A DNA stretch of 45,844 nucleotides from Magnetococcales bacterium. GTDB taxonomy: Bacteria > Pseudomonadota > Magnetococcia > Magnetococcales > JADFZT01. A program made the translations under genes and the position numbers. Numbering within the stretch: the stretch's first letter is position 1; every line of letters begins with the position of its first letter. A model generated the notes under the pieces. The model worked only from the letters and a program-made list of their open reading frames with translations, made no database searches and was not told the DNA's origin. Where the stretch lies: positions 1 to 45,844 of the forward strand of contig JADFZT010000037.1 of NCBI GenBank assembly GCA_015232395.1, given 5' to 3'. Shown here piece by piece: positions 1 through 45,844 of the stretch.

Positions 1-20
1 TGGGGATAACCTGCACAACA

Positions 21-42
21 TCCCGTTATAAAACGGGATTTT
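21..42 (+). terminator. Hairpin followed by T run (possible terminator)
   Basis: A perfect 7-bp inverted repeat, TCCCGTT and AACGGGA, has a 4-base ATAA loop and is followed directly by TTTT. This is the usual form of a short intrinsic terminator reading on the plus strand. It would serve a gene that lies left of the window. It could also be a mobile-element end, because an IS66-type remnant begins about 20 bases further on. Confidence 0.4.
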
Positions 43-63
43 ACAAATTTCCGTGTCTACCCG

Positions 64-327
64 TCAGAAACCCAGGCCTTTGCCTCTACCCTGTGCCGGG
101 GTGGTATCGTCCTTGTCGGTTTGCGACGGAGGGATAGAGGAGTTTTTGCTGGTCTTGCGCGTCTGTTTTTCCAGAAATATCGACAGTATCAGATCAACGA
201 TCAAAAGCAGGCTGGCCATCAGCGCCTGAATTTCGTCTGAAACCTTGCCAGATGACCGTAGGGCGTCAAACTCGGCCTTCAAGCGGTCAATCTCAGCGCG
301 CACAGATGTTTTGTCCATGGAAGCCAT
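64..327 (-). pseudogene. IS66-type transposase, N-terminal remnant
   Basis: This 87-codon frame resembles the N terminus of IS66-family transposases that carry a DUF6444-like leader. It has an amphipathic, Leu-rich helix (about residues 12-53) followed by a Thr/Ser/Asn-rich linker with the segment NSSIPPSQTDKDD, a hallmark of this group. The frame stops just after the linker. The zinc-finger and DDE domains, normally a further 350-400 residues, are absent, so this is a truncated remnant and cannot be an active transposase. The assignment rests on the linker motif and helix only. The stop codon may have been created at the deletion junction. Confidence 0.6.
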
Positions 328-556
328 GGCATTATTTTACCATGGTATTTTTCGGCCTCCCCAACAGCCCATAGTCGCCACAAAGCAAGCTGCGCCTTTG
401 CCAAACTCAAAATGTTGCCAAAAGCCCTTCCAGCGCCAATTCCACCCCCATTACGCCGGCATCTGATGCCGATCGGGGAAATGACCATTCTGGCATGGAA
501 AAATCGTGTCAAGAAATATCGTGCTGCCACCTCATTTTTTTTGGGGGGGCGAGCAG

Positions 557-1807
557 TTACCTTCCAGCTTTGTCTGGTTCCGGACTTTCATGCGCCAGGA
601 CCGTCGCCATGGGCGTGGCCCGTGGAGGAATGGATTGATACTCCTTCTGTTCTTCCACGGGCATGGGTAGCTTGACGGCCATGCGTCCCAGGGCGATCAG
701 ACCAACGACGCCATGAACGCCCGCCAAATACCAGAAGAAACCCTGGGGACCGGTGGAAGTCATGGTCAGGGAAACAAGGATAGGTCCCAAAACGGATCCG
801 ATGCCACTGGTCAGAATGAGGGCGCTTCCGGCCGAAACCATCTGATCCCTCTTAAGACCGTCGTTGGTAGTGGCCGAAGCAAGAGAATACAGTGGCAGGC
901 TGAATCCGCCAAACAGAGCTACCAATCCATAGAACACAGGTCCTGGGTTGTTTGAAGTCATGATGGCGCCCATCGCGGTGAACGCGGCGAGAAACGTTAC
1001 AGCGGTTATGACCGTTCTCCTGTTGATATGGTCGGAAAGGCGTCCGATAGGCCATTGCAACAATCCACCGCCGAGAATAGCCAATCCCATGAAAAGGGAG
1101 GTTTCACCAATAGAAAACCCCATCCCTGTGGCATAAAAAGCGCCCATGGACAATAAAACGCTGTTGGCCAAACCGCTGCCAAAAGCAGTGGCGACTCCGA
1201 GCGGAGCCAAGGAAAACAGGGCCTTTAATCCTATGTGGGAAGGGGTCTCGAAATGCGGCACATGGGTTACGCTCAACAATATTGGAACCAGCGACAGGGA
1301 AACCAGGGCAGAGACCAATATGAACAGCTCGAATCCCTCTGGATCCGCAATGTTAAGAAGAGATTGCCCACCCGACATGCCCATCAGTTGCGCCAACATG
1401 TAAATGGAGAGGACGCGACCCCGGGAAGTATTCTCCGCTTTGTCATTGAGCCAACTCTCCGCCACCATATAGAGCCCCGCGTAACAGAAGCCGGTAACCA
1501 GTCTGAAAAAACTCCATATGAATGGATGCACGAAAACGGCATGAAGAAGCACCCCCACCGATGCCAGAGAAGCCAGCGCCGCAAACACCCGTACATGCCC
1601 CACCCGGAAAATCATTTTTGGAGTTACCAGGGAACTGATTAAAAATCCTGCGAAATAGGCGGACATCACGAGTCCCGTAATCCCGATGGAAAAACCTTCC
1701 AGGTTGGCTCGCAGGCCCAGCAGGGATCCATGCAGACCGATGCTCAATTTCAACAGGGCGATGCCGAACAGAAGAGGCCACATGCCCCACAACACATTCC
1801 AAACCAC
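557..1807 (-). CDS. MFS transporter, YcaD-like
   Basis: A 416-residue polytopic inner-membrane protein of the major facilitator superfamily. About twelve hydrophobic segments are visible. The conserved loop GRLSDHINRR (near residue 255) is the motif-A-like sequence between helices 8 and 9. The N-terminal half, with its GLYMVAESWLND segment, matches the YcaD/UMF-type group of uncharacterised drug or metabolite exporters. The substrate is unknown. The start is a GTG preceded by GAGGA eight bases upstream. The gene follows rpoH by 47 bases on the same strand, so it could be read through from the htpX-rpoH unit. The C-terminal 40 residues are hydrophilic and charged. The family call is firm; the transported substrate cannot be told from sequence. 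Confidence 0.85.
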   Translation of the reverse strand: MVWNVLWGMWPLLFGIALLKLSIGLHGSLLGLRANLEGFSIGITGLVMSAYFAGFLISSLVTPKMIFRVGHVRVFAALASLASVGVLLHAVFVHPFIWSFFRLVTGFCYAGLYMVAESWLNDKAENTSRGRVLSIYMLAQLMGMSGGQSLLNIADPEGFELFILVSALVSLSLVPILLSVTHVPHFETPSHIGLKALFSLAPLGVATAFGSGLANSVLLSMGAFYATGMGFSIGETSLFMGLAILGGGLLQWPIGRLSDHINRRTVITAVTFLAAFTAMGAIMTSNNPGPVFYGLVALFGGFSLPLYSLASATTNDGLKRDQMVSAGSALILTSGIGSVLGPILVSLTMTSTGPQGFFWYLAGVHGVVGLIALGRMAVKLPMPVEEQKEYQSIPPRATPMATVLAHESPEPDKAGR

Positions 1808-1854
1808 AATGGATTTCCTCGATGACAGGGAGTTTCAAAACGACCATGCCGGTT

Positions 1855-2754
1855 TCACCAACCGGCATTGGGAATGAAATCCTCTATTGGAGCCGTCGCC
1901 AGTAAATGTTTCTTGAGCTTTCCCAAGGCCTTCTTCTCCAGTTGGCGGACCCGCTCCCGGCTCAAGGAGAGCAACCTGGCAAGTTCATCCAGAGTCTTGG
2001 GATGGTCGGTCTGGAATCGTTCGCGGATGATGATCCGCTCCCTGGGGTCCAGGTCGTCGATTCCTTTCTCGACCTGAGCGTGCAGGAAACGCTGCTGGTC
2101 CAGGGAAATGGCCCGGGCTTCCGGGCCAGGACGCGCATCAGGCAGAATCTCCACCCGGTTTCCGTCGTCATCCAGAATCGGCTGGTCCAGGGAAACGTCC
2201 TTTCCGGACAACCGGGCGTCCATCTCGATGATGGTGTCCGGATCGGTTCCGAATTGCGTGGCCAACGTTTCCGCCTCTTCTCTGTTCAAAGGCGCAAAAC
2301 CGGATTTGGATTGGCGCAGCTTGTAGAAAAGTTTCCGTTTCAGAGTGGTCGTGGCGATTTTCACCAGACTCCATGACTTCAAGATGAACTCATGAATGGC
2401 CGCCCGGATCCACCAGATGGCATAGGCTGCGAGGCGGACGCCGCGCAAGGGGTCGAACTTTTTTACCGCCTGCATCAGGCCGATGGTTCCCTCCTGAACC
2501 AGATCCGGCAGAGGAATTCCGTACCCCCGGTAATCCAAGGAGGCCGAGTAAACCAGGCGGAGGTGGGAAAAGACCAGCGTCTGGGCCGCTGACGTATCGT
2601 TTTGGATCCGAAACCGCGTGAACAGATCGGACTCCTCTTTCACCGTCAGGATGGGGGCTTCCATGGCTTTGGCGACAAATGACCTGAAGCCGTAATCGTC
2701 ATCAGACCAAACAAGGGGCCAAGTATCATTCCTGGCAACGATGTGGTTGCTCAT
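1855..2754 (-). CDS. rpoH: RNA polymerase sigma factor RpoH (sigma-32)
   Basis: A 299-residue group 3 sigma factor that directs RNA polymerase to heat-shock promoters. Region 2 contains DLVQEGTIGLMQAVKKFDP, the core-binding segment, followed by the region 2.4 stretch AYAIWWIRAAIHEFILKSW, which reads the -10 element. The RpoH box follows as KRKLFYKLRQSKSGF. This separates RpoH from RpoD/RpoS and is involved in core binding and chaperone/protease control. Region 4 ends with a helix-turn-helix, LDELARLLSLSRERVRQLEKK, that contacts the -35 element. Length matches the family. It lies 38 bases downstream of htpX, itself a typical RpoH target, so the pair is probably co-transcribed. The ribosome-binding site is weak (AAGAGA). 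E. coli RpoH is controlled by mRNA structure; I see no obvious counterpart here. Confidence 0.93.
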   Translation of the reverse strand: MSNHIVARNDTWPLVWSDDDYGFRSFVAKAMEAPILTVKEESDLFTRFRIQNDTSAAQTLVFSHLRLVYSASLDYRGYGIPLPDLVQEGTIGLMQAVKKFDPLRGVRLAAYAIWWIRAAIHEFILKSWSLVKIATTTLKRKLFYKLRQSKSGFAPLNREEAETLATQFGTDPDTIIEMDARLSGKDVSLDQPILDDDGNRVEILPDARPGPEARAISLDQQRFLHAQVEKGIDDLDPRERIIIRERFQTDHPKTLDELARLLSLSRERVRQLEKKALGKLKKHLLATAPIEDFIPNAGW

Positions 2755-2792
2755 TGTTGGTATCTCTTAAGTTTGAAGGGTTTTTCATTCAA

Positions 2793-3662
2793 TTATGCCT
2801 TGAGTGCCGCAATCCGTTCCTCCAGTGGAGGATGGCTCATGAAAAGGTTGGCCCATCCTCCGGCTCCGGAGATGCCGAATGCGGCCACCTCCTGGGGGAG
2901 GGAAGATTCGCCATGCGCCTGGCCGAGCCGCTCCAGGGCCGAGATCATTTTCTTGCGACCAGCTAGTCTGGCGCCGCCCGCATCGGCCCGAAATTCCCGA
3001 TATCTGGAAAACCACATGACCACAATACTGGCGAGCAGCCCGAAGACGATCTCGAGGATGAAGACGCTCAGGTGATAGAGGATGCCTTGGCCTGAGCTTT
3101 CCTCTTCATTGCGGGAAATCAGGTTGTCGAGCACTCCGCCCACCAACCGGGCGATGACGATCACGAAGGTATTCAGGACCCCCTGAATCAGGGTAAGCGT
3201 CACCATGTCGCCGTTGGCCACATGGCTGACCTCATGGGCCAGAACCGCCTCGACTTCGGAACGGTCCATTTGCTGGAGAAGTCCAGAGCTGACCGCCACC
3301 AAGGCATGGTTGCGGTACATGCCCGTGGCGAACGCATTCATCTCCGGCGCATTGTAGATAGCAACGTCCGGCATGCCGATTCCCGCTTCCCGGGCCTGTC
3401 TGGAGACCGTTTCAAGCAGCCAAGCTTCAGCCCTGTTACAGGGCTGTTCAATGATTTCCGCTCCCGTGCTCCATTTGGCCATGGATTTGGAAAGAGCCAG
3501 GGATAGGAAGGCTCCGCCCATGCCGAACAACGCCGCAAACATCAACAGGGAGCTTGTGGTTCCCTGGGAGATGCCCAAAAAGCTGGAGAGGATGTTCAAC
3601 ACGGTTCCAAGCACCAGAAGAACCGCCAGGTTGGTGGCGAGGAACAGAAAAATTCTTTTCAT
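2793..3662 (-). CDS. htpX: Zinc metalloprotease HtpX
   Basis: A 289-residue inner-membrane M48-family protease that takes part in quality control of damaged membrane proteins. Two N-terminal hydrophobic segments (about residues 4-30 and 38-58) anchor it. The catalytic zinc motif HEVSH is at residues 143-147, and a second membrane hairpin follows. A downstream [14 protein letters not shown] segment supplies the third zinc ligand Glu and the conserved Arg/Asp, and SHPPLEERI near the end is also typical. Length and domain order match E. coli HtpX. The ATG is preceded by AGGAG with eight bases of spacing. It is the first gene of a probable htpX-rpoH unit. A CTTGAAAC box about 50 bases upstream may be part of a heat-shock promoter. 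Confidence 0.95.
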
Positions 3663-3711
3663 CTTTGGACTCCTGTCGTTGATCTGTGCGCCTGTCCGCC
3701 ATAGGCTGGCG

Positions 3712-3719
3712 TTTCAAGT
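3712..3719 (-). promoter_or_regulatory. Sigma-32-like -35 box upstream of htpX
   Basis: Read on the minus strand this is CTTGAAAC, an exact match to the core of the heat-shock -35 element, and it lies about 50 bases before the htpX start. The -10 region at the expected distance (around 3692-3699) does not match the CCCCAT consensus well, so the site is only suggestive. If real, RpoH would drive its own gene through htpX. Confidence 0.3.
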
Positions 3720-4183
3720 TCTGTTTGACAGGACAAATAGAGCAAAAAACCGAAAAAGAAAAATGAAATAAAATGAAATTATCTTTCTGTTTTTATGATC
3801 GAAAAAAACGGATCATTAACTTCATGAAAATTGAATCAAACGATACTTTGATCTTGATGGTTGATCGTCACAATTGCTGGCGTCGATGGAGACGCGCCCC
3901 TGACACCAACGGAAGAGACGGCTTGAATAGCGCGAATGTCATACCTATATGAATTATATGGGTGTTTTCCAGGCCAGTCATTGGTAACGTCAACGCTGAT
4001 TTTCTCAAGATGGTTCAAAAACATGGATGACGAACATCAAATATTTTCAAGTAAAAAAATCGAACGTTGGATTGAAAATAAAGAATTTCCAGTCACGGCC
4101 CATCTGCTTTATAGAAGGCATGGTCTCGACAGATCACGAAGTTGGGTTGCCGAAAAACCAAACCGAACAACAAGGTAAAAAAA
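3720..4183. other. AT-rich divergent intergenic region
   Basis: About 460 bases separate the divergent htpX and CNBD-receiver genes. The stretch 3730-3850 is A-rich and contains a perfect 6-bp inverted repeat, ATGATC and GATCAT, with a 10-base spacer (3795-3816) that could be an operator. An open frame at 3936-4178 lacks a ribosome-binding site and recognisable similarity, so I do not call it a gene. Promoters for both flanking units probably lie here. Confidence 0.35.
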
Positions 4184-5206
4184 ATGGGCGCAGTCGCTGA
4201 ATCAGGCCGCAGGCTTGGCCGCAAATATCTTCCCGGGGAGATCATCTTTCAAGAAGGGGATCAGGCGGATGGGTTGTATATCATCCAGGATGGTGGTGTG
4301 GAACTGCGTTTTCCCGGGCAACAGGCTTCTGATAGCCAGGGCATCATACTTGGAAAAGGCCAGATGTTCGGAGAGGCGGCATTGTTTGGTCAATCACGGG
4401 CTCGATGTGCGACGGCCCGGGTTCTGGCGGACTCCTCCATTCTCAAGGTGGATGACAAGACCTTCATGACCCACCTTCATCAGGATCCCTCACTGGCTTT
4501 CCATGTTTTGAGGAACATGGCCGATAAGATCCAGGTTCTGGGCGGGACGCCGGCTGCGGCTTTGGCCTTGGCTGTAGATCATCCACTCCTCACCTCCGCA
4601 AAGCATATGGGCATGAATGCGCAACCGGCCAAAGTGTGGGTGGACGGGGTTGTGAAACAGAGCAGGACGCCCGCCGGCTTTCGGATTCTAATGATCGAGG
4701 ATGACCCGGACTACCAGGCTCTTGCGCAAGCGTGGCTGCCCATAGACTCCTGGGAAGAAAATTCCGACTCGCCGGAGCCATTTTTTTCACTCAGGCAGAC
4801 CGACTCCTTGGCAAAGGCCCTGGATATTCTCACCCATGAGGAGTTTGACCTGATTCTGCTGGATCTGAATCTACCGGATAGCGCAGGCCTTGAATCCATC
4901 ACCCGCGTACTCGGAAAAGCGGCCAATGTTCCCATCGTGGTATTCTCTGGAACGGATGATGAGAACCAGATCATCACGGCGGCTCAGCAAGGGGCAGAGG
5001 ATTATCTGATCAAGGGGCAGGTGTCCAAAACGCAATTCATCCGATCCATCCGTAGCGCGCTGGCACGCCATCGGCTTTCAGGAGACGGTATGGGAAGCCA
5101 TGACCGAAAGTCCGTCGGGAACCAGCCGGGAGGGAAAGGCGCTTCACAGCTGTCTAAGCTTCCCTGGCTGCGTAATCCGTTCAAAAGAAAAGGCGGATTG
5201 CATTGA
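4184..5206 (+). CDS. Cyclic-nucleotide-binding-domain / receiver fusion protein
   Basis: A 340-residue soluble signalling protein with two domains. Residues about 10-120 form a cyclic-nucleotide-binding-like beta roll. The phosphate-binding cassette is visible as GQMFGEAALFGQSRARCATARV, similar to the FGE...R-A signature of CRP-type folds. Residues about 160-300 are a response-regulator receiver: acidic pair in MIEDDPDY, phosphoacceptor Asp227 in LLDLNLPDSAG, switch Ser in VVFSGTDD and Lys in YLIKGQ. There is no DNA-binding output, so it may work by protein contact. The ATG at 4184 with AAGGT upstream is preferred over an earlier TTG. It is followed 37 bases later by a hybrid histidine kinase, its likely partner. 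The bound ligand (cAMP, cGMP or none) cannot be told. Confidence 0.85.
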   Translation: MGAVAESGRRLGRKYLPGEIIFQEGDQADGLYIIQDGGVELRFPGQQASDSQGIILGKGQMFGEAALFGQSRARCATARVLADSSILKVDDKTFMTHLHQDPSLAFHVLRNMADKIQVLGGTPAAALALAVDHPLLTSAKHMGMNAQPAKVWVDGVVKQSRTPAGFRILMIEDDPDYQALAQAWLPIDSWEENSDSPEPFFSLRQTDSLAKALDILTHEEFDLILLDLNLPDSAGLESITRVLGKAANVPIVVFSGTDDENQIITAAQQGAEDYLIKGQVSKTQFIRSIRSALARHRLSGDGMGSHDRKSVGNQPGGKGASQLSKLPWLRNPFKRKGGLH

Positions 5207-5243
5207 TTGGAAGTTTGCGGGCCGCCGTTGTTGGAGGAATGCA

Positions 5244-6935
5244 ATGATGAAACACCAAGACGCTATGGTTGAAGAGGGATTTCTGGCGCCGCAGGTTCTG
5301 CTTCAATTCCGAGAGCCAATCCTTGACGCATGGGCGTCCAAAAACAAAGGGACCGCTCAGCTCCAGGCGGGTGACATGCCGGATGTTAAGGTTCATGAGA
5401 ACAGGTCCCGGTTTTTGGATGCCCTGATGGAAATATATCGGGAAGAGGCAGGAAGCGGCTCAGATTCGAGCGCCATTGATCATGCGTTGGTCCTCTGCCA
5501 GGAAACGGAAGGATCGCATCCCCAGCATAATGTTTCCCAGCCGGAATCGGCTCATTTCCTGTTTTCCCTGCGTGAAGCGATGCTGCCGTTCCTGCAGGAG
5601 GTTTCCGGGGGCTCCTTGGATCTGTTCGCAAAGGAGATGGAACAACTCAACCAGGTTATCGACCGTTTGCGATTGATCAGTCTGGAGCGGCATATCCGAG
5701 CCCGAGAGAAGGTGATCACTGAGCAAGGCCGGGCCATGATTGAGTTGGCCGAAGCTTCCGTGAAGGCGAAAAGCCTTTTTCTTGCTTCCATGAGCCATGA
5801 GATTCGCACCCCAATTAGCGCCATTCTTGGAATGGGCGAGTTGTTGGCCGAATCGGATCTCAAACCGGATCAAGCCCAATACGTCCGGATTTCCAACAAG
5901 GCGGGTGAGACGCTGTTGGCCTTGATCAACGATATTTTGGATCTTTCCAAAATCGAAGCGGGACAGTTGGAATTGGAGTCAATGCCTTTCAACCTGACCG
6001 AGTTGATAGGTGATACGAAGGAGATTCTCTCTTTGCAGGCGCGTGATAAGGGATTGGCCATGACTTTGGCGCCGGAATCTTTCCCAAGCGACCTGTGGGT
6101 CATGGGCGATCCGACCCGGCTTCAACAGGTCCTTCTCAACCTGCTAAGCAACGCCATAAAATTCACCTCGGAAGGGAAAGTTTCCATCAGCCTGGAAAAG
6201 GGTAAAAACGGGTTGTTCTCCATCTCTGTTTCCGATACCGGCATCGGAATTCCGGAAGAAAAGCGGCAGCACGTTTTTCAGCCGTTTACCCAAGCGGACG
6301 CTTCCATTTCGCGGCAATACCGGGGAACAGGTCTCGGGTTGGCGATCTGCAGGCAACTTGCGGAAAAGATGGGGGGGCGCATTGATCTGAAGAGCCAGGT
6401 TGGCGTGGGCAGCACGTTCACTCTAGCCCTTTCTCTTCCCATGGCCGACATGCCTGAATTGGCCGTTTTAACCGGCGTCGAAAGGAATACAGGAACTCCG
6501 GGCCAGGACGCATCTTCGAATAAGCCTCTGTCCATTCTGCTGGCTGATGACGCCGAGGAAAACAGAATCCTTTTTGAGGCGTTTCTCAAACCAGCGGGAT
6601 ACACGCTCAAAATGGTACAGGACGGAGCCGAGGCGTTGATCCGGTTTCGGCAAGAGGATTTTGACTTGGTGTTTACCGACATCGAAATGCCAGTGATGGA
6701 CGGTTACGCGGCCACAAGGGCCATGCGGGCCTGGGAACGGGAAAACGACCGGTCTGCGACGCCCATCATTGCCCTGACCGCTCACGCCATGCGAGAACAT
6801 GCGGAGCGCAGCATCGAGGCGGGATGCGATTTCCACCTGACCAAGCCTTTCCGGAAGTCTCAACTGCTTGAGTGCATCGAGCGGTTTGGCAGGGAAAGCG
6901 GTTCAACCGCCAACCAGTTCATTTCAGGTCCATGA
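5244..6935 (+). CDS. Hybrid sensor histidine kinase (HisKA-HATPase-REC)
   Basis: A 563-residue cytoplasmic hybrid kinase with no membrane segment. The first 150 or so residues are not recognised and end in a probable coiled coil. The HisKA domain carries the phosphoacceptor His185 in FLASMSHEIRTPISAILGMG. The HATPase_c domain shows the N box DPTRLQQVLLNLLSNAIKFT, G1 DTGIGIPEEK and G2 GTGLGLAICRQLAEKMGG. The C-terminal receiver has its acidic pair in LADDAEEN and phosphoacceptor Asp479 in FTDIEMPVMDGY. The start at 5244 has GGAGG at ideal distance; earlier in-frame starts lie inside the preceding gene. It probably relays phosphate with the upstream CNBD-receiver protein. The signal must be cytoplasmic or brought by a partner. 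Confidence 0.92.
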   Translation: MMKHQDAMVEEGFLAPQVLLQFREPILDAWASKNKGTAQLQAGDMPDVKVHENRSRFLDALMEIYREEAGSGSDSSAIDHALVLCQETEGSHPQHNVSQPESAHFLFSLREAMLPFLQEVSGGSLDLFAKEMEQLNQVIDRLRLISLERHIRAREKVITEQGRAMIELAEASVKAKSLFLASMSHEIRTPISAILGMGELLAESDLKPDQAQYVRISNKAGETLLALINDILDLSKIEAGQLELESMPFNLTELIGDTKEILSLQARDKGLAMTLAPESFPSDLWVMGDPTRLQQVLLNLLSNAIKFTSEGKVSISLEKGKNGLFSISVSDTGIGIPEEKRQHVFQPFTQADASISRQYRGTGLGLAICRQLAEKMGGRIDLKSQVGVGSTFTLALSLPMADMPELAVLTGVERNTGTPGQDASSNKPLSILLADDAEENRILFEAFLKPAGYTLKMVQDGAEALIRFRQEDFDLVFTDIEMPVMDGYAATRAMRAWERENDRSATPIIALTAHAMREHAERSIEAGCDFHLTKPFRKSQLLECIERFGRESGSTANQFISGP

Positions 6936-6988
6936 TGCGCCTTGGACGGGCAAGTTCGGACCATTCGTAAAATCAAGGCCTATGACGT

Positions 6989-9900
6989 ATGAAGAAAATC
7001 TTTCAACCGGTTATTGCTCTCCTTACACTCCTCATCGTCATACCGGCGATGGTGTTCGCAGGCGAATTGGCGGGTTCGGATACCTTGGCGGCGCGTAAAA
7101 AGAGCCTTCAGGAATCCACCCTCCTTCTGAGCCAGGCCCAGCGGGAGTTTGAACTCCTTAAGGATGATCAGAAAAAGCGCCTGTCTGAGCTGCAAGCGGA
7201 TCATGTTGACCGTAACTTGGTGGAACAGGGGCGTCTTGATTTCGAAGCGGCCCGCATGAGCGTGGAAAGCGCCGATGTTGATCTACAAAGTCTGACCAGC
7301 GTCATCAAAGCCGAAGAAGCCGCCATCACTCAGCTCCAGCGTCAGATTCAAGCCCTGAAAAGCGCCACGGGCCAGGATGCCGAAACGGCCCGCAAGGAAC
7401 AGCTGCCCACCCTGGAAATGGAACTTGCCGAAAAGGAAAGACTCCTCTCCCTCGACAGGCAACGACTTGGGACTCTGGAGAAACTGCGAAAGGTTGCACA
7501 ACTGCGGCACCTGTTGGCATTGGAGTGGGTGGAGACGTTACAAGATCACTTCACCACGATCCAGAGAAAAAACCAACAAGAGGCGCAGGAACAGATCCTT
7601 GCCGAACTCCAGAAAAAAATCATGGCGCTACGCGACAAAATGGTCGAGTGGCGCGGCGAGATCGGCTCTTTGCCGGGGGACTCCAGCGAAGTCAACGGAA
7701 AACGACAGTTGTTGGAGTGGCGTATTTTCTTGGCCGAAGAGCGCATCCGTTACTTCCAATTGGAAATCCACATAGCAGAACTCCGGAGTCAACGAGGACC
7801 TGAAAATGATTCTCTTCCTGGCACGGAGACGTCAACTTCTGAAATCCAGTCCCGATTGGACGGACTGACGGGCTTCCTGGCCGACTCCAAGGCGGCCTTG
7901 GACCTCCTGCGCCGAAAAGAGGAAGTTCTGAACCAGCTATTGACTGTCACCGAAAAGCGGCCAACAACCGAATGGTTCAAATCATTGCAGACCACGGATA
8001 TCCAGGGGCTGATTCAATCCTATGGCGGTTTGAGGGAAACGGTCGAGGGTTTGCGCCGGACCGCCTCGAAGGAACAAAGTTCCGTGCGCCACATGCTTTC
8101 GGCGCAAATTCGCGCCGACCTTCTAACTCGGCAGATATTGCCCGCCACCGTTGAGGAATGGCAGACCCTTGGAGCGGGCTTGATGGCGTTTCCTGGAGAA
8201 CTGGGCAACAAAGGCACGGCCGCGTTTGAAGATTTTGGCAGGGCGTTCAAGGAGGCGCCGCTGTATTCATTGGGTCTGCTGTTCGCCCTGGAAACCCTTT
8301 GGTTGGCTCTGGCCTTGTGGGTTCGTGGCAAGATGGTCAAACAACAGGGAGGCTCGGAATCAGAGGAAGAAGTCAGCTTTGGGAGAGCCACGGCGTTACG
8401 CGTTGGCCTCATGATCCGGAAAAATTTTTGGATTCTTCTTCCGGCTGGCGGACTTGCCATCGCGGTTCCTGTCTTGGAATTGACTCCCCCTGGAAGCGTG
8501 GTTCTCTACACCCTGGCCGCCCTCCCGCCGGCCATTGGAATTGGCCTTCAGGCCATGCGGTTTTTTCTGATCGAATTCAACCCAAACGCGGGAATTGCCC
8601 AGATACGCCGTTTTAGAATCATGGCCGCCGTGCTGGTATTGGGAAGCGTCTATTCCGGCATGGTGGCACTAACCCATGCCATGACCTTTGCCCAGCCGTT
8701 GCAGGACCTGCTGGACAGACTGTTCATGGTATTCCTGTTTCTGGGCATTCTCCCCATCTTCGGCTTGCGACAGGGGGTCATTTCAGGCCTGTCTGAACGT
8801 CTGGGTGAAGGTTACTGGATGCAGGTCATACGATTCTTGAGCCTCATCATCCCGCTTTCCTTTCTGGCTTCGGCGACCATTGGCTTGGCCGGATACGTCA
8901 ATCTTGGATGGGTGGCCGGAAAATATATCTCCTGGTTGATCCTGGTCCTGGTGACCTGGTCGATACTCCATGGCCTCTGGGATGATCTGAATGTCTACCT
9001 GAAAAACCGCATCAATCTCCAGGTCAGGAATGGTCTGTTCTGGATCCAGAGCGTACTCGATCCGATTTACCGGATCGTTCGACTGCTGCTGTTTGCCGGA
9101 GCTTGGTTCGGGCTGTTTTTTCTTTATGGATGGGACATCCAGTCCAAACCGGTTCAATTGCTCATCAAGGCCTGGTCGTGGGTTTTGTTCGACTGGGGTA
9201 AAACACCTATCCAGGTTTCGGATCTGGCGTTGTTGATCGTATTGATCGGCGGGTTTGTCTGGCTGAGCCGTTGGGTTCGGCAACTGACCTATCGGGTGAT
9301 GTTTCGGAAGGTCGCCGATGTTGGTATCCGACACAGCCTTTCCGTCTTTGCCCAGTATGCTGTCGTTATTCTTGGTTTTTTGTTCACCCTGCGCTACATG
9401 GGAATCGATCTGACCAACCTGGCTATTGTGGCCGGCGCATTGGGCGTGGGCATGGGTTTCGGCCTTCAGAACGTGGCCAACAATTTCGTCAGTGGACTGC
9501 TTCTTCTGTTGGAGAGGCCCATTCGAACAGGAGATATCATTCAGGCCAGCGCCAAGGAAGGGGAAGTTACCAAGATCGGTATTCGGGCGGTTACCCTCAA
9601 AACCTGGGACAATCATGAGGTCATCATTCCCAACTCGGAGATCGCCTCCAACACCTTTACCAACTGGACACACAGCAACCCTGTTATTCGAACGTTTTTC
9701 CTGGTGGGTGTGCATTACGATGCCGATCCCCACCACGCCATCCGTGTCATTCGTGAGGCCCTGAAGGAGAACGAATACATTCTGGAGGATCCCGAACCAG
9801 TGGTTTGGCTTAGCAATTTTGGCGCATCATCAGTAGACCTCCATGTCCATTATTTTTCCGATTGGCGCGTTCGCAAACCCATGGCCATCAAGTCTCAGGC

Positions 9901-10084
9901 GCTTCTTCAGATCTGGGACCGGTTCAAAGAGGAAGGCATCCAAATTCCCTATCCCCAACAGGACGTCTACCTGAAGGAGGTTCCGGATCCATGGGGGTGT
10001 CCCGTGAAATCCGAACCCCATCCAGGGATGGAGGAACAGCTGGAAAAACAACAGGGGGAGAAGGAAAATGGAAATCCAGAATAG
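6989..10084 (+). CDS. Large mechanosensitive ion channel, MscK/MscM-like
   Basis: A 1031-residue MscS-superfamily channel that releases solutes on hypo-osmotic shock. A signal peptide (residues 1-25) ends at VFA-GE. Residues about 28-330 form a long periplasmic coiled coil rich in Gln, Glu, Leu and Lys. A series of membrane segments follows from about residue 395. The MscS core holds the pore-lining helix ALGVGMGFGLQNVANNFVSG (from about residue 816) and the beta-domain entry LLERPIRTGD. A cytoplasmic alpha-beta domain ends the protein. The layout matches the large MscK (KefA)/MscM class, not the roughly 280-residue MscS. The next gene overlaps its end by 17 bases. Placement after two signalling genes suggests a shared role in osmotic or ion stress; that is inference. 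Confidence 0.92.
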   Translation: MKKIFQPVIALLTLLIVIPAMVFAGELAGSDTLAARKKSLQESTLLLSQAQREFELLKDDQKKRLSELQADHVDRNLVEQGRLDFEAARMSVESADVDLQSLTSVIKAEEAAITQLQRQIQALKSATGQDAETARKEQLPTLEMELAEKERLLSLDRQRLGTLEKLRKVAQLRHLLALEWVETLQDHFTTIQRKNQQEAQEQILAELQKKIMALRDKMVEWRGEIGSLPGDSSEVNGKRQLLEWRIFLAEERIRYFQLEIHIAELRSQRGPENDSLPGTETSTSEIQSRLDGLTGFLADSKAALDLLRRKEEVLNQLLTVTEKRPTTEWFKSLQTTDIQGLIQSYGGLRETVEGLRRTASKEQSSVRHMLSAQIRADLLTRQILPATVEEWQTLGAGLMAFPGELGNKGTAAFEDFGRAFKEAPLYSLGLLFALETLWLALALWVRGKMVKQQGGSESEEEVSFGRATALRVGLMIRKNFWILLPAGGLAIAVPVLELTPPGSVVLYTLAALPPAIGIGLQAMRFFLIEFNPNAGIAQIRRFRIMAAVLVLGSVYSGMVALTHAMTFAQPLQDLLDRLFMVFLFLGILPIFGLRQGVISGLSERLGEGYWMQVIRFLSLIIPLSFLASATIGLAGYVNLGWVAGKYISWLILVLVTWSILHGLWDDLNVYLKNRINLQVRNGLFWIQSVLDPIYRIVRLLLFAGAWFGLFFLYGWDIQSKPVQLLIKAWSWVLFDWGKTPIQVSDLALLIVLIGGFVWLSRWVRQLTYRVMFRKVADVGIRHSLSVFAQYAVVILGFLFTLRYMGIDLTNLAIVAGALGVGMGFGLQNVANNFVSGLLLLLERPIRTGDIIQASAKEGEVTKIGIRAVTLKTWDNHEVIIPNSEIASNTFTNWTHSNPVIRTFFLVGVHYDADPHHAIRVIREALKENEYILEDPEPVVWLSNFGASSVDLHVHYFSDWRVRKPMAIKSQALLQIWDRFKEEGIQIPYPQQDVYLKEVPDPWGCPVKSEPHPGMEEQLEKQQGEKENGNPE

Positions 10085-11042
10085 CCTGATTCATGCATTT
10101 ATCCTGGATGGCCAGGGTGGTGGACGTCCCATGGATTGGGATGAAATCAGATCCTGGACTCCGGAGCAGGGCTTTTTATGGGTACATCTTCAATTGGCCT
10201 ATCAGGAGAGCCGTGACTGGTTGCAAAAGGAGAGTGGCCTGGACGCCATCTTGACCGAAGCGCTTCTTGATTCGGATGGAGATCCTCGATTTGTGAAGGA
10301 AGGCGAAGGTCTGCTGGCCATGATGCGGGGTGTCAACCTGAACCGGGGCGCTGATCCGGAGGATATGGCGTTTCTGAACCTTTGGATCGACCAGAACCGC
10401 GCCATTTCCCTGCGTCGGGAAAAATTGATGTCGGTCCAGGACATCCGGAGGGAGATTGAAGCGAACAAAGGTCCAAAAGATGGGGGCGGGTTATTGGTTC
10501 GCTTGCTGGATCGTCTTTTGGACAGGATGGAACCGGTCATGGATGATCTGGAAAAGGAGTTGGATGAGATAGAGGTTCAGAGCGCCCAGGCAGTGAGCGA
10601 GGATCTTAGTGTTAAGCTCCTCGCCTTACGACATGAGGTGATCGGATTGCGGCGATATCTCATTCCCCAACGTCGGGCACTCGCGGCCCTTTATCGGGAG
10701 CCGGTACCCTGGCTGAAAAAAGTCCACAAACGGTGGATCCGGGAGAAAGATGATCAGATCCAGCGTTTTCTGGCAGACCTGGAATCCTACCGGGATCGTG
10801 CCATCGCAGTCCGAGATGAGATCAGCAGTCGCCTTTCGGAGCGGATGAACCGGGCCATGTACATGCTTTCCGTGGTGACCGGGGTGTTTCTGCCCCTGGG
10901 GTTTCTCACCGGACTTCTGGGAATTAATGTTGGTGGCATGCCCGGGGTGGAGTACAAGTGGGCGTTCTGGGTCGTTTGCGGTCTTCTCGCTGGCGTCACA
11001 GGCTTCAGCCTTTGGACCTTTCGCCGGTTGAAATGGATTTGA
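10068..11042 (+). CDS. zntB: CorA-family transporter, ZntB-like
   Basis: A 324-residue inner-membrane metal-ion transporter of the CorA superfamily. The long cytoplasmic N-terminal domain is followed by a charged stalk helix (about residues 150-260) and two C-terminal membrane helices. The first helix ends in GLLGINVGGMPG. The GIN in place of CorA's GMN, with GGMPG after it, is typical of ZntB, which carries Zn2+ with protons. The periplasmic loop is short, and the second helix leads to a short basic tail. AGAAGGA lies just before the ATG, inside the end of the channel gene, so translation is probably coupled. Cd2+, Ni2+ or Mg2+ remain possible substrates. Confidence 0.87.
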   Translation: MEIQNSLIHAFILDGQGGGRPMDWDEIRSWTPEQGFLWVHLQLAYQESRDWLQKESGLDAILTEALLDSDGDPRFVKEGEGLLAMMRGVNLNRGADPEDMAFLNLWIDQNRAISLRREKLMSVQDIRREIEANKGPKDGGGLLVRLLDRLLDRMEPVMDDLEKELDEIEVQSAQAVSEDLSVKLLALRHEVIGLRRYLIPQRRALAALYREPVPWLKKVHKRWIREKDDQIQRFLADLESYRDRAIAVRDEISSRLSERMNRAMYMLSVVTGVFLPLGFLTGLLGINVGGMPGVEYKWAFWVVCGLLAGVTGFSLWTFRRLKWI

Positions 11043-11293
11043 TCAGCCAAAGCCCGTGTTTATGGATTGACCTCCTGTCCCTTCCGAAAACCTCATCTGA
11101 TCCGAATTCGATGGGCAACTGATCGGCCACTGGTTAAATTCCGCAGAACCTCGCGGCAAATCTTCGGGACAATTTGGTCAGGCCGTAAGATCTCCACTCC
11201 CTGGTACACCCTTTCTACCGTGAAGTGGGCAGGAGAAAACGGAACCTTCACCAAGCCAAGGCTCTTTGGCATTCAGGAATCAAGAACGATTAT

Positions 11294-11347
11294 TTAAGCG
11301 GCTTGCCGCAAGTACTCGTGGTGTAGCCCACCCAGGTGGGGAAGTTG
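11294..11347 (-). pseudogene. Transposase C-terminal scrap (integrase-core type)
   Basis: The minus strand reads QLPHLGGLHHEYLRQAA and then a stop. This resembles the C-terminal tail of a class of integrase-core (DDE) transposases that end in a GGLHH-Y-AA pattern. A stop codon directly upstream and the lack of any catalytic domain show that it is only debris. The match is short and based on memory of the family tail. Confidence 0.3.
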
Positions 11348-12028
11348 TCAGCAGATTCTTTGGATGCCGTTTTCCAGTGACCCTGATTTCCTTGGAGCCA
11401 TTTTGGTCACCGTGCGTATCTGGCAGCGAAATTCATTGTGACACGGCGGCCAAATCATGACCGAAGAAAGTTTGGCGATTTCCATAAAAAAGCTTAACAA
11501 TCAATATGATAAGATGCTTTGTGCATTTTTGGTCACCCAAAAAAATCTTAAAAACTTCTCCGTTTGAACCTCACAAAAATTTCAGAGACTTTTCGCTGTG
11601 GGTTGCATACGGCTCACCATTCAAAAATAAAGAATCCCGAGTCCTCACGGATTCAGGGGTTTTTGTTGGCATTTTTTCCTTAAAAAAAATCAACAGTTAT
11701 GGCGAAAGTCAGTTTTTCACCCTGCTCTTCAAGCCTCCATTTTGGGCTATTTTTCTCTCTTCTCCGCCATCTTCTTTCAAAGCTGTGTACTTTGCCCATG
11801 GTCACCTCCTGAATGGATTATCTGTAATAGACAAAACTCGTTCCGGCGTAATGGGGTAAATCCCCCTCGTTTCTCGCAGGATTGGGCTTTGAAAGGTGGG
11901 TCAAGGAGGGGCAGAGCGAGGTTTTTGGGCGGTTTGGTGAGATTTTCACATCAAACAGTCAACTGGCCTGGGAATGCTATCAAGCTTGAACGGACTTTTT
12001 TCGGGGGACTCTCGCAAAACCACACAGG
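11348..12028. other. Non-coding stretch, no convincing gene
   Basis: About 680 bases between the transposase scrap and the LysR gene. Plus-strand open frames here show no recognisable similarity, lack plausible starts and have irregular composition. One 39-codon minus-strand frame has a strong ribosome-binding site and is listed separately. The rest is probably decayed insertion-sequence DNA. Confidence 0.35.
11680..11799 (-). CDS. Possible 39-residue basic small protein
   Basis: This short minus-strand frame starts with ATG preceded by AGGAGGTGACC, a near-perfect Shine-Dalgarno sequence. The predicted product is strongly basic at its start (ERRWRRREK) and ends in a hydrophobic tail (TFAITVDFF). 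I do not recognise it. It lies in otherwise non-coding DNA. The ribosome-binding site is the only support, and chance is a real alternative. Confidence 0.25.
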   Translation of the reverse strand: MGKVHSFERRWRRREKNSPKWRLEEQGEKLTFAITVDFF

Positions 12029-12880
12029 TCATATTGCTTTTAAATGGGTTAATGCCTCTTCCACAGTGACCAGATTATCACTCTTGCCGGTGTAAACCGC
12101 GTAGGCAATCCGCTTGAACGGTACTGCGTCCTGCACTAGGTGCAATGTACCCGCTTCCAGATCATCTTCAACCATGGTTTTGGCCAAATACGAGGCCCCG
12201 CCAAATTTTTTCAAGAAATCGTAGGCCATCCGCCCACGATCCAGGTGGAGGAACGGTGGTGGCAACTCCGGAAACCATCGGGCATGCTCAATGGTGAAGG
12301 ATAGCCCCCAGTCCACCATCAGGTAGTTGACGTAGTCCTCTGTGATCGCTTCCTGGGCGCTGATTCCTGATTTGGTGGAGACCATCACCAGTTCCACCGT
12401 AATCACCTCCTTGACCAGAAGCTCCCGCAGTTTTGGTGGTTCAAACATAAAGCCAACATCGATCGTCCTGCCCAACAGACTTTGAACCAACGCCTCTCCC
12501 CCGTGGGTCTCACATCGGATCGCCATATTGGAAAAATCACGCCGCAGGGTCTCGATCCATTCGGGAAGGTAGGAGTCCCAAAGACTGGGTTGTGCGCCAA
12601 TGACCAGTGTGGGCTGGCTGCTTTCATCCAGGGTCACGCTTTTGCGGGTTTCTTCCCATAAGCTGATAAGCCCCTCCGCCCCCTTCAAAAATCGCTGCCC
12701 GGCCGGGGTCAGTTGGATATCGTTGCGCTTTCGGGTGAAAAGGCGAACCCCCAGGATCTCCTCCAACTGCTTGATCCGGGTGCTGATGGCGGACTGGGTA
12801 ATGAACAGGTTACGGGACGCCCGCGCAAAATGACGGGTCCGATTCACCTCCAAAAATGTCTTCAGCAGATCGATATCCAT
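12029..12880 (-). CDS. LysR-family regulator, HdfR-like
   Basis: A 283-residue LysR-type transcription factor. The N-terminal winged helix-turn-helix (residues 1-60) contains LLKTFLEVNRTRHFARASRN and the recognition segment TQSAISTRIKQLEE, followed by GVRLFTRKRNDIQLTPAG. These are close to enterobacterial HdfR, a regulator linked to motility genes. The remaining residues form the periplasmic-binding-protein-like effector domain; its ligand is unknown. Start and length fit the family. It is divergent from the small secreted-protein gene that opens the long plus-strand series, with a 355-bp AT-rich gap between. LysR proteins often control the divergent neighbour and themselves, so this gene is a candidate regulator of the downstream cluster. 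Confidence 0.88.
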   Translation of the reverse strand: MDIDLLKTFLEVNRTRHFARASRNLFITQSAISTRIKQLEEILGVRLFTRKRNDIQLTPAGQRFLKGAEGLISLWEETRKSVTLDESSQPTLVIGAQPSLWDSYLPEWIETLRRDFSNMAIRCETHGGEALVQSLLGRTIDVGFMFEPPKLRELLVKEVITVELVMVSTKSGISAQEAITEDYVNYLMVDWGLSFTIEHARWFPELPPPFLHLDRGRMAYDFLKKFGGASYLAKTMVEDDLEAGTLHLVQDAVPFKRIAYAVYTGKSDNLVTVEEALTHLKAI

Positions 12881-12980
12881 AGCCCAACCTTCCCATCCTT
12901 CACAGCATACCCAGCCTCCGAATCAGAGCAACGTTTATAGCACTCTCCCGCCCTCCACACCACCCGACAATCAAAATTTC

Positions 12981-13078
12981 CGATCATCACTATCAACAAA
13001 GTTCGACCAAAAAAAGCAATCACAAGAAGAAATTATTTAAATTAAGCAAAATCGATCATCACCTTCAAAGTTATTCGA
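12981..13078. repeat. Two similar boxes in the LysR divergent region
   Basis: CGATCATCAC followed within about 15 bases by AAAGTT and CGA occurs twice, at 12981-13005 and 13053-13078, some 72 bases apart. The copies are in the same orientation and lie in the only AT-rich gap between the LysR gene and the gene divergent from it. They look like a pair of regulator-binding sites, perhaps for the LysR protein itself. Confidence 0.4.
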
Positions 13079-13150
13079 TAATAAATGCAGAACAAGAAGA
13101 TCTTCCAAGTTCAATCTAAATATAAAAACCAAATATTCAGTATTATTCGT

Positions 13151-13179
13151 TTTACATTAAAGAACTTTCGCGCTTATTT
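13151..13179 (+). promoter_or_regulatory. Possible sigma-70 promoter of the 13.2-21.4 kb series
   Basis: TTTACA (13151-13156) and TTATTT (13174-13179) are separated by 17 bases, the optimum for a sigma-70 promoter. The -10 half is weak. They lie 57 bases before the start of the small secreted protein in a markedly AT-rich stretch, downstream of the two repeated boxes. Confidence 0.35.
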
Positions 13180-13235
13180 TACTTTCCAAAAGACGGCTCA
13201 CCTTTGAGCGCAACCTATTTTCAGGAGATACGCAC

Positions 13236-13508
13236 ATGAACAAATCCATCCTCTCCACCGCGGCCATCATCGCCCTGGTTGTCGCCACCCCGGTTTGGGC
13301 TGAAACGCCGGACTTCGAGGAGAGCCAACAGGAGGATCAGGCCATTTGCGAGCGCTACGCCCAGGAAGATCAGGTCGCTCCGGACGAGGTGGCGGAATAC
13401 ATGAGCCAGTGCCTGCGGGATCTGAGCGGTTCAGCGGATGGGGATTACGGTCCCTCGGGCTCCGAGGAGGAGATTACCGTACTCAATGTGAAAGAGCCGC
13501 ACGGCTGA
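13236..13508 (+). CDS. Small acidic secreted protein, unknown function
   Basis: A 90-residue protein with a clear Sec signal peptide: MNKS, a hydrophobic core of about 14 residues, and a cleavage site after VWA near residue 22. The mature part, about 68 residues, is strongly acidic and has two cysteines (in AICERYAQ and SQCLRDL) that could form a disulphide in the periplasm. The ribosome-binding site AGGAGA precedes the ATG. I do not recognise a named family. It is the first gene of the co-directional series and is 66 bases before the Lys/Ala-repeat protein. Its acidic nature contrasts with that very basic neighbour, so an interaction is conceivable but unsupported beyond charge and position. 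Confidence 0.7.
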   Translation: MNKSILSTAAIIALVVATPVWAETPDFEESQQEDQAICERYAQEDQVAPDEVAEYMSQCLRDLSGSADGDYGPSGSEEEITVLNVKEPHG

Positions 13509-13574
13509 TCTGCGCCCAAACACCAACTCCAAGGCAGAAGCCAGAGGAACCCTATCGCTTAAGGAGCGAATGAC

Positions 13575-13913
13575 ATGAGCAGGAAGCACACAAAAAACGG
13601 CAAGGGCAACACCCCAAAAACCAAGGCGCAAAAAGCAGATAAAAAGATGAAAAAACAAGATGTGCAACCGGATTCCGGCACTGCCGATTCCGCTCAGGTG
13701 ATGGCTGAAAAAGCGGATGTCCAGGCTGTCGACACCCCGGTCGAGCAAGCCGGGAAAAAGGCCAAAAAAGCCAAAAAGGCCAAAAAGGCCAAAAAGGCCA
13801 AAAAGGCCAAGGTGATCGAGATGAAAGAAAAAAAGAAAGACCATGGCGGCAAGGGCAAAGGAAAAGCATCTCCCAGCGCTTCCCCACCGGTTCCCCTGGA
13901 GGCGGTTGCCTGA
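13575..13913 (+). CDS. Lys/Ala-repeat low-complexity protein
   Basis: A 112-residue, very basic, low-complexity protein without membrane segments. Its centre is a run of Ala-Lys-Lys units. The codons are almost perfectly repeated as GCC AAA AAG, so this is a 9-bp tandem repeat in the DNA (about 13759-13811). The flanks are rich in Lys, Gly, Ser and Pro. AAGGAG lies a few bases upstream of the ATG. Such sequences resemble the histone H1-like tails of bacterial nucleoid proteins, and the protein might bind nucleic acid. Next to an ATP-grasp ligase and a peptidase it is also a possible acceptor of amino-acid tags. I do not assign a function. Confidence 0.65.
   Translation: MSRKHTKNGKGNTPKTKAQKADKKMKKQDVQPDSGTADSAQVMAEKADVQAVDTPVEQAGKKAKKAKKAKKAKKAKKAKVIEMKEKKKDHGGKGKGKASPSASPPVPLEAVA
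13759..13811 (+). repeat. 9-bp tandem repeat coding Ala-Lys-Lys
   Basis: About five to six head-to-tail copies of GCCAAAAAG, one with an A for G change, lie inside the basic low-complexity gene. Because the unit is 9 bp, changes in copy number would keep the reading frame and alter only the length of the basic tract. Confidence 0.8.
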
Positions 13914-13917
13914 AATT

Positions 13918-13969
13918 CCCTTTCTGGATAACGGCCGGATTTCTTAAGCCGGCCCGTCATCCGAAAGGG
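13918..13969 (+). promoter_or_regulatory. Long imperfect hairpin in the leader of the amidohydrolase gene
   Basis: Three nested complementary blocks fold onto each other: CCCTTTC with GAAAGGG, GGAT with ATCC, and GGCCGG with CCGGCC around a 10-base loop. Only short internal mismatches separate them. The element lies between the repeat protein and the amidohydrolase gene, ending 12 bases before that gene's GGAG. It is not followed by a T run, so it is not a standard terminator. It could be an RNA processing or stability element, or a translation control. Confidence 0.5.
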
Positions 13970-13993
13970 AGTACGAACTTTGGAGTAACGAAC

Positions 13994-14821
13994 GTGATCA
14001 TCGAATCGATCAATAGCAGGAGATTCCCCATGTGGGAGCTGAAAGCCGGTGACAGCCCTTTGGTCGCAGTGGCTTTGCATCATGGCCACTTCATCTCCCC
14101 CAGCTTCTACAAGCTGTCCGCCCTTGAGGAGGATGAACGTCTTCGGGAAGAGGATCCCTACACCGGGAGTTGGACCAGCATCGCTCCCAACAGCATCGTG
14201 GTTCATCGCTCCCGATTTGAGATGGATCTCAACCGCCCCCGTGAACGGGCCGTTTATCTGCAGCCCGAGGACGCCTGGGGTCTGAACCTCTGGAAAGGGC
14301 CTGTGACGCCGGAGATGCAAAATCAGGCTCTGACCATGTATGACGGCTTCTATGCCCAGATGGAGTTGCTGTTCAACCAACTTCGGGCGCGATGGGGAAA
14401 ATTCGTGGTACTTGATCTTCACTCCTATAACGGTCGCCGCAATGGCCCAGCGGCGGATTGGGATCCACAGGAATTGAACCCGGATTTCAATATCGGAACC
14501 GGAACCATGGATCGGGAGCGTTGGGCTCCCCTGGTGGATGGATTCATCGCGGATATGCGCAAGTTCAGCTTTTTTGGCCGCAACCTCGATGTCCGGGAAA
14601 ACGTGAAATTCTTTGGCGGAGAACTGGGCCGTTGGGCCCACCAGACCTTTCCGGATTCGGCCTGTGTGATTTCGGTGGAGGTCAAAAAATTTTTCATGAA
14701 TGAATGGACCGGGCAGGCGGATCACCTGTTTTTGGATATGATCCGTTCTGTCTTGGCCTCAACAACCCCCAGGCTGATGATGGAACTTGAAAATCTTCGG
14801 GTTGGCCATATCGCCGCATAA
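13994..14821 (+). CDS. N-formylglutamate amidohydrolase-family protein
   Basis: A 275-residue protein of the N-formylglutamate amidohydrolase (HutG-like) family, zinc-dependent enzymes that cleave an N-acyl group from glutamate or related amino acids. Visible motifs are HHGH at residues 29-32, the Arg-rich SRFEMDLNRPRE segment, and VVLDLHSYNGRRNG, which carries the conserved Asp-x-His. The start is taken as GTG at 13994 because GGAG lies eight bases upstream; an internal ATG at 14030 would remove N-terminal residues. No histidine-degradation genes are nearby, so a role in that pathway is unlikely. Homologues are often found beside QEGLA/DUF1704 peptidases and ATP-grasp ligases, exactly as here, which suggests trimming of a ligase product or modified peptide. 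Confidence 0.85.
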   Translation: MIIESINSRRFPMWELKAGDSPLVAVALHHGHFISPSFYKLSALEEDERLREEDPYTGSWTSIAPNSIVVHRSRFEMDLNRPRERAVYLQPEDAWGLNLWKGPVTPEMQNQALTMYDGFYAQMELLFNQLRARWGKFVVLDLHSYNGRRNGPAADWDPQELNPDFNIGTGTMDRERWAPLVDGFIADMRKFSFFGRNLDVRENVKFFGGELGRWAHQTFPDSACVISVEVKKFFMNEWTGQADHLFLDMIRSVLASTTPRLMMELENLRVGHIAA

Positions 14822-14849
14822 CGGTGAAACCCTGAAAGGAGTCACAAAA

Positions 14850-15029
14850 ATGAAGCACAACCAGAAAAAGCCTGCCCATGGATTCTGCCTTTACCGGGGA
14901 AAAAGTTTTCCCCGATGGTGGGTCAGAATCCATAACGGCCAGTGGATTTGCTGGAAAAACAATCCCCTGCGGGAGAGTTGTCAAGTTAACAAGCAGAACG
15001 ATTGCGCCTGCCCTGAAAGTGAAAGGTGA
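14850..15029 (+). CDS. Cys-rich 59-residue protein, unknown
   Basis: A short frame with a strong ribosome-binding site (AAAGGAG, about eight bases before the ATG), 28 bases after the amidohydrolase gene. The product has five cysteines (13, 34, 44, 52, 54), four tryptophans (two in the pair PRWWVR), and a basic N terminus (MKHNQKKP). There is no signal peptide. The spacing of cysteines suggests metal binding or cross-linking. I do not recognise a family. In a cluster with a peptide-ligase-type enzyme and a peptidase it could be a substrate or a small accessory subunit. The strong ribosome-binding site and tight spacing argue that it is real. Confidence 0.55.
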   Translation: MKHNQKKPAHGFCLYRGKSFPRWWVRIHNGQWICWKNNPLRESCQVNKQNDCACPESER

Positions 15030-15122
15030 TGTCATGGAGCTGAACGTTGAGTGGAATGTTTGTTGTCTGGTCTTGAAACCGAAAAACCGGTCTCCCGAAT
15101 CAGTCCCCATTGGAGTCCCAGA

Positions 15123-15539
15123 ATGGACAGTATTGCTGTAGAACAAACGGTCAAAGGCAGGATTTTGATCATTGATGACGATGTATCCATCCTGAATTTG
15201 CTGGAGAGATCGCTCTCTAAAGCCGGTTTCCTCGTCAAAACCGTAAAAGATGGAAAAAAGGCCACAAAACTGCTCGATCGGACCCACTACGATATGGTGA
15301 TCACCGACATATTCATGCCCAATATGGACGGGTTTGAGGTGATTCGGAACTTTGCCCCTCGGGAAGTTGTAAAAATCATAGCCATGTCCTCAGGGGGGGC
15401 AAAAATGCCGCAATCCGATATCCTGGAAATCGCACTTCAGCTTGGGGCGGTTTTCAGTCTGACAAAACCTCTGAAGAAAGAGCTTTTTCTCAATATGGTT
15501 CAATCCATACTGGCGAAAGGAATGAACGATGAAAAATGA
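15123..15539 (+). CDS. Single-domain response regulator (receiver only)
   Basis: A 138-residue stand-alone receiver. The acidic pair sits in LIIDDDVSI, the phosphoacceptor is Asp62 in MVITDIFMPNMDG, the switch Ser lies in IAMSSGG, and the conserved Lys is in SLTKPLKK. No output domain is present, as in CheY and Spo0F-type relay proteins. The ATG at 15123 follows GGAG by eight bases; an upstream extension would overlap a possible 35-codon frame at 15034-15141. Its stop overlaps the start of the kinase-like gene by 11 bases, so the two are translationally coupled. No histidine kinase lies in this cluster; the partner must be encoded elsewhere, perhaps by one of the hybrid kinases in this window. 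Confidence 0.85.
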   Translation: MDSIAVEQTVKGRILIIDDDVSILNLLERSLSKAGFLVKTVKDGKKATKLLDRTHYDMVITDIFMPNMDGFEVIRNFAPREVVKIIAMSSGGAKMPQSDILEIALQLGAVFSLTKPLKKELFLNMVQSILAKGMNDEK

Positions 15540-16308
15540 TGACGCTTTGGATAAAGTTCAAGCCCTGATCAAATCCATTGGGTTCCAGGGTTCCAGAACC
15601 AATGGTAAACGGGAGATCGCGTCCTGCGGACCTGTAGTAACCATTGCCCGGGATTTTGGCGCTGGGGGAAATGCGGCAGGCCGAATCCTGGCGGGGAAAA
15701 TAGGGGTGCCCTGTCTCGACCAGGAGCTTCTTGATCAAATCGTGGAACGGATGAAAACCGATAAAAAACTGATGCGCCGATTTGATGAGAGACTTCCCCA
15801 AAGCTTCCTCGAAGATTGGTTGTATACGATGGTCACCAAAGGGGCTCCAAACAGGTCGGTCTACCATCAAAGGTTGATCCACCTTATCCAAGGAGTCGCG
15901 GATATGGGTGGCGTCATTTTGGGGCGGGGGGCCCACCTGATTCTGGATAATCGGAAAAACGTGTTTCGAATGCGCATCACCGGATCGGTGGAGGTATGCG
16001 CCAAGCGGATTGCGGACCGTGAGGGAGTGGACCTGGAAAAGGCCAAACGAATGATTACCCAGATCAATCAGGAGAGAATGGCCTTTGTTCGGGGACTTTT
16101 CAAACACTTCCCCTCTACCAAGACCTATTACGACCTGGTTTTGAATTCGGATGGGCTCACCCCTGACCAGATCACAGAGGTCGCTCTGTTCACCATGAAA
16201 CAAATGGGATTCCACGTCCCGGAAAGGAAAACCGACAATGGACGCCACCTCCCCAGTGCTAAGGACAGTGGAATCAAGCATGGGCAAAGCGCCTATCAAG
16301 CGGCGTAA
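15529..16308 (+). CDS. Cytidylate kinase-like family protein
   Basis: A 259-residue P-loop protein of the cytidylate-kinase-like family (Cytidylate_kin2). The nucleotide-binding loop is GAGGNAAG at residues 44-51, preceded by VTIARDFG. A central GVILGRGAHLIL segment and the arginine-containing KRIADREGVDLEKAKR lid region follow. True Cmk is usually near 225 residues and sits by rpsA; neither applies here, so housekeeping CMP phosphorylation is unlikely. Members of this family are often found with signalling domains or membrane proteins, and their substrates are mostly unknown. The gene overlaps the receiver upstream and the peptidase downstream by 71 bases, so all three are tightly coupled. 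Confidence 0.82.
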   Translation: MKNDDALDKVQALIKSIGFQGSRTNGKREIASCGPVVTIARDFGAGGNAAGRILAGKIGVPCLDQELLDQIVERMKTDKKLMRRFDERLPQSFLEDWLYTMVTKGAPNRSVYHQRLIHLIQGVADMGGVILGRGAHLILDNRKNVFRMRITGSVEVCAKRIADREGVDLEKAKRMITQINQERMAFVRGLFKHFPSTKTYYDLVLNSDGLTPDQITEVALFTMKQMGFHVPERKTDNGRHLPSAKDSGIKHGQSAYQAA

Positions 16309-18271
16309 TGGATACGGCATGAAATCGTCTGGTCATGATAATGGGCAAACAGTTCCCGGTTCCTTGTTGACAGCGGATGAACGCGCCTTCGTCGAAAAGG
16401 TCCGCCGGGAGTTGACCGCAAAAGGCCGGATCCGCGCCGCTCTTCCGGGTTGGGGACGGCTTCATATCGACCGGGCGCTGCCCTTTTTGTGCCTATATCG
16501 GCGACCATTCAATCAGACCGATGCGGGGATGGAAAAACTCCTGGCGGGGGAATCCGCCTATCTTGCGACCTCCGGGGAGAAAAAAAACGCCAAGTTGGTC
16601 ACGGCGCTGCTGAAGACCATCGTGGAGACCCTCGGCTCTCAGTTCGGGGCCTTTCTGATCATTGAGATCTGGGCGGAACCCGCTGGAGATGCTTTCGTAG
16701 GGGATGCCGACACGCCGGTAGCGGCTCCGGCATTCCGTATCTTTAGCCGGAAAAACCGACTGCTGGAATCCACCGTTCGGACATTTGAGACCAGCTTGCG
16801 GAGTTTTCGTTTCCAGAAACAGAAGGCTCAGGTTGATGTTGTTCAAGTGTCAAAATTTCCCTCGGTAAACAGGATGGCCGGCCTGACCATTCCGGCCGGA
16901 AGCGATGCCATCGACTGCCATGTCATGGGTCTGCAACTACGACCGGTCTTTCGGGAGCCCGGGGATGTGGAAACCTGCGAAGTGTTTCCTCTCCTGTTCC
17001 GCCAGTTCCGCCGAGGATTGAGCCATGGGATCCGAAAAGCCCTGTTCCGGTTTATGGAGAGCCGGACTTCCCAACGCCCGCCCCATTTTCAGGCCATGGG
17101 TCCGAGAGCGCTCACCAAACTGGTCTGGGAGGTGGACCGACGGCTGGCGGGGATCTGTGATAATTTCGATTATCTGTTTCAGGTGACTCCGGTCAACACC
17201 CATGCAGCTTGGCTGGCTTTTCAAAAAAATGGATGTCAGAAAGATCCTGAATTCTCTTATCGCCCACTCCCCTATGATCCCTCCGACCTGAAACGGCAGC
17301 TTTTCCAGATCCCCATGGAGCGGATCGAAGATCCGGCGCTAGCCCATTTGTTCCGGGAAAAACAGGATGAGTTGGACCGTATGATCAGCCTGCTGGGGGA
17401 TTGCAACACCTCCCGTTTTCTTCCTGGCAGTATCCAGATATTCGGAAGCGTGGACGAGAAGTTGAGCTTGCTGGCAGAAGAGATGCTCCAGAAAATTTCT
17501 CCCCGAACCCGGGGACGTGGCGCCAAGACCATCCCCCTGCCAAAACTGGTGGAACTGGCCCAGGATGAGATGCGTCACTACCGGGGTCTGAATCCCATTT
17601 TTTCAGCTACCGCACAGATCCGTGACGATGTTCCCAGCGGTTTTTTGGTTTCCAAGGGAGAGCTCTTTATCGGAGCCAAAACCAAGCTGCCATCCTACCG
17701 GTTGGAGGCGCTTCTCCAACATGAGGTCGGCGTGCATCTGGTAACCTGGTTCAATGGTCAAGCGCAGCCTTTCAAGCTTCTGAGCCATGGCTTGGCCGGA
17801 TACGAGGAGCTTCAGGAAGGACTCGCCGTTCTGGCGGAATATCTGGTGGGCGGGTTGTCGCCATTCCGGTTGCGCATCCTGGCCGCCCGGGTTGTGGCGG
17901 TCCAGTCAGTTGTCAAAGGTGCTTCGTTCACTGAAACCTTTCGATTGCTTCACGGCATGTATGGATTCTCCAGGCAGAGCGCCTTCCAAGTCACCATGCG
18001 CGCCCATCGTGGGGGAGGATTGACCAAGGATGCCGTCTATTTGCGCGGGCTTGGGTGGCTGTTACAATACCTGGCCAGTGGTGGTGAATTGGACCCATTA
18101 TGGATCGGCAAGATTGGAGTCCGCCATATCCCCATTATTCAGGAGCTTCGTTGGCGAAAGGTGCTTCAACCGGGTTATCTCACTCCCCGATTTCTGCATG
18201 AACTGAGCGCCCGGGAGAGAATGGAAAAACTGCAGTCCGGGATTACCGTTCTGGATCTTTTGGAATCATAG
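16238..18271 (+). CDS. QEGLA-motif (DUF1704) metallopeptidase, MATCAP-like
   Basis: A 677-residue protein of the family first named flavohaemoglobin expression-modulating QEGLA-motif protein. The predicted zinc site is HEVGVH (HExxxH, residues 495-500), followed by the family signature QEGLA at 526-530, whose Glu527 may be the third ligand. Eukaryotic members of the same DUF1704 superfamily (MATCAP) remove the C-terminal tyrosine of alpha-tubulin, so a C-terminal carboxypeptidase activity is plausible. The N-terminal half is family-specific. No signal peptide is seen, so it should act in the cytoplasm. The ATG at 16238 follows a GGAAAGGA sequence and lies inside the kinase-like gene. The ATP-grasp gene starts 13 bases after its stop. 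The peptidase role is inferred from superfamily knowledge. Confidence 0.88.
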   Translation: MDATSPVLRTVESSMGKAPIKRRNGYGMKSSGHDNGQTVPGSLLTADERAFVEKVRRELTAKGRIRAALPGWGRLHIDRALPFLCLYRRPFNQTDAGMEKLLAGESAYLATSGEKKNAKLVTALLKTIVETLGSQFGAFLIIEIWAEPAGDAFVGDADTPVAAPAFRIFSRKNRLLESTVRTFETSLRSFRFQKQKAQVDVVQVSKFPSVNRMAGLTIPAGSDAIDCHVMGLQLRPVFREPGDVETCEVFPLLFRQFRRGLSHGIRKALFRFMESRTSQRPPHFQAMGPRALTKLVWEVDRRLAGICDNFDYLFQVTPVNTHAAWLAFQKNGCQKDPEFSYRPLPYDPSDLKRQLFQIPMERIEDPALAHLFREKQDELDRMISLLGDCNTSRFLPGSIQIFGSVDEKLSLLAEEMLQKISPRTRGRGAKTIPLPKLVELAQDEMRHYRGLNPIFSATAQIRDDVPSGFLVSKGELFIGAKTKLPSYRLEALLQHEVGVHLVTWFNGQAQPFKLLSHGLAGYEELQEGLAVLAEYLVGGLSPFRLRILAARVVAVQSVVKGASFTETFRLLHGMYGFSRQSAFQVTMRAHRGGGLTKDAVYLRGLGWLLQYLASGGELDPLWIGKIGVRHIPIIQELRWRKVLQPGYLTPRFLHELSARERMEKLQSGITVLDLLES

Positions 18272-18284
18272 AGAAGGAAAAAAC

Positions 18285-19334
18285 ATGAAACTGGGATTTG
18301 TTATCAACAACATCAAGACCGAGGAGGTGGGTTACACCACTACCCGCCTGGCTATGACTGCCGCCAACCGTGGCCACGAAGTATGGTACATCAACCCTGG
18401 TGAATTCTCCTATGCTGCAGATGGTAAGCTTTATGGGGATGCTATTGGGCCATCAAAATCGGGATACAAGGCCCTCAAGACATTTCTTGCGGAGGTCCAA
18501 GGCCCCAAGGCAAAGAACGAAAGAATCTGCGTCTCGGACCTGGACATTCTCATGCTCCGCAATGACCCCGCCGGAGAAGAGGGCGAAGGCCGTTCCTGGG
18601 CGCGTAGCGCCGCGATCCAGTTTGGGCGTCTCGCCGCCGACCATGGGGTGGTGGTCCTCAATGACCCCAACAGTCTGGGCCGGGCCATGAACAAGATGTA
18701 TCTCCAACTCTTCCCGGAAGAGGTGCGGCCCCAAACCCTGATTTCCCGCAGCAAAGCGGAGATTCGCTCCTTCGCCAGGGAGATGGGTGGCAATATTATT
18801 CTCAAACCACTTCAAGGCTCCGGCGGCCAGGGGGTCTTTCTGGTGCGCAAGGATGAACTTTCCAACCTCAATCAGATGGTGGAGGCCATCAGTCGCGACG
18901 GATTCGTCATTGCCCAGGAGTATCTGCCGGCGGCCGCCCAGGGAGATACCCGCCTGTTCATGTTGAACGGCTATCCCCTGCGCTACAAAGGCAAGCTGGC
19001 CGCATTCCGCCGGGTCAACGAAAGCGGGGATATCCGCTCCAACATTCACGCCGGCGGCAAGAAAATGAAAGCTGAAGTGGATGAGGCGATGTTGCATGTA
19101 GCTGAAGTCGTCCGGCCCAAGCTGGTGCAGGATGGCATGTTCCTGGTGGGTTTGGACGTCGTTGGCGACAAGCTCATGGAGATCAACGTCTTCAGCCCTG
19201 GCGGCCTGGGCAGCGCCCAATCCTTCGAAAACGTCAACTTCAACATCCCGGTCATCGAGGCACTGGAGCGCAAGGTGGAATATATGAAGTTCTACCGCAG
19301 GAACTTTGACAACGTTGAGATGGCTACTTTGTGA
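18285..19334 (+). CDS. Glutathione-synthetase-like ATP-grasp ligase
   Basis: A 349-residue ATP-grasp enzyme of the glutathione synthetase/RimK class, which joins a carboxylate to an amine using ATP. Visible elements are the N-terminal pre-ATP-grasp domain (KLGFVINNIKTEEVGYTT), the central GGNIILKPLQGSGGQGVFLV loop that closes over ATP, and the C-terminal GLDVVGDKLMEINVFSPGGL segment with the Mg2+-binding Glu-x-Asn. Its length is close to GshB (about 315). GshB normally pairs with gshA, which is absent, so the acceptor may be another small molecule or the end of a protein. GAAGGA precedes the ATG. Pairing with the QEGLA peptidase is a recurrent arrangement for this family. Confidence 0.87.
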   Translation: MKLGFVINNIKTEEVGYTTTRLAMTAANRGHEVWYINPGEFSYAADGKLYGDAIGPSKSGYKALKTFLAEVQGPKAKNERICVSDLDILMLRNDPAGEEGEGRSWARSAAIQFGRLAADHGVVVLNDPNSLGRAMNKMYLQLFPEEVRPQTLISRSKAEIRSFAREMGGNIILKPLQGSGGQGVFLVRKDELSNLNQMVEAISRDGFVIAQEYLPAAAQGDTRLFMLNGYPLRYKGKLAAFRRVNESGDIRSNIHAGGKKMKAEVDEAMLHVAEVVRPKLVQDGMFLVGLDVVGDKLMEINVFSPGGLGSAQSFENVNFNIPVIEALERKVEYMKFYRRNFDNVEMATL

Positions 19335-19349
19335 CTTTTGGAAACATCA

Positions 19350-19991
19350 ATGAGTAACTTGTCTCTATCGTGGGGATGGCGGTGGCTGGTTGTTCAAACC
19401 AAGCGCCGCCTGATCCGTCCCATGCTGCGCGGTCAACATCCGCCCGAGTACACGGCCCGGGGAACAGGGGTTGGGCTTTTTCTCTCCCTGACGCCCACGG
19501 TGGGTTTTCAAATCCCCATGGTCCTCGGGATTTGGATGTTGACCAAACGCTGGATTCACCGTTGGGACTTCAACCCGGCGGTGGCCTGCGCCTGGACGTT
19601 GATTTCCAATGTCGTCACGCTGCCACCGCTCTATTACCTTTTCACCGTCACCGGTCGGATGATCATGGGGCGTTGGGAAAAACTTCGGGGGTTTGAAACG
19701 TTCAGTCAGAGACTTGAAAAAACGACCGAGACCGGTCAGCAAGGCCTGGATGCGCTCTGGGCTCAGTTGGTTGGCCTCATGGAGACCTTCGGATGGCCGA
19801 TGCTGGTAGGTTCCCTGCCCTGGGCCATTGTCGGCGGGGGAGTGGGTTACTGGTTGACCCTGCGGTTTTTGGAGCGGCACCGCTCTCGAATGGACAATAA
19901 ACGCGTCCAACTTGCGATCGGAAACCTGATAGCCCCATCAAAACCGGATCCCGGGCTGCCGACAGTTCCCACATCAAACGCAAATTCTTGA
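19350..19991 (+). CDS. DUF2062 membrane protein
   Basis: A 213-residue protein with a DUF2062 domain. The basic N terminus (KRRLIRPMLRGQHPPEYTARG) leads to a hydrophobic hairpin containing GLFLSLTPTVGFQIPMVLGI, the typical DUF2062 signature. A second hydrophobic pair lies at about residues 135-160 (FGWPMLVGSLPWAIVGGGVG). The function of the domain is unknown; it is sometimes linked to glycosyltransferases or lipid-related genes. The ATG at 19350 is chosen over an upstream TTG. It lies 15 bases after the ATP-grasp gene and 19 bases before mgtE. The Pro/Asn/Ser-rich C-terminal tail is probably disordered. It may anchor or localise other products of the series, but no motif supports a specific role. 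Confidence 0.8.
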   Translation: MSNLSLSWGWRWLVVQTKRRLIRPMLRGQHPPEYTARGTGVGLFLSLTPTVGFQIPMVLGIWMLTKRWIHRWDFNPAVACAWTLISNVVTLPPLYYLFTVTGRMIMGRWEKLRGFETFSQRLEKTTETGQQGLDALWAQLVGLMETFGWPMLVGSLPWAIVGGGVGYWLTLRFLERHRSRMDNKRVQLAIGNLIAPSKPDPGLPTVPTSNANS

Positions 19992-20010
19992 AACAGGACC
20001 CTGGTGTAAA

Positions 20011-21378
20011 ATGGACGAACAGACAGAAACCCCAACTCCGCTTCCGGAGGAGGTCCTGCGTAATGCCATCGTGGAAAACGATACGCAGACCGTTCAGGAA
20101 ACCGTAAATGAAATGCCGGTCCTCGATATGGTCCAAGGTTTCAGGCGGCTTGAGGAAGAAGAGAAGGAAAGTGTGTTTCAGCTTCTGGAACCGGATGACG
20201 CGGCGCGTCTGCTACGGGTGATTCCGGATGTGGAGGCAGCTCAAGTCGTTGCCAGCCTTTCTTCTGAAAACGCAGTCAAAATTCTTAAGGAATATCCAAC
20301 TCATGATCAGGCTGAAATACTTCAGGACCTTACCCAGGCGGATTCCACCCGTCTTCTGGAGAGTATGGACCAGGAAAATGCCGATCAACTGCGGTTAATC
20401 CAGGAATATTCTCCGGATTCAGCCGGCGGCATGATGAATACGGAAACCTTGACCTTCCGTAATGGCCAAACGGTTGGAGAGGTGCTCAAGATTCTGGTCG
20501 CTGAAAAGGAAAAACACGAATCCGAGTTCAAGTTTTACCCCTATGTCATAGATGATCAGCGCCGGCTTGTTGGGGTTCTTTCCATTTTAAGGCTTTTTGG
20601 TGAACCATCATCCAAGACCATCGACTCCCTGGTTGCAGGTGCCACCCATGTTTCCACAGACAAATCCGTGGATGAACTGGCAATTATTTTTGACGAAACC
20701 GGATATTTCAGTCTCCCCGTGGTGGATGATGATGGCATTTTGATTGGCACGGTCTTTCAAGAGAATATCTCCTCCAGAAGGCGGGAGGAGGCGGAATCCG
20801 ACGCTCTGAAGAGTCAGGGTGTCATCGAAGAAGAATTGCGTACCATGCCGGTCTTTTTGCGCTCCCGCCGCCGATTGGCCTGGTTGAGCGCCAATATTGT
20901 ACTCAATATGATCGCTGCCAGCGTGATTTCAGCCTATGAACAGACCCTGACTGCCGTTATCGCCATTGCGGTGTTCCTTCCCATGGTTTCCGACATGAGC
21001 GGATGCTCCGGAAATCAGGCCGTCGCCGTAAGCATGCGTGAGCTCGCCCTGGGGATTGTCCGGCCTGCGGATATGTTTCGTGTCTGGATCAAGGAAATTT
21101 CGGTCGGATTGATCAATGGCATCGCCTTGGGAATTCTAATTGCTCTGGTTGCATGGGTTTGGAAAGGCAATCCATATCTTGGGCTGGTCATTGGCATCGC
21201 CTTGGCATTGAACACGATGATCGCTGTTTCGATTGGTGGTACCGTACCGTTGCTACTCAAGAGGCTTGGGGTTGATCCGGCTGTGGCATCCGGCCCCTTG
21301 CTGACCACCGTGACGGATATGGCCGGTTTTTTTATCGTCTTGAGTCTTGCAACGATTATGATGCCTTGGCTGGTATGA
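20011..21378 (+). CDS. mgtE: Magnesium transporter MgtE
   Basis: A 455-residue MgtE-type Mg2+ channel. The N-terminal superhelical domain (to about residue 130) contains repeated short helices such as LEPDDAARLLRVIPDVEAA. The tandem CBS pair follows: SAGGMMNTETLTF begins the first CBS, and DKSVDELAIIFDETGYFSLPVVD lies in the second. A plug helix leads into five membrane segments, with the pore and selectivity region in VFLPMVSDMSGCSGNQAVAVSMRELALG. Mg2+ binding at the CBS/N interface normally closes the channel. Domain order and length match the family. An insertion-sequence fragment starts about 20 bases after the stop, so the original downstream context is lost. The ribosome-binding site is weak. 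Confidence 0.93.
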   Translation: MDEQTETPTPLPEEVLRNAIVENDTQTVQETVNEMPVLDMVQGFRRLEEEEKESVFQLLEPDDAARLLRVIPDVEAAQVVASLSSENAVKILKEYPTHDQAEILQDLTQADSTRLLESMDQENADQLRLIQEYSPDSAGGMMNTETLTFRNGQTVGEVLKILVAEKEKHESEFKFYPYVIDDQRRLVGVLSILRLFGEPSSKTIDSLVAGATHVSTDKSVDELAIIFDETGYFSLPVVDDDGILIGTVFQENISSRRREEAESDALKSQGVIEEELRTMPVFLRSRRRLAWLSANIVLNMIAASVISAYEQTLTAVIAIAVFLPMVSDMSGCSGNQAVAVSMRELALGIVRPADMFRVWIKEISVGLINGIALGILIALVAWVWKGNPYLGLVIGIALALNTMIAVSIGGTVPLLLKRLGVDPAVASGPLLTTVTDMAGFFIVLSLATIMMPWLV

Positions 21379-21399
21379 GCGGGTGGGAATCATACCCAC

Positions 21400-21648
21400 T
21401 TGAGTCGGCGGAAGACCCAGATGCTGACGCCAGCCACGTCTGCGATGAGCCCGCAAACGATCCTGTTTCTCCCGCCCCATGCGCCAGAACTCAACCCTAT
21501 GGAGCATATCTGGGATGAATTGCGTGAGAAGTGGTTCCACTCTCTTGAACGGCATCTGGAAGCTGCTCTCCAAGCCCTGGAAAAAGACCACGCGCGCGTG
21601 CACTCTATCGTGGCGTGGCCATGGATAAATAATGCTCTGTTGATTTAG
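21400..21648 (+). pseudogene. IS630-family transposase, C-terminal remnant
   Basis: The 82-codon frame contains FLPPHAPELNPMEHIWDELREKWF, described here by its key parts: the PPHAPELNP run and the catalytic Glu of the IS630/Tc1-type DDE triad in MEHIWDELR. The helix-turn-helix and the two catalytic aspartates that should precede it are missing. The remnant lies directly against the end of mgtE, which marks the deletion or insertion boundary. It is not functional. Confidence 0.75.
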
Positions 21649-21674
21649 AGTTGGAATTATCCTAAATCCGGCAG

Positions 21675-22277
21675 TTGGGCGTGTGTGGCTGGTGCAGAAT
21701 ATTGGTTCACATAGTGAATTGGGAGAAATCGCTGTCACCTGATTGGTCACAAGACTTTCTCCCGATTTGCTTGGTGGATCAAGTCTTGGCAAGTACACAT
21801 AACGGTCGGATTCCCCGTGATTTTTGGCTGGAGGATTGGGAACGCCAGGCGATCATCGCCTTTTTCCATGAGCATCCCTTGGAGGGCTATCGCCGCCTGA
21901 CCTACATGATGATGGATGCCGACATCGTGGCCGTGAGTCCTTCCACCGTCAGGCGGGTTCTCAAGAAGGCTGGCCTCCTCACCCGCTGGAATCCAGGCAA
22001 ATCCCTGAAGGGAACCGGCTTTGTTCAGCCCTTGAAGCCCCATGAACACTGGCATACGGACGTGTCCTATCTGAACATTAGCGGCACATTCTACTACCTG
22101 TGCAGCCTCCTGGATGGATGCAGCCGGACCATCATTCACTGGGAGATCCGGGAATCCATGACTGAACAGGATGTGGAGATCATCATCCAGCGCGCCAAGG
22201 AGCAACACCCGGAGGTCCGTCCACGCATCATCTCGGACAACGGCCCCCAGTTTATCGCCAAAGATTTCAAGACCTTC
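21675..22277 (+). pseudogene. IS3-like integrase-core transposase, truncated at both ends
   Basis: An internal fragment of an IS3-like (OrfB-type) transposase. The helical segment EGYRRLTYMMMDADIVAVSP leads to the integrase core, with first catalytic Asp in HWHTDVSYLN and second in IISDNGPQFIAKDFK. After DFKTF the sequence leaves the family, and the third catalytic residue (Glu, about 35 residues later) is missing. The open frame runs on to 22358 only because it enters unrelated DNA. The N-terminal leader and OrfA are absent. Next to the IS630 remnant this shows repeated insertion and loss at the end of mgtE. Confidence 0.75.
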
Positions 22278-22391
22278 AATCTCAGTCAGACGTACGCTGC
22301 CACGGGCCGCAACACCATACATCACCTCATCCACCAACCGCCGTGCCACTTTTCCTAAACCGACTGAAAGTCTCCCCGAAAAATGTGCCAT
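22278..22391 (-). pseudogene. Possible IS4-type transposase N-terminal scrap
   Basis: The minus strand from an ATG at 22391 reads a 38-codon peptide with GKVARRLVDEVMYGVAARG and SVRLTEI, which resembles the N terminus of IS4-type transposases. It ends exactly where the IS3-like fragment begins on the other strand, so the two are fused end to end. The call is from a short match and is tentative. Confidence 0.4.
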
Positions 22392-22534
22392 CTGGGAGCG
22401 GATTTTGGTCGCAGTCTGCGGTATCATGAGATGGGGCCTCCTTTTGGTGAGTTGGTGTTCCTGGCTTCGCAACCGGAATCCTACCCCACCGGGGAGCGCC
22501 CCTCATCCTGCAAAAAGTCTCCCCAAAAATGCCC
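22367..22534 (+). repeat. Direct repeat pair in insertion-sequence debris
   Basis: AAAGTCTCCCCGAAAAATG (from 22367) recurs as AAAGTCTCCCCAAAAATG (from 22514), 147 bases apart and in the same orientation. The remainder of 22392-22788 holds no gene I can support. The pair may be remains of insertion-sequence ends or a small non-autonomous element. Confidence 0.45.
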
Positions 22535-22788
22535 ATTTCACTTCCAAACCAACATTTTCTCCCATTGAATCATCGTGTTGCGCGCATCGAACCCTGATTT
22601 TTTAGGGAAAGTCCTGCTGAACGGATCCTTGACTCGGCTCTGTCCGCCCTTTTAAAGAGAATCTACTGATTACTGAGTAACAGACGGTTTATCCTCCTCA
22701 TACGTCGTTCTCGGATGAAATCCAGAGGCTTTGTTGGGTTCGCCCGTTGGCAGCCACGAAACCAATCATAAAAACAGGATGGAGTGAT

Positions 22789-23589
22789 ATGTCAGAACAA
22801 ATCGACGAGGACTTACAGAATCCGGTGGACGATGCCAAACCCTTACCCTTAGTTGCACCTTGTCGCGAACTGGACATGGAGGCACCGAAACGCTGGCTGC
22901 GACTAGGCATGGCCGATCTGAAACACACCCGTAAAAAAAGCCTTGTCTACGGCTTGGTAGCGTTGCTGATGTGTTACGTCGCTGGCTATGCAGGATTCGT
23001 CATCGGCGGGCCCCTGGTATTGCTGACCATCCTTTCCGGCCTGACCCTGATCGGCCCGGTGATGGCCATCGGTCTCTACTCCATCAGTTGTCAGCTGAAT
23101 ACCGGACGGGAGCCACTATTGACTTACTGCCTGCGTGACAAGACAGGGGGGATCGGTAACCTGGCGCTGTTTTCCAGCGTTCTCATCATCCTGTTTCTGT
23201 TCTGGATCCACGTCGGGCATCTGCTGCAACTGATCTTCCCGGTCGGCAGGTTTGACAGCGAGCCGGTGGACCTGATCTTCTTTTTCGGCATCGGGACCAT
23301 GGTGGGAGGCGTGTTTGCGATGATCACCTTCTGTATCAGCGCATATTCTTTACCCATGATCATGGAACGCAAGACCGATCTGCTCACCGCAGTAGTCACC
23401 AGCATCAACGCCGTGTTGCGCAATCGCAAGGTATCATTCCTCTGGGCGGCGACAATCCTGGGCGGAGTGCTTATCTCGGTGATAACCGGGCTGTTGGCGC
23501 TGGTGGTGATATTCCCGGTACTCGGTCACGCCACCTGGCATGCTTACCAGGAAACGGTCGATGCAAGCGCCTGGCCACGGCGTAACTGA
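22789..23589 (+). CDS. DUF2189 integral membrane protein
   Basis: A 266-residue membrane protein with a DUF2189 domain. A hydrophilic N terminus of about 45 residues is followed by some six hydrophobic segments. The first pair surrounds SLVYGLVALLMCYVAGYAGF, and the conserved LTLIGPVMAIGLYSIS follows. The function of DUF2189 is unknown; some members were annotated from distant likeness to cytochrome oxidase subunits, which is weak. The ATG at 22789 is preferred because GGAG precedes it; the longer frame starts 14 codons upstream with no such signal. It stands alone between insertion-sequence debris and the lipoprotein gene, so no operon context helps. Confidence 0.78.
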   Translation: MSEQIDEDLQNPVDDAKPLPLVAPCRELDMEAPKRWLRLGMADLKHTRKKSLVYGLVALLMCYVAGYAGFVIGGPLVLLTILSGLTLIGPVMAIGLYSISCQLNTGREPLLTYCLRDKTGGIGNLALFSSVLIILFLFWIHVGHLLQLIFPVGRFDSEPVDLIFFFGIGTMVGGVFAMITFCISAYSLPMIMERKTDLLTAVVTSINAVLRNRKVSFLWAATILGGVLISVITGLLALVVIFPVLGHATWHAYQETVDASAWPRRN

Positions 23590-23909
23590 TGGCCTGCCCC
23601 CCAAATCCTGATTCAGTCCTTGAGTTAGTATCTGGTCCTGAAAGGGAGGTGGAGTATTACGAAACGGGACTGAACACCTAGCTTGGCAGAACCATCCGAA
23701 GAGCCCTTTCCACATCAACCGTGGGCAAAACTCAACCACGGGTCACTGCCTGCAAGTACGTTTGACACCACCCCATAAAAATATAACAATGCTTTGCTGG
23801 AAAATTGACTTCCCCAAGAAGGCCTTAAAATCTGTTCGAAATACCCAACACATAATCGCTACGCCTGCCACTCTCTTCCCAATCCGGCTATTTTGACAGG
23901 AAAAACAAC
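23590..23909. other. Intergenic, one short inverted repeat
   Basis: These 320 bases hold no convincing gene. A 6-bp inverted repeat, CCGTGG and CCACGG, with an 11-base spacer lies at 23719-23741. It has no T run, so it is a possible operator or weak terminator of the DUF2189 gene. The promoter of the following lipoprotein gene should also lie here. Confidence 0.3.
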
Positions 23910-25490
23910 ATGAAAACCATAGACACCAAGAGATTAAACTTTCGAAAAAACACTGGCATCCCCCTTGTTTTGGCCCTGGCTGCCACTCTTTCAGGCTGCG
24001 CAACAACCGCAGAACAGGCCGCTCTGGAGTCACAACTTCAAAATGAAATCGCCGTGTTAAAGCAAGAACAGGCGGCCCTGACAGCCAAAACCCAGGCTGC
24101 TGAAGAAGCTGAGCAGGCTGCCCTGGAGAGAACAGCTTTGGCCGATTCCAGAATAGCTCAACTCTCCGGAGTCGATCTGCTTCTTCCACCCAGTGCCAAG
24201 TCCGGAGAGTGTTATGCCCGGATCTGGGCGGAGCCGGTCTATAAGACCAAGGAGGTCGAGGTGTTGGTTCGAGAGGCTGGCGAAAAGGTTCACACCGTCC
24301 CGGCCGAGTATATCTGCTCCGATGAAACCGTCCTGGTGAAGGAAGCCTCCACCAAACTGGTCCCCGTGCCTGCGGTCTATGGTACGCATGAGGAGACCAT
24401 CATGACCCAGGAGGCTTCACAGCTCTGGAAAACGGGTCTGGATAAAAATGATCCTCCGGCAAACGTGGCACTACTGGCCGCCGCCAAGGATCACGGCATT
24501 GATCTGGATGCTGCCGTACCTGGCACCTGTTTCCACGAGCACTATCGTCCAGCCCAGTTCACGACCGAAAGCAAACAAGTGTTGAAGGCTGAAGCCAGTG
24601 AAAACGTGGATGTTTCCGCCGCCCAGTTTCGCATGGAGCAACAGACGGTTTTGGTCAAAGAGGCCTCCACCAAACTGATTGCTGTTCCTGCCGTCTATGA
24701 AACGATCGAAGAGTCTGTCCTGGATGTGCCCGCTCACACCATTTGGAAAAAGGGGACCGGCCCCATCCAGAAGATTGATGAAGCCACGGGCGAAATTATG
24801 TGTCTTGTCGATGTACCCGCCACCTACAAGACGATCACCAAACGCATCCTGAAATCTCCCGCCACTACAAAAACCGTGGAGATTCCTGCACAATACAAAA
24901 CCATCATGGTTTCCAGGCTGGCTGAGAGTGCCAAGGCGAGCCATACTGAAATTCCAGCCGAATACAATACAGTATCCATCACCAAAAAAGTTTCTGAGCA
25001 TAGCTTTGTCTGGCATGAAATTCATAACCGGGATGAGCCGAGAAAGACACGTACCGGCAACAAGATTTGCCTGACTGAAACCCCTGCCAAATATAAAACA
25101 GTCACTCGTCGTGTGGTCGAAATACCAGCTACTACCAAAGAGATCAACATTCCGGCCAAATACCAGACAGAAGAAGTATGCAAGCTCGTCACCCCGGCTT
25201 CTGAAACACGTACCGTCATTCCTGCAGAATACAAAACGGTGAGTTATCAGGAAATTGCCCAGGAAGGTCGCATGGAGTGGCGGCCCATTTTATGCGAGAC
25301 AAACACAACCCCCGACGTGATCCGTAAGTTGCAGACCAGTCTTCAGGAAAAAGGCTATTATGATGGCCCCATCGACGGCATCATCGGAGTGCTGACCATT
25401 CGGGGCTTGAACGGCTATCAACAGGCGAACAATCTACCCACCGATCGCTACCTCAACCTGGAAACCCTGAAAAATCTCGGTATTATTTGA
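23910..25490 (+). CDS. Repeat-rich lipoprotein with peptidoglycan-binding C terminus
   Basis: A 526-residue predicted outer-membrane lipoprotein. The signal peptide ends in the lipobox LSGC with the lipidated Cys30; Ala at +2 favours outer-membrane sorting. A short Ala/Glu/Gln coiled coil (about residues 31-88) resembles Lpp-type helices. Residues about 105-455 consist of degenerate repeats of a (V/I)PA-x-Y-x-T unit, at least nine copies, two of which carry an almost identical TVLVKEASTKL segment. The last 60 residues match a PG_binding_1 domain: VIRKLQTSLQEKGYYDGPID. It probably tethers the outer membrane to peptidoglycan. AGGAA precedes the ATG, and a terminator-like hairpin lies 45 bases after the stop, so it is probably monocistronic. 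The repeat array itself is not a family I can name. Confidence 0.75.
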   Translation: MKTIDTKRLNFRKNTGIPLVLALAATLSGCATTAEQAALESQLQNEIAVLKQEQAALTAKTQAAEEAEQAALERTALADSRIAQLSGVDLLLPPSAKSGECYARIWAEPVYKTKEVEVLVREAGEKVHTVPAEYICSDETVLVKEASTKLVPVPAVYGTHEETIMTQEASQLWKTGLDKNDPPANVALLAAAKDHGIDLDAAVPGTCFHEHYRPAQFTTESKQVLKAEASENVDVSAAQFRMEQQTVLVKEASTKLIAVPAVYETIEESVLDVPAHTIWKKGTGPIQKIDEATGEIMCLVDVPATYKTITKRILKSPATTKTVEIPAQYKTIMVSRLAESAKASHTEIPAEYNTVSITKKVSEHSFVWHEIHNRDEPRKTRTGNKICLTETPAKYKTVTRRVVEIPATTKEINIPAKYQTEEVCKLVTPASETRTVIPAEYKTVSYQEIAQEGRMEWRPILCETNTTPDVIRKLQTSLQEKGYYDGPIDGIIGVLTIRGLNGYQQANNLPTDRYLNLETLKNLGII

Positions 25491-25534
25491 TCACGACAAT
25501 CTGAGGATGGCGAACGCCTAATTTTCGAGGATAT

Positions 25535-25570
25535 CCCTCGGCAAAGCCGGGGGGTCCTTATTGTTTTAAA
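25535..25570 (+). terminator. Intrinsic terminator after the lipoprotein gene
   Basis: An 8-bp stem, CCCTCGGC and GCCGGGGG with one U-G pair, encloses an AAA loop and is followed by TCCTTATTGTTTT. It lies 45 bases after the lipoprotein stop codon on the same strand. The T run is interrupted, so efficiency may be moderate. Confidence 0.55.
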
Positions 25571-25648
25571 CGAAAAGGGCAGACAGAACGACTACTGGAA
25601 ACAACGCAGATAGCAAACCTCCAATATACTTGAAAGTGAACGGAGGCG

Positions 25649-25720
25649 ATCGCGGTAGGAATGCCGGTTTCCCGGCGCCCCCGCCCAGATCCCGGCGTGC
25701 GCTGCTAACGCACCAGGCTC
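25649..25720 (-). ncRNA. Group II intron 3' end (domains V and VI)
   Basis: Read on the minus strand, the sequence starts GAGCC, includes the AGC catalytic triad, and folds into a domain V-like hairpin with GCGTTAGCAGCGC at its tip (25688-25720). A second hairpin, GCCGG-GAAA-CCGGC, follows as domain VI (25663-25676). The 3' end reads CCTACCGCGAT. It has an A eight bases from the end, where the branch point is expected, and ends in A-pyrimidine. The order maturase, domain V, domain VI, 3' splice site is canonical. Confidence 0.7.
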
Positions 25721-26028
25721 CTACCTTGAGCCCTAGCGTCAAAGCAGTGTGACGGTTGCGGATGCAGGATGGGGATTGGAGGGAAAAAGCGATCCAGTAT
25801 TTGTTTAAACCTGGACCAGGGCATCCGGCTTCGCTGACTGCGCCGACGTAGAGACCGCAGCCAGTACCGAGACACCCGATTGAAAAAGAAATTCAGGCTC
25901 CGTCCATTACCGGGAACCGTGTAGTAGTTCAGATGGCCACGCAGCCCCCTCTGAAGCCACTGCCCTGTTTCCCCAATAGGACGGCAATAGTTCCGAAAAC
26001 AGTGATGCTCAGGCCATAGTACGTCATT
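25705..26028 (-). pseudogene. Group II intron maturase (reverse transcriptase), C-terminal remnant
   Basis: The open minus-strand frame encodes the C-terminal end of a group II intron-encoded protein. Key parts are CRPIGETGQWLQRGLRGHLNYY, shown by its core GQWLQRGLRG and LNYYTVPGN, then RYWLRSLRRRSQR, then a PPIPILHPQP segment before the stop. These are typical of the maturase (X) region that follows the reverse-transcriptase palm. The palm with its YADD motif and the 5' intron domains are missing; coding similarity starts close to the Kef-type antiporter gene. The intron is therefore 5'-truncated and inactive. The remnant is followed by domains V and VI in the right order. Confidence 0.75.
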
Positions 26029-26041
26029 TTATTGGAGTGTA

Positions 26042-27652
26042 ATGATGGACATACTCGGATCAATTCAGATTCAAGACCCTGCTTGGATCGCAATAGCTTT
26101 TCTATTCGGGCTAATATTCAAACAATTCCAACTTGCTCCAATGTTAGGCTTTTTGGCAGCAGGTTTTATGCTCAATATCCTGGGCGTATCCAGCGACTCT
26201 TTTCTGAATGAGTTGGCAGATCTTGGGGTGACCCTGCTGCTTTTCACCATCGGGCTAAAATTACAATTAAAAACACTTGCCCGGCTTGAAACATGGGGCA
26301 CTGCCACTGCCCACATGATCATCAGTGTTATTGTCACCACATCGATTTTGCTGTTCCTGAGTCTGACTGCAATTCAAGCATTTGTCGACCTGAATTGGAC
26401 AGCCGCACTCATCGTTGCTTTTGCTCTCTCATTCTCCAGCACAGTTTTTGCTGTCACGGTCCTGGAAGAACGAGGAGCTATGGGCTCACAATATGGCCGG
26501 ACATCCATCGGAATATTGGTTATTCAAGATATTGCAGCAGTGATCTTTTTGGCTGCTTCCTCGGGCAAGTTGCCATCTGTCTGGGCTATCTTTTTGTTGG
26601 CATTAATTCCTGGGCGCCATTTGTTGGGCTATATACTTTCTCTGTCAGGCCACCGTGAACTACTCACTCTGTTCGGTTTCGTCACTGCTCTGGGTGGAGC
26701 AGCCATATTTGAACTTGTAGGGATGAAAGGAGATCTTGGCGCGTTGATTTTAGGTGTGTTACTGGCAAGTCATCCTCGCGCAGGGGAGTTATCCAAACAC
26801 CTTCTGGGTTTCAAAGATGTATTTTTAGTTGGTTTTTTCCTCACAATAGGACTTTCAGGTTTGCCAACTTGGGAGACTGCTCTGGCTGCTCTGATACTGC
26901 TTCTGATCTTGCCGGTCAAAGGGGGGCTGTTCTATCTACTATTGACTCGTTTCAAAGTCCGAGCCAGAGCCGCAACACAGGGCGGAGCCATTTTAACCAA
27001 TTACTCTGAATTTGGCTTGATTGTCGCCGCTATTGCCATAAATGTGGAGTGGTTACCAACTGAGTGGGTTACCATCCTCGCCCTTGCACTCTCTTTTTCG
27101 TTTCTCCTCGCCTCACCTTTGAATAACCGAACGGATGATTTCTACGAAAAATTCCATGATTGGTTAGTGCGTTGGGAAAGAGATGAGCGTTTACCAGAAG
27201 ATGAGGAAATTTCTATTTCCGGGAACTGTCTCCTAATCCTGGGGATGGGTAAAGTAGGACAGGCAGCCTATGATGAAATATTGAAACAATCAAAAGGGAA
27301 AATCCTGGGTATCGACGTTGATGAAAACGTGGTGGCGCAGAACAGCGCAGATGGTCGCAATGTCGTATTCGGTGACGCCTCCCATCCAGAATTCTGGTCA
27401 CTATTTACTGATGGCCATCAGGGGGTAAAAATGATTTTGTTGGCTATGCCCCATCAAAAGGCCAATATTTTAGTGGCAGATAATCTACGTGAACATGGCT
27501 ATCAGGGGGCTTTAGTAGCTACCGCTCTATATCCTGACCAGGAAGCATACTTGAAAGAACACGGCATTACCGAGGTCTATAATGTCTACAATGAAGTCGG
27601 TTTGGGAGTTGCCACACATATGTTTGAAGCAATGAAGCAATTGGAAAAATAG
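26042..27652 (+). CDS. Kef-type cation:proton antiporter with NAD-binding domain
   Basis: A 536-residue monovalent-cation:proton antiporter (CPA2). About twelve membrane segments occupy residues 5-375, including the conserved LGVTLLLFTIGLKLQ and FALSFSSTVFAVTVLEE segments typical of the exchanger core. A cytoplasmic Rossmann (TrkA-N/RCK) domain begins at about residue 395 with the dinucleotide-binding motif G401-M-G403-K-V-G406 and an acidic residue at the end of the second strand (GIDVDEN). KefB/C-type systems export K+ under electrophile stress, gated by glutathione adducts. This protein is shorter than KefC (about 620), and no ancillary quinone reductase gene is nearby, so the ion could be K+ or Na+. 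GGAG is close to ATG 26042; ATG 26045 is equally possible. Confidence 0.85.
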   Translation: MMDILGSIQIQDPAWIAIAFLFGLIFKQFQLAPMLGFLAAGFMLNILGVSSDSFLNELADLGVTLLLFTIGLKLQLKTLARLETWGTATAHMIISVIVTTSILLFLSLTAIQAFVDLNWTAALIVAFALSFSSTVFAVTVLEERGAMGSQYGRTSIGILVIQDIAAVIFLAASSGKLPSVWAIFLLALIPGRHLLGYILSLSGHRELLTLFGFVTALGGAAIFELVGMKGDLGALILGVLLASHPRAGELSKHLLGFKDVFLVGFFLTIGLSGLPTWETALAALILLLILPVKGGLFYLLLTRFKVRARAATQGGAILTNYSEFGLIVAAIAINVEWLPTEWVTILALALSFSFLLASPLNNRTDDFYEKFHDWLVRWERDERLPEDEEISISGNCLLILGMGKVGQAAYDEILKQSKGKILGIDVDENVVAQNSADGRNVVFGDASHPEFWSLFTDGHQGVKMILLAMPHQKANILVADNLREHGYQGALVATALYPDQEAYLKEHGITEVYNVYNEVGLGVATHMFEAMKQLEK

Positions 27653-27974
27653 GCTTTTTAGAGTCGAGTTTCGAGGTCCAACATCTCCCTTTTATGACGT
27701 CTGATGCAATTTTGAGGACTCTCCTGCTTGCATATTCCGTGCTCGTTGTTTTTATTTCTTTTTCACAAATACTCGTCTACCCTTCCAGAGGATGAAAAGT
27801 CACCTGTGCATGGCGAATTCCAACTCACGCCGTCGCAGGTAGCTGAAAAAGCCCCCGAAAGTTGGTCCATCTCACCTCCCCCAACTTCGTTCTCCGTCAT
27901 CGACATGACCTTGCAGGCAGATGTTTTTGGTGACGATGAGATTTACAAGGAGGACAACTGTTTTTGCTTGGAAA
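27653..27974. other. Intergenic region containing the left copy of a 47-bp repeat
   Basis: These 322 bases lie between the antiporter and the convergent Spo0M-like gene. No gene is supported. The left copy of the 47-bp direct repeat at 27811-27857 is the only notable element, and no clear terminator is seen for either flanking gene. Confidence 0.4.
27811..27857 (-). repeat. 47-bp direct repeat, left copy
   Basis: This 47-bp stretch matches 32780-32826 at 44 positions in the same orientation. Read on the minus strand it encodes FFSYLRRRELEFA, and two of the three differences between copies are silent in that frame. It may be the end of a decayed gene or a recombination site. The two copies bracket the four-gene TAXI/DUF2491/PspA/Spo0M cassette. 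Confidence 0.75.
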
Positions 27975-28937
27975 TCAACGATTCGCCACCCACATGGGGG
28001 TCCATCGGGAACAGGCGTCGTTGCCGATGGCAACCAGGCAGGCCTGCACCTGCCAGATGTGGCGTGCTGCCTCTCCTTGATAGCTGGGGTTGGCCCCTGG
28101 AGGCAGGGTCAGATCAATGGCCCATTCATGCTCGGAATGGGCCTGAAGTTGCAGGGAGCCATCCACTTCCAGCTCTTCAGCATGGGTATTGATGGTGACG
28201 GGCAGATCCTCTTGCTCAATGTAGACCTCCATCCCCTCCTCCACCAGGGTGGGCAGGTTGTCGACCACCACCTCCTCAACGCTGCGAATCTGCAGATAAA
28301 CCCGTTGGATTTCCAAATCCTGGGATCCCACAACAGCACGCACCCGGAGCTGGAAAGGTCCCTCCAGGTTGGGCTCTACCGCTTCCACCTCCAGATTGAC
28401 CCGGCCCCCGGAAACGGCATGGCCAGCACCATCGAACCCGGGCGAAGAGACCGCCTCACCCCCCTGGGCAATCTCCACCCCCACCCAGCCGGAATCCGGA
28501 TCGTTGCCCCTTACATCGAGACCGGCATAAAAAGACCAACCGTGCCGGAACAGCTCCCCGTCAAAAGTGGGTAGGGAACCGGCGGACAACTCCACGTCAA
28601 AGAGCCATTCGTTTTCGGAACCGGCCTCCAGGGTTCCGATGTCATCGATTTCATATTCCTGGCGGCCTGTTTCCTGGCTGCGATGGAGGTGGCGCTCCTC
28701 GACGCGGATGCCTTGCGAATCCTCTATGGCTGTCGGCACATCCGTAAGCTCAATCTCCTCCCGGCCCCGCACCTTGAGATAGACCCGGGCCACATTCAAA
28801 GCCGCCTCGCCGACATTGGCCTGCACACGTACTTGAAACGCCCCCGCCAGGGTGGGTTCCAAAACCTCCAGGGTGACGGTAGCCCCACCCCCCGTGACCA
28901 GATTTTTGATCGATTTCAGCTTGCCAAAAAAGCCCAT
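27975..28937 (-). CDS. Spo0M-like arrestin-fold protein with internal duplication
   Basis: A 320-residue cytoplasmic protein resembling the SpoOM family, which has an arrestin-like beta-sandwich fold. Two copies of a similar block are visible: GATVTLEVLEPTLAGAFQVR at about residue 18 and GRVNLEVEAVEPNLEGPFQL near residue 176. Each is followed by a strand of the VYLKVR/VYLQIR type. It begins MGFFGKLKSIKN, a small amphipathic helix that might touch membranes. The ribosome-binding site is AAGGGG. In Bacillus, Spo0M influences sporulation and division by an unclear mechanism. It is the last gene of the minus-strand cassette, 57 bases after the PspA-like gene. Arrestin-like proteins and PspA often occur together in envelope-stress clusters. 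Confidence 0.75.
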   Translation of the reverse strand: MGFFGKLKSIKNLVTGGGATVTLEVLEPTLAGAFQVRVQANVGEAALNVARVYLKVRGREEIELTDVPTAIEDSQGIRVEERHLHRSQETGRQEYEIDDIGTLEAGSENEWLFDVELSAGSLPTFDGELFRHGWSFYAGLDVRGNDPDSGWVGVEIAQGGEAVSSPGFDGAGHAVSGGRVNLEVEAVEPNLEGPFQLRVRAVVGSQDLEIQRVYLQIRSVEEVVVDNLPTLVEEGMEVYIEQEDLPVTINTHAEELEVDGSLQLQAHSEHEWAIDLTLPPGANPSYQGEAARHIWQVQACLVAIGNDACSRWTPMWVANR

Positions 28938-28994
28938 GCCCTGCCCCTTCTCAACAGCTCCTCAACAACGAAACCATTCTATTCCCTCTCCTCC

Positions 28995-29756
28995 TCAAAG
29001 TCCGGCGAAAGGATCGGAGATGTCCTGCTCCTTTTTGGCTTCCGCTCCCAGGATCTCCTGCAACAGATCCTCGTCGCCGCTCTTGCCCTTGGCAGCCATT
29101 TCGTCGGCGCTCATGGTGGCCATCGCCGCCTGGGTCTCAGCCTCTTCGGTGGCTTGGTTCATGGCGTCGAGAGCAATACCCATCTCATCGAAGCCGCCAG
29201 CGAGTCCTGCCAGCTCTTTTTGCTCCTGCTCCCGCATTTTGGCGGCTTCCTGGCGCATTTTGGCCGTTTCCATCCGGGTCCGGGCCTTGTCCAGCTGTTG
29301 TTGCATTGTTTCACGCCGAGCTTTGACCTGATCGTAAACTGACTGAATTTGATCCAGAATAGCCTTTTTCTCCCCATCCTCGCCCTTTTCCCGTTCCACT
29401 TCCGCCTGGGCGTTCTGCAACTGGGCGGCGAGCTTGCGGGCCTTGTCCATGATGCCCGCCCGTGCCGATTCATCCACCCCTTCCAGGCGCCCCTTGAGGA
29501 TGCGCAACGCCTGGCGGACTTGATCGGCCTTGCGCTCCCAGGCCTTGGTCTCTTCCACATCCTTGTCGTAAGCGCGCCGGGCCTTGACCAGTTTTTCCCG
29601 CAGGGTATTGAGCTTGTCATCCAACATCTGGATCTGGGCTTGGCTGACTGCTTCGGGATCAAGCCGGGCCAGGGTGGAGGTGACACTTTTCATGCCATCC
29701 TCCATTTTGACTTTGGCGGTTTTTCCAAACAGCTTGGCAAATCCTTTCCATCCCAT
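28995..29756 (-). CDS. PspA/IM30-family protein (YjfJ-like)
   Basis: A 253-residue, almost fully helical coiled-coil protein of the PspA/IM30 (ESCRT-III-like) family. Residues about 20-190 form long charged heptad helices with a conserved alpha-1 to alpha-4 pattern, for example LNTLREKLVKARRAYDKDVE. The N terminus MGWKGFAKLFGKTAK is amphipathic and basic, suited to membrane binding. The C terminus is Met/Ala/Glu-rich and ends DPFAGL. Members polymerise on damaged membranes. In E. coli, yjfJ (PspA-like) is adjacent to yjfK (DUF2491); here the DUF2491 gene is the upstream neighbour, which supports a YjfJ-type assignment rather than the classical pspABC system. The ribosome-binding site AGGAGA is strong. 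Confidence 0.85.
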   Translation of the reverse strand: MGWKGFAKLFGKTAKVKMEDGMKSVTSTLARLDPEAVSQAQIQMLDDKLNTLREKLVKARRAYDKDVEETKAWERKADQVRQALRILKGRLEGVDESARAGIMDKARKLAAQLQNAQAEVEREKGEDGEKKAILDQIQSVYDQVKARRETMQQQLDKARTRMETAKMRQEAAKMREQEQKELAGLAGGFDEMGIALDAMNQATEEAETQAAMATMSADEMAAKGKSGDEDLLQEILGAEAKKEQDISDPFAGL

Positions 29757-29842
29757 GATGCATCTCTCCTGACTCGAAAAGTAATACCGATGATAAAATG
29801 TCCCTGTCTCTCCAACTCCCGATGGGGAGAAGCAACACCCTA

Positions 29843-30538
29843 TCAGCCCCCTTTGAAGTAGGTCGGCTCCAGATCCAGGCCCATACTGATCTCCACCCAG
29901 GCCTCATCCGCAGTTTCCACCGCTGAAAGCAGGGCATATTCGACATTTCCCTCTCCTTCCAGTAACCGGGCATAGAGCATAGCTTGGTGTGATACAGCTG
30001 CCTCTGCCTCTACCTCTTCTGGGAAAAAATGCTGTTCCTCCATGGAAAGCGGGGCAACCTGTTCGTCCCCCCTACCCCACACGCGATTATAAAGGAAACT
30101 TCCCTTGACGCTCTTAAATTTCGAAAGACCGATGGAGCCATCCTCCTCCGACAACCAAAATTCCCACTCTTGTGCAGAGGAGGGATTGATTTCGTCGTGG
30201 GACTGGAAAAAACGGGTACCGCCATCAAACGGCTCACCGTTGGGAGCCACCGCCACCTCCAAAAAGCCCTTCCCCTGGTCCAGATAAAACCGGTAAAGCT
30301 GCACCCCTTCCAGATCAAAACGGCCCATCGCCGAGATAACCAGATCCTGGCCGGGCCACTGCAGCTGTCCCCCTTGGGATTCATGGAGAATGAATGGGGT
30401 CTCCTCCACGGTGATCGGCATCCCAGGGACAAGCCCGAAAGGTGGTTTTTCCTTGGGGCCATCCCCTCCCCCGAACAAACGTTTTTTCATGGAACCAGCT
30501 ACCGCCCTGGTCATCCCCATGGCCGCTCGTATCGACAT
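29843..30538 (-). CDS. DUF2491 protein (YjfK-like)
   Basis: A 231-residue soluble protein with a DUF2491 domain, the family of E. coli YjfK. The N terminus is basic (SMKKRLFGGGDGPKEKPPF). The body is predicted to be mostly beta, with the segments GQDLVISAMGRFDLEGVQLY and LYRFYLDQGKGFLEVAV. The C-terminal third is acidic and carries HFFPEEVEAEAAVSHQAML. No catalytic motif is evident, and the function of the family is unknown. The gene sits 86 bases before the PspA-like gene in the same order as yjfK and yjfJ should interact. The association of these two families across genomes is known; a direct link to membrane repair is inference. Confidence 0.82.
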   Translation of the reverse strand: MSIRAAMGMTRAVAGSMKKRLFGGGDGPKEKPPFGLVPGMPITVEETPFILHESQGGQLQWPGQDLVISAMGRFDLEGVQLYRFYLDQGKGFLEVAVAPNGEPFDGGTRFFQSHDEINPSSAQEWEFWLSEEDGSIGLSKFKSVKGSFLYNRVWGRGDEQVAPLSMEEQHFFPEEVEAEAAVSHQAMLYARLLEGEGNVEYALLSAVETADEAWVEISMGLDLEPTYFKGG

Positions 30539-30668
30539 GGCGCAATCCTTTCCTTATCCATATGGCAGGGGGCCAGAGAAAAAAATCCGCCAGCTCTTTC
30601 CTGTTATGACAGGGGCCCGGAAGGAGCCCCCCTTTCGACCCCCCTGCCGATGTGTCAAGGGGGTGGAT

Positions 30669-32621
30669 TCAATCCGCCAACCCCTGATAATCCCGCACTT
30701 CGGCGATGGCGTCGGTGACCGACTCCAGGAAGATATTTTCCGCCCAGGGGCCGTGGTTTTCAATCCATTGGGGCGAGAGGGCCAGCACGGTATCCACACA
30801 GAGGGTTTCCACCCCGGAGGTGAGATTGATCCACCCCTCCTGAAGCTCGCTGTATACCCCACCGGGAATTTCACAACTGCGATAGATGGGATTGCCCTCC
30901 CGGTCTTCTGCCTTGACCAGTTCATTGGAATGCACGGGGACCAGTTTCAGGCGGTTGCCGAACTTGTCGTTAATGGCACGCATCAGTTCCGAGTGAAGCC
31001 CCATGACCATGAAGGCGGCCTGATTGACATCCCCGGCCACCATGGCAGCAGATCCCAGATAGGAGCTGTGGCGGGTAGTGAGGGGGCTCAAATCCTGATC
31101 CCCGAACAGCCCGCCATTTTTGGAGCGTTGGGCCAGGTGGTTCCATGCCTCCGCAGAACCCGACCCTTCGGGACCCACATAGATTTTATGACGCTTCGGG
31201 TCCAGGTCGTCCAAGGCGTCGATGTCGCTCTTTTCGTGAACCAGCAGCCAAAAGGGCTCCTGATAGATGGACATCTGAAACGGTCCCAGAACGGGGTTTC
31301 CGCTTTGGCGCAGCCAGGCGTCCACCACATCGCTTTGCGCCAGCAGGGCATCAAAACGGCCCTCCTGGAAACCACGCAGGTTGTCCACGCTGCCAGCGGT
31401 ATGAGCGCACTCCACAGCCAGATCCATTGCCCGTTCCTTAAACCCGACCAATTCATCGTCGCCCAGGCAGAAGGCGGCATAGGCCCCACCGATGGCCCCT
31501 GTGCCAAAGGAGATGGGCGGAGCTGACAGCTCACCGGTCAACACCTCCTCCTGAAAAACCGCTTCCGGGGGAATTTCCGCCGTCTCAAGGGCTTGCTCCA
31601 ATGAAGGACGGGCGGTTCCCTGGTTTTGCAACCGACGGTTATCCCTTTCCAGCTGTTCAACACGTTGCAACAGCTCTGAATCCCCCCGCTCCATGGCTTC
31701 CCGTTTGGAGTCGGCCAAAAACAGGGAGATGGCGGGGCTTCCGGTCAGGGAATACCAGAGCATGGTGTCCCCCATCTCCTTGCCCATTCCCTGGGAGAGC
31801 AGCATGGTCATCAAAAAGCCGCTGTCGAACCCCCCATAATGGCGGTCACTGCCAAACATGTCCCAACTACGGTAACGGCTTGGAAAGGGATCATAACGGT
31901 TGTAGAAACGGCGGCGGCTGTCGCCGATGGAACGCCGGTCGAAGGTTCGATTTCGAGTCACGTTGCGATAGGTTTTGGAAGTACGGGATTCGGAAACCAG
32001 CTTGGAACGGGCGGCAATATGCTTGCTACGGCGTTTGCCCAGGGCCTTGGCCGATTGCTTGCGGGCCAATTTTCGATCCAGAGCGCTGATTTTGGGCTGG
32101 GATTTGAAGGTGACCTTTTGGGTTGCCTCCGATCCTGCACCTGTGGTCTTGCTCTGCCCGGGTTTTGTATACCTACCACTGGAGGTGGCTGTTTTTTCGG
32201 ATTTTGCATACCCGCTGCTGGTGGCTGCTGTCCCGGGTTTGGTATAGCCGTTACTGGATGCAGCTGTTTTCCCGGGTTTTGTATACCCGCTGCTGGTGCC
32301 TGCTGTTTTCCCGGGTTTTGCATACCCGCTGCTGGTGGCGTTCCGGGTTGATTTGGAATTGGAATAAATATTGGATTTTTTACTGGAGGCGCTCTTCTTG
32401 GACTGGCTCTTCCCGGATCGATAGCTGCTTTTCAGGGGGCTTGCTTTGGAACGACCCCAGGAAGCTTTTTTCTTGGAGCGGGAGGAAGAGCGGCTTTTTC
32501 CTTTGCTCTTGGCCAACGCTTTCTCAGTTTCCAAGACGGGCCATGGGTCCAGAGTGGGTGTGAAAGCGAAAACCACCAGCAGCGTGGTCACCATCAACAA
32601 CAACCGGTAGGGCTTAAACAT
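30669..32621 (-). CDS. TAXI-type solute-binding domain fused to a basic repeat tail
   Basis: A 650-residue exported protein. Residues 1-25 (PYRLLLMVTTLLVVFAF) form a signal peptide or anchor. Residues about 35-180 are Ser/Lys/Arg-rich, with five tandem units of about 13 residues such as SSGYTKPGKTA. A basic and then Tyr/Arg-rich linker leads to a short hydrophobic segment (GFLMTMLLSQGMGKEMGD) and a coiled coil. From about residue 365 comes a TAXI-family (TRAP-associated) binding domain: ISFGTGAIGGAYAAF, then DALLAQSDVVDAWL. TRAP membrane subunits are absent nearby, so uptake is doubtful; a sensory or wall-associated role is more likely. The ATG at 32621 is preferred over a TTG two codons earlier. 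It is the first gene of the cassette. Confidence 0.75.
   Translation of the reverse strand: MFKPYRLLLMVTTLLVVFAFTPTLDPWPVLETEKALAKSKGKSRSSSRSKKKASWGRSKASPLKSSYRSGKSQSKKSASSKKSNIYSNSKSTRNATSSGYAKPGKTAGTSSGYTKPGKTAASSNGYTKPGTAATSSGYAKSEKTATSSGRYTKPGQSKTTGAGSEATQKVTFKSQPKISALDRKLARKQSAKALGKRRSKHIAARSKLVSESRTSKTYRNVTRNRTFDRRSIGDSRRRFYNRYDPFPSRYRSWDMFGSDRHYGGFDSGFLMTMLLSQGMGKEMGDTMLWYSLTGSPAISLFLADSKREAMERGDSELLQRVEQLERDNRRLQNQGTARPSLEQALETAEIPPEAVFQEEVLTGELSAPPISFGTGAIGGAYAAFCLGDDELVGFKERAMDLAVECAHTAGSVDNLRGFQEGRFDALLAQSDVVDAWLRQSGNPVLGPFQMSIYQEPFWLLVHEKSDIDALDDLDPKRHKIYVGPEGSGSAEAWNHLAQRSKNGGLFGDQDLSPLTTRHSSYLGSAAMVAGDVNQAAFMVMGLHSELMRAINDKFGNRLKLVPVHSNELVKAEDREGNPIYRSCEIPGGVYSELQEGWINLTSGVETLCVDTVLALSPQWIENHGPWAENIFLESVTDAIAEVRDYQGLAD
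32160..32345 (-). repeat. Tandem repeat coding SSGY-KPGKTA units
   Basis: Five degenerate tandem units of about 36-42 bp lie in the N-terminal part of the TAXI-domain gene. They are recognisable as repeated CCCGGGTTTTG and ACCCGCTGCTGGTG blocks on the plus strand. Unit length is a multiple of three, so copy-number change would keep the frame. Confidence 0.75.
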
Positions 32622-33031
32622 CGGCAAGGGCTCCCGGGTGGAACGGGGATTTATTGGATTGGTTTTGTAAAAAAGGAGGCATAGTCACCACCCTCTGAGT
32701 TCTGTCTAATCATAGGCTCTGCAGCAAACTTTCAGGCCGGATAAGAGATCCCAATGATCTCGCCCGATTTACGTGTCCCTGGCGAATTCCAATTCACGCC
32801 GTCTCAGGTAGCTGAAAAAGACCCCGCAATACGTTTTCCAGGTGAAACCCTGGAGACCTGCTTGACCATGAAATGACCTGTTAAGGATCAGGGTATCCTT
32901 TAGCTGCACCACAGGAGCTGGCTATAAAATCGACACATAATCACCGTTTTTACTCGGAAATCATGGATTTGTCACCCATAGGTTGGCCGGTTTGTCATCG
33001 GCGATGAAAATCTCAGGTTTGGAATGAGAAT
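32622..33031. other. Intergenic region upstream of the TAXI gene
   Basis: About 410 bases separate the start of the TAXI-domain gene from the stop of the second hybrid kinase gene, both on the minus strand. No gene is supported. The region contains the right copy of the 47-bp direct repeat (32780-32826), and the promoter of the cassette should lie between that repeat and 32621. Confidence 0.4.
32780..32826 (-). repeat. 47-bp direct repeat, right copy
   Basis: Right-hand partner of the repeat at 27811-27857, 44 of 47 positions identical, same orientation, 4969 bp apart. On the minus strand this copy reads VFFSYLRRRELEFARDT and then a stop. Confidence 0.75.
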
Positions 33032-35092
33032 TCATAGCGTCTCTGACTCCTTCCCCATCTCTTCCGATGGACCGGTTGCCCTGGCAGGTGAACTACCCTG
33101 GTGAACGATCTGTACAATGGTCTCCAGCAACCGTTTCTTGCGGATCGGCTTGGTCAAGTGCAGGTCACAACCTGCCGCTTTGATCGACTCGGATTCCTCG
33201 TTCATGGCGTGAGCGGTCAGTGCAATGATGGGCGTGGGGTCGGCTCTGTTCTCCGACTCCCAAGTGCGAATTTGACGTGTGGCCTCGTAGCCGTCCATGA
33301 CCGGCATCTGGATGTCCATCAGTACTAGATTAAAGCTGCCGTTCTTGAACTTCTCCACGGCTTCAGCACCGTTCTCGGCAAGGGTCACTTGGTGTAGCGT
33401 GTTGCGAAGGTACGCTTCCACGACCATCTGATTTTCCGGGGAGTCCTCAACCAGCAGGATGTTCAAGCTATGGGGGGAGGCCCCAACCTTCTGAACCTCG
33501 GACAGCGCAACAGAGCCTGCCCCGCCATACTCTCCCTTTGGGGTGGCGTCAGCTTCGACCAGAGGCAATGGAACGATAACAGTGAAGGCACTTCCTTGAC
33601 CGACTTCACTTTCCAACTCAATGCGTCCGCCCATCAGATCCACAAGCCGCCGACAGATGGTCAGGCCGAGACCGGTTCCACCGTGCTTGCGTGTTGTGGT
33701 GGAGTCCGCTTGGGTAAAGGGGTGGAAAATTTCCTCCTGCTTCTCCTTGGGAATTCCAGGACCAGTATCTAAAATTTTAAACAATACGTGATCGTTGGTG
33801 CAGCCCTCCACCCGGAAGGTCACTTGACCAGCCTGGGTGAACTTGACGGCATTGCCAATAAGGTTCAGCAGCACTTGGCGCAACCGGGTCGGGTCACCCC
33901 GTACCCACTGTGAAACGCCTTCATCCATTTCATGTTTGAGCTTGATACCTTTGTCCAAAGCAGAAAAAGCAAAAAGCTCCATGGTCTCATCAACCAATTG
34001 ACGTAAGTCGAAAACCGTTTCCTCCAGAGTCAACTGATCCGCCTCAATCTTGGACAGGTCGAGAATATCGTTGATGAGAATCAGCAGGGACTTCCCGGAA
34101 TAGTTAAGGGTCTTGACGAACCATGCCTGCGTATCTGTGAGCTTGGTATCCACCAGGAGTTCACCCATACCCAGGATAGAATTGAGAGGGGTGCGGATTT
34201 CGTGGGACATGGTGGCCAGAAAGGCACTCTTGGCCCGGTTGGCCGCCTCTGCTTGTTCCCTGGCTACCTGCAACGCCGTTTCCGTTTTCACCCGTTGGCT
34301 GATGTTGCGGACAAAGGCGAAGACGTAATCCTCACCCTGGTAGGTCACGAAATTGGCTTGGATCTCAACTGGAAAAACGTGCCCTGTTTTGGTCTGGTGA
34401 CTGGACTCAAATACCAAACTGTGCTGTTCACTCAGCGTCTTCCAGATTTCCGGCCAACGTTCGGCCGGATAATTGGGATCTATATCGAACACCCCGAGAC
34501 CCAACAGGGAATCTCGCGAATATTCCAATGTTCGGCATGCTGCCTCGTTCACGTCGCGAAAACGGCCATCGAAGTCAATCAGGAAACCGGCGTCTCCCAT
34601 CTTTTCGACAATGAACCGGGTCAACCGCAGGTGTCCCTCGGTTTCCTTGCGCCGGACGATTTCCTGTCGCAGCTCCTCATTGGCTTGCCGGGTCTTTTGG
34701 TGGGCGGCATAGAGGTCAAGAAAGAGCCAGACCTTGGAGAGCAGGATCGTGTTGTCAATCGGTTTTTCGATGTAGTCGATGGCCCCGGACTCATAGCCCT
34801 TGCGCCGATGAAAATCATCCTGGTAGGCGGCGGTGATAAAGATGATTGGGACGCCCTTGGTCTTGTCCACGCCTTGGGCCATCCTGGCGACTTCGTAGCC
34901 GTCCATGCCCGGCATGTCCACGTCCAAAAGCATCAAAGCCAGTTCGTGCTCGACCATGAGACCCAAAGCTTCATCGCCCGAGGGCGCTTCCAGGATCTCC
35001 GCATCCACTTGCGCCAAAAGGGTCCGCAATGCCTTGAGGTTGGCCGGTTTGTCGTCAACGATGAGGATCTTCGGTTGGAGGGGTTGGTTCAT
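33032..35092 (-). CDS. Hybrid histidine kinase (REC-PAS-HisKA-HATPase-REC)
   Basis: A 686-residue cytoplasmic hybrid kinase with receivers at both ends. The N-terminal receiver shows ILIVDDKPANL and phosphoacceptor Asp in LLDVDMPGMDGY. A PAS domain (about residues 155-275) contains GRFRDVNEAACRTLEYSRDS. HisKA has His297 in FLATMSHEIRTPLNSILGMG. HATPase_c has DPTRLRQVLLNLIGNAVKFT, DTGPGIPKEK and GTGLGLTICRRL. The C-terminal receiver has LLVEDSPENQ and LMDIQMPVMDGY. The ATG at 35092 overlaps the stop of the preceding kinase in an ATGA, so the two are translationally coupled; the longer upstream frame lies inside that gene. With an N-terminal receiver, it could take phosphate from the transmembrane kinase and relay it on. 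Confidence 0.92.
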   Translation of the reverse strand: MNQPLQPKILIVDDKPANLKALRTLLAQVDAEILEAPSGDEALGLMVEHELALMLLDVDMPGMDGYEVARMAQGVDKTKGVPIIFITAAYQDDFHRRKGYESGAIDYIEKPIDNTILLSKVWLFLDLYAAHQKTRQANEELRQEIVRRKETEGHLRLTRFIVEKMGDAGFLIDFDGRFRDVNEAACRTLEYSRDSLLGLGVFDIDPNYPAERWPEIWKTLSEQHSLVFESSHQTKTGHVFPVEIQANFVTYQGEDYVFAFVRNISQRVKTETALQVAREQAEAANRAKSAFLATMSHEIRTPLNSILGMGELLVDTKLTDTQAWFVKTLNYSGKSLLILINDILDLSKIEADQLTLEETVFDLRQLVDETMELFAFSALDKGIKLKHEMDEGVSQWVRGDPTRLRQVLLNLIGNAVKFTQAGQVTFRVEGCTNDHVLFKILDTGPGIPKEKQEEIFHPFTQADSTTTRKHGGTGLGLTICRRLVDLMGGRIELESEVGQGSAFTVIVPLPLVEADATPKGEYGGAGSVALSEVQKVGASPHSLNILLVEDSPENQMVVEAYLRNTLHQVTLAENGAEAVEKFKNGSFNLVLMDIQMPVMDGYEATRQIRTWESENRADPTPIIALTAHAMNEESESIKAAGCDLHLTKPIRKKRLLETIVQIVHQGSSPARATGPSEEMGKESETL

Positions 35093-37974
35093 GGCATTTC
35101 CGACTCCTTCCCCCTGTTTTCCGATGGACCGGTTGCCCTGGTGGGTGAAGCCTTGAGCCACTGACGCATCTTCTCCAACAGGCTTTCAAGCTCTACCGGC
35201 TTGCTCAGGTAATCGTCGGCTCCGGCCTCAAGACATTTCTTGCGATCTTCCGGCATGGTCTTGGCGGTCAAGGCGATGATCGGCAAATGTCGCATGTCGT
35301 CCCGATTTCTGATTTCCCGGATGGCCTCCAAGCCGTCCATGTTGGGCATCATAATGTCCATGAGTACGATACTGACCTCGCGTTCTTTTTCCAATTCGGC
35401 CAGTGCTTTCACGCCATCCCGCGCCATCAACACGCGGTTTACCTTTTTCTGTAATGCTTGGGCTAGAGAGAAGGTGTTGCGCATGTCGTCATCCACGATC
35501 AGAACAGTGATCGGCGGCTCCCCAAGTTGGAATTCCCGCAGCCGTTCCTCCTCGCCAGTTGAGTCGCCATTGGACAGGGTGCGAACTTTTGGCAGGATGG
35601 TATCATCCCCGTTTTTGATCGGATAGGGAACGATCGGAATCTTGGGGTTGCCGAGCCAATCCGCCAGGGTCAACAACAGTTTTTCCGCATCCACGGGCTT
35701 GGCCAGATAGTCACTGGCTCCCGCCTCCAGACACTGCTCCCGATCTCCCGGCATGGCTTTGGCCGTGAGCGCCACGACCGGCAGTTTACTGAAACGGGTT
35801 TGTTCCCTGATCGCCTGCATCGCTTCGTAACCGTTCATCTCCGGCATCATGATATCCATCAGAACCAAATCAATGTCGGGATGTTCATTCATTACATCCA
35901 GGGCTTGCCGCCCGTTGTGCGCGGTGAGTACCTGACCGACTCGACCTTCGAGAGCCTGTTTCAAGGCAAAGACGTTGCGCCGGTCGTCGTCCACCACCAG
36001 AATGGTCCGGGTAAAATCGCGGAATGCGATGGCTTTTCGAGCATCTTCCTCTCTGTCTTGACCGGGTTTGCCACCCACCTTCGCCGCCCGTTCCACCCTA
36101 TCCAGAGCCGATGGAAAGTGCAGCGGGAGGTAAAGGGTGAACGAGGAACCGTGGTCTTCCTCGCTTTCCACCTTGATCTCGCCACCGATCAGTTCCGTAA
36201 ATTTGCGAGAGATCGAAAGTCCCAGGCCCGTGCCGCCGAACTTGCGACTGGTGGAGCCATCGGCTTGTCGGAAAGCCTCAAAAATCTGTTCTCGCTTGTC
36301 CTGGGGAATGCCGATACCGGTGTCGGACACGGTTACGCCCACGCAGTTGGCGGCCGTCAGATCCGGGCTCATAAAGACCAGCCCGCGCCGAGGCTGCTCT
36401 ACTCGAACAGTGACGCTGCCTTCGGCAGTGAATTTGAGGGCGTTGGAAAGGAAATTACGGACGATCTGTTCGACCTTGCTCCAGTCGCTTTCCAAGGCAG
36501 ACGGGACGCCATCTCCAATGTTTGCCTCGAAGAGCAAGCCTTTTTTTTCAGCTACCGGACGGAACATGCGTTCGATAGAACTGATGAAGTCGGCAAAGCT
36601 CTTCTCCTCCACGTACAGATCCATACGACCCGCTTCCACCTTGGAGAGGTCAAGGATGTCGTTGATGAGGCGCAGAAGATCGCTGCCACTTTCATGAATG
36701 ACGGTGGCGGAATCAACCTGGGAATGGCTCAGATTGCCATGCTCGTTGTTGGACAACACTTTGGAAAGGATGAGGAGGCTGTTCAGGGGCGTCCGCAATT
36801 CATGGGACATGTTGGCCAGAAATTCCGATTTGTAGCGGCTGGCGTTCTCCAATTCGTGAGCCTTTTCCTTGAACACGTCCGCCGCCATGGCCATGGCCCC
36901 GATTTCGTCGCGCCGACCTTTTCCAGGAATCTCTGCGTTCATTTGACCACGAGCCAAACTGGTCAAGGTTCGGGTCATGATCCGAACAGGACCGGCGATG
37001 TTGCGGCTGATCCACCACGCCAGGAACAGACCAAGAGTAATGGCCAGCAAGGACGCATACTCGGTGGTCCGCTGAGTCTGGTCCACCGAACTGGTCATAA
37101 CCGTTTCCACCTGCTCCTGTTCCCGCAGGGTCAGTTCCTTGAGTTCTCTGGCCAAAAAGGCGATCTCAGCGGCCTCGCCCCCCATCACCACGTAGACGAG
37201 GTGCATGTAGGCGCGGGTGGCTTGCACCATGCCAAAAAATGCTTTCTCGAATTGGGGAGCCAATGCCTTGGCCCTAAGGGCGCTGTCCATTTCCGCGCCA
37301 GCATCCAAGTGGTCGATCAGACGCTCCAACGACCCGGACAGCAAGGCCAGTCTCCGCTTGGTTTCCCCAACCAGATTTGATTTCGGCTTGATGAGAAACT
37401 GCAAGGCATCCCGTTGAGCCAACAGCAGCTTTCCCTGGGCAGCTCCAGCCATCTCAGCCCCCTGGATATCTCCCCGTTCCAGAGCGGAGTCGTGGATGAC
37501 TTCCAACAGAGTCACGATCTCATCACCTAAAACCATCATCCGCTCAAAAACCAGTCGGTCGCGAAGGGTGCGTTCCTCTATGGCGGCATCGAAATTACCT
37601 GCATAGAGTCGGAAGTTGTCACCCATCCGACGAAGGACATCTGTCCTCTGCGCGTCGCCAACCTTGCCTCGAACCGTTTCAATCTGGTTGGTCAACACTG
37701 CTTGAAGCTCCTTCACCCTCTGGGCGACCCCTGCATAGCCAGAGTAGGTGAATGCCAATACCCCGCGTTGCAGGTCCAGGACGTTGCGTTCGATTTCCAG
37801 GATGGTGCGCACCTCCCGGTTGGTCTCGCCATAGCGGGTAAAGTGGGTGACGGCGTTGTCGAAGCCCAGGTTGCCGATCACTGCCTGACCGGCGAACACG
37901 ACCATGACCAGACCGAACCCCAGGAAGATCTGTTTACCGATAGTGAAGCGAAAGAGGCTAAAAAAATCGAACAT
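35089..37974 (-). CDS. Transmembrane hybrid histidine kinase (sensor-HAMP-HisKA-HATPase-REC-REC)
   Basis: A 961-residue inner-membrane kinase. Two membrane segments (about residues 12-34 and 309-326) enclose a helical periplasmic sensor of about 275 residues. HAMP follows (ISRNIAGPVRIMTRTLTSLARG). HisKA carries His391 in FLANMSHELRTPLNSLLILS. HATPase_c shows NFLSNALKFT, DTGIGIPQDK and GTGLGLSISRKF. Two receivers follow: ILVVDDDRRNVFALKQALEG with LMDIMMPEMNGY, and VLIVDDDMRNTFSLAQALQK with LMDIMMPNMDG. Their likeness suggests an internal duplication. It starts 15 bases after the Tat-exported binding protein, which is therefore its likely periplasmic ligand-sensing partner, and is coupled by ATGA to the second kinase. 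Confidence 0.93.
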   Translation of the reverse strand: MFDFFSLFRFTIGKQIFLGFGLVMVVFAGQAVIGNLGFDNAVTHFTRYGETNREVRTILEIERNVLDLQRGVLAFTYSGYAGVAQRVKELQAVLTNQIETVRGKVGDAQRTDVLRRMGDNFRLYAGNFDAAIEERTLRDRLVFERMMVLGDEIVTLLEVIHDSALERGDIQGAEMAGAAQGKLLLAQRDALQFLIKPKSNLVGETKRRLALLSGSLERLIDHLDAGAEMDSALRAKALAPQFEKAFFGMVQATRAYMHLVYVVMGGEAAEIAFLARELKELTLREQEQVETVMTSSVDQTQRTTEYASLLAITLGLFLAWWISRNIAGPVRIMTRTLTSLARGQMNAEIPGKGRRDEIGAMAMAADVFKEKAHELENASRYKSEFLANMSHELRTPLNSLLILSKVLSNNEHGNLSHSQVDSATVIHESGSDLLRLINDILDLSKVEAGRMDLYVEEKSFADFISSIERMFRPVAEKKGLLFEANIGDGVPSALESDWSKVEQIVRNFLSNALKFTAEGSVTVRVEQPRRGLVFMSPDLTAANCVGVTVSDTGIGIPQDKREQIFEAFRQADGSTSRKFGGTGLGLSISRKFTELIGGEIKVESEEDHGSSFTLYLPLHFPSALDRVERAAKVGGKPGQDREEDARKAIAFRDFTRTILVVDDDRRNVFALKQALEGRVGQVLTAHNGRQALDVMNEHPDIDLVLMDIMMPEMNGYEAMQAIREQTRFSKLPVVALTAKAMPGDREQCLEAGASDYLAKPVDAEKLLLTLADWLGNPKIPIVPYPIKNGDDTILPKVRTLSNGDSTGEEERLREFQLGEPPITVLIVDDDMRNTFSLAQALQKKVNRVLMARDGVKALAELEKEREVSIVLMDIMMPNMDGLEAIREIRNRDDMRHLPIIALTAKTMPEDRKKCLEAGADDYLSKPVELESLLEKMRQWLKASPTRATGPSENRGKESEMP

Positions 37975-37989
37975 GGCTACTTTTCTCGC

Positions 37990-39273
37990 TCAGGACAGAA
38001 GAAATTCGTGCCAACGTGGCAGGCTGTATTCGTAGGTATCCATCACCGTATTCCAGACCGCCACATTGCTGAAACGCCTCCAATAGGAACCGCCGTTGCG
38101 TACCGCCCCCTTGCGAACGGAAATTTTTCCCTCCGGACCCGGCAGATCCGTGGCAGCGGGCTTGCCCTCGTACCAATAATCCCACTCCGCCGGGGTCAGT
38201 AATGGTCGCGTCCGCTCCGGATTGGCGATGTAATACCCCTGACGGGCGACAAACGACCCCGCCCAACCGGAAAGCCACCAATTCATGAATTCGTAGGCCA
38301 TATCCAGGACTCGACCCGTGGTCTGGGAGGAAAGGCACATCACCCCATGCCAAGCCCGGTAGCCCTCCTTGGGGGCGGCATAGACGGCGGGAATGCCCCG
38401 CTCATTCAACTCAGCCACAGCCGGGGAGAACATGCTGGCCACCACAGCCCGTCCGCTGGCAAGCATGTCGGCGGACTCTGGCACCGAGTTCCAAAAACCG
38501 CTGAAGTGACCTTTCCGCTTCATGGGGATGAGGATGTCGAAGAGCTTGTCCACTTCGGCTTCCGTCATGTTGCCCATATCGGCAAACTTCATGAGTCCCA
38601 GCGCCTCAACTGCCAACGCCATGTCGAAGATGCCGATGGTGGGTTCATTGACCACCGCCACCTTGCCGTGCCAACGCTCGTCCAGTAGCCAGCCCCAGCT
38701 TTCGGTCTCGTAGGCTTTCCCCTTGGGTATGACGCGGGTGTCGTAGCCGAAGGAGTCCACGTTATGAACATAGGGCAGGAAGCTGATTAGCTCCGATGGC
38801 TGTGATCCCAGGGTTCCTTCAGGCTGGGCATAGAGCAGCTTGAAGGGGGCATCCCCAAGACCGACTTTCGCCTCGGGGGTCAGGCGTCCTGTTTTGGTCA
38901 GGTCGTTGATCTCGTCCCAATAACGGATGCGGCGGATGTCGATGGGTTGGATCGATTCGGCCCGCCAGAGGATGTTCATACTGTTGGACCATTGCTCATA
39001 GATGTCGAAGGCGTCGGGGCGTGCGGAAGCCCTCTGCTGCACACGGGCGCTTCCCCCCGGCTCGAACTGAATGGCAAACCCCAGATCCTCCTCGGCCTTC
39101 TTGCGAATCGCCTCCCGCAGGGTGACGTGGGTTCCCAAAACACGTAGAACCGGCTTTTCCGCCGTATGTACGAAGGGCGCACGGGTGATGACAGCTGCTC
39201 CAGCTGCAACGGCACCCGCCGTTTTCAGAAACCGCCGTCGGGTGACGCCTTCGCCCTGTTGCACTTTTCTCAT
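37990..39273 (-). CDS. Tat-exported extracellular solute-binding protein
   Basis: A 427-residue ABC-type (PotD/spermidine-putrescine-like class) periplasmic binding protein. The N terminus bears a Tat signal, TRRRFLKTAG, followed by a hydrophobic Ala/Gly stretch. Mature motifs of the fold include VLRVLGTHVTLREAI, the hinge region with FLPYVHNVDSFGYDT and WGWLLDERWHGKVAVVNEP. No ABC permease or ATPase gene is nearby. Instead the gene lies directly before the transmembrane hybrid kinase, so a ligand-presenting role in signalling is likely. The ATG at 39273 with AAGGGGA is chosen over an upstream in-frame start. The ligand, perhaps a small polar molecule, cannot be named. The WWLSGWAG segment near residue 320 is notable. 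Confidence 0.82.
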   Translation of the reverse strand: MRKVQQGEGVTRRRFLKTAGAVAAGAAVITRAPFVHTAEKPVLRVLGTHVTLREAIRKKAEEDLGFAIQFEPGGSARVQQRASARPDAFDIYEQWSNSMNILWRAESIQPIDIRRIRYWDEINDLTKTGRLTPEAKVGLGDAPFKLLYAQPEGTLGSQPSELISFLPYVHNVDSFGYDTRVIPKGKAYETESWGWLLDERWHGKVAVVNEPTIGIFDMALAVEALGLMKFADMGNMTEAEVDKLFDILIPMKRKGHFSGFWNSVPESADMLASGRAVVASMFSPAVAELNERGIPAVYAAPKEGYRAWHGVMCLSSQTTGRVLDMAYEFMNWWLSGWAGSFVARQGYYIANPERTRPLLTPAEWDYWYEGKPAATDLPGPEGKISVRKGAVRNGGSYWRRFSNVAVWNTVMDTYEYSLPRWHEFLLS

Positions 39274-39331
39274 ATCAATCCCCTTCGGTTTCCGACGCCT
39301 TCCGTCAATCAGCGCGATACCTGCCACTCTC

Positions 39332-39949
39332 TCATCGTTTCTTTATATTGATTCCAAGCGCAATCGCTTTTTCGCCAACCAAAGCCTTCAGCAGCCCTGC
39401 TGGGACAGGTTTCTGGAAAACCGGAATATCCTCTGGCAGACCCCCTCGACGGGTGATCTCCTCAGGGTCAAGCAGCGTTACCACAACGAACCGCGTTCTG
39501 GTGAGTTCCGGCTTCTCCCGCAGGACCCGCACCATTTCGATGCCATCCACATTGGGCATCACCAGATCGGTGATGATGATGTCGGGCGCTTTCTTGCCAA
39601 CCTGGATCAAGGCATCGAATCCGTTGGCGGCGGTCATCAGATCAAGTGGGAAAGACCACGCTTGAATCATAGACTTGTAGACCGTCATCATGGCCAAATC
39701 GTCTTCGACCACTAGAATGGAAACGGCTTGCGCCCCAGAGGCTTTTTGAATCTTCTCCTGGCGCTGCCGAATGATTTCATTGACGGCGCTCTTGGGAATG
39801 CGTCGGTGCCCACCGGGGGTTTTCCATGATGGCAAGTTTTTCAATTCCACCCAGTTATGAATGGTGCGCTGGGAAACGCCGAGACGGCGACCAGCTTCCG
39901 TCGTGGTCAGGGATGCTTCCTGGCTGAGTGGTGGGTTTTCCTGGTCCAA
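39332..39949 (-). CDS. HTH (MerR/excisionase-type) - receiver fusion regulator
   Basis: A 205-residue regulator with the DNA-binding part first. Residues about 14-60 form an excisionase/MerR-type winged HTH: TTTEAGRRLGVSQRTIHNWV and WKTPGGHRRIPKSAV. Residues about 75-190 are a receiver with ILVVEDDLAMM, phosphoacceptor Asp128 in IIITDLVMPNVDG, and Lys in PVFQKPVPAG. Having the HTH before the receiver is the reverse of usual response regulators. The start is a TTG preceded by GAGG nine bases upstream; no ATG is available. It is the first gene of the signalling operon, 58 bases before the binding protein. It is the probable output of the two hybrid kinases and may bind the palindromic region upstream of its own gene. 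Confidence 0.85.
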   Translation of the reverse strand: MDQENPPLSQEASLTTTEAGRRLGVSQRTIHNWVELKNLPSWKTPGGHRRIPKSAVNEIIRQRQEKIQKASGAQAVSILVVEDDLAMMTVYKSMIQAWSFPLDLMTAANGFDALIQVGKKAPDIIITDLVMPNVDGIEMVRVLREKPELTRTRFVVVTLLDPEEITRRGGLPEDIPVFQKPVPAGLLKALVGEKAIALGINIKKR

Positions 39950-39986
39950 GGTGCTAACCTCGTTTGGTCAGATTGAAACTGGAAAA

Positions 39987-40020
39987 ATATTTTCGCAATT
40001 ATTGCAAATCACGCAAATAT
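39987..40020. promoter_or_regulatory. Palindromic AT-rich site upstream of the HTH-receiver gene
   Basis: A symmetric sequence, GCAATTATTGC (39995-40005), lies inside a wider inverted repeat with arms ATATTT (about 39988) and AAATAT (about 40015). It is about 40-70 bases upstream of the TTG start of the HTH-receiver gene. This is a plausible operator for autoregulation. Confidence 0.35.
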
Positions 40021-40285
40021 GGAAAATTAGAGTGACATACTTCTATAAGAGTTCAAGTAACATGAGAAGATTTTTTTTGGATGGAATCTGGCCGTGGAAA
40101 AGTTAGAGATCTGCCTGGGCTGCGCCAAATTTCATGAGCTAGACTTCATTATAATTTTCAATGAAATAGACTCCGAGTTGCGAGAGGCTGTCGCAATTTG
40201 GTTCAGAGCTTCGTTTTTGAAAGAGAGATCGCTATCAGAGCGACTTGATTTGCTTCAAGCCACTCAAAAAGGCCAGTTCAGCCCT
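40021..40285. other. Intergenic, no convincing gene
   Basis: About 265 bases between the regulatory palindrome and the IS1182-like remnant. An open frame from 40094 lacks a ribosome-binding site and similarity. The composition is AT-rich on the left and mixed on the right. I see no supported feature beyond possible insertion-sequence debris. Confidence 0.3.
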
Positions 40286-40480
40286 TTAATGGACTGTTTT
40301 CTCCTTCTTTTCCCTCTTCAAAACGGATTTCGAGTGCAACTTTCGTAAATTGTGGACCAAAGCATCCAGCTTCCATTCCCCGTCGCATAATTTCAGACCA
40401 CGCATGGAAAACTGTCGGGCGGCTTGTCGATCCTTGATCTGACCAAAAACCGGTTCCGGAGCCTGGCCACGTATAGCAAT
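40286..40480 (-). pseudogene. IS1182-type transposase, C-terminal remnant
   Basis: The minus strand carries 64 codons closed by a TAA at 40286-40288. The peptide includes QAPEPVFGQIKDRQAARQFS, then MRGLKLCDGEWKLDALVHNL and RKLH. This matches the conserved tail of IS1182/DDE_Tnp_1_6 transposases, in which a catalytic Glu lies in the EPVFGQIK segment. A stop codon at 40481-40483 cuts it off upstream, and the preceding catalytic aspartates are missing. It is debris from an element that once lay on the minus strand. Confidence 0.65.
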
Positions 40481-40523
40481 TCAAATCAAGAATTTGGACA
40501 TATGCCGTTGCTCTTTTGCTGAC

Positions 40524-40543
40524 ATTCCCGCGGATGCGGGAAT
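40524..40543. repeat. REP-like palindrome
   Basis: ATTCCCGC and GCGGGAAT, with a 4-base GGAT loop, form a perfect 8-bp stem preceded by GAC and followed by CCAGG. This is the form of a widely dispersed extragenic palindrome in many proteobacteria. It lies between two transposase remnants. Confidence 0.55.
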
Positions 40544-40645
40544 CCAGGGTGCCTGGCACGAACCTTTCCAAATCGTAACTATTCAGCTTCGTTAGACTGC
40601 ATGAAGGAGGGCCGCTGACCTTCAAACAGCAATTGCAGGGCTGTC

Positions 40646-41200
40646 GTGGTTCTGAGCCAGCCGGAGTTATTGTTCACATTTGATGAAGCGCGTTTCGGTT
40701 TGAAATCGTGGTACCGGCGGCGCTGGGCGCCCACAGGGGTGCGGGCTCCATGGCCGACCGATGACCGCTACCAATGGTTGTGGTTGTATGCTGCGGTCGA
40801 ACCAGCCTCCGGCAATTGCTTTTTTCTGACACTGCCCTATGTGAACAGCGCCTGCATGAATGTCTTCATGAAGGAGATGGCAAATGCTTTCTCAGACAGA
40901 GAGATCCTCCTTGTGATGGACAATGCCCCCAGCCACACCAGCGGGGCTCTCCAGTGGCCAAAAAATATCGCCGGACTTCATTTGCCCCCCTACAGTCCGG
41001 AATTGAATCCAGCGGAGAGGCTGTTTCAAGAATTGAGAGAGCCACTGGCCAATGAGGTTTTCGAAGACGTGGATCACCTGGAATCCAGGTTGACCGATAC
41101 ATTGAGACCCTATTGGGAGACCCCCAAATTGATTACCGATATAGCTGGTTACCCGTGGTTGCTCAATGCTGTTGAGCTTTGCTCACATCAGGACATTTAG
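40646..41200 (+). pseudogene. IS630-family transposase lacking its N-terminal half
   Basis: The 184-codon frame covers the DDE nuclease domain of an IS630-type transposase. All three carboxylates are visible: Asp in LFTFDEARFG, Asp in LLVMDNAPSHTSG, and Glu in YSPELNPAERLFQELR. The helix-turn-helix region, normally about 120 residues, is not found upstream in any frame, and the start is a weak GTG. It could be the second frame of a two-frame element, but no first frame is recognised, so I call it a pseudogene. It differs from the IS630 remnant near mgtE (NPAERLFQ versus NPMEHIWD), so it is a separate element. Confidence 0.7.
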
Positions 41201-41829
41201 GGATGGATTCCGTATAAGAATCGACCATATATTTCTAAACTTTCAACTGGTTCCGCGAATCACCAAACAGCCTCTTAATTCGTTGACCGAAAAGAGTGGC
41301 TGCTCGTACCATTGATTGGTCCTCTTTGTGAACGTGAACAGAATGTGGTTTTCGGCAACCTCGTGCTATCCGTTGCAATGGGACGACGCATCCCCAGGAA
41401 CTGGTTGAATCCATGGGAATATGACCGAGAAATTTATTAGAAATGCAATGAAATAGAGAGACTGTTCTGACGATTGAAAAAGGGTTTTGAAGAATCTTCT
41501 CATGCTTTGACAAATTCAACGTGGTTTACTCTTTGCTTCATCCACTTCACTCTGGTCTTCAATGCACTGAATAGTGTTAACATGCCCTGGAAAGCAATTT
41601 TGATGCTGTATGTCTTTGGCCATTCAGTTCGTTTCTCTCACATTTGAAGGAGGCACCATCGTTGGAAAACGCACGGATCCATCCGAATCCAAGGGTAGGG
41701 CAGCCGTCATTATGGAGCGCGGCAGTCGATTTTTCGTAGACCAGCCATGGGGGGCAAAGGATGCTCTCTGCCCTATCTTTCAAATGTGTTTAACTGTCGA
41801 TTCAGCCTAGCTATTCTGGAGAGCATGAT
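41201..41829. other. Non-coding stretch before the acyl carrier gene
   Basis: About 630 bases between the IS630 fragment and the acyl carrier protein. Short open frames on both strands (for example 41577-41783 minus and 41610-41810 plus) overlap each other and have no similarity I recognise. I see no RNA gene. The promoter for the acyl carrier/radical SAM/MBOAT series should lie in the right-hand part. Confidence 0.35.
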
Positions 41830-42075
41830 ATGTCGAGTGAAGCCATTTTGCAGAAATTGACCCCCATTTTTCAGGAGGTTTTCGATGATGAGCAGTTGGT
41901 CGTAACTGAAACCTTGAGCGCCAACGATATTCCTCTATGGGATAGCTTGAGTTACGTACAACTGCTGGTCTCCATCGAACAGGGGTTTCAGATTCGTTTC
42001 AGCGCTTCGGAGGTGGGGGAGTTGAAGGATGTGTCGGATCTGATTGGAGCGATTGCTGCCAAGCAGGCCGAGTAG
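41830..42075 (+). CDS. Acyl carrier protein (specialised)
   Basis: An 81-residue four-helix carrier protein. The attachment site for 4'-phosphopantetheine is Ser39 in PLWDSLSYVQLLVSIE, matching the D-S-L motif. It is acidic, as usual. Compared with the housekeeping AcpP (about 78 residues with GADSLDTVELV), the motif is of the WDSL type seen in carriers dedicated to secondary metabolism or cell-surface modification such as DltC-like systems. GGAG lies eight bases before the ATG. It is the first gene of a three-gene series with a radical SAM enzyme (56 bases downstream) and an MBOAT acyltransferase. Fatty-acid genes are absent, so this is not the main fatty-acid carrier. Confidence 0.9.
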   Translation: MSSEAILQKLTPIFQEVFDDEQLVVTETLSANDIPLWDSLSYVQLLVSIEQGFQIRFSASEVGELKDVSDLIGAIAAKQAE

Positions 42076-42131
42076 GGCTGCCCGCAGGGGGCGTGCCCTG
42101 ATCTTGGAGCTTAATTGAAGGAAGTTCTTCC

Positions 42132-43787
42132 ATGGACGTTTTGATCATTGGTGGCCATTTCGCATTGGGCCAGAAGGATGTAATGCGCCATAAGGATGAC
42201 TTTCGTCTCACCCTGGATGGCGTGCCCATGACTCTGCCCAACCTTGAGAGTTACTTTGCACACAATCGGGTGTTACCCCCCAATCTTCTGGAAAAAATGC
42301 GCCACAAGGAGCAGCGTCGCCCCTATCAACAAATCTACTGGTCGGGGCTGCATCTCTACGATTTTTTGAACCGCTTCGACCTCGATGTCGCTCTGCTCAA
42401 CTGTCATTATCCGGGGGATCGGCAAAGTTTGGCGTTGTTTAGGGAAAACCCGAAGTGTGTGGTGATTTCCACCACCTTTTTGGGGATGGAGAGCGTACGC
42501 ACCCTGGTGGCGGATGTTCGCAACCATCTGCCCGATTCTTGGATTGTGGTGGGGGGGAATCACACCCACCACTCTTACCAGGTGTGGCAACGGCGAGAGG
42601 ATCCTCTCTACCAGCAACCTGGGGTGAAAAATGTCTATTTCTTTACCTCGGACAATCCCATCACCGAAATTGATGCCTACATCTACGATCAGCATGGCGA
42701 GCTGACCCTGCTGGAAATGATCCAACAGTTAAAAAAAGGGAAGCGTCCCCGGGATCTTCCCAACTCAGTAATACGATTAAAAGCGGGGGGGTCGGAGCTA
42801 TTCCAATTCAATAAAAAAGTACCGGAAGAGTACAATATCGATGCGTTCCGTATCGCCTGGGATAAAATTCCCTGGAACTATATGGCAACAGTGGTCCCTT
42901 TTCAGACCACCTATGGCTGTCCGTTCAAGTGTGGTTTTTGTAATTTTTCCCTGACCAAGGTGCATAAAAAGTCGATGGATGGTCTGTTTGAGGAGTTGCG
43001 TAGCATAACCCATCACTCTTTTGTGGAGCGGGTTTGGTTTACCGACGACAATTTTTTTCTCACAGAAAGAATGGTCATCGATTTTTGTGAACGCTATATC
43101 CAGGAGGATTTTCCCTTCTCCTGGGCCAGCTTCATCCGGGCAAGCTCCATCACCCCCCGCACCGCTGAACTTCTAAAGCGGGCCAAATGCGACATGTTGG
43201 TGCTGGGTTTTGAGTCCGGCAGCCAAACCATGCTGGACAATATGTTCAAAAAGGACACCGTCAGTCACTACCATGAGGCCACCTCCTACTTGATCAGGGC
43301 GGGCATCCATATCGAAATGGCCTTTGTGGTGGGTTATCCGGGGGAGACGGCGGCAACGGTCGGAGAGTCCATCGATTTTGTTAACAGTCTGCCAGTCAAT
43401 CCGGAACAGACTCGTTATCTCTACCTTTTCAAGTTTAATCTGGTGCCCATGTCGCCGGTTTTCGCCCAAGAGGAGCGGGACAAGTGGCAGTTGAAGGGGC
43501 ATTGGGAAAACTGGAGCCATCTCACCATGAACTCCGATCAGGCCAACGAGCAGTTGCAACGTTTTGCCATGGAATCCAATAACACGGTGTTCAACTATCT
43601 GGATCCGGGCAACGGTCTCTGGAAAGGGTTGAGTCTTGGGGAGCGAGGGCTGTTTCAACGACAGCGGGACGATGTCTCCCGTGCCCAACTCCGTTTTGGC
43701 GAAGAGGCACCCGCCACCCGGGAGGCTTGGGACCAACTGGAGAAGGTGGTGGCACAAATTACCCGCAAAGTAGCGAGTGGCCCATGA
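42132..43787 (+). CDS. Radical SAM enzyme (B12-binding-domain type architecture)
   Basis: A 551-residue radical S-adenosylmethionine protein. The iron-sulphur cluster motif CxxxCxxC is at Cys263, Cys267 and Cys270 in TTYGCPFKCGFCNF. Downstream TIM-barrel features include VWFTDDNFFLT and LVLGFESGSQTML, and later AFVVGYPGET. The N-terminal 200 residues are built like a cobalamin-binding Rossmann domain, with LDVALLNCHYPG and VVISTTFLGMESV. The base-off cobalamin motif DxHxxG is not visible, so B12 binding is doubtful. Possible reactions are methylation or radical rearrangement of a carrier-bound chain. GAAGGAAG precedes the ATG. It follows the acyl carrier gene, so an acyl-ACP substrate is a reasonable guess. 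Confidence 0.88.
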   Translation: MDVLIIGGHFALGQKDVMRHKDDFRLTLDGVPMTLPNLESYFAHNRVLPPNLLEKMRHKEQRRPYQQIYWSGLHLYDFLNRFDLDVALLNCHYPGDRQSLALFRENPKCVVISTTFLGMESVRTLVADVRNHLPDSWIVVGGNHTHHSYQVWQRREDPLYQQPGVKNVYFFTSDNPITEIDAYIYDQHGELTLLEMIQQLKKGKRPRDLPNSVIRLKAGGSELFQFNKKVPEEYNIDAFRIAWDKIPWNYMATVVPFQTTYGCPFKCGFCNFSLTKVHKKSMDGLFEELRSITHHSFVERVWFTDDNFFLTERMVIDFCERYIQEDFPFSWASFIRASSITPRTAELLKRAKCDMLVLGFESGSQTMLDNMFKKDTVSHYHEATSYLIRAGIHIEMAFVVGYPGETAATVGESIDFVNSLPVNPEQTRYLYLFKFNLVPMSPVFAQEERDKWQLKGHWENWSHLTMNSDQANEQLQRFAMESNNTVFNYLDPGNGLWKGLSLGERGLFQRQRDDVSRAQLRFGEEAPATREAWDQLEKVVAQITRKVASGP

Positions 43788-43933
43788 TGGGAGTGAAAAA
43801 TTATTATCCTGAGGGGGGGGCGGTATTTATTTTGGCAGGGGTGGCTGGGAGCAATTTTTTTCTGGACTCCCAGCATGTTTGGCGTATGGAGAGCCTGTGT
43901 TATGAGACCATTGCCGAGCCAGGTTTGATGTAG
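43784..43933 (+). CDS. Possible 49-residue small protein
   Basis: The ATG at 43784 overlaps the radical SAM stop codon in an ATGA arrangement, which often marks translational coupling. The frame encodes 49 residues with a short hydrophobic centre (AVFILAGVAGSNFFL). It contains a run of eight G bases and shows no similarity I recognise. It may be a real small membrane-associated peptide or just read-through into the gap before the MBOAT gene. Confidence 0.25.
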   Translation: MMGVKNYYPEGGAVFILAGVAGSNFFLDSQHVWRMESLCYETIAEPGLM

Positions 43934-44013
43934 TCCTGATGATCGCCTTTCTTTTGGAAGGTTAATGATTTCAATGAGATTATTATACATCAATAACTAA
44001 CGGAAACATAGTC

Positions 44014-45603
44014 ATGCTTTTCAACTCCTTTGGTTTCATTTTCCTTTTTTTGCCCCTCACCCTGACCGGTTATTATGTGATCTATAACCGTTTGGGAACC
44101 CGACCCGCTTTCGGTTGGCTGGTGGCCGCCTCTCTGATTTTTTACGGTTATTGGAATCCACTGTTTGTGCTGTTGCTGCTCTTTTCCATCGGTTTCAACT
44201 ATGGCGTTGAACAACGCATTATCGGCGCAATAAGCCACCAATTACGCTATCGCTGGTACGTTTTCGGGATTTTGACCAATCTGACCGTTTTGGGGTATTT
44301 CAAGTATGCTAATTTTTTTCTGGATAACCTCAACAGCCTGATTGGCTCCCAGTTTCACTTGGCAGGTATTGTTCTACCCCTGGGCATCTCTTTTTTTACT
44401 TTTCAACAGATCACCCTGCTGGTGGATGCCTTTGTGGAGCGCAAGAAGAGCCATTATGGTCTGTTGTCCCATTCACTGTTTATCTGTTTTTTCCCCCAAT
44501 TGATTGCCGGCCCCATTGTCCACCACAAGGAGATGATGCCACAGTTTGACAAAAATCCTTCGGACCAGTTGTGGTTCAATTTGGCAGTGGGCGTGTCCCT
44601 TTTTAGCATAGGCCTTGCCAAAAAGGTTTTGATTGCCGATACCATGGGGCTCTCTGCCAGTAACCTGTTTGACAATACGAGTTTTGCTCTCCACGAGCCC
44701 CATTTATTGGAGGCTTGGGGGGGGGTGTTGAGTTTTGGTTTTCAGGTCTATTTTGATTTTTCCGGTTATTCGGACATGGCGTTGGGTTTGGCTTTCATGT
44801 TTGGCATTCGCCTGCCTATCAATTTTGCTTCGCCGTTTAAGGCGGGCTCTATGATCGAATTTTGGAGCCGTTGGCACATCTCTCTATCCCGGCTGATCCT
44901 GGATTATGTCTATACGCCGTTGGCTTTGCGTTTTATGCGTTTTTCTGTCCAGTTGGGGGGTGGGCGATTCAAACGTTATCTGATTGCCATCACGCTTCCC
45001 TCCTTGTTGACTTTTCTGTTGGATGGCTTTTGGCATGGCGCGGGTTGGAACTTTATCCTGTTTGGCTTTCTGCACGGGGTAGCCCTGATTTTCAACCAGG
45101 CTTGGCGTCAGAGTCGCCGTTCCATCCCTTATTGGATGGGTTGGATCCTCACCTTTATGGTGGTTACTTTCGCTTGGGTGCCATTTCGCACCGCTGATTT
45201 TTCAGCCATGGGAGAGATTTATCAGGGGTTGTTGGGTTTGAACGGAATGACCTTCCCCCACACACTGGTGGTTTGGGTGGAGCCTGTTTGGCCCGATCTT
45301 GGCGTTTGGATGGGACGGCACTCCTGGGCGGATATGAGTGGGGAGCATCTGATACACCTTTTGGTGTTTTGCCCGCTGTTGCTTTTGGGGGTGCTGTTTT
45401 TGCCCAACAGCAATCAGTGGCTGGGGCCCTACAATCCGGGTTTGTCCTCCAAAGGTTATCCGGCAACAGTGGTTCCGAGGCAGGCGGTGCATGATTGGCA
45501 TTGGCGACCCCATCCGGCTTTGGCCCTGGGGATGGCGGCGCTGTTTGTCTGGAGCGTGTTGAGCCTTAACCGGGTTACGGAATTTATCTATTTCCAGTTT
45601 TAA
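44014..45603 (+). CDS. MBOAT-family O-acyltransferase (AlgI/DltB-like)
   Basis: A 529-residue integral membrane acyltransferase with about a dozen hydrophobic segments. Family hallmarks are ICFFPQLIAGPIVHHKEMMP, GFQVYFDFSGYSDMALGLAFM, EFWSRWHISLSRLILDYVYTPL given here by its core FWSRWHISLS, and the catalytic His341 in LLDGFWHGAGWNF. AlgI and DltB pass acyl groups across the membrane to polysaccharides or teichoic acids; DltB takes its acyl group from a carrier protein. An acyl carrier protein two genes upstream suggests a similar carrier-fed reaction. A partner of the DltD/AlgJ/SGNH type is expected downstream, beyond the window. The hydrophilic loop around residues 410-480 is long. GGAAA precedes the ATG. 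Confidence 0.92.
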   Translation: MLFNSFGFIFLFLPLTLTGYYVIYNRLGTRPAFGWLVAASLIFYGYWNPLFVLLLLFSIGFNYGVEQRIIGAISHQLRYRWYVFGILTNLTVLGYFKYANFFLDNLNSLIGSQFHLAGIVLPLGISFFTFQQITLLVDAFVERKKSHYGLLSHSLFICFFPQLIAGPIVHHKEMMPQFDKNPSDQLWFNLAVGVSLFSIGLAKKVLIADTMGLSASNLFDNTSFALHEPHLLEAWGGVLSFGFQVYFDFSGYSDMALGLAFMFGIRLPINFASPFKAGSMIEFWSRWHISLSRLILDYVYTPLALRFMRFSVQLGGGRFKRYLIAITLPSLLTFLLDGFWHGAGWNFILFGFLHGVALIFNQAWRQSRRSIPYWMGWILTFMVVTFAWVPFRTADFSAMGEIYQGLLGLNGMTFPHTLVVWVEPVWPDLGVWMGRHSWADMSGEHLIHLLVFCPLLLLGVLFLPNSNQWLGPYNPGLSSKGYPATVVPRQAVHDWHWRPHPALALGMAALFVWSVLSLNRVTEFIYFQF

Positions 45604-45667
45604 CTCAGGCTGGTGTTTCCTGAAAACTGGTTTATGCACGATCGACTACAGAGAGCGCAGAATATTT

Positions 45668-45769
45668 ATGTTTCGGAAAAACAAAGCTGGAGATTAGCCA
45701 TCCTAATTGGAAATCAAATTTAATGTTTCGGAAAAACAAAGTTGGAGATTAGCCATCCTAATTGGAGAT
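45668..45769 (+). repeat. Tandem direct repeat, two 47-bp copies
   Basis: The block starting ATGTTTCGGAAAAACAAAG occurs at 45668-45714 and again at 45723-45769, 55 bp apart, with two base differences. Each copy reads ATG TTT CGG AAA AAC AAA and ends in TAG after four further codons. This may be a duplicated regulatory site, the end of a mobile element, or the start of a longer array beyond the window edge. The rest of 45604-45844 shows no gene. Confidence 0.7.
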
Positions 45770-45844
45770 TCATTTGTCTGATGGCTTGTTTTTTTGGACT
45801 GAGGGTCGATTGTGATCCGGATTTCAGGATCATTTCCTGCGATC

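Follow-up and report, generated by a model that had tools for sequence, protein, structure and literature searches.

The window (the whole stretch of Magnetococcales DNA analyzed here, 45,844 nucleotides) carries a gene for an FGase (a zinc amidase with the N-formylglutamate amidohydrolase fold), a gene for a long-form QEGLA/MATCAP metallopeptidase, and a gene for a GshB-like ATP-grasp ligase on the same strand. These genes, the domains and motifs of the peptidase, and the surrounding genes are as follows.

6989-10084, plus strand: MscS-type mechanosensitive channel, ~4 kb upstream (PF00924 at G000:C37:9470-9673)
10068-11042, plus strand: CorA-like magnesium transporter (named by reading the ORF, without a profile search)
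12029-12880, minus strand: divergent LysR regulator, HdfR-like but below the HdfR cut-off
13236-13508, plus strand: small protein with a signal-peptide-like start (by reading)
13994-14821, plus strand: FGase, active-type separate copy (PF05013, 63 bits; cut-off 28.9)
15051-15539, plus strand: response regulator receiver protein (Pfam), inside the operon
15529-16308, plus strand: kinase-like protein, Cytidylate_kin2 (PF13189)
16238-18271, plus strand: QEGLA/MATCAP metallopeptidase, long form (PF08014, 298.2 bits, cut-off 27; TIGR02421, 353.9, cut-off 338.65)
16424-17071, plus strand: pseudo-FGase N-terminal domain of the peptidase, about residues 63-278
17174-18268, plus strand: C-terminal MATCAP catalytic domain of the peptidase, about residues 313-677
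17720-17737, plus strand: HEVGVH zinc motif, residues 495-500 of the peptidase
17813-17827, plus strand: QEGLA motif, residues 526-530, with the third zinc ligand E527
18285-19334, plus strand: GshB-like ATP-grasp ligase, PRK12458 (463.8 bits, cut-off 408)
19338-19991, plus strand: DUF2062 protein, 3 bases past the ligase
20011-21378, plus strand: MgtE magnesium transporter, the gene after DUF2062

Both motifs lie where the initial annotation had placed them, and the interval from the peptidase stop to the ligase start is the 13 bases that it gave. The ORFs of the kinase and the peptidase share 71 bases, and the real start of the peptidase may therefore be further in.

The model of the C-terminal domain of the peptidase matches the MATCAP structures 7z6s and 7z5g (Z = 23.8 and 23.7 over 291 residues; rmsd of 3.2 for 7z6s), which came first in the fold ranking, followed by DUF885, M32, and ACE-like zinc peptidases at Z values of 9 to 16. 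H495, E496, and H500 are invariant across all rows compared, HEVGVH aligns with the HEIGTH of human KIAA0895L (MATCAP1/TMCP1), and the third zinc glutamate is present in the (E/Q)EGLA motif. By profile, zinc motifs, and modeled fold, the protein belongs to the MATCAP/QEGLA family and is a putative carboxypeptidase. Unlike MATCAP1, it is bacterial, carries an additional pseudo-FGase domain, and shares its operon with the genes for an ATP-grasp ligase and an FGase. Human MATCAP relatives act on tubulin tails, from which they remove Tyr, Phe, Ala, Glu, and poly-Glu (PMC10499314).

The separate FGase falls within the PF05013 superfamily by profile cut-off, fold, and zinc-type residues, keeping H29, E52, E53, D141, H143, and E229. 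Its model (pLDDT of 91.2) matches N-formylglutamate amidohydrolases 2q7s (Z = 24.2, rmsd of 2.5, 239 residues) and 2odf (Z = 22.7). These matches came from fold comparison; a sequence profile built from four FGases retrieved no solved structure. The zinc-type residues and SRxxxDLNR, both retained, are motifs of the N-formylglutamate amidohydrolase family. The cassette FGase nevertheless differs from that family in being paired with or fused to MATCAP, and the window protein scores 15.6 against the HutG equivalog TIGR02017, far below the cut-off of 278.75. The N-terminal domain of the peptidase is also related to FGase (hhalign Prob of 89.5, E = 2e-6; model match to 2q7s with Z = 12.6 over 177 residues), and hhalign found nothing between it and the ligase (Prob of 0.3). 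The catalytic His of this domain is replaced, and EEDP and SRxxxDLNR are missing; judged from its residues, this half of the unfused peptidase is a dead FGase domain. The position of Glu229 remains Glu in some of these pseudo-FGase domains.

Gene-neighborhood comparison bore out the pairing of ligase and peptidase proposed in the initial annotation, as well as the inclusion of the FGase. The FGase, QEGLA/MATCAP peptidase, and PRK12458 ligase form a three-part cassette conserved in Magnetococcales, Acidobacteriota, Bacteroidota, Chloroflexota, Verrucomicrobia, rhizobial megaplasmids, and Vibrionaceae, in the order FGase-MATCAP-ligase on a single strand, with most gaps between -17 and +32 bp. 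At 19 loci found through the ligase alone, MATCAP lies immediately 5' of the ligase in 16 and an FGase is present in 14. All six rhizobial megaplasmid loci read have the three genes in the same order, and in Sinorhizobium meliloti 1021 the cassette is carried by pSymB. Distance matrices of the cassette parts correlate (r of 0.68 to 0.90, 16 loci), which partly reflects shared ancestry. MATCAP is missing at one locus (L042) and FGase at another (L031), each of which keeps the other two genes, indicating that the three genes are separable and not strictly bound together. Taken as a whole, the comparison confirms the cassette as a conserved gene set, a stronger result than the one first claimed. 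We found no description of it in the open-licence literature searched and claim no priority. The 2009 survey of ATP-grasp amidoligases by Iyer and colleagues reportedly treats ATP-grasp gene neighborhoods and may mention it.

The kinase-like protein, which had been counted as a fourth member of the set, did not hold up: BLAST (E of 1e-3) found no homologue at any of 34 cassette loci, and we dropped it. A response regulator sits between FGase and MATCAP, inside the cassette, at just one further locus (L032, which is the same site as L023); weak matches elsewhere lie outside the cassette, and it was rejected as well. The DUF2062 protein was not found at other cassette loci. Clustering of flanking ORFs of at least 60 residues revealed no carrier or substrate gene common to the phyla. 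In this clustering, longer minus-strand ORFs had replaced the kinase and FGase of the window, and it is therefore silent on kinase membership. Two small proteins were considered as candidate tagged substrates and set aside. The protein at 13236-13508 has relatives upstream of the cassette in other Magnetococcales only, with no common C terminus, and its start reads as secreted, whereas the starts of the enzymes do not. A 70-residue upstream protein of S. meliloti and Sinorhizobium medicae has no Pfam match and, of the loci compared, turns up in these two species only.

Vibrionaceae encode FGase and MATCAP as a single fusion protein. Pfam showed both domains in the two fusions checked, and in 40/40 ligase places a QEGLA domain follows directly downstream of the ligase at a spacing equal to the length of the FGase domain. 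The FGase site is intact in all 25 ligase-accompanied fusions read (from 24 of the 40 Vibrionaceae genomes and from Photobacterium DA100), whereas all three Vibrionaceae fusions that lack a ligase have a decayed one; every one of these fusions keeps an intact MATCAP site. Because the FGase site decays in ligase-free fusions and the MATCAP site stays, the product of the ligase is most likely what the FGase acts on, and these evolutionary data link the FGase, more than MATCAP, to that product. QEGLA proteins also occur on their own. At 11 loci read in other Pseudomonadota, short QEGLA proteins have neither a ligase nor an FGase within ~6 kb (or up to the contig end, where that is nearer), and their neighbors vary among loci; Vibrionaceae have nine QEGLA places of <600 amino acids without a ligase, one of them a 53-residue fragment.

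Several hints link the cassette to coping with low salt. MscS channels lie at 4 of 13 loci outside the window versus 0.14 expected (P = 6.5e-6, an estimate that treats gene placement as random and that followed the first sightings of such channels). The MscS domain is absent from the examined flanks of L037, L038, L039, L040, L042, L043, L044, L045, and L047, and no MscS is annotated near the rhizobial cassettes read. The flank of L044 encodes a channel-type transmembrane domain. Transporter neighbors other than MscS, among them Na+/H+ exchanger, SLC12-like, and MgtE genes, come from Pfam analysis of 20 flanking proteins picked by eye, without a control; MgtE also flanks the cassette at L036. 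In the flanking-ORF clustering, homologues of the CorA-like gene adjoin it at L031 and L046. Downstream of three Magnetococcales cassettes (L030, L033, and L046) are rloABC-type genes, with all three identified by Pfam at L030, and two by Pfam and the third by BLAST cluster at L033. These rlo-type genes stand beside the cassettes of one Magnetococcales family only. An rlo operon combines genes for a retropepsin-like protease, an inactive transglutaminase-7TM protein, and an ATP-grasp protein. The rloABC operon of Pseudomonas aeruginosa likewise pairs an ATP-grasp protein with a peptidase, although its families differ from those of the cassette and its peptidase is secreted; a P. aeruginosa strain without any of its three secreted RloA proteases fails under hypoosmotic stress (PMC12239564). 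In Photobacterium damselae at 1% versus 3% NaCl, PMC10308900 gives 38.4-fold induction of a 'GshB' gene (RS17020), 27.5-fold induction of a QEGLA gene (RS17025), and 52-fold induction of rimK at another locus. Judged from the consecutive tags and the family pattern, RS17020 and RS17025 look like the cassette pair.

Beyond its match to PRK12458, a glutathione-synthetase-like subfamily, the window ligase falls below the cut-offs for the glutathione synthase equivalog TIGR01380 (195.8 versus 299.05), PRK05246 (209.2 versus 272), and RimK TIGR00768 (72.5 versus 143.4), and Pfam lists GSH-S, RimK, and YheC/D models on it. The closest solved structure by sequence is a bacterial glutathione synthetase, GshB (1GSA; E = 1.5e-38), with RimK-type ligases next (1e-7 to 3e-6). 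The ligase could be a divergent glutathione synthase whose product, glutathione or another thiol, is recycled by the two hydrolases. Both GshB domains are present, and the alignment to 1GSA spans most of the chain; the Vibrionaceae ligase L089 passes PRK05246 (291.7); and the six ligase-bearing Magnetococcales all have a GCS2-type GshA and no GshB-like match at E ≤ 1e-30 other than the cassette ligases. We nonetheless consider this reading improbable. Cassette ligases score below the TIGR01380 cut-off in 29/29 genomes or records, and 9/9 Vibrionaceae checked have a canonical GshB separate from the cassette. Compared with 1GSA, the cassette ligase has FSPGG in place of TSPTC in a C-terminal loop and a short insertion ahead of the conserved arginines, and its subfamily does not seem to be tied to GshA. 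Nor does the presence of GCS2-type gshA seem to track the ligase: GCS2 is found in 40/48 Magnetococcales, yet the ligase occurs in only six genomes, all Magnetococcales, of a phylum sample of 200, and neither GshA type is present in 9 of the 13 other cassette genomes, with a weak match only in a tenth. The absence of gshA reported in the initial annotation is true within the window and false genome-wide, a GCS2-type gshA lying at G000:C2:65299-66219 (E = 5e-74); a profile search found no PF04262-type gshA in this genome. Textbook roles in glutathione synthesis and histidine degradation do fit poorly, as had been argued, but the gshA argument as worded falls away.

A second possibility is that the ligase extends a protein tail by one or more residues, which MATCAP and the FGase remove, by analogy with TTL (which shares the ATP-grasp fold) and MATCAP on tubulin and with RimK and RimB on RpsF. 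The MATCAP fold of the C-terminal domain with its full catalytic set, the tubulin-trimming human relatives, the rlo-type genes adjoining some cassettes, and the low-salt induction of rimK are all consistent with such tagging. Pseudomonas RimK-RimB, in which an ATP-grasp ligase is encoded with the peptidase that reverses it, is a close parallel (PMC12239564), although its peptidase is a retropepsin and its substrate, glutamylated and deglutamylated, is RpsF. Tagging is nevertheless unlikely in our view: the ligase is nearest to a small-molecule enzyme, no partner protein gene common to the phyla emerged from the flanking-ORF clustering, and the FGase, which belongs to a family of small-molecule amidases, follows the ligase more closely than MATCAP does. 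The carboxypeptidase-type folds of both hydrolases, and the sugar and metal transport genes around the Sinorhizobium cassette, would also suit an operon that salvages or detoxifies acyl or peptide amino acids, with a ligase that serves only to rebuild a metabolite from fragments. We judge this very improbable, since a tightly coupled ligase would be unexpected in catabolism and the clustering showed no transporter or catabolic partner recurring across phyla other than MscS and MgtE. That the genes are chance neighbors without a common function is scarcely credible given the order and strand conserved across phyla, the Vibrionaceae fusion, and the correlated loss.

The interpretation that we favor, and to which we give an even chance of being correct, is a reversible peptide-bond module that probably makes a short glutamyl-type peptide in adaptation to low osmolarity or ion load. 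The ligase would use ATP to join an amino acid to the free carboxylate of a soluble acceptor. The FGase, an N-acyl-glutamate-type amidase with a carboxypeptidase fold, would hydrolyze or process the ligase product, and MATCAP, as a second carboxypeptidase able to work without the other two, would trim the acceptor or the product at its C terminus. The active FGase is probably docked on, or held in position by, the pseudo-FGase half of the peptidase, a role that covalent fusion would fill in Vibrionaceae. Rather than glutathione, the product would most likely be a short glutamyl-type peptide that cells make or turn over as they adapt to low osmolarity or a changing ion load. Sequence comparison shows the cassette, the fusion, the dead domain, both conserved zinc sites, and the decay of the FGase site in fusions that lack a ligase, whereas the direction of the reaction, the glutamyl product, the docking, and the physiological setting are inferred.

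Bacterial QEGLA/DUF1704 proteins are widespread, and their name says little about function. One large class of them is now a testable enzyme system, a three-part ligase/amidase/carboxypeptidase module that perhaps supplies a new peptide for low-salinity adaptation, and S. meliloti 1021 is a tractable organism that carries it. The cassette would also give the human tubulin carboxypeptidase family a bacterial setting. A broader proposal, which we regard as quite unlikely, is that bacteria use a reversible C-terminal peptide-bond code, written by GshB-type ligases and erased by FGase and MATCAP, to help regulate their ion and osmotic balance when salinity is low, and that the eukaryotic tubulin-tail carboxypeptidases descend from the bacterial eraser. 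Descent from the cassette class is suggested only by the Gly of HE-x-G-x-H, which human MATCAP1 shares with every cassette peptidase read; the motif of the short partnerless class is HEx(L/W/F)xH (12 read).

The QEGLA/MATCAP metallopeptidase, the GshB-like ATP-grasp ligase and a protein with an N-formylglutamate-amidohydrolase fold (FGase), together referred to here as the cassette, are encoded on one strand of the window.

Cassette genes and their neighbors in the window
13994-14821, forward strand: FGase
between the FGase and the kinase-like ORF, forward strand: response regulator
between the response regulator and the peptidase, forward strand: cytidylate-kinase-like protein
16238-18271, forward strand: QEGLA/MATCAP peptidase
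18285-19334, forward strand: GshB-like ligase, 13 bases past the peptidase
downstream of the ligase, forward strand: DUF2062 protein, then MgtE

The ORFs match the 13-base distance from peptidase to ligase start given in the initial annotation, which had also placed the HExxxH and QEGLA motifs of the peptidase correctly. The source genome (a 4.94-Mb assembly) contains a single PF08014 match. A low-complexity protein rich in lysine and containing a stretch of AKK repeats is encoded at 13575-13913, and ORFs just past MgtE (21400-22605) resemble transposase remnants, as judged by reading them.

Using a ligase-only alignment as the query against a collection of 84,980 species, each represented by a single genome, we obtained 19 confirmed ligase loci from Magnetococcales, Acidobacteriota, Bacteroidota, Chloroflexota (Anaerolineae), Actinomycetes, Verrucomicrobia, Ignavibacteriales and one unclassified bacterium. 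The ligase-peptidase pairing first proposed for the window is kept across these neighborhoods, with MATCAP directly upstream of the ligase in 16 of the 19 loci, and an FGase is present in 14. Among the incomplete loci, L029 has its ligase at a contig end, L030 and L046, also bordered by contig ends, lack the FGase, and L031 lacks it despite enough room. L042 encodes FGase and ligase, with no MATCAP at the locus or anywhere in the assembly; L047 has a broken ligase with neither partner beside it and no QEGLA protein in the assembly. Intergenic gaps are mostly -17 to +32 bp (exceptions, 98 and 122 bp), and the FGase-MATCAP gap is 1.4 to 2.0 kb in two Magnetococcales, the window being one of them. 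By BLAST across 34 cassette loci, a response regulator lies inside the cassette only in the window and L032, and the kinase-like protein, previously counted as part of the set, has no match and so drops out of it.

The ligase query matched 168 plasmid records and the MATCAP query 127, mostly rhizobial; all six rhizobial loci read contain the three parts in order. In one of these six, L085 (S. medicae pMl3, 4202-8914), two group II intron reverse-transcriptase genes interrupt the FGase, while the QEGLA and ligase genes read as open frames. In a phylum sample of 200 genomes that includes the window's own, 6 encode a ligase over the cut-off and 17 a QEGLA protein, the two genes adjoining in 5 of the 6 ligase genomes. 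In the sixth (G105), a contig end borders the ligase, and the 82% complete assembly yielded no QEGLA protein. We are highly confident that the cassette is one functional module. A single assembly, G109, carries three ligase copies in cassettes of differing completeness (contigs C16, C47 and C283).

In Vibrionaceae, FGase and MATCAP are fused into a single QEGLA protein; in L089, Pfam places FGase at 39-214 and MATCAP at 326-659, and L088 is alike. Among 121 genomes of this family, a QEGLA match occurs in 49 (at 51 places) and a ligase in 40; in all 40, the QEGLA domain is directly downstream on the same strand, across a gap of 875 to 909 bp that corresponds to the FGase domain. In G224, which belongs to these 40, the fusion appears as two ORFs. 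In other lineages the FGase is a separate protein, and the N-terminal half of the unfused QEGLA protein is a degenerate FGase, based on profile comparison with FGase (E 2e-6, Prob 89.5) and on its predicted structure (Z 12.6 over 177 residues against 2q7s). Across 22 aligned N-terminal halves, the EEDP and SRxxxDLNR motifs are gone in all and the position of the catalytic His143 is never His, though some retain Glu at the Glu229 position. The C-terminal half resembles human MATCAP (Z 23.8). The separate FGase matches 2q7s (Z 24.2) and, more distantly, M14 carboxypeptidases and poly-gamma-glutamate hydrolases (Z about 12). A second long QEGLA protein in G089 (L079, 6158-8080, reverse strand) has no ligase nearby and is preceded, in the FGase's place, by an AstE/AspA-type (PF24827) deacylase (8061-9110, reverse strand); here one M14-type amidase has perhaps been swapped for another.

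No ligase adjoins three of the long Vibrionaceae fusions. In G217 and G279, both rated 100% complete, no PRK12458 ligase was found at E <= 1e-100; for the third, Vibrio HDW18, ligase absence rests on one replicon. The FGase site is damaged in all three: His143 is Tyr in one, His143 is Arg and Glu229 is Gly in another, and the third has lost the motifs. Because the kinds of damage differ, the sequences suggest separate losses. All six site residues (H29, E52, E53, D141, H143 and E229) are intact in the 25 fusions read with a ligase, drawn from 24 of the 40 ligase genomes (G224 outside the scored set) plus a Photobacterium DA100 record and including some close relatives. The chance of this split (25/25 versus 0/3) is 1 in 3276 with relatedness ignored. 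All 28 fusions, as well as the 12 short QEGLA proteins, retain the MATCAP zinc residues. Since the FGase site decays without the ligase and MATCAP does not, the FGase likely acts on the ligase product, and on the simplest view MATCAP also has an independent role. L042, with FGase and ligase but no MATCAP, fits an FGase acting on the ligase product, whereas L031, which has MATCAP and ligase but no FGase and whose genome carries additional ligase copies, runs against it.

The two hydrolases share folds of the carboxypeptidase type. Enzymes of the FGase family use N-acyl-glutamate as substrate, and the separate FGase keeps the SRxxxDLNR motif, which is typical of the N-formylglutamate-amidohydrolase family. 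Human MATCAP relatives, according to PMC10499314, cleave Tyr, Phe, Ala and Glu from C-termini. From these folds, the trimming and the FGase chemistry, we infer that the cassette would make and break a reversible amide bond attaching a C-terminal amino acid, probably glutamyl, to a small acceptor. The main alternative is a protein acceptor; we lean somewhat toward a small one.

The role of the cassette ligase in general is probably not glutathione synthesis. The window ligase belongs to the PRK12458 subfamily, cassette ligases fall under the TIGR01380 cut-off in each of the 29 genomes or records covered, and a separate canonical GshB is present in 9 of 9 Vibrionaceae checked. Among 13 other cassette genomes, mostly metagenome-assembled and possibly incomplete, 4 match PF04107 (one weakly, E 4e-4) and none PF04262. 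GCS2-type GshA is encoded by 40 of 48 Magnetococcales, whereas six genomes of the phylum sample, all from this order, have the ligase. Within Magnetococcales, a glutathione role is possible. The absence of gshA noted initially holds within the window; in the genome, a GCS2-type gshA is on another contig. In the phylum sample's Magnetococcales, cassette ligases are the only strong GshB-like matches, others reaching E about 1e-24 or weaker.

MscS domains (PF00924) flank the cassette in 5 of 14 loci (the window, L034, L035, L036 and L041), against 0.16 expected from per-genome copy number (P 1.5e-6; 4/13 and P 6.5e-6 with the window left out). Among 20 flanking proteins selected by eye for Pfam analysis, with no control, were a channel-type transmembrane domain and Na+/H+ exchanger (L044), an SLC12-like amino-acid-permease-family protein (L034), MgtE genes (L036) and a universal stress protein (L041). 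Past the ligase, L030, L033 and L046 carry genes like rloABC (PF05618, Transglut_i_TM/7TM and ATPgrasp_ST), with remnants in L031; Pfam supports three L030 and two L033 proteins, and BLAST clustering the rest, L046 and the L031 remnants. According to PMC12239564, loss of all three secreted RloA proteases makes P. aeruginosa fail under hypoosmotic stress, a defect that deletion of rloB or rloC rescues. In Photobacterium damselae at 1% versus 3% NaCl, PMC10308900 gives increases of 38.4 fold for RS17020 (annotated GshB), 27.5 fold for RS17025 (annotated QEGLA, consecutive tag) and 52 fold for RimK, encoded elsewhere. Going by the family pattern, the RS17020-RS17025 pair is probably the cassette. 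These hints are mutually consistent but none is conclusive, and many cassettes showed no MscS, rlo-type or other such ion or osmotic neighbors; we judge the case for a low-osmolarity setting to be evenly balanced.

The short QEGLA proteins (L070-L078, L080, L083 and L090) have HEx(L/W/F)xH, unlike human MATCAP1, which shares HExGxH with the cassette peptidases read. This difference is a possible sequence marker between QEGLA classes.

In Magnetococcales, a family of small proteins that begin like a signal peptide and share two conserved cysteines is encoded upstream of the cassette (window 13236-13508; L022; L031; two copies in L032). A divergent LysR regulator is beside the cassette in the window (12029-12880, reverse strand, HdfR-like), L022, L031 and L033. 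In Vibrionaceae, a LysR gene and then a DUF413 gene precede the cassette (from the annotation for L088, and from reading the sequence for L089 and L120).

Follow-up and report, generated by a model that had tools for sequence, protein, structure and literature searches.

A TAXI receptor fusion encoded in line with DUF2491 and PspA-like proteins in Magnetococcales: a possible envelope-maintenance module

The window described here is the whole 45,844-nucleotide stretch that was analysed, contig C37 of a Magnetococcales genome of 4.94 Mb that is about 99% complete. In its list of open reading frames, four genes follow one another on the minus strand in the order TAXI fusion, DUF2491, PspA-like and arrestin-like, with intergenic gaps of 130, 86 and 57 nt, so that the four are indeed encoded together, as a sequence-only reading of this DNA had proposed. 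The features are as follows.

30669..32621, minus strand: TAXI-fusion protein, predicted to be exported, 650 aa, ATG at 32621 (PF16868, TIGR02122, TAXI structures, orthologues)
32511..32621, minus strand: predicted Sec signal peptide with a possible AxA cleavage site (EKALA/KSKGK, cut at the slash), from a Kyte-Doolittle hydrophobic stretch
31863..32510, minus strand: cationic low-complexity stem with GYxKP repeats, from composition and repeat counts
30672..31520, minus strand: TAXI Venus-flytrap domain, with contact residues Y383, S413, Q431 and E457 and invariant C387, C407, C585 and C610
29843..30538, minus strand: DUF2491 (YjfK-type) protein, 231 aa (PF10679)
28995..29756, minus strand: PspA/Vipp1-like (ESCRT-III-like) coiled-coil protein, 253 aa, from predicted fold and a profile match to YjfJ
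27975..28937, minus strand: arrestin/Spo0M-like protein with an internal duplication, 320 aa, from the likeness of its halves and a homologue that passes PF07070
28470..28937, minus strand: N-terminal arrestin-like repeat, related to single-domain proteins in genomes G002, G005 and G007
27975..28418, minus strand: C-terminal arrestin-like repeat

A consensus scan, which performs at chance level, found no minus-strand terminators in the gaps between the four genes. The cluster is flanked on both sides by a 59-nt direct repeat (88%; 27802-27860 and 32771-32829), both copies of which encode G[GV]FFSYLRRRELEFA on the minus strand. These repeats were considered as the boundary of a cassette, an idea weakened by a third, partial copy (45 nt, 87%) at G000:C13:52263-52307. 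Elsewhere in the window, a 62-nt repeat (85%) occupies the 3' ends of two adjacent hybrid histidine kinase genes (33031-33092 and 35088-35149), and 23910-25490 encodes a putative exported protein whose C-terminal domain is of the peptidoglycan-binding type and in which 'PA.YKT' segments recur.

The largest of the four proteins is assigned to the TAXI family by PF16868 (TAXI/NMT1_3; 8e-11, 42.5 bits, above the Pfam cut-off of 27) and by a profile comparison with the solved TAXI receptors 1us4 and 8u79 (E 2e-8), while TIGR02122 gives 5e-12, yet at 45 bits lies under its cut-off of 84. Its reading frame opens at a TTG at 32627, and the residue numbering used here follows the resulting 652-aa frame. 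Orthologues of the fusion are found at L005, L006, L007 and L008, and the AxA motif followed by basic residues was also read in L005, L006, L074 and L081. Amphipathic N-terminal helices were considered as common membrane anchors and set aside, their moments being too weak (mostly in the 64th to 100th percentile of other reading frames). The stem is strongly basic, with 30 K+R against 4 D+E in residues 31-170, and the three orthologues have 4, 7 and 8 copies of a [GRS]Yx[KR]P repeat, counts reached by none of 2000 shuffles; a tandem DNA repeat (D1, 32157-32345) lies within the stem-coding region. The TAXI domain with basic repeats predicted by the sequence-only reading is therefore present, but the repeats form an N-terminal stem between signal peptide and TAXI domain rather than a tail. 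The TAXI proteins contain exactly four cysteines, all within the TAXI domain and invariant across the three orthologues, which would fit disulfides in the periplasm.

The ligand pocket of the TAXI domain can be compared with that of the glutamate receptor VcGluP through an alignment that runs via the Thermus thermophilus receptor 1us4. Y383, S413, Q431 and E457 are the equivalents of the VcGluP glutamate contacts Y45, S75, Q93 and E125, so all four contact side chains tested are kept, and they are invariant in the three orthologues. Equivalents of Y45 and Q93 are present in 78% and 54% of TAXI sequences, respectively (PMC11574862), and because both are kept here the alignment suggests a functional pocket, with an amino acid as perhaps its ligand. 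A TAXI-type fused QM TRAP permease was not found in the genome, as its single DctM permease is unfused (DctQM type) and lies beside a separate DctQ-like gene. There is precedent for TAXI receptors outside TRAP transporters in TAXI-GltS (PMC12344293). Among the better matches to the TAXI domain (E 3e-9) is a gene on a Methylobacterium indicum plasmid (L102:3306-4289) with no annotated permease nearby.

The second gene encodes the YjfK-type DUF2491 protein that had been expected, at 83.1 bits against a PF10679 cut-off of 25. Its predicted fold was also considered as a clue to function and discarded, the model being of low confidence (pLDDT 61) and giving no informative match. ESCRT-III has bacterial relatives in the PspA-type proteins, and the product of the third gene had been read as one of them. 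It is not a canonical PspA by Pfam, as PF04012 (PspA/IM30) scores 13.7 bits against a cut-off of 33.9, and the label survives at the level of a remote relationship. An AlphaFold model made with three sequences shows a long helical hairpin (helices 15-32, 34-91 and 96-217), for which the best five Foldseek matches are all Vipp1 or PspA, with a best E of 0.007 and low TM-scores to which unrelated coiled coils come close. A profile built from the first three sequences gave a non-significant match to YjfJ proteins (E 0.05), and significance was reached with ten (E 1.9e-6, probability 90%). By profile and predicted fold the protein thus appears to be a remote PspA relative, although this is not proven.

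The order and direction of the first three genes are repeated in G002:C88 and G005:C111 (MAG records JADGBX010000017 and JADFWT010000001), which belong to two other Magnetococcales families, so that the locus is known from three families including that of the window. Identity to the window proteins is approximately 35% for the TAXI fusion, 35-38% for DUF2491 and 54-56% for the PspA-like protein. Among 398 sampled Pseudomonadota genomes the TAXI fusion is found at E <= 1e-30 at these three loci only, and the set is absent from many Magnetococcales. Of 61 relatives, four (G000, G002, G005 and G007) have the PspA-like protein, the gene in G007 sitting at a contig end with its upstream side cut off. 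The conserved unit is therefore made up of three genes, with the arrestin-like fourth co-occurring by genome; of the gene order proposed earlier, the first three positions recur in three families, while adjacency of the arrestin-like gene is confined to the window locus.

The arrestin-like protein is duplicated as described, its halves being 39% identical (E 1e-34), and its attribution to the Spo0M family runs through an ortholog alone: the window protein itself gives no match to PF07070 (Spo0M), while the orthologous single-domain protein L051 exceeds the cut-off of 23 with 26.8 bits. The best solved-structure match of the arrestin-like profile is Spo0M, at a non-significant E of 0.45, and Spo0M identity by direct profile comparison with one Spo0M-family protein was rejected as not significant. 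Close homologues of the N-terminal repeat are limited to G000, G002, G005 and G007, exactly the carriers of the PspA-like protein, an overlap of two 4-in-61 sets with a probability of 1 in 521,855 if they were independent, a figure that shared ancestry makes too optimistic. In G002, G005 and G007, however, these genes lie away from the PspA-like cluster, four families being involved in all. Membership of the arrestin-like gene in the unit is consequently dropped, as it stands outside the conserved order and elsewhere in other genomes, though its presence tracks that of the PspA-like gene; its product is probably an accessory cytoplasmic scaffold, with a gene linked at the window locus only. 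Weak homologues of the C-terminal repeat in G011 and G023 lie beside genes identified by eye as hemerythrin-like, and single-domain arrestin-like genes (L054:5717-6841, L055:5600-6615 and L049:6195-9397) lie beside a hemerythrin-like or a beta-lactamase-fold/cNMP/hemerythrin gene.

The partnership of DUF2491 with this coiled-coil family extends well beyond the three loci, as both are encoded together in G071 and its order, in G293 (L075), in Azospirillum and in Bosea. The window PspA-like family matches a profile of the members from the G071 order and G293 with E 1.4e-15, while the relatives in Azospirillum and Bosea were found by tblastn. The Azospirillum and Bosea clusters contain DUF2491, DUF350 and coiled-coil genes, with the DUF350 gene placed between the other two in Azospirillum and in the relatives of G071. 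In these last two groups a signal-like segment opens the DUF2491 protein, followed by a stem that carries GYxRP motifs and then by a membrane helix; the G/S-rich, signal-bearing stem of Azospirillum type is joined through this helix to DUF2491, a predicted architecture that would be a direct physical route from the envelope to DUF2491. Homology of a helical module of the window stem with the Azospirillum-type proteins was not retained, since shuffle tests gave a mixed outcome: one sequence was significant (score 54 against 28+-5), and for a second the score was reached by 98 of 1000 shuffles, which is not significant. In G290:C160 (L098), neighbours examined by eye show a divergent coiled-coil gene with DUF350 on one side and a YjfC-like gene on the other, a YjfM-like gene coming next. 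These surroundings match yjfJ-type operons (PMC11237479), and the coiled-coil gene takes the place where YjfJ/PspA might be expected. A second PspA-like gene in G005:C353 (L053:7173-10377) comes after a gene for an MscS mechanosensitive channel, both on one strand. The yjf-type, DUF350 and MscS contexts support an inner-membrane role for the coiled-coil family.

We tentatively favour, with somewhat less than even confidence, the interpretation that the locus is a divergent envelope-maintenance module of the Yjf/Psp type, in which a TAXI Venus-flytrap receptor was added to the exported partner. This draws on computed gene content, conserved order, family relationships, conserved binding residues and the absence of a TAXI-type permease. 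In the cytoplasm, the ESCRT-III-like coiled-coil protein would work on the inner membrane, its conserved partner being DUF2491, while the envelope side would be served by an exported protein with a cationic stem, to which the TAXI domain is attached in Magnetococcales. The stem may keep the receptor bound to anionic polymers of the wall or membrane, the TAXI domain could bind a small acidic or amino-acid ligand, and its bound or free state might pass by a putative membrane contact to DUF2491 and so to recruitment of the PspA-like protein. The route of such a signal is missing at the window locus, because the TAXI protein and DUF2491 are not connected there by a membrane helix. The idea of an envelope-sensing and repair unit thus fits the three-family order, the yjf-type partners, the kept contacts and the lack of a TAXI-type permease, and it is the export and retention of the stem-TAXI protein, its ligand, signal transfer and membrane repair that we infer. 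A more specific version, in which ESCRT-III-like repair is gated by a soluble Venus-flytrap, with the TAXI domain detecting glutamate or a similar compound leaking into the periplasm on inner-membrane damage and the PspA-like protein being recruited in response, is distinctly improbable.

The kept TAXI binding residues would also suit an uptake receptor whose secondary transporter is unlinked or unrecognised, comparable to TAXI-GltS of Bordetella pertussis, with the neighbours providing envelope housekeeping; BP0403 of that species is a documented TAXI protein that has additional N-terminal domains but lacks a TRAP partner (PMC12344293). Over the stretches read, nothing in line with the three loci was recognised as a transporter gene, and the antiporter gene that adjoins the cluster in the window lies on the other strand. 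The linkage that recurs in three families is to DUF2491 and the PspA-like gene, and we regard this explanation as unlikely. The same invariant contact side chains bear on a further alternative, that the exported protein is a structural binder of wall or polyanions in which the cationic stem does the work and the TAXI domain is an ungated scaffold. The long basic stem with its GYxKP repeats would suit such a role, as would the exported G/S/R/W-rich proteins without TAXI in other DUF2491 systems (YjfM-type proteins, Azospirillum stems), but a mere scaffold would not need these side chains, and their invariance makes the proposal rather improbable.

That the genes are neighbours without common function is very unlikely. 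The restriction of the TAXI fusion to three loci, the unlinked arrestin-like gene elsewhere and the many Magnetococcales without the set count in favour of this reading, against which stand an order and direction shared by three families with proteins 34-56% identical, and the joint travel of DUF2491 and the PspA-like family in distant classes. If the envelope-maintenance reading is correct, it matters since how PspA-type proteins learn of damage is understood only in part, and a testable input signal would follow from their conserved link with a periplasmic ligand receptor that has no TAXI-type permease. The Azospirillum-type fusion of stem, membrane helix and DUF2491 offers a culturable model for a protein family of obscure role.

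Several known systems share parts of this design. The yjfIJKLMC operon of E. coli and relatives encodes YjfJ (PspA family), YjfK (DUF2491), YjfL (DUF350), YjfM (DUF1190) and YjfC, in line with the proximity of yjfK and yjfJ pointed out in the sequence-only reading, and like the window it places DUF2491 next to a PspA-type protein together with an exported protein of low complexity. In contrast to that operon, the PspA-like protein of the window is very divergent and the exported partner is a TAXI fusion; YjfI (DUF2170), DUF350, DUF1190 (YjfM) and YjfC were not recognised by eye among the neighbouring reading frames of the three TAXI loci. The bac cluster of Pseudomonas aeruginosa (PA3732-PA3729) similarly has a PspA homologue in a non-classical operon and differs in its DUF2170 chaperone-like BacA, with no TAXI protein described in the available part of that report (PMC10948618). 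The Azospirillum and Bosea clusters share the related PspA-like family and DUF2491, and in Azospirillum also a signal-bearing GYxRP stem, which there is fused through a membrane helix to DUF2491; unlike the window, they have DUF350 and lack a TAXI domain. Bacillus subtilis Spo0M, for which association with FtsZ and an effect on membrane morphology are reported (PMC5325327), is related to the arrestin-like protein remotely, through L051, whereas the window protein consists of tandem N-domain-like repeats. VcGluP (PMC11574862) shares the four contact positions, while the window receptor differs in having no cognate fused permease, four invariant cysteines and a proline at the D157 equivalent. 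BP0403 (PMC12344293) is likewise a longer envelope protein with its TAXI domain at the C-terminus and no TRAP permease, but it is a lipoprotein whose other parts are an alpha/beta domain and a helical domain that dimerises, and its gene is linked to gltS, whereas the window protein has a basic stem and is linked to PspA-like and DUF2491 genes. DUF2491/PspA-type envelope modules being already known, the TAXI receptor on the exported partner is best seen as the new part.
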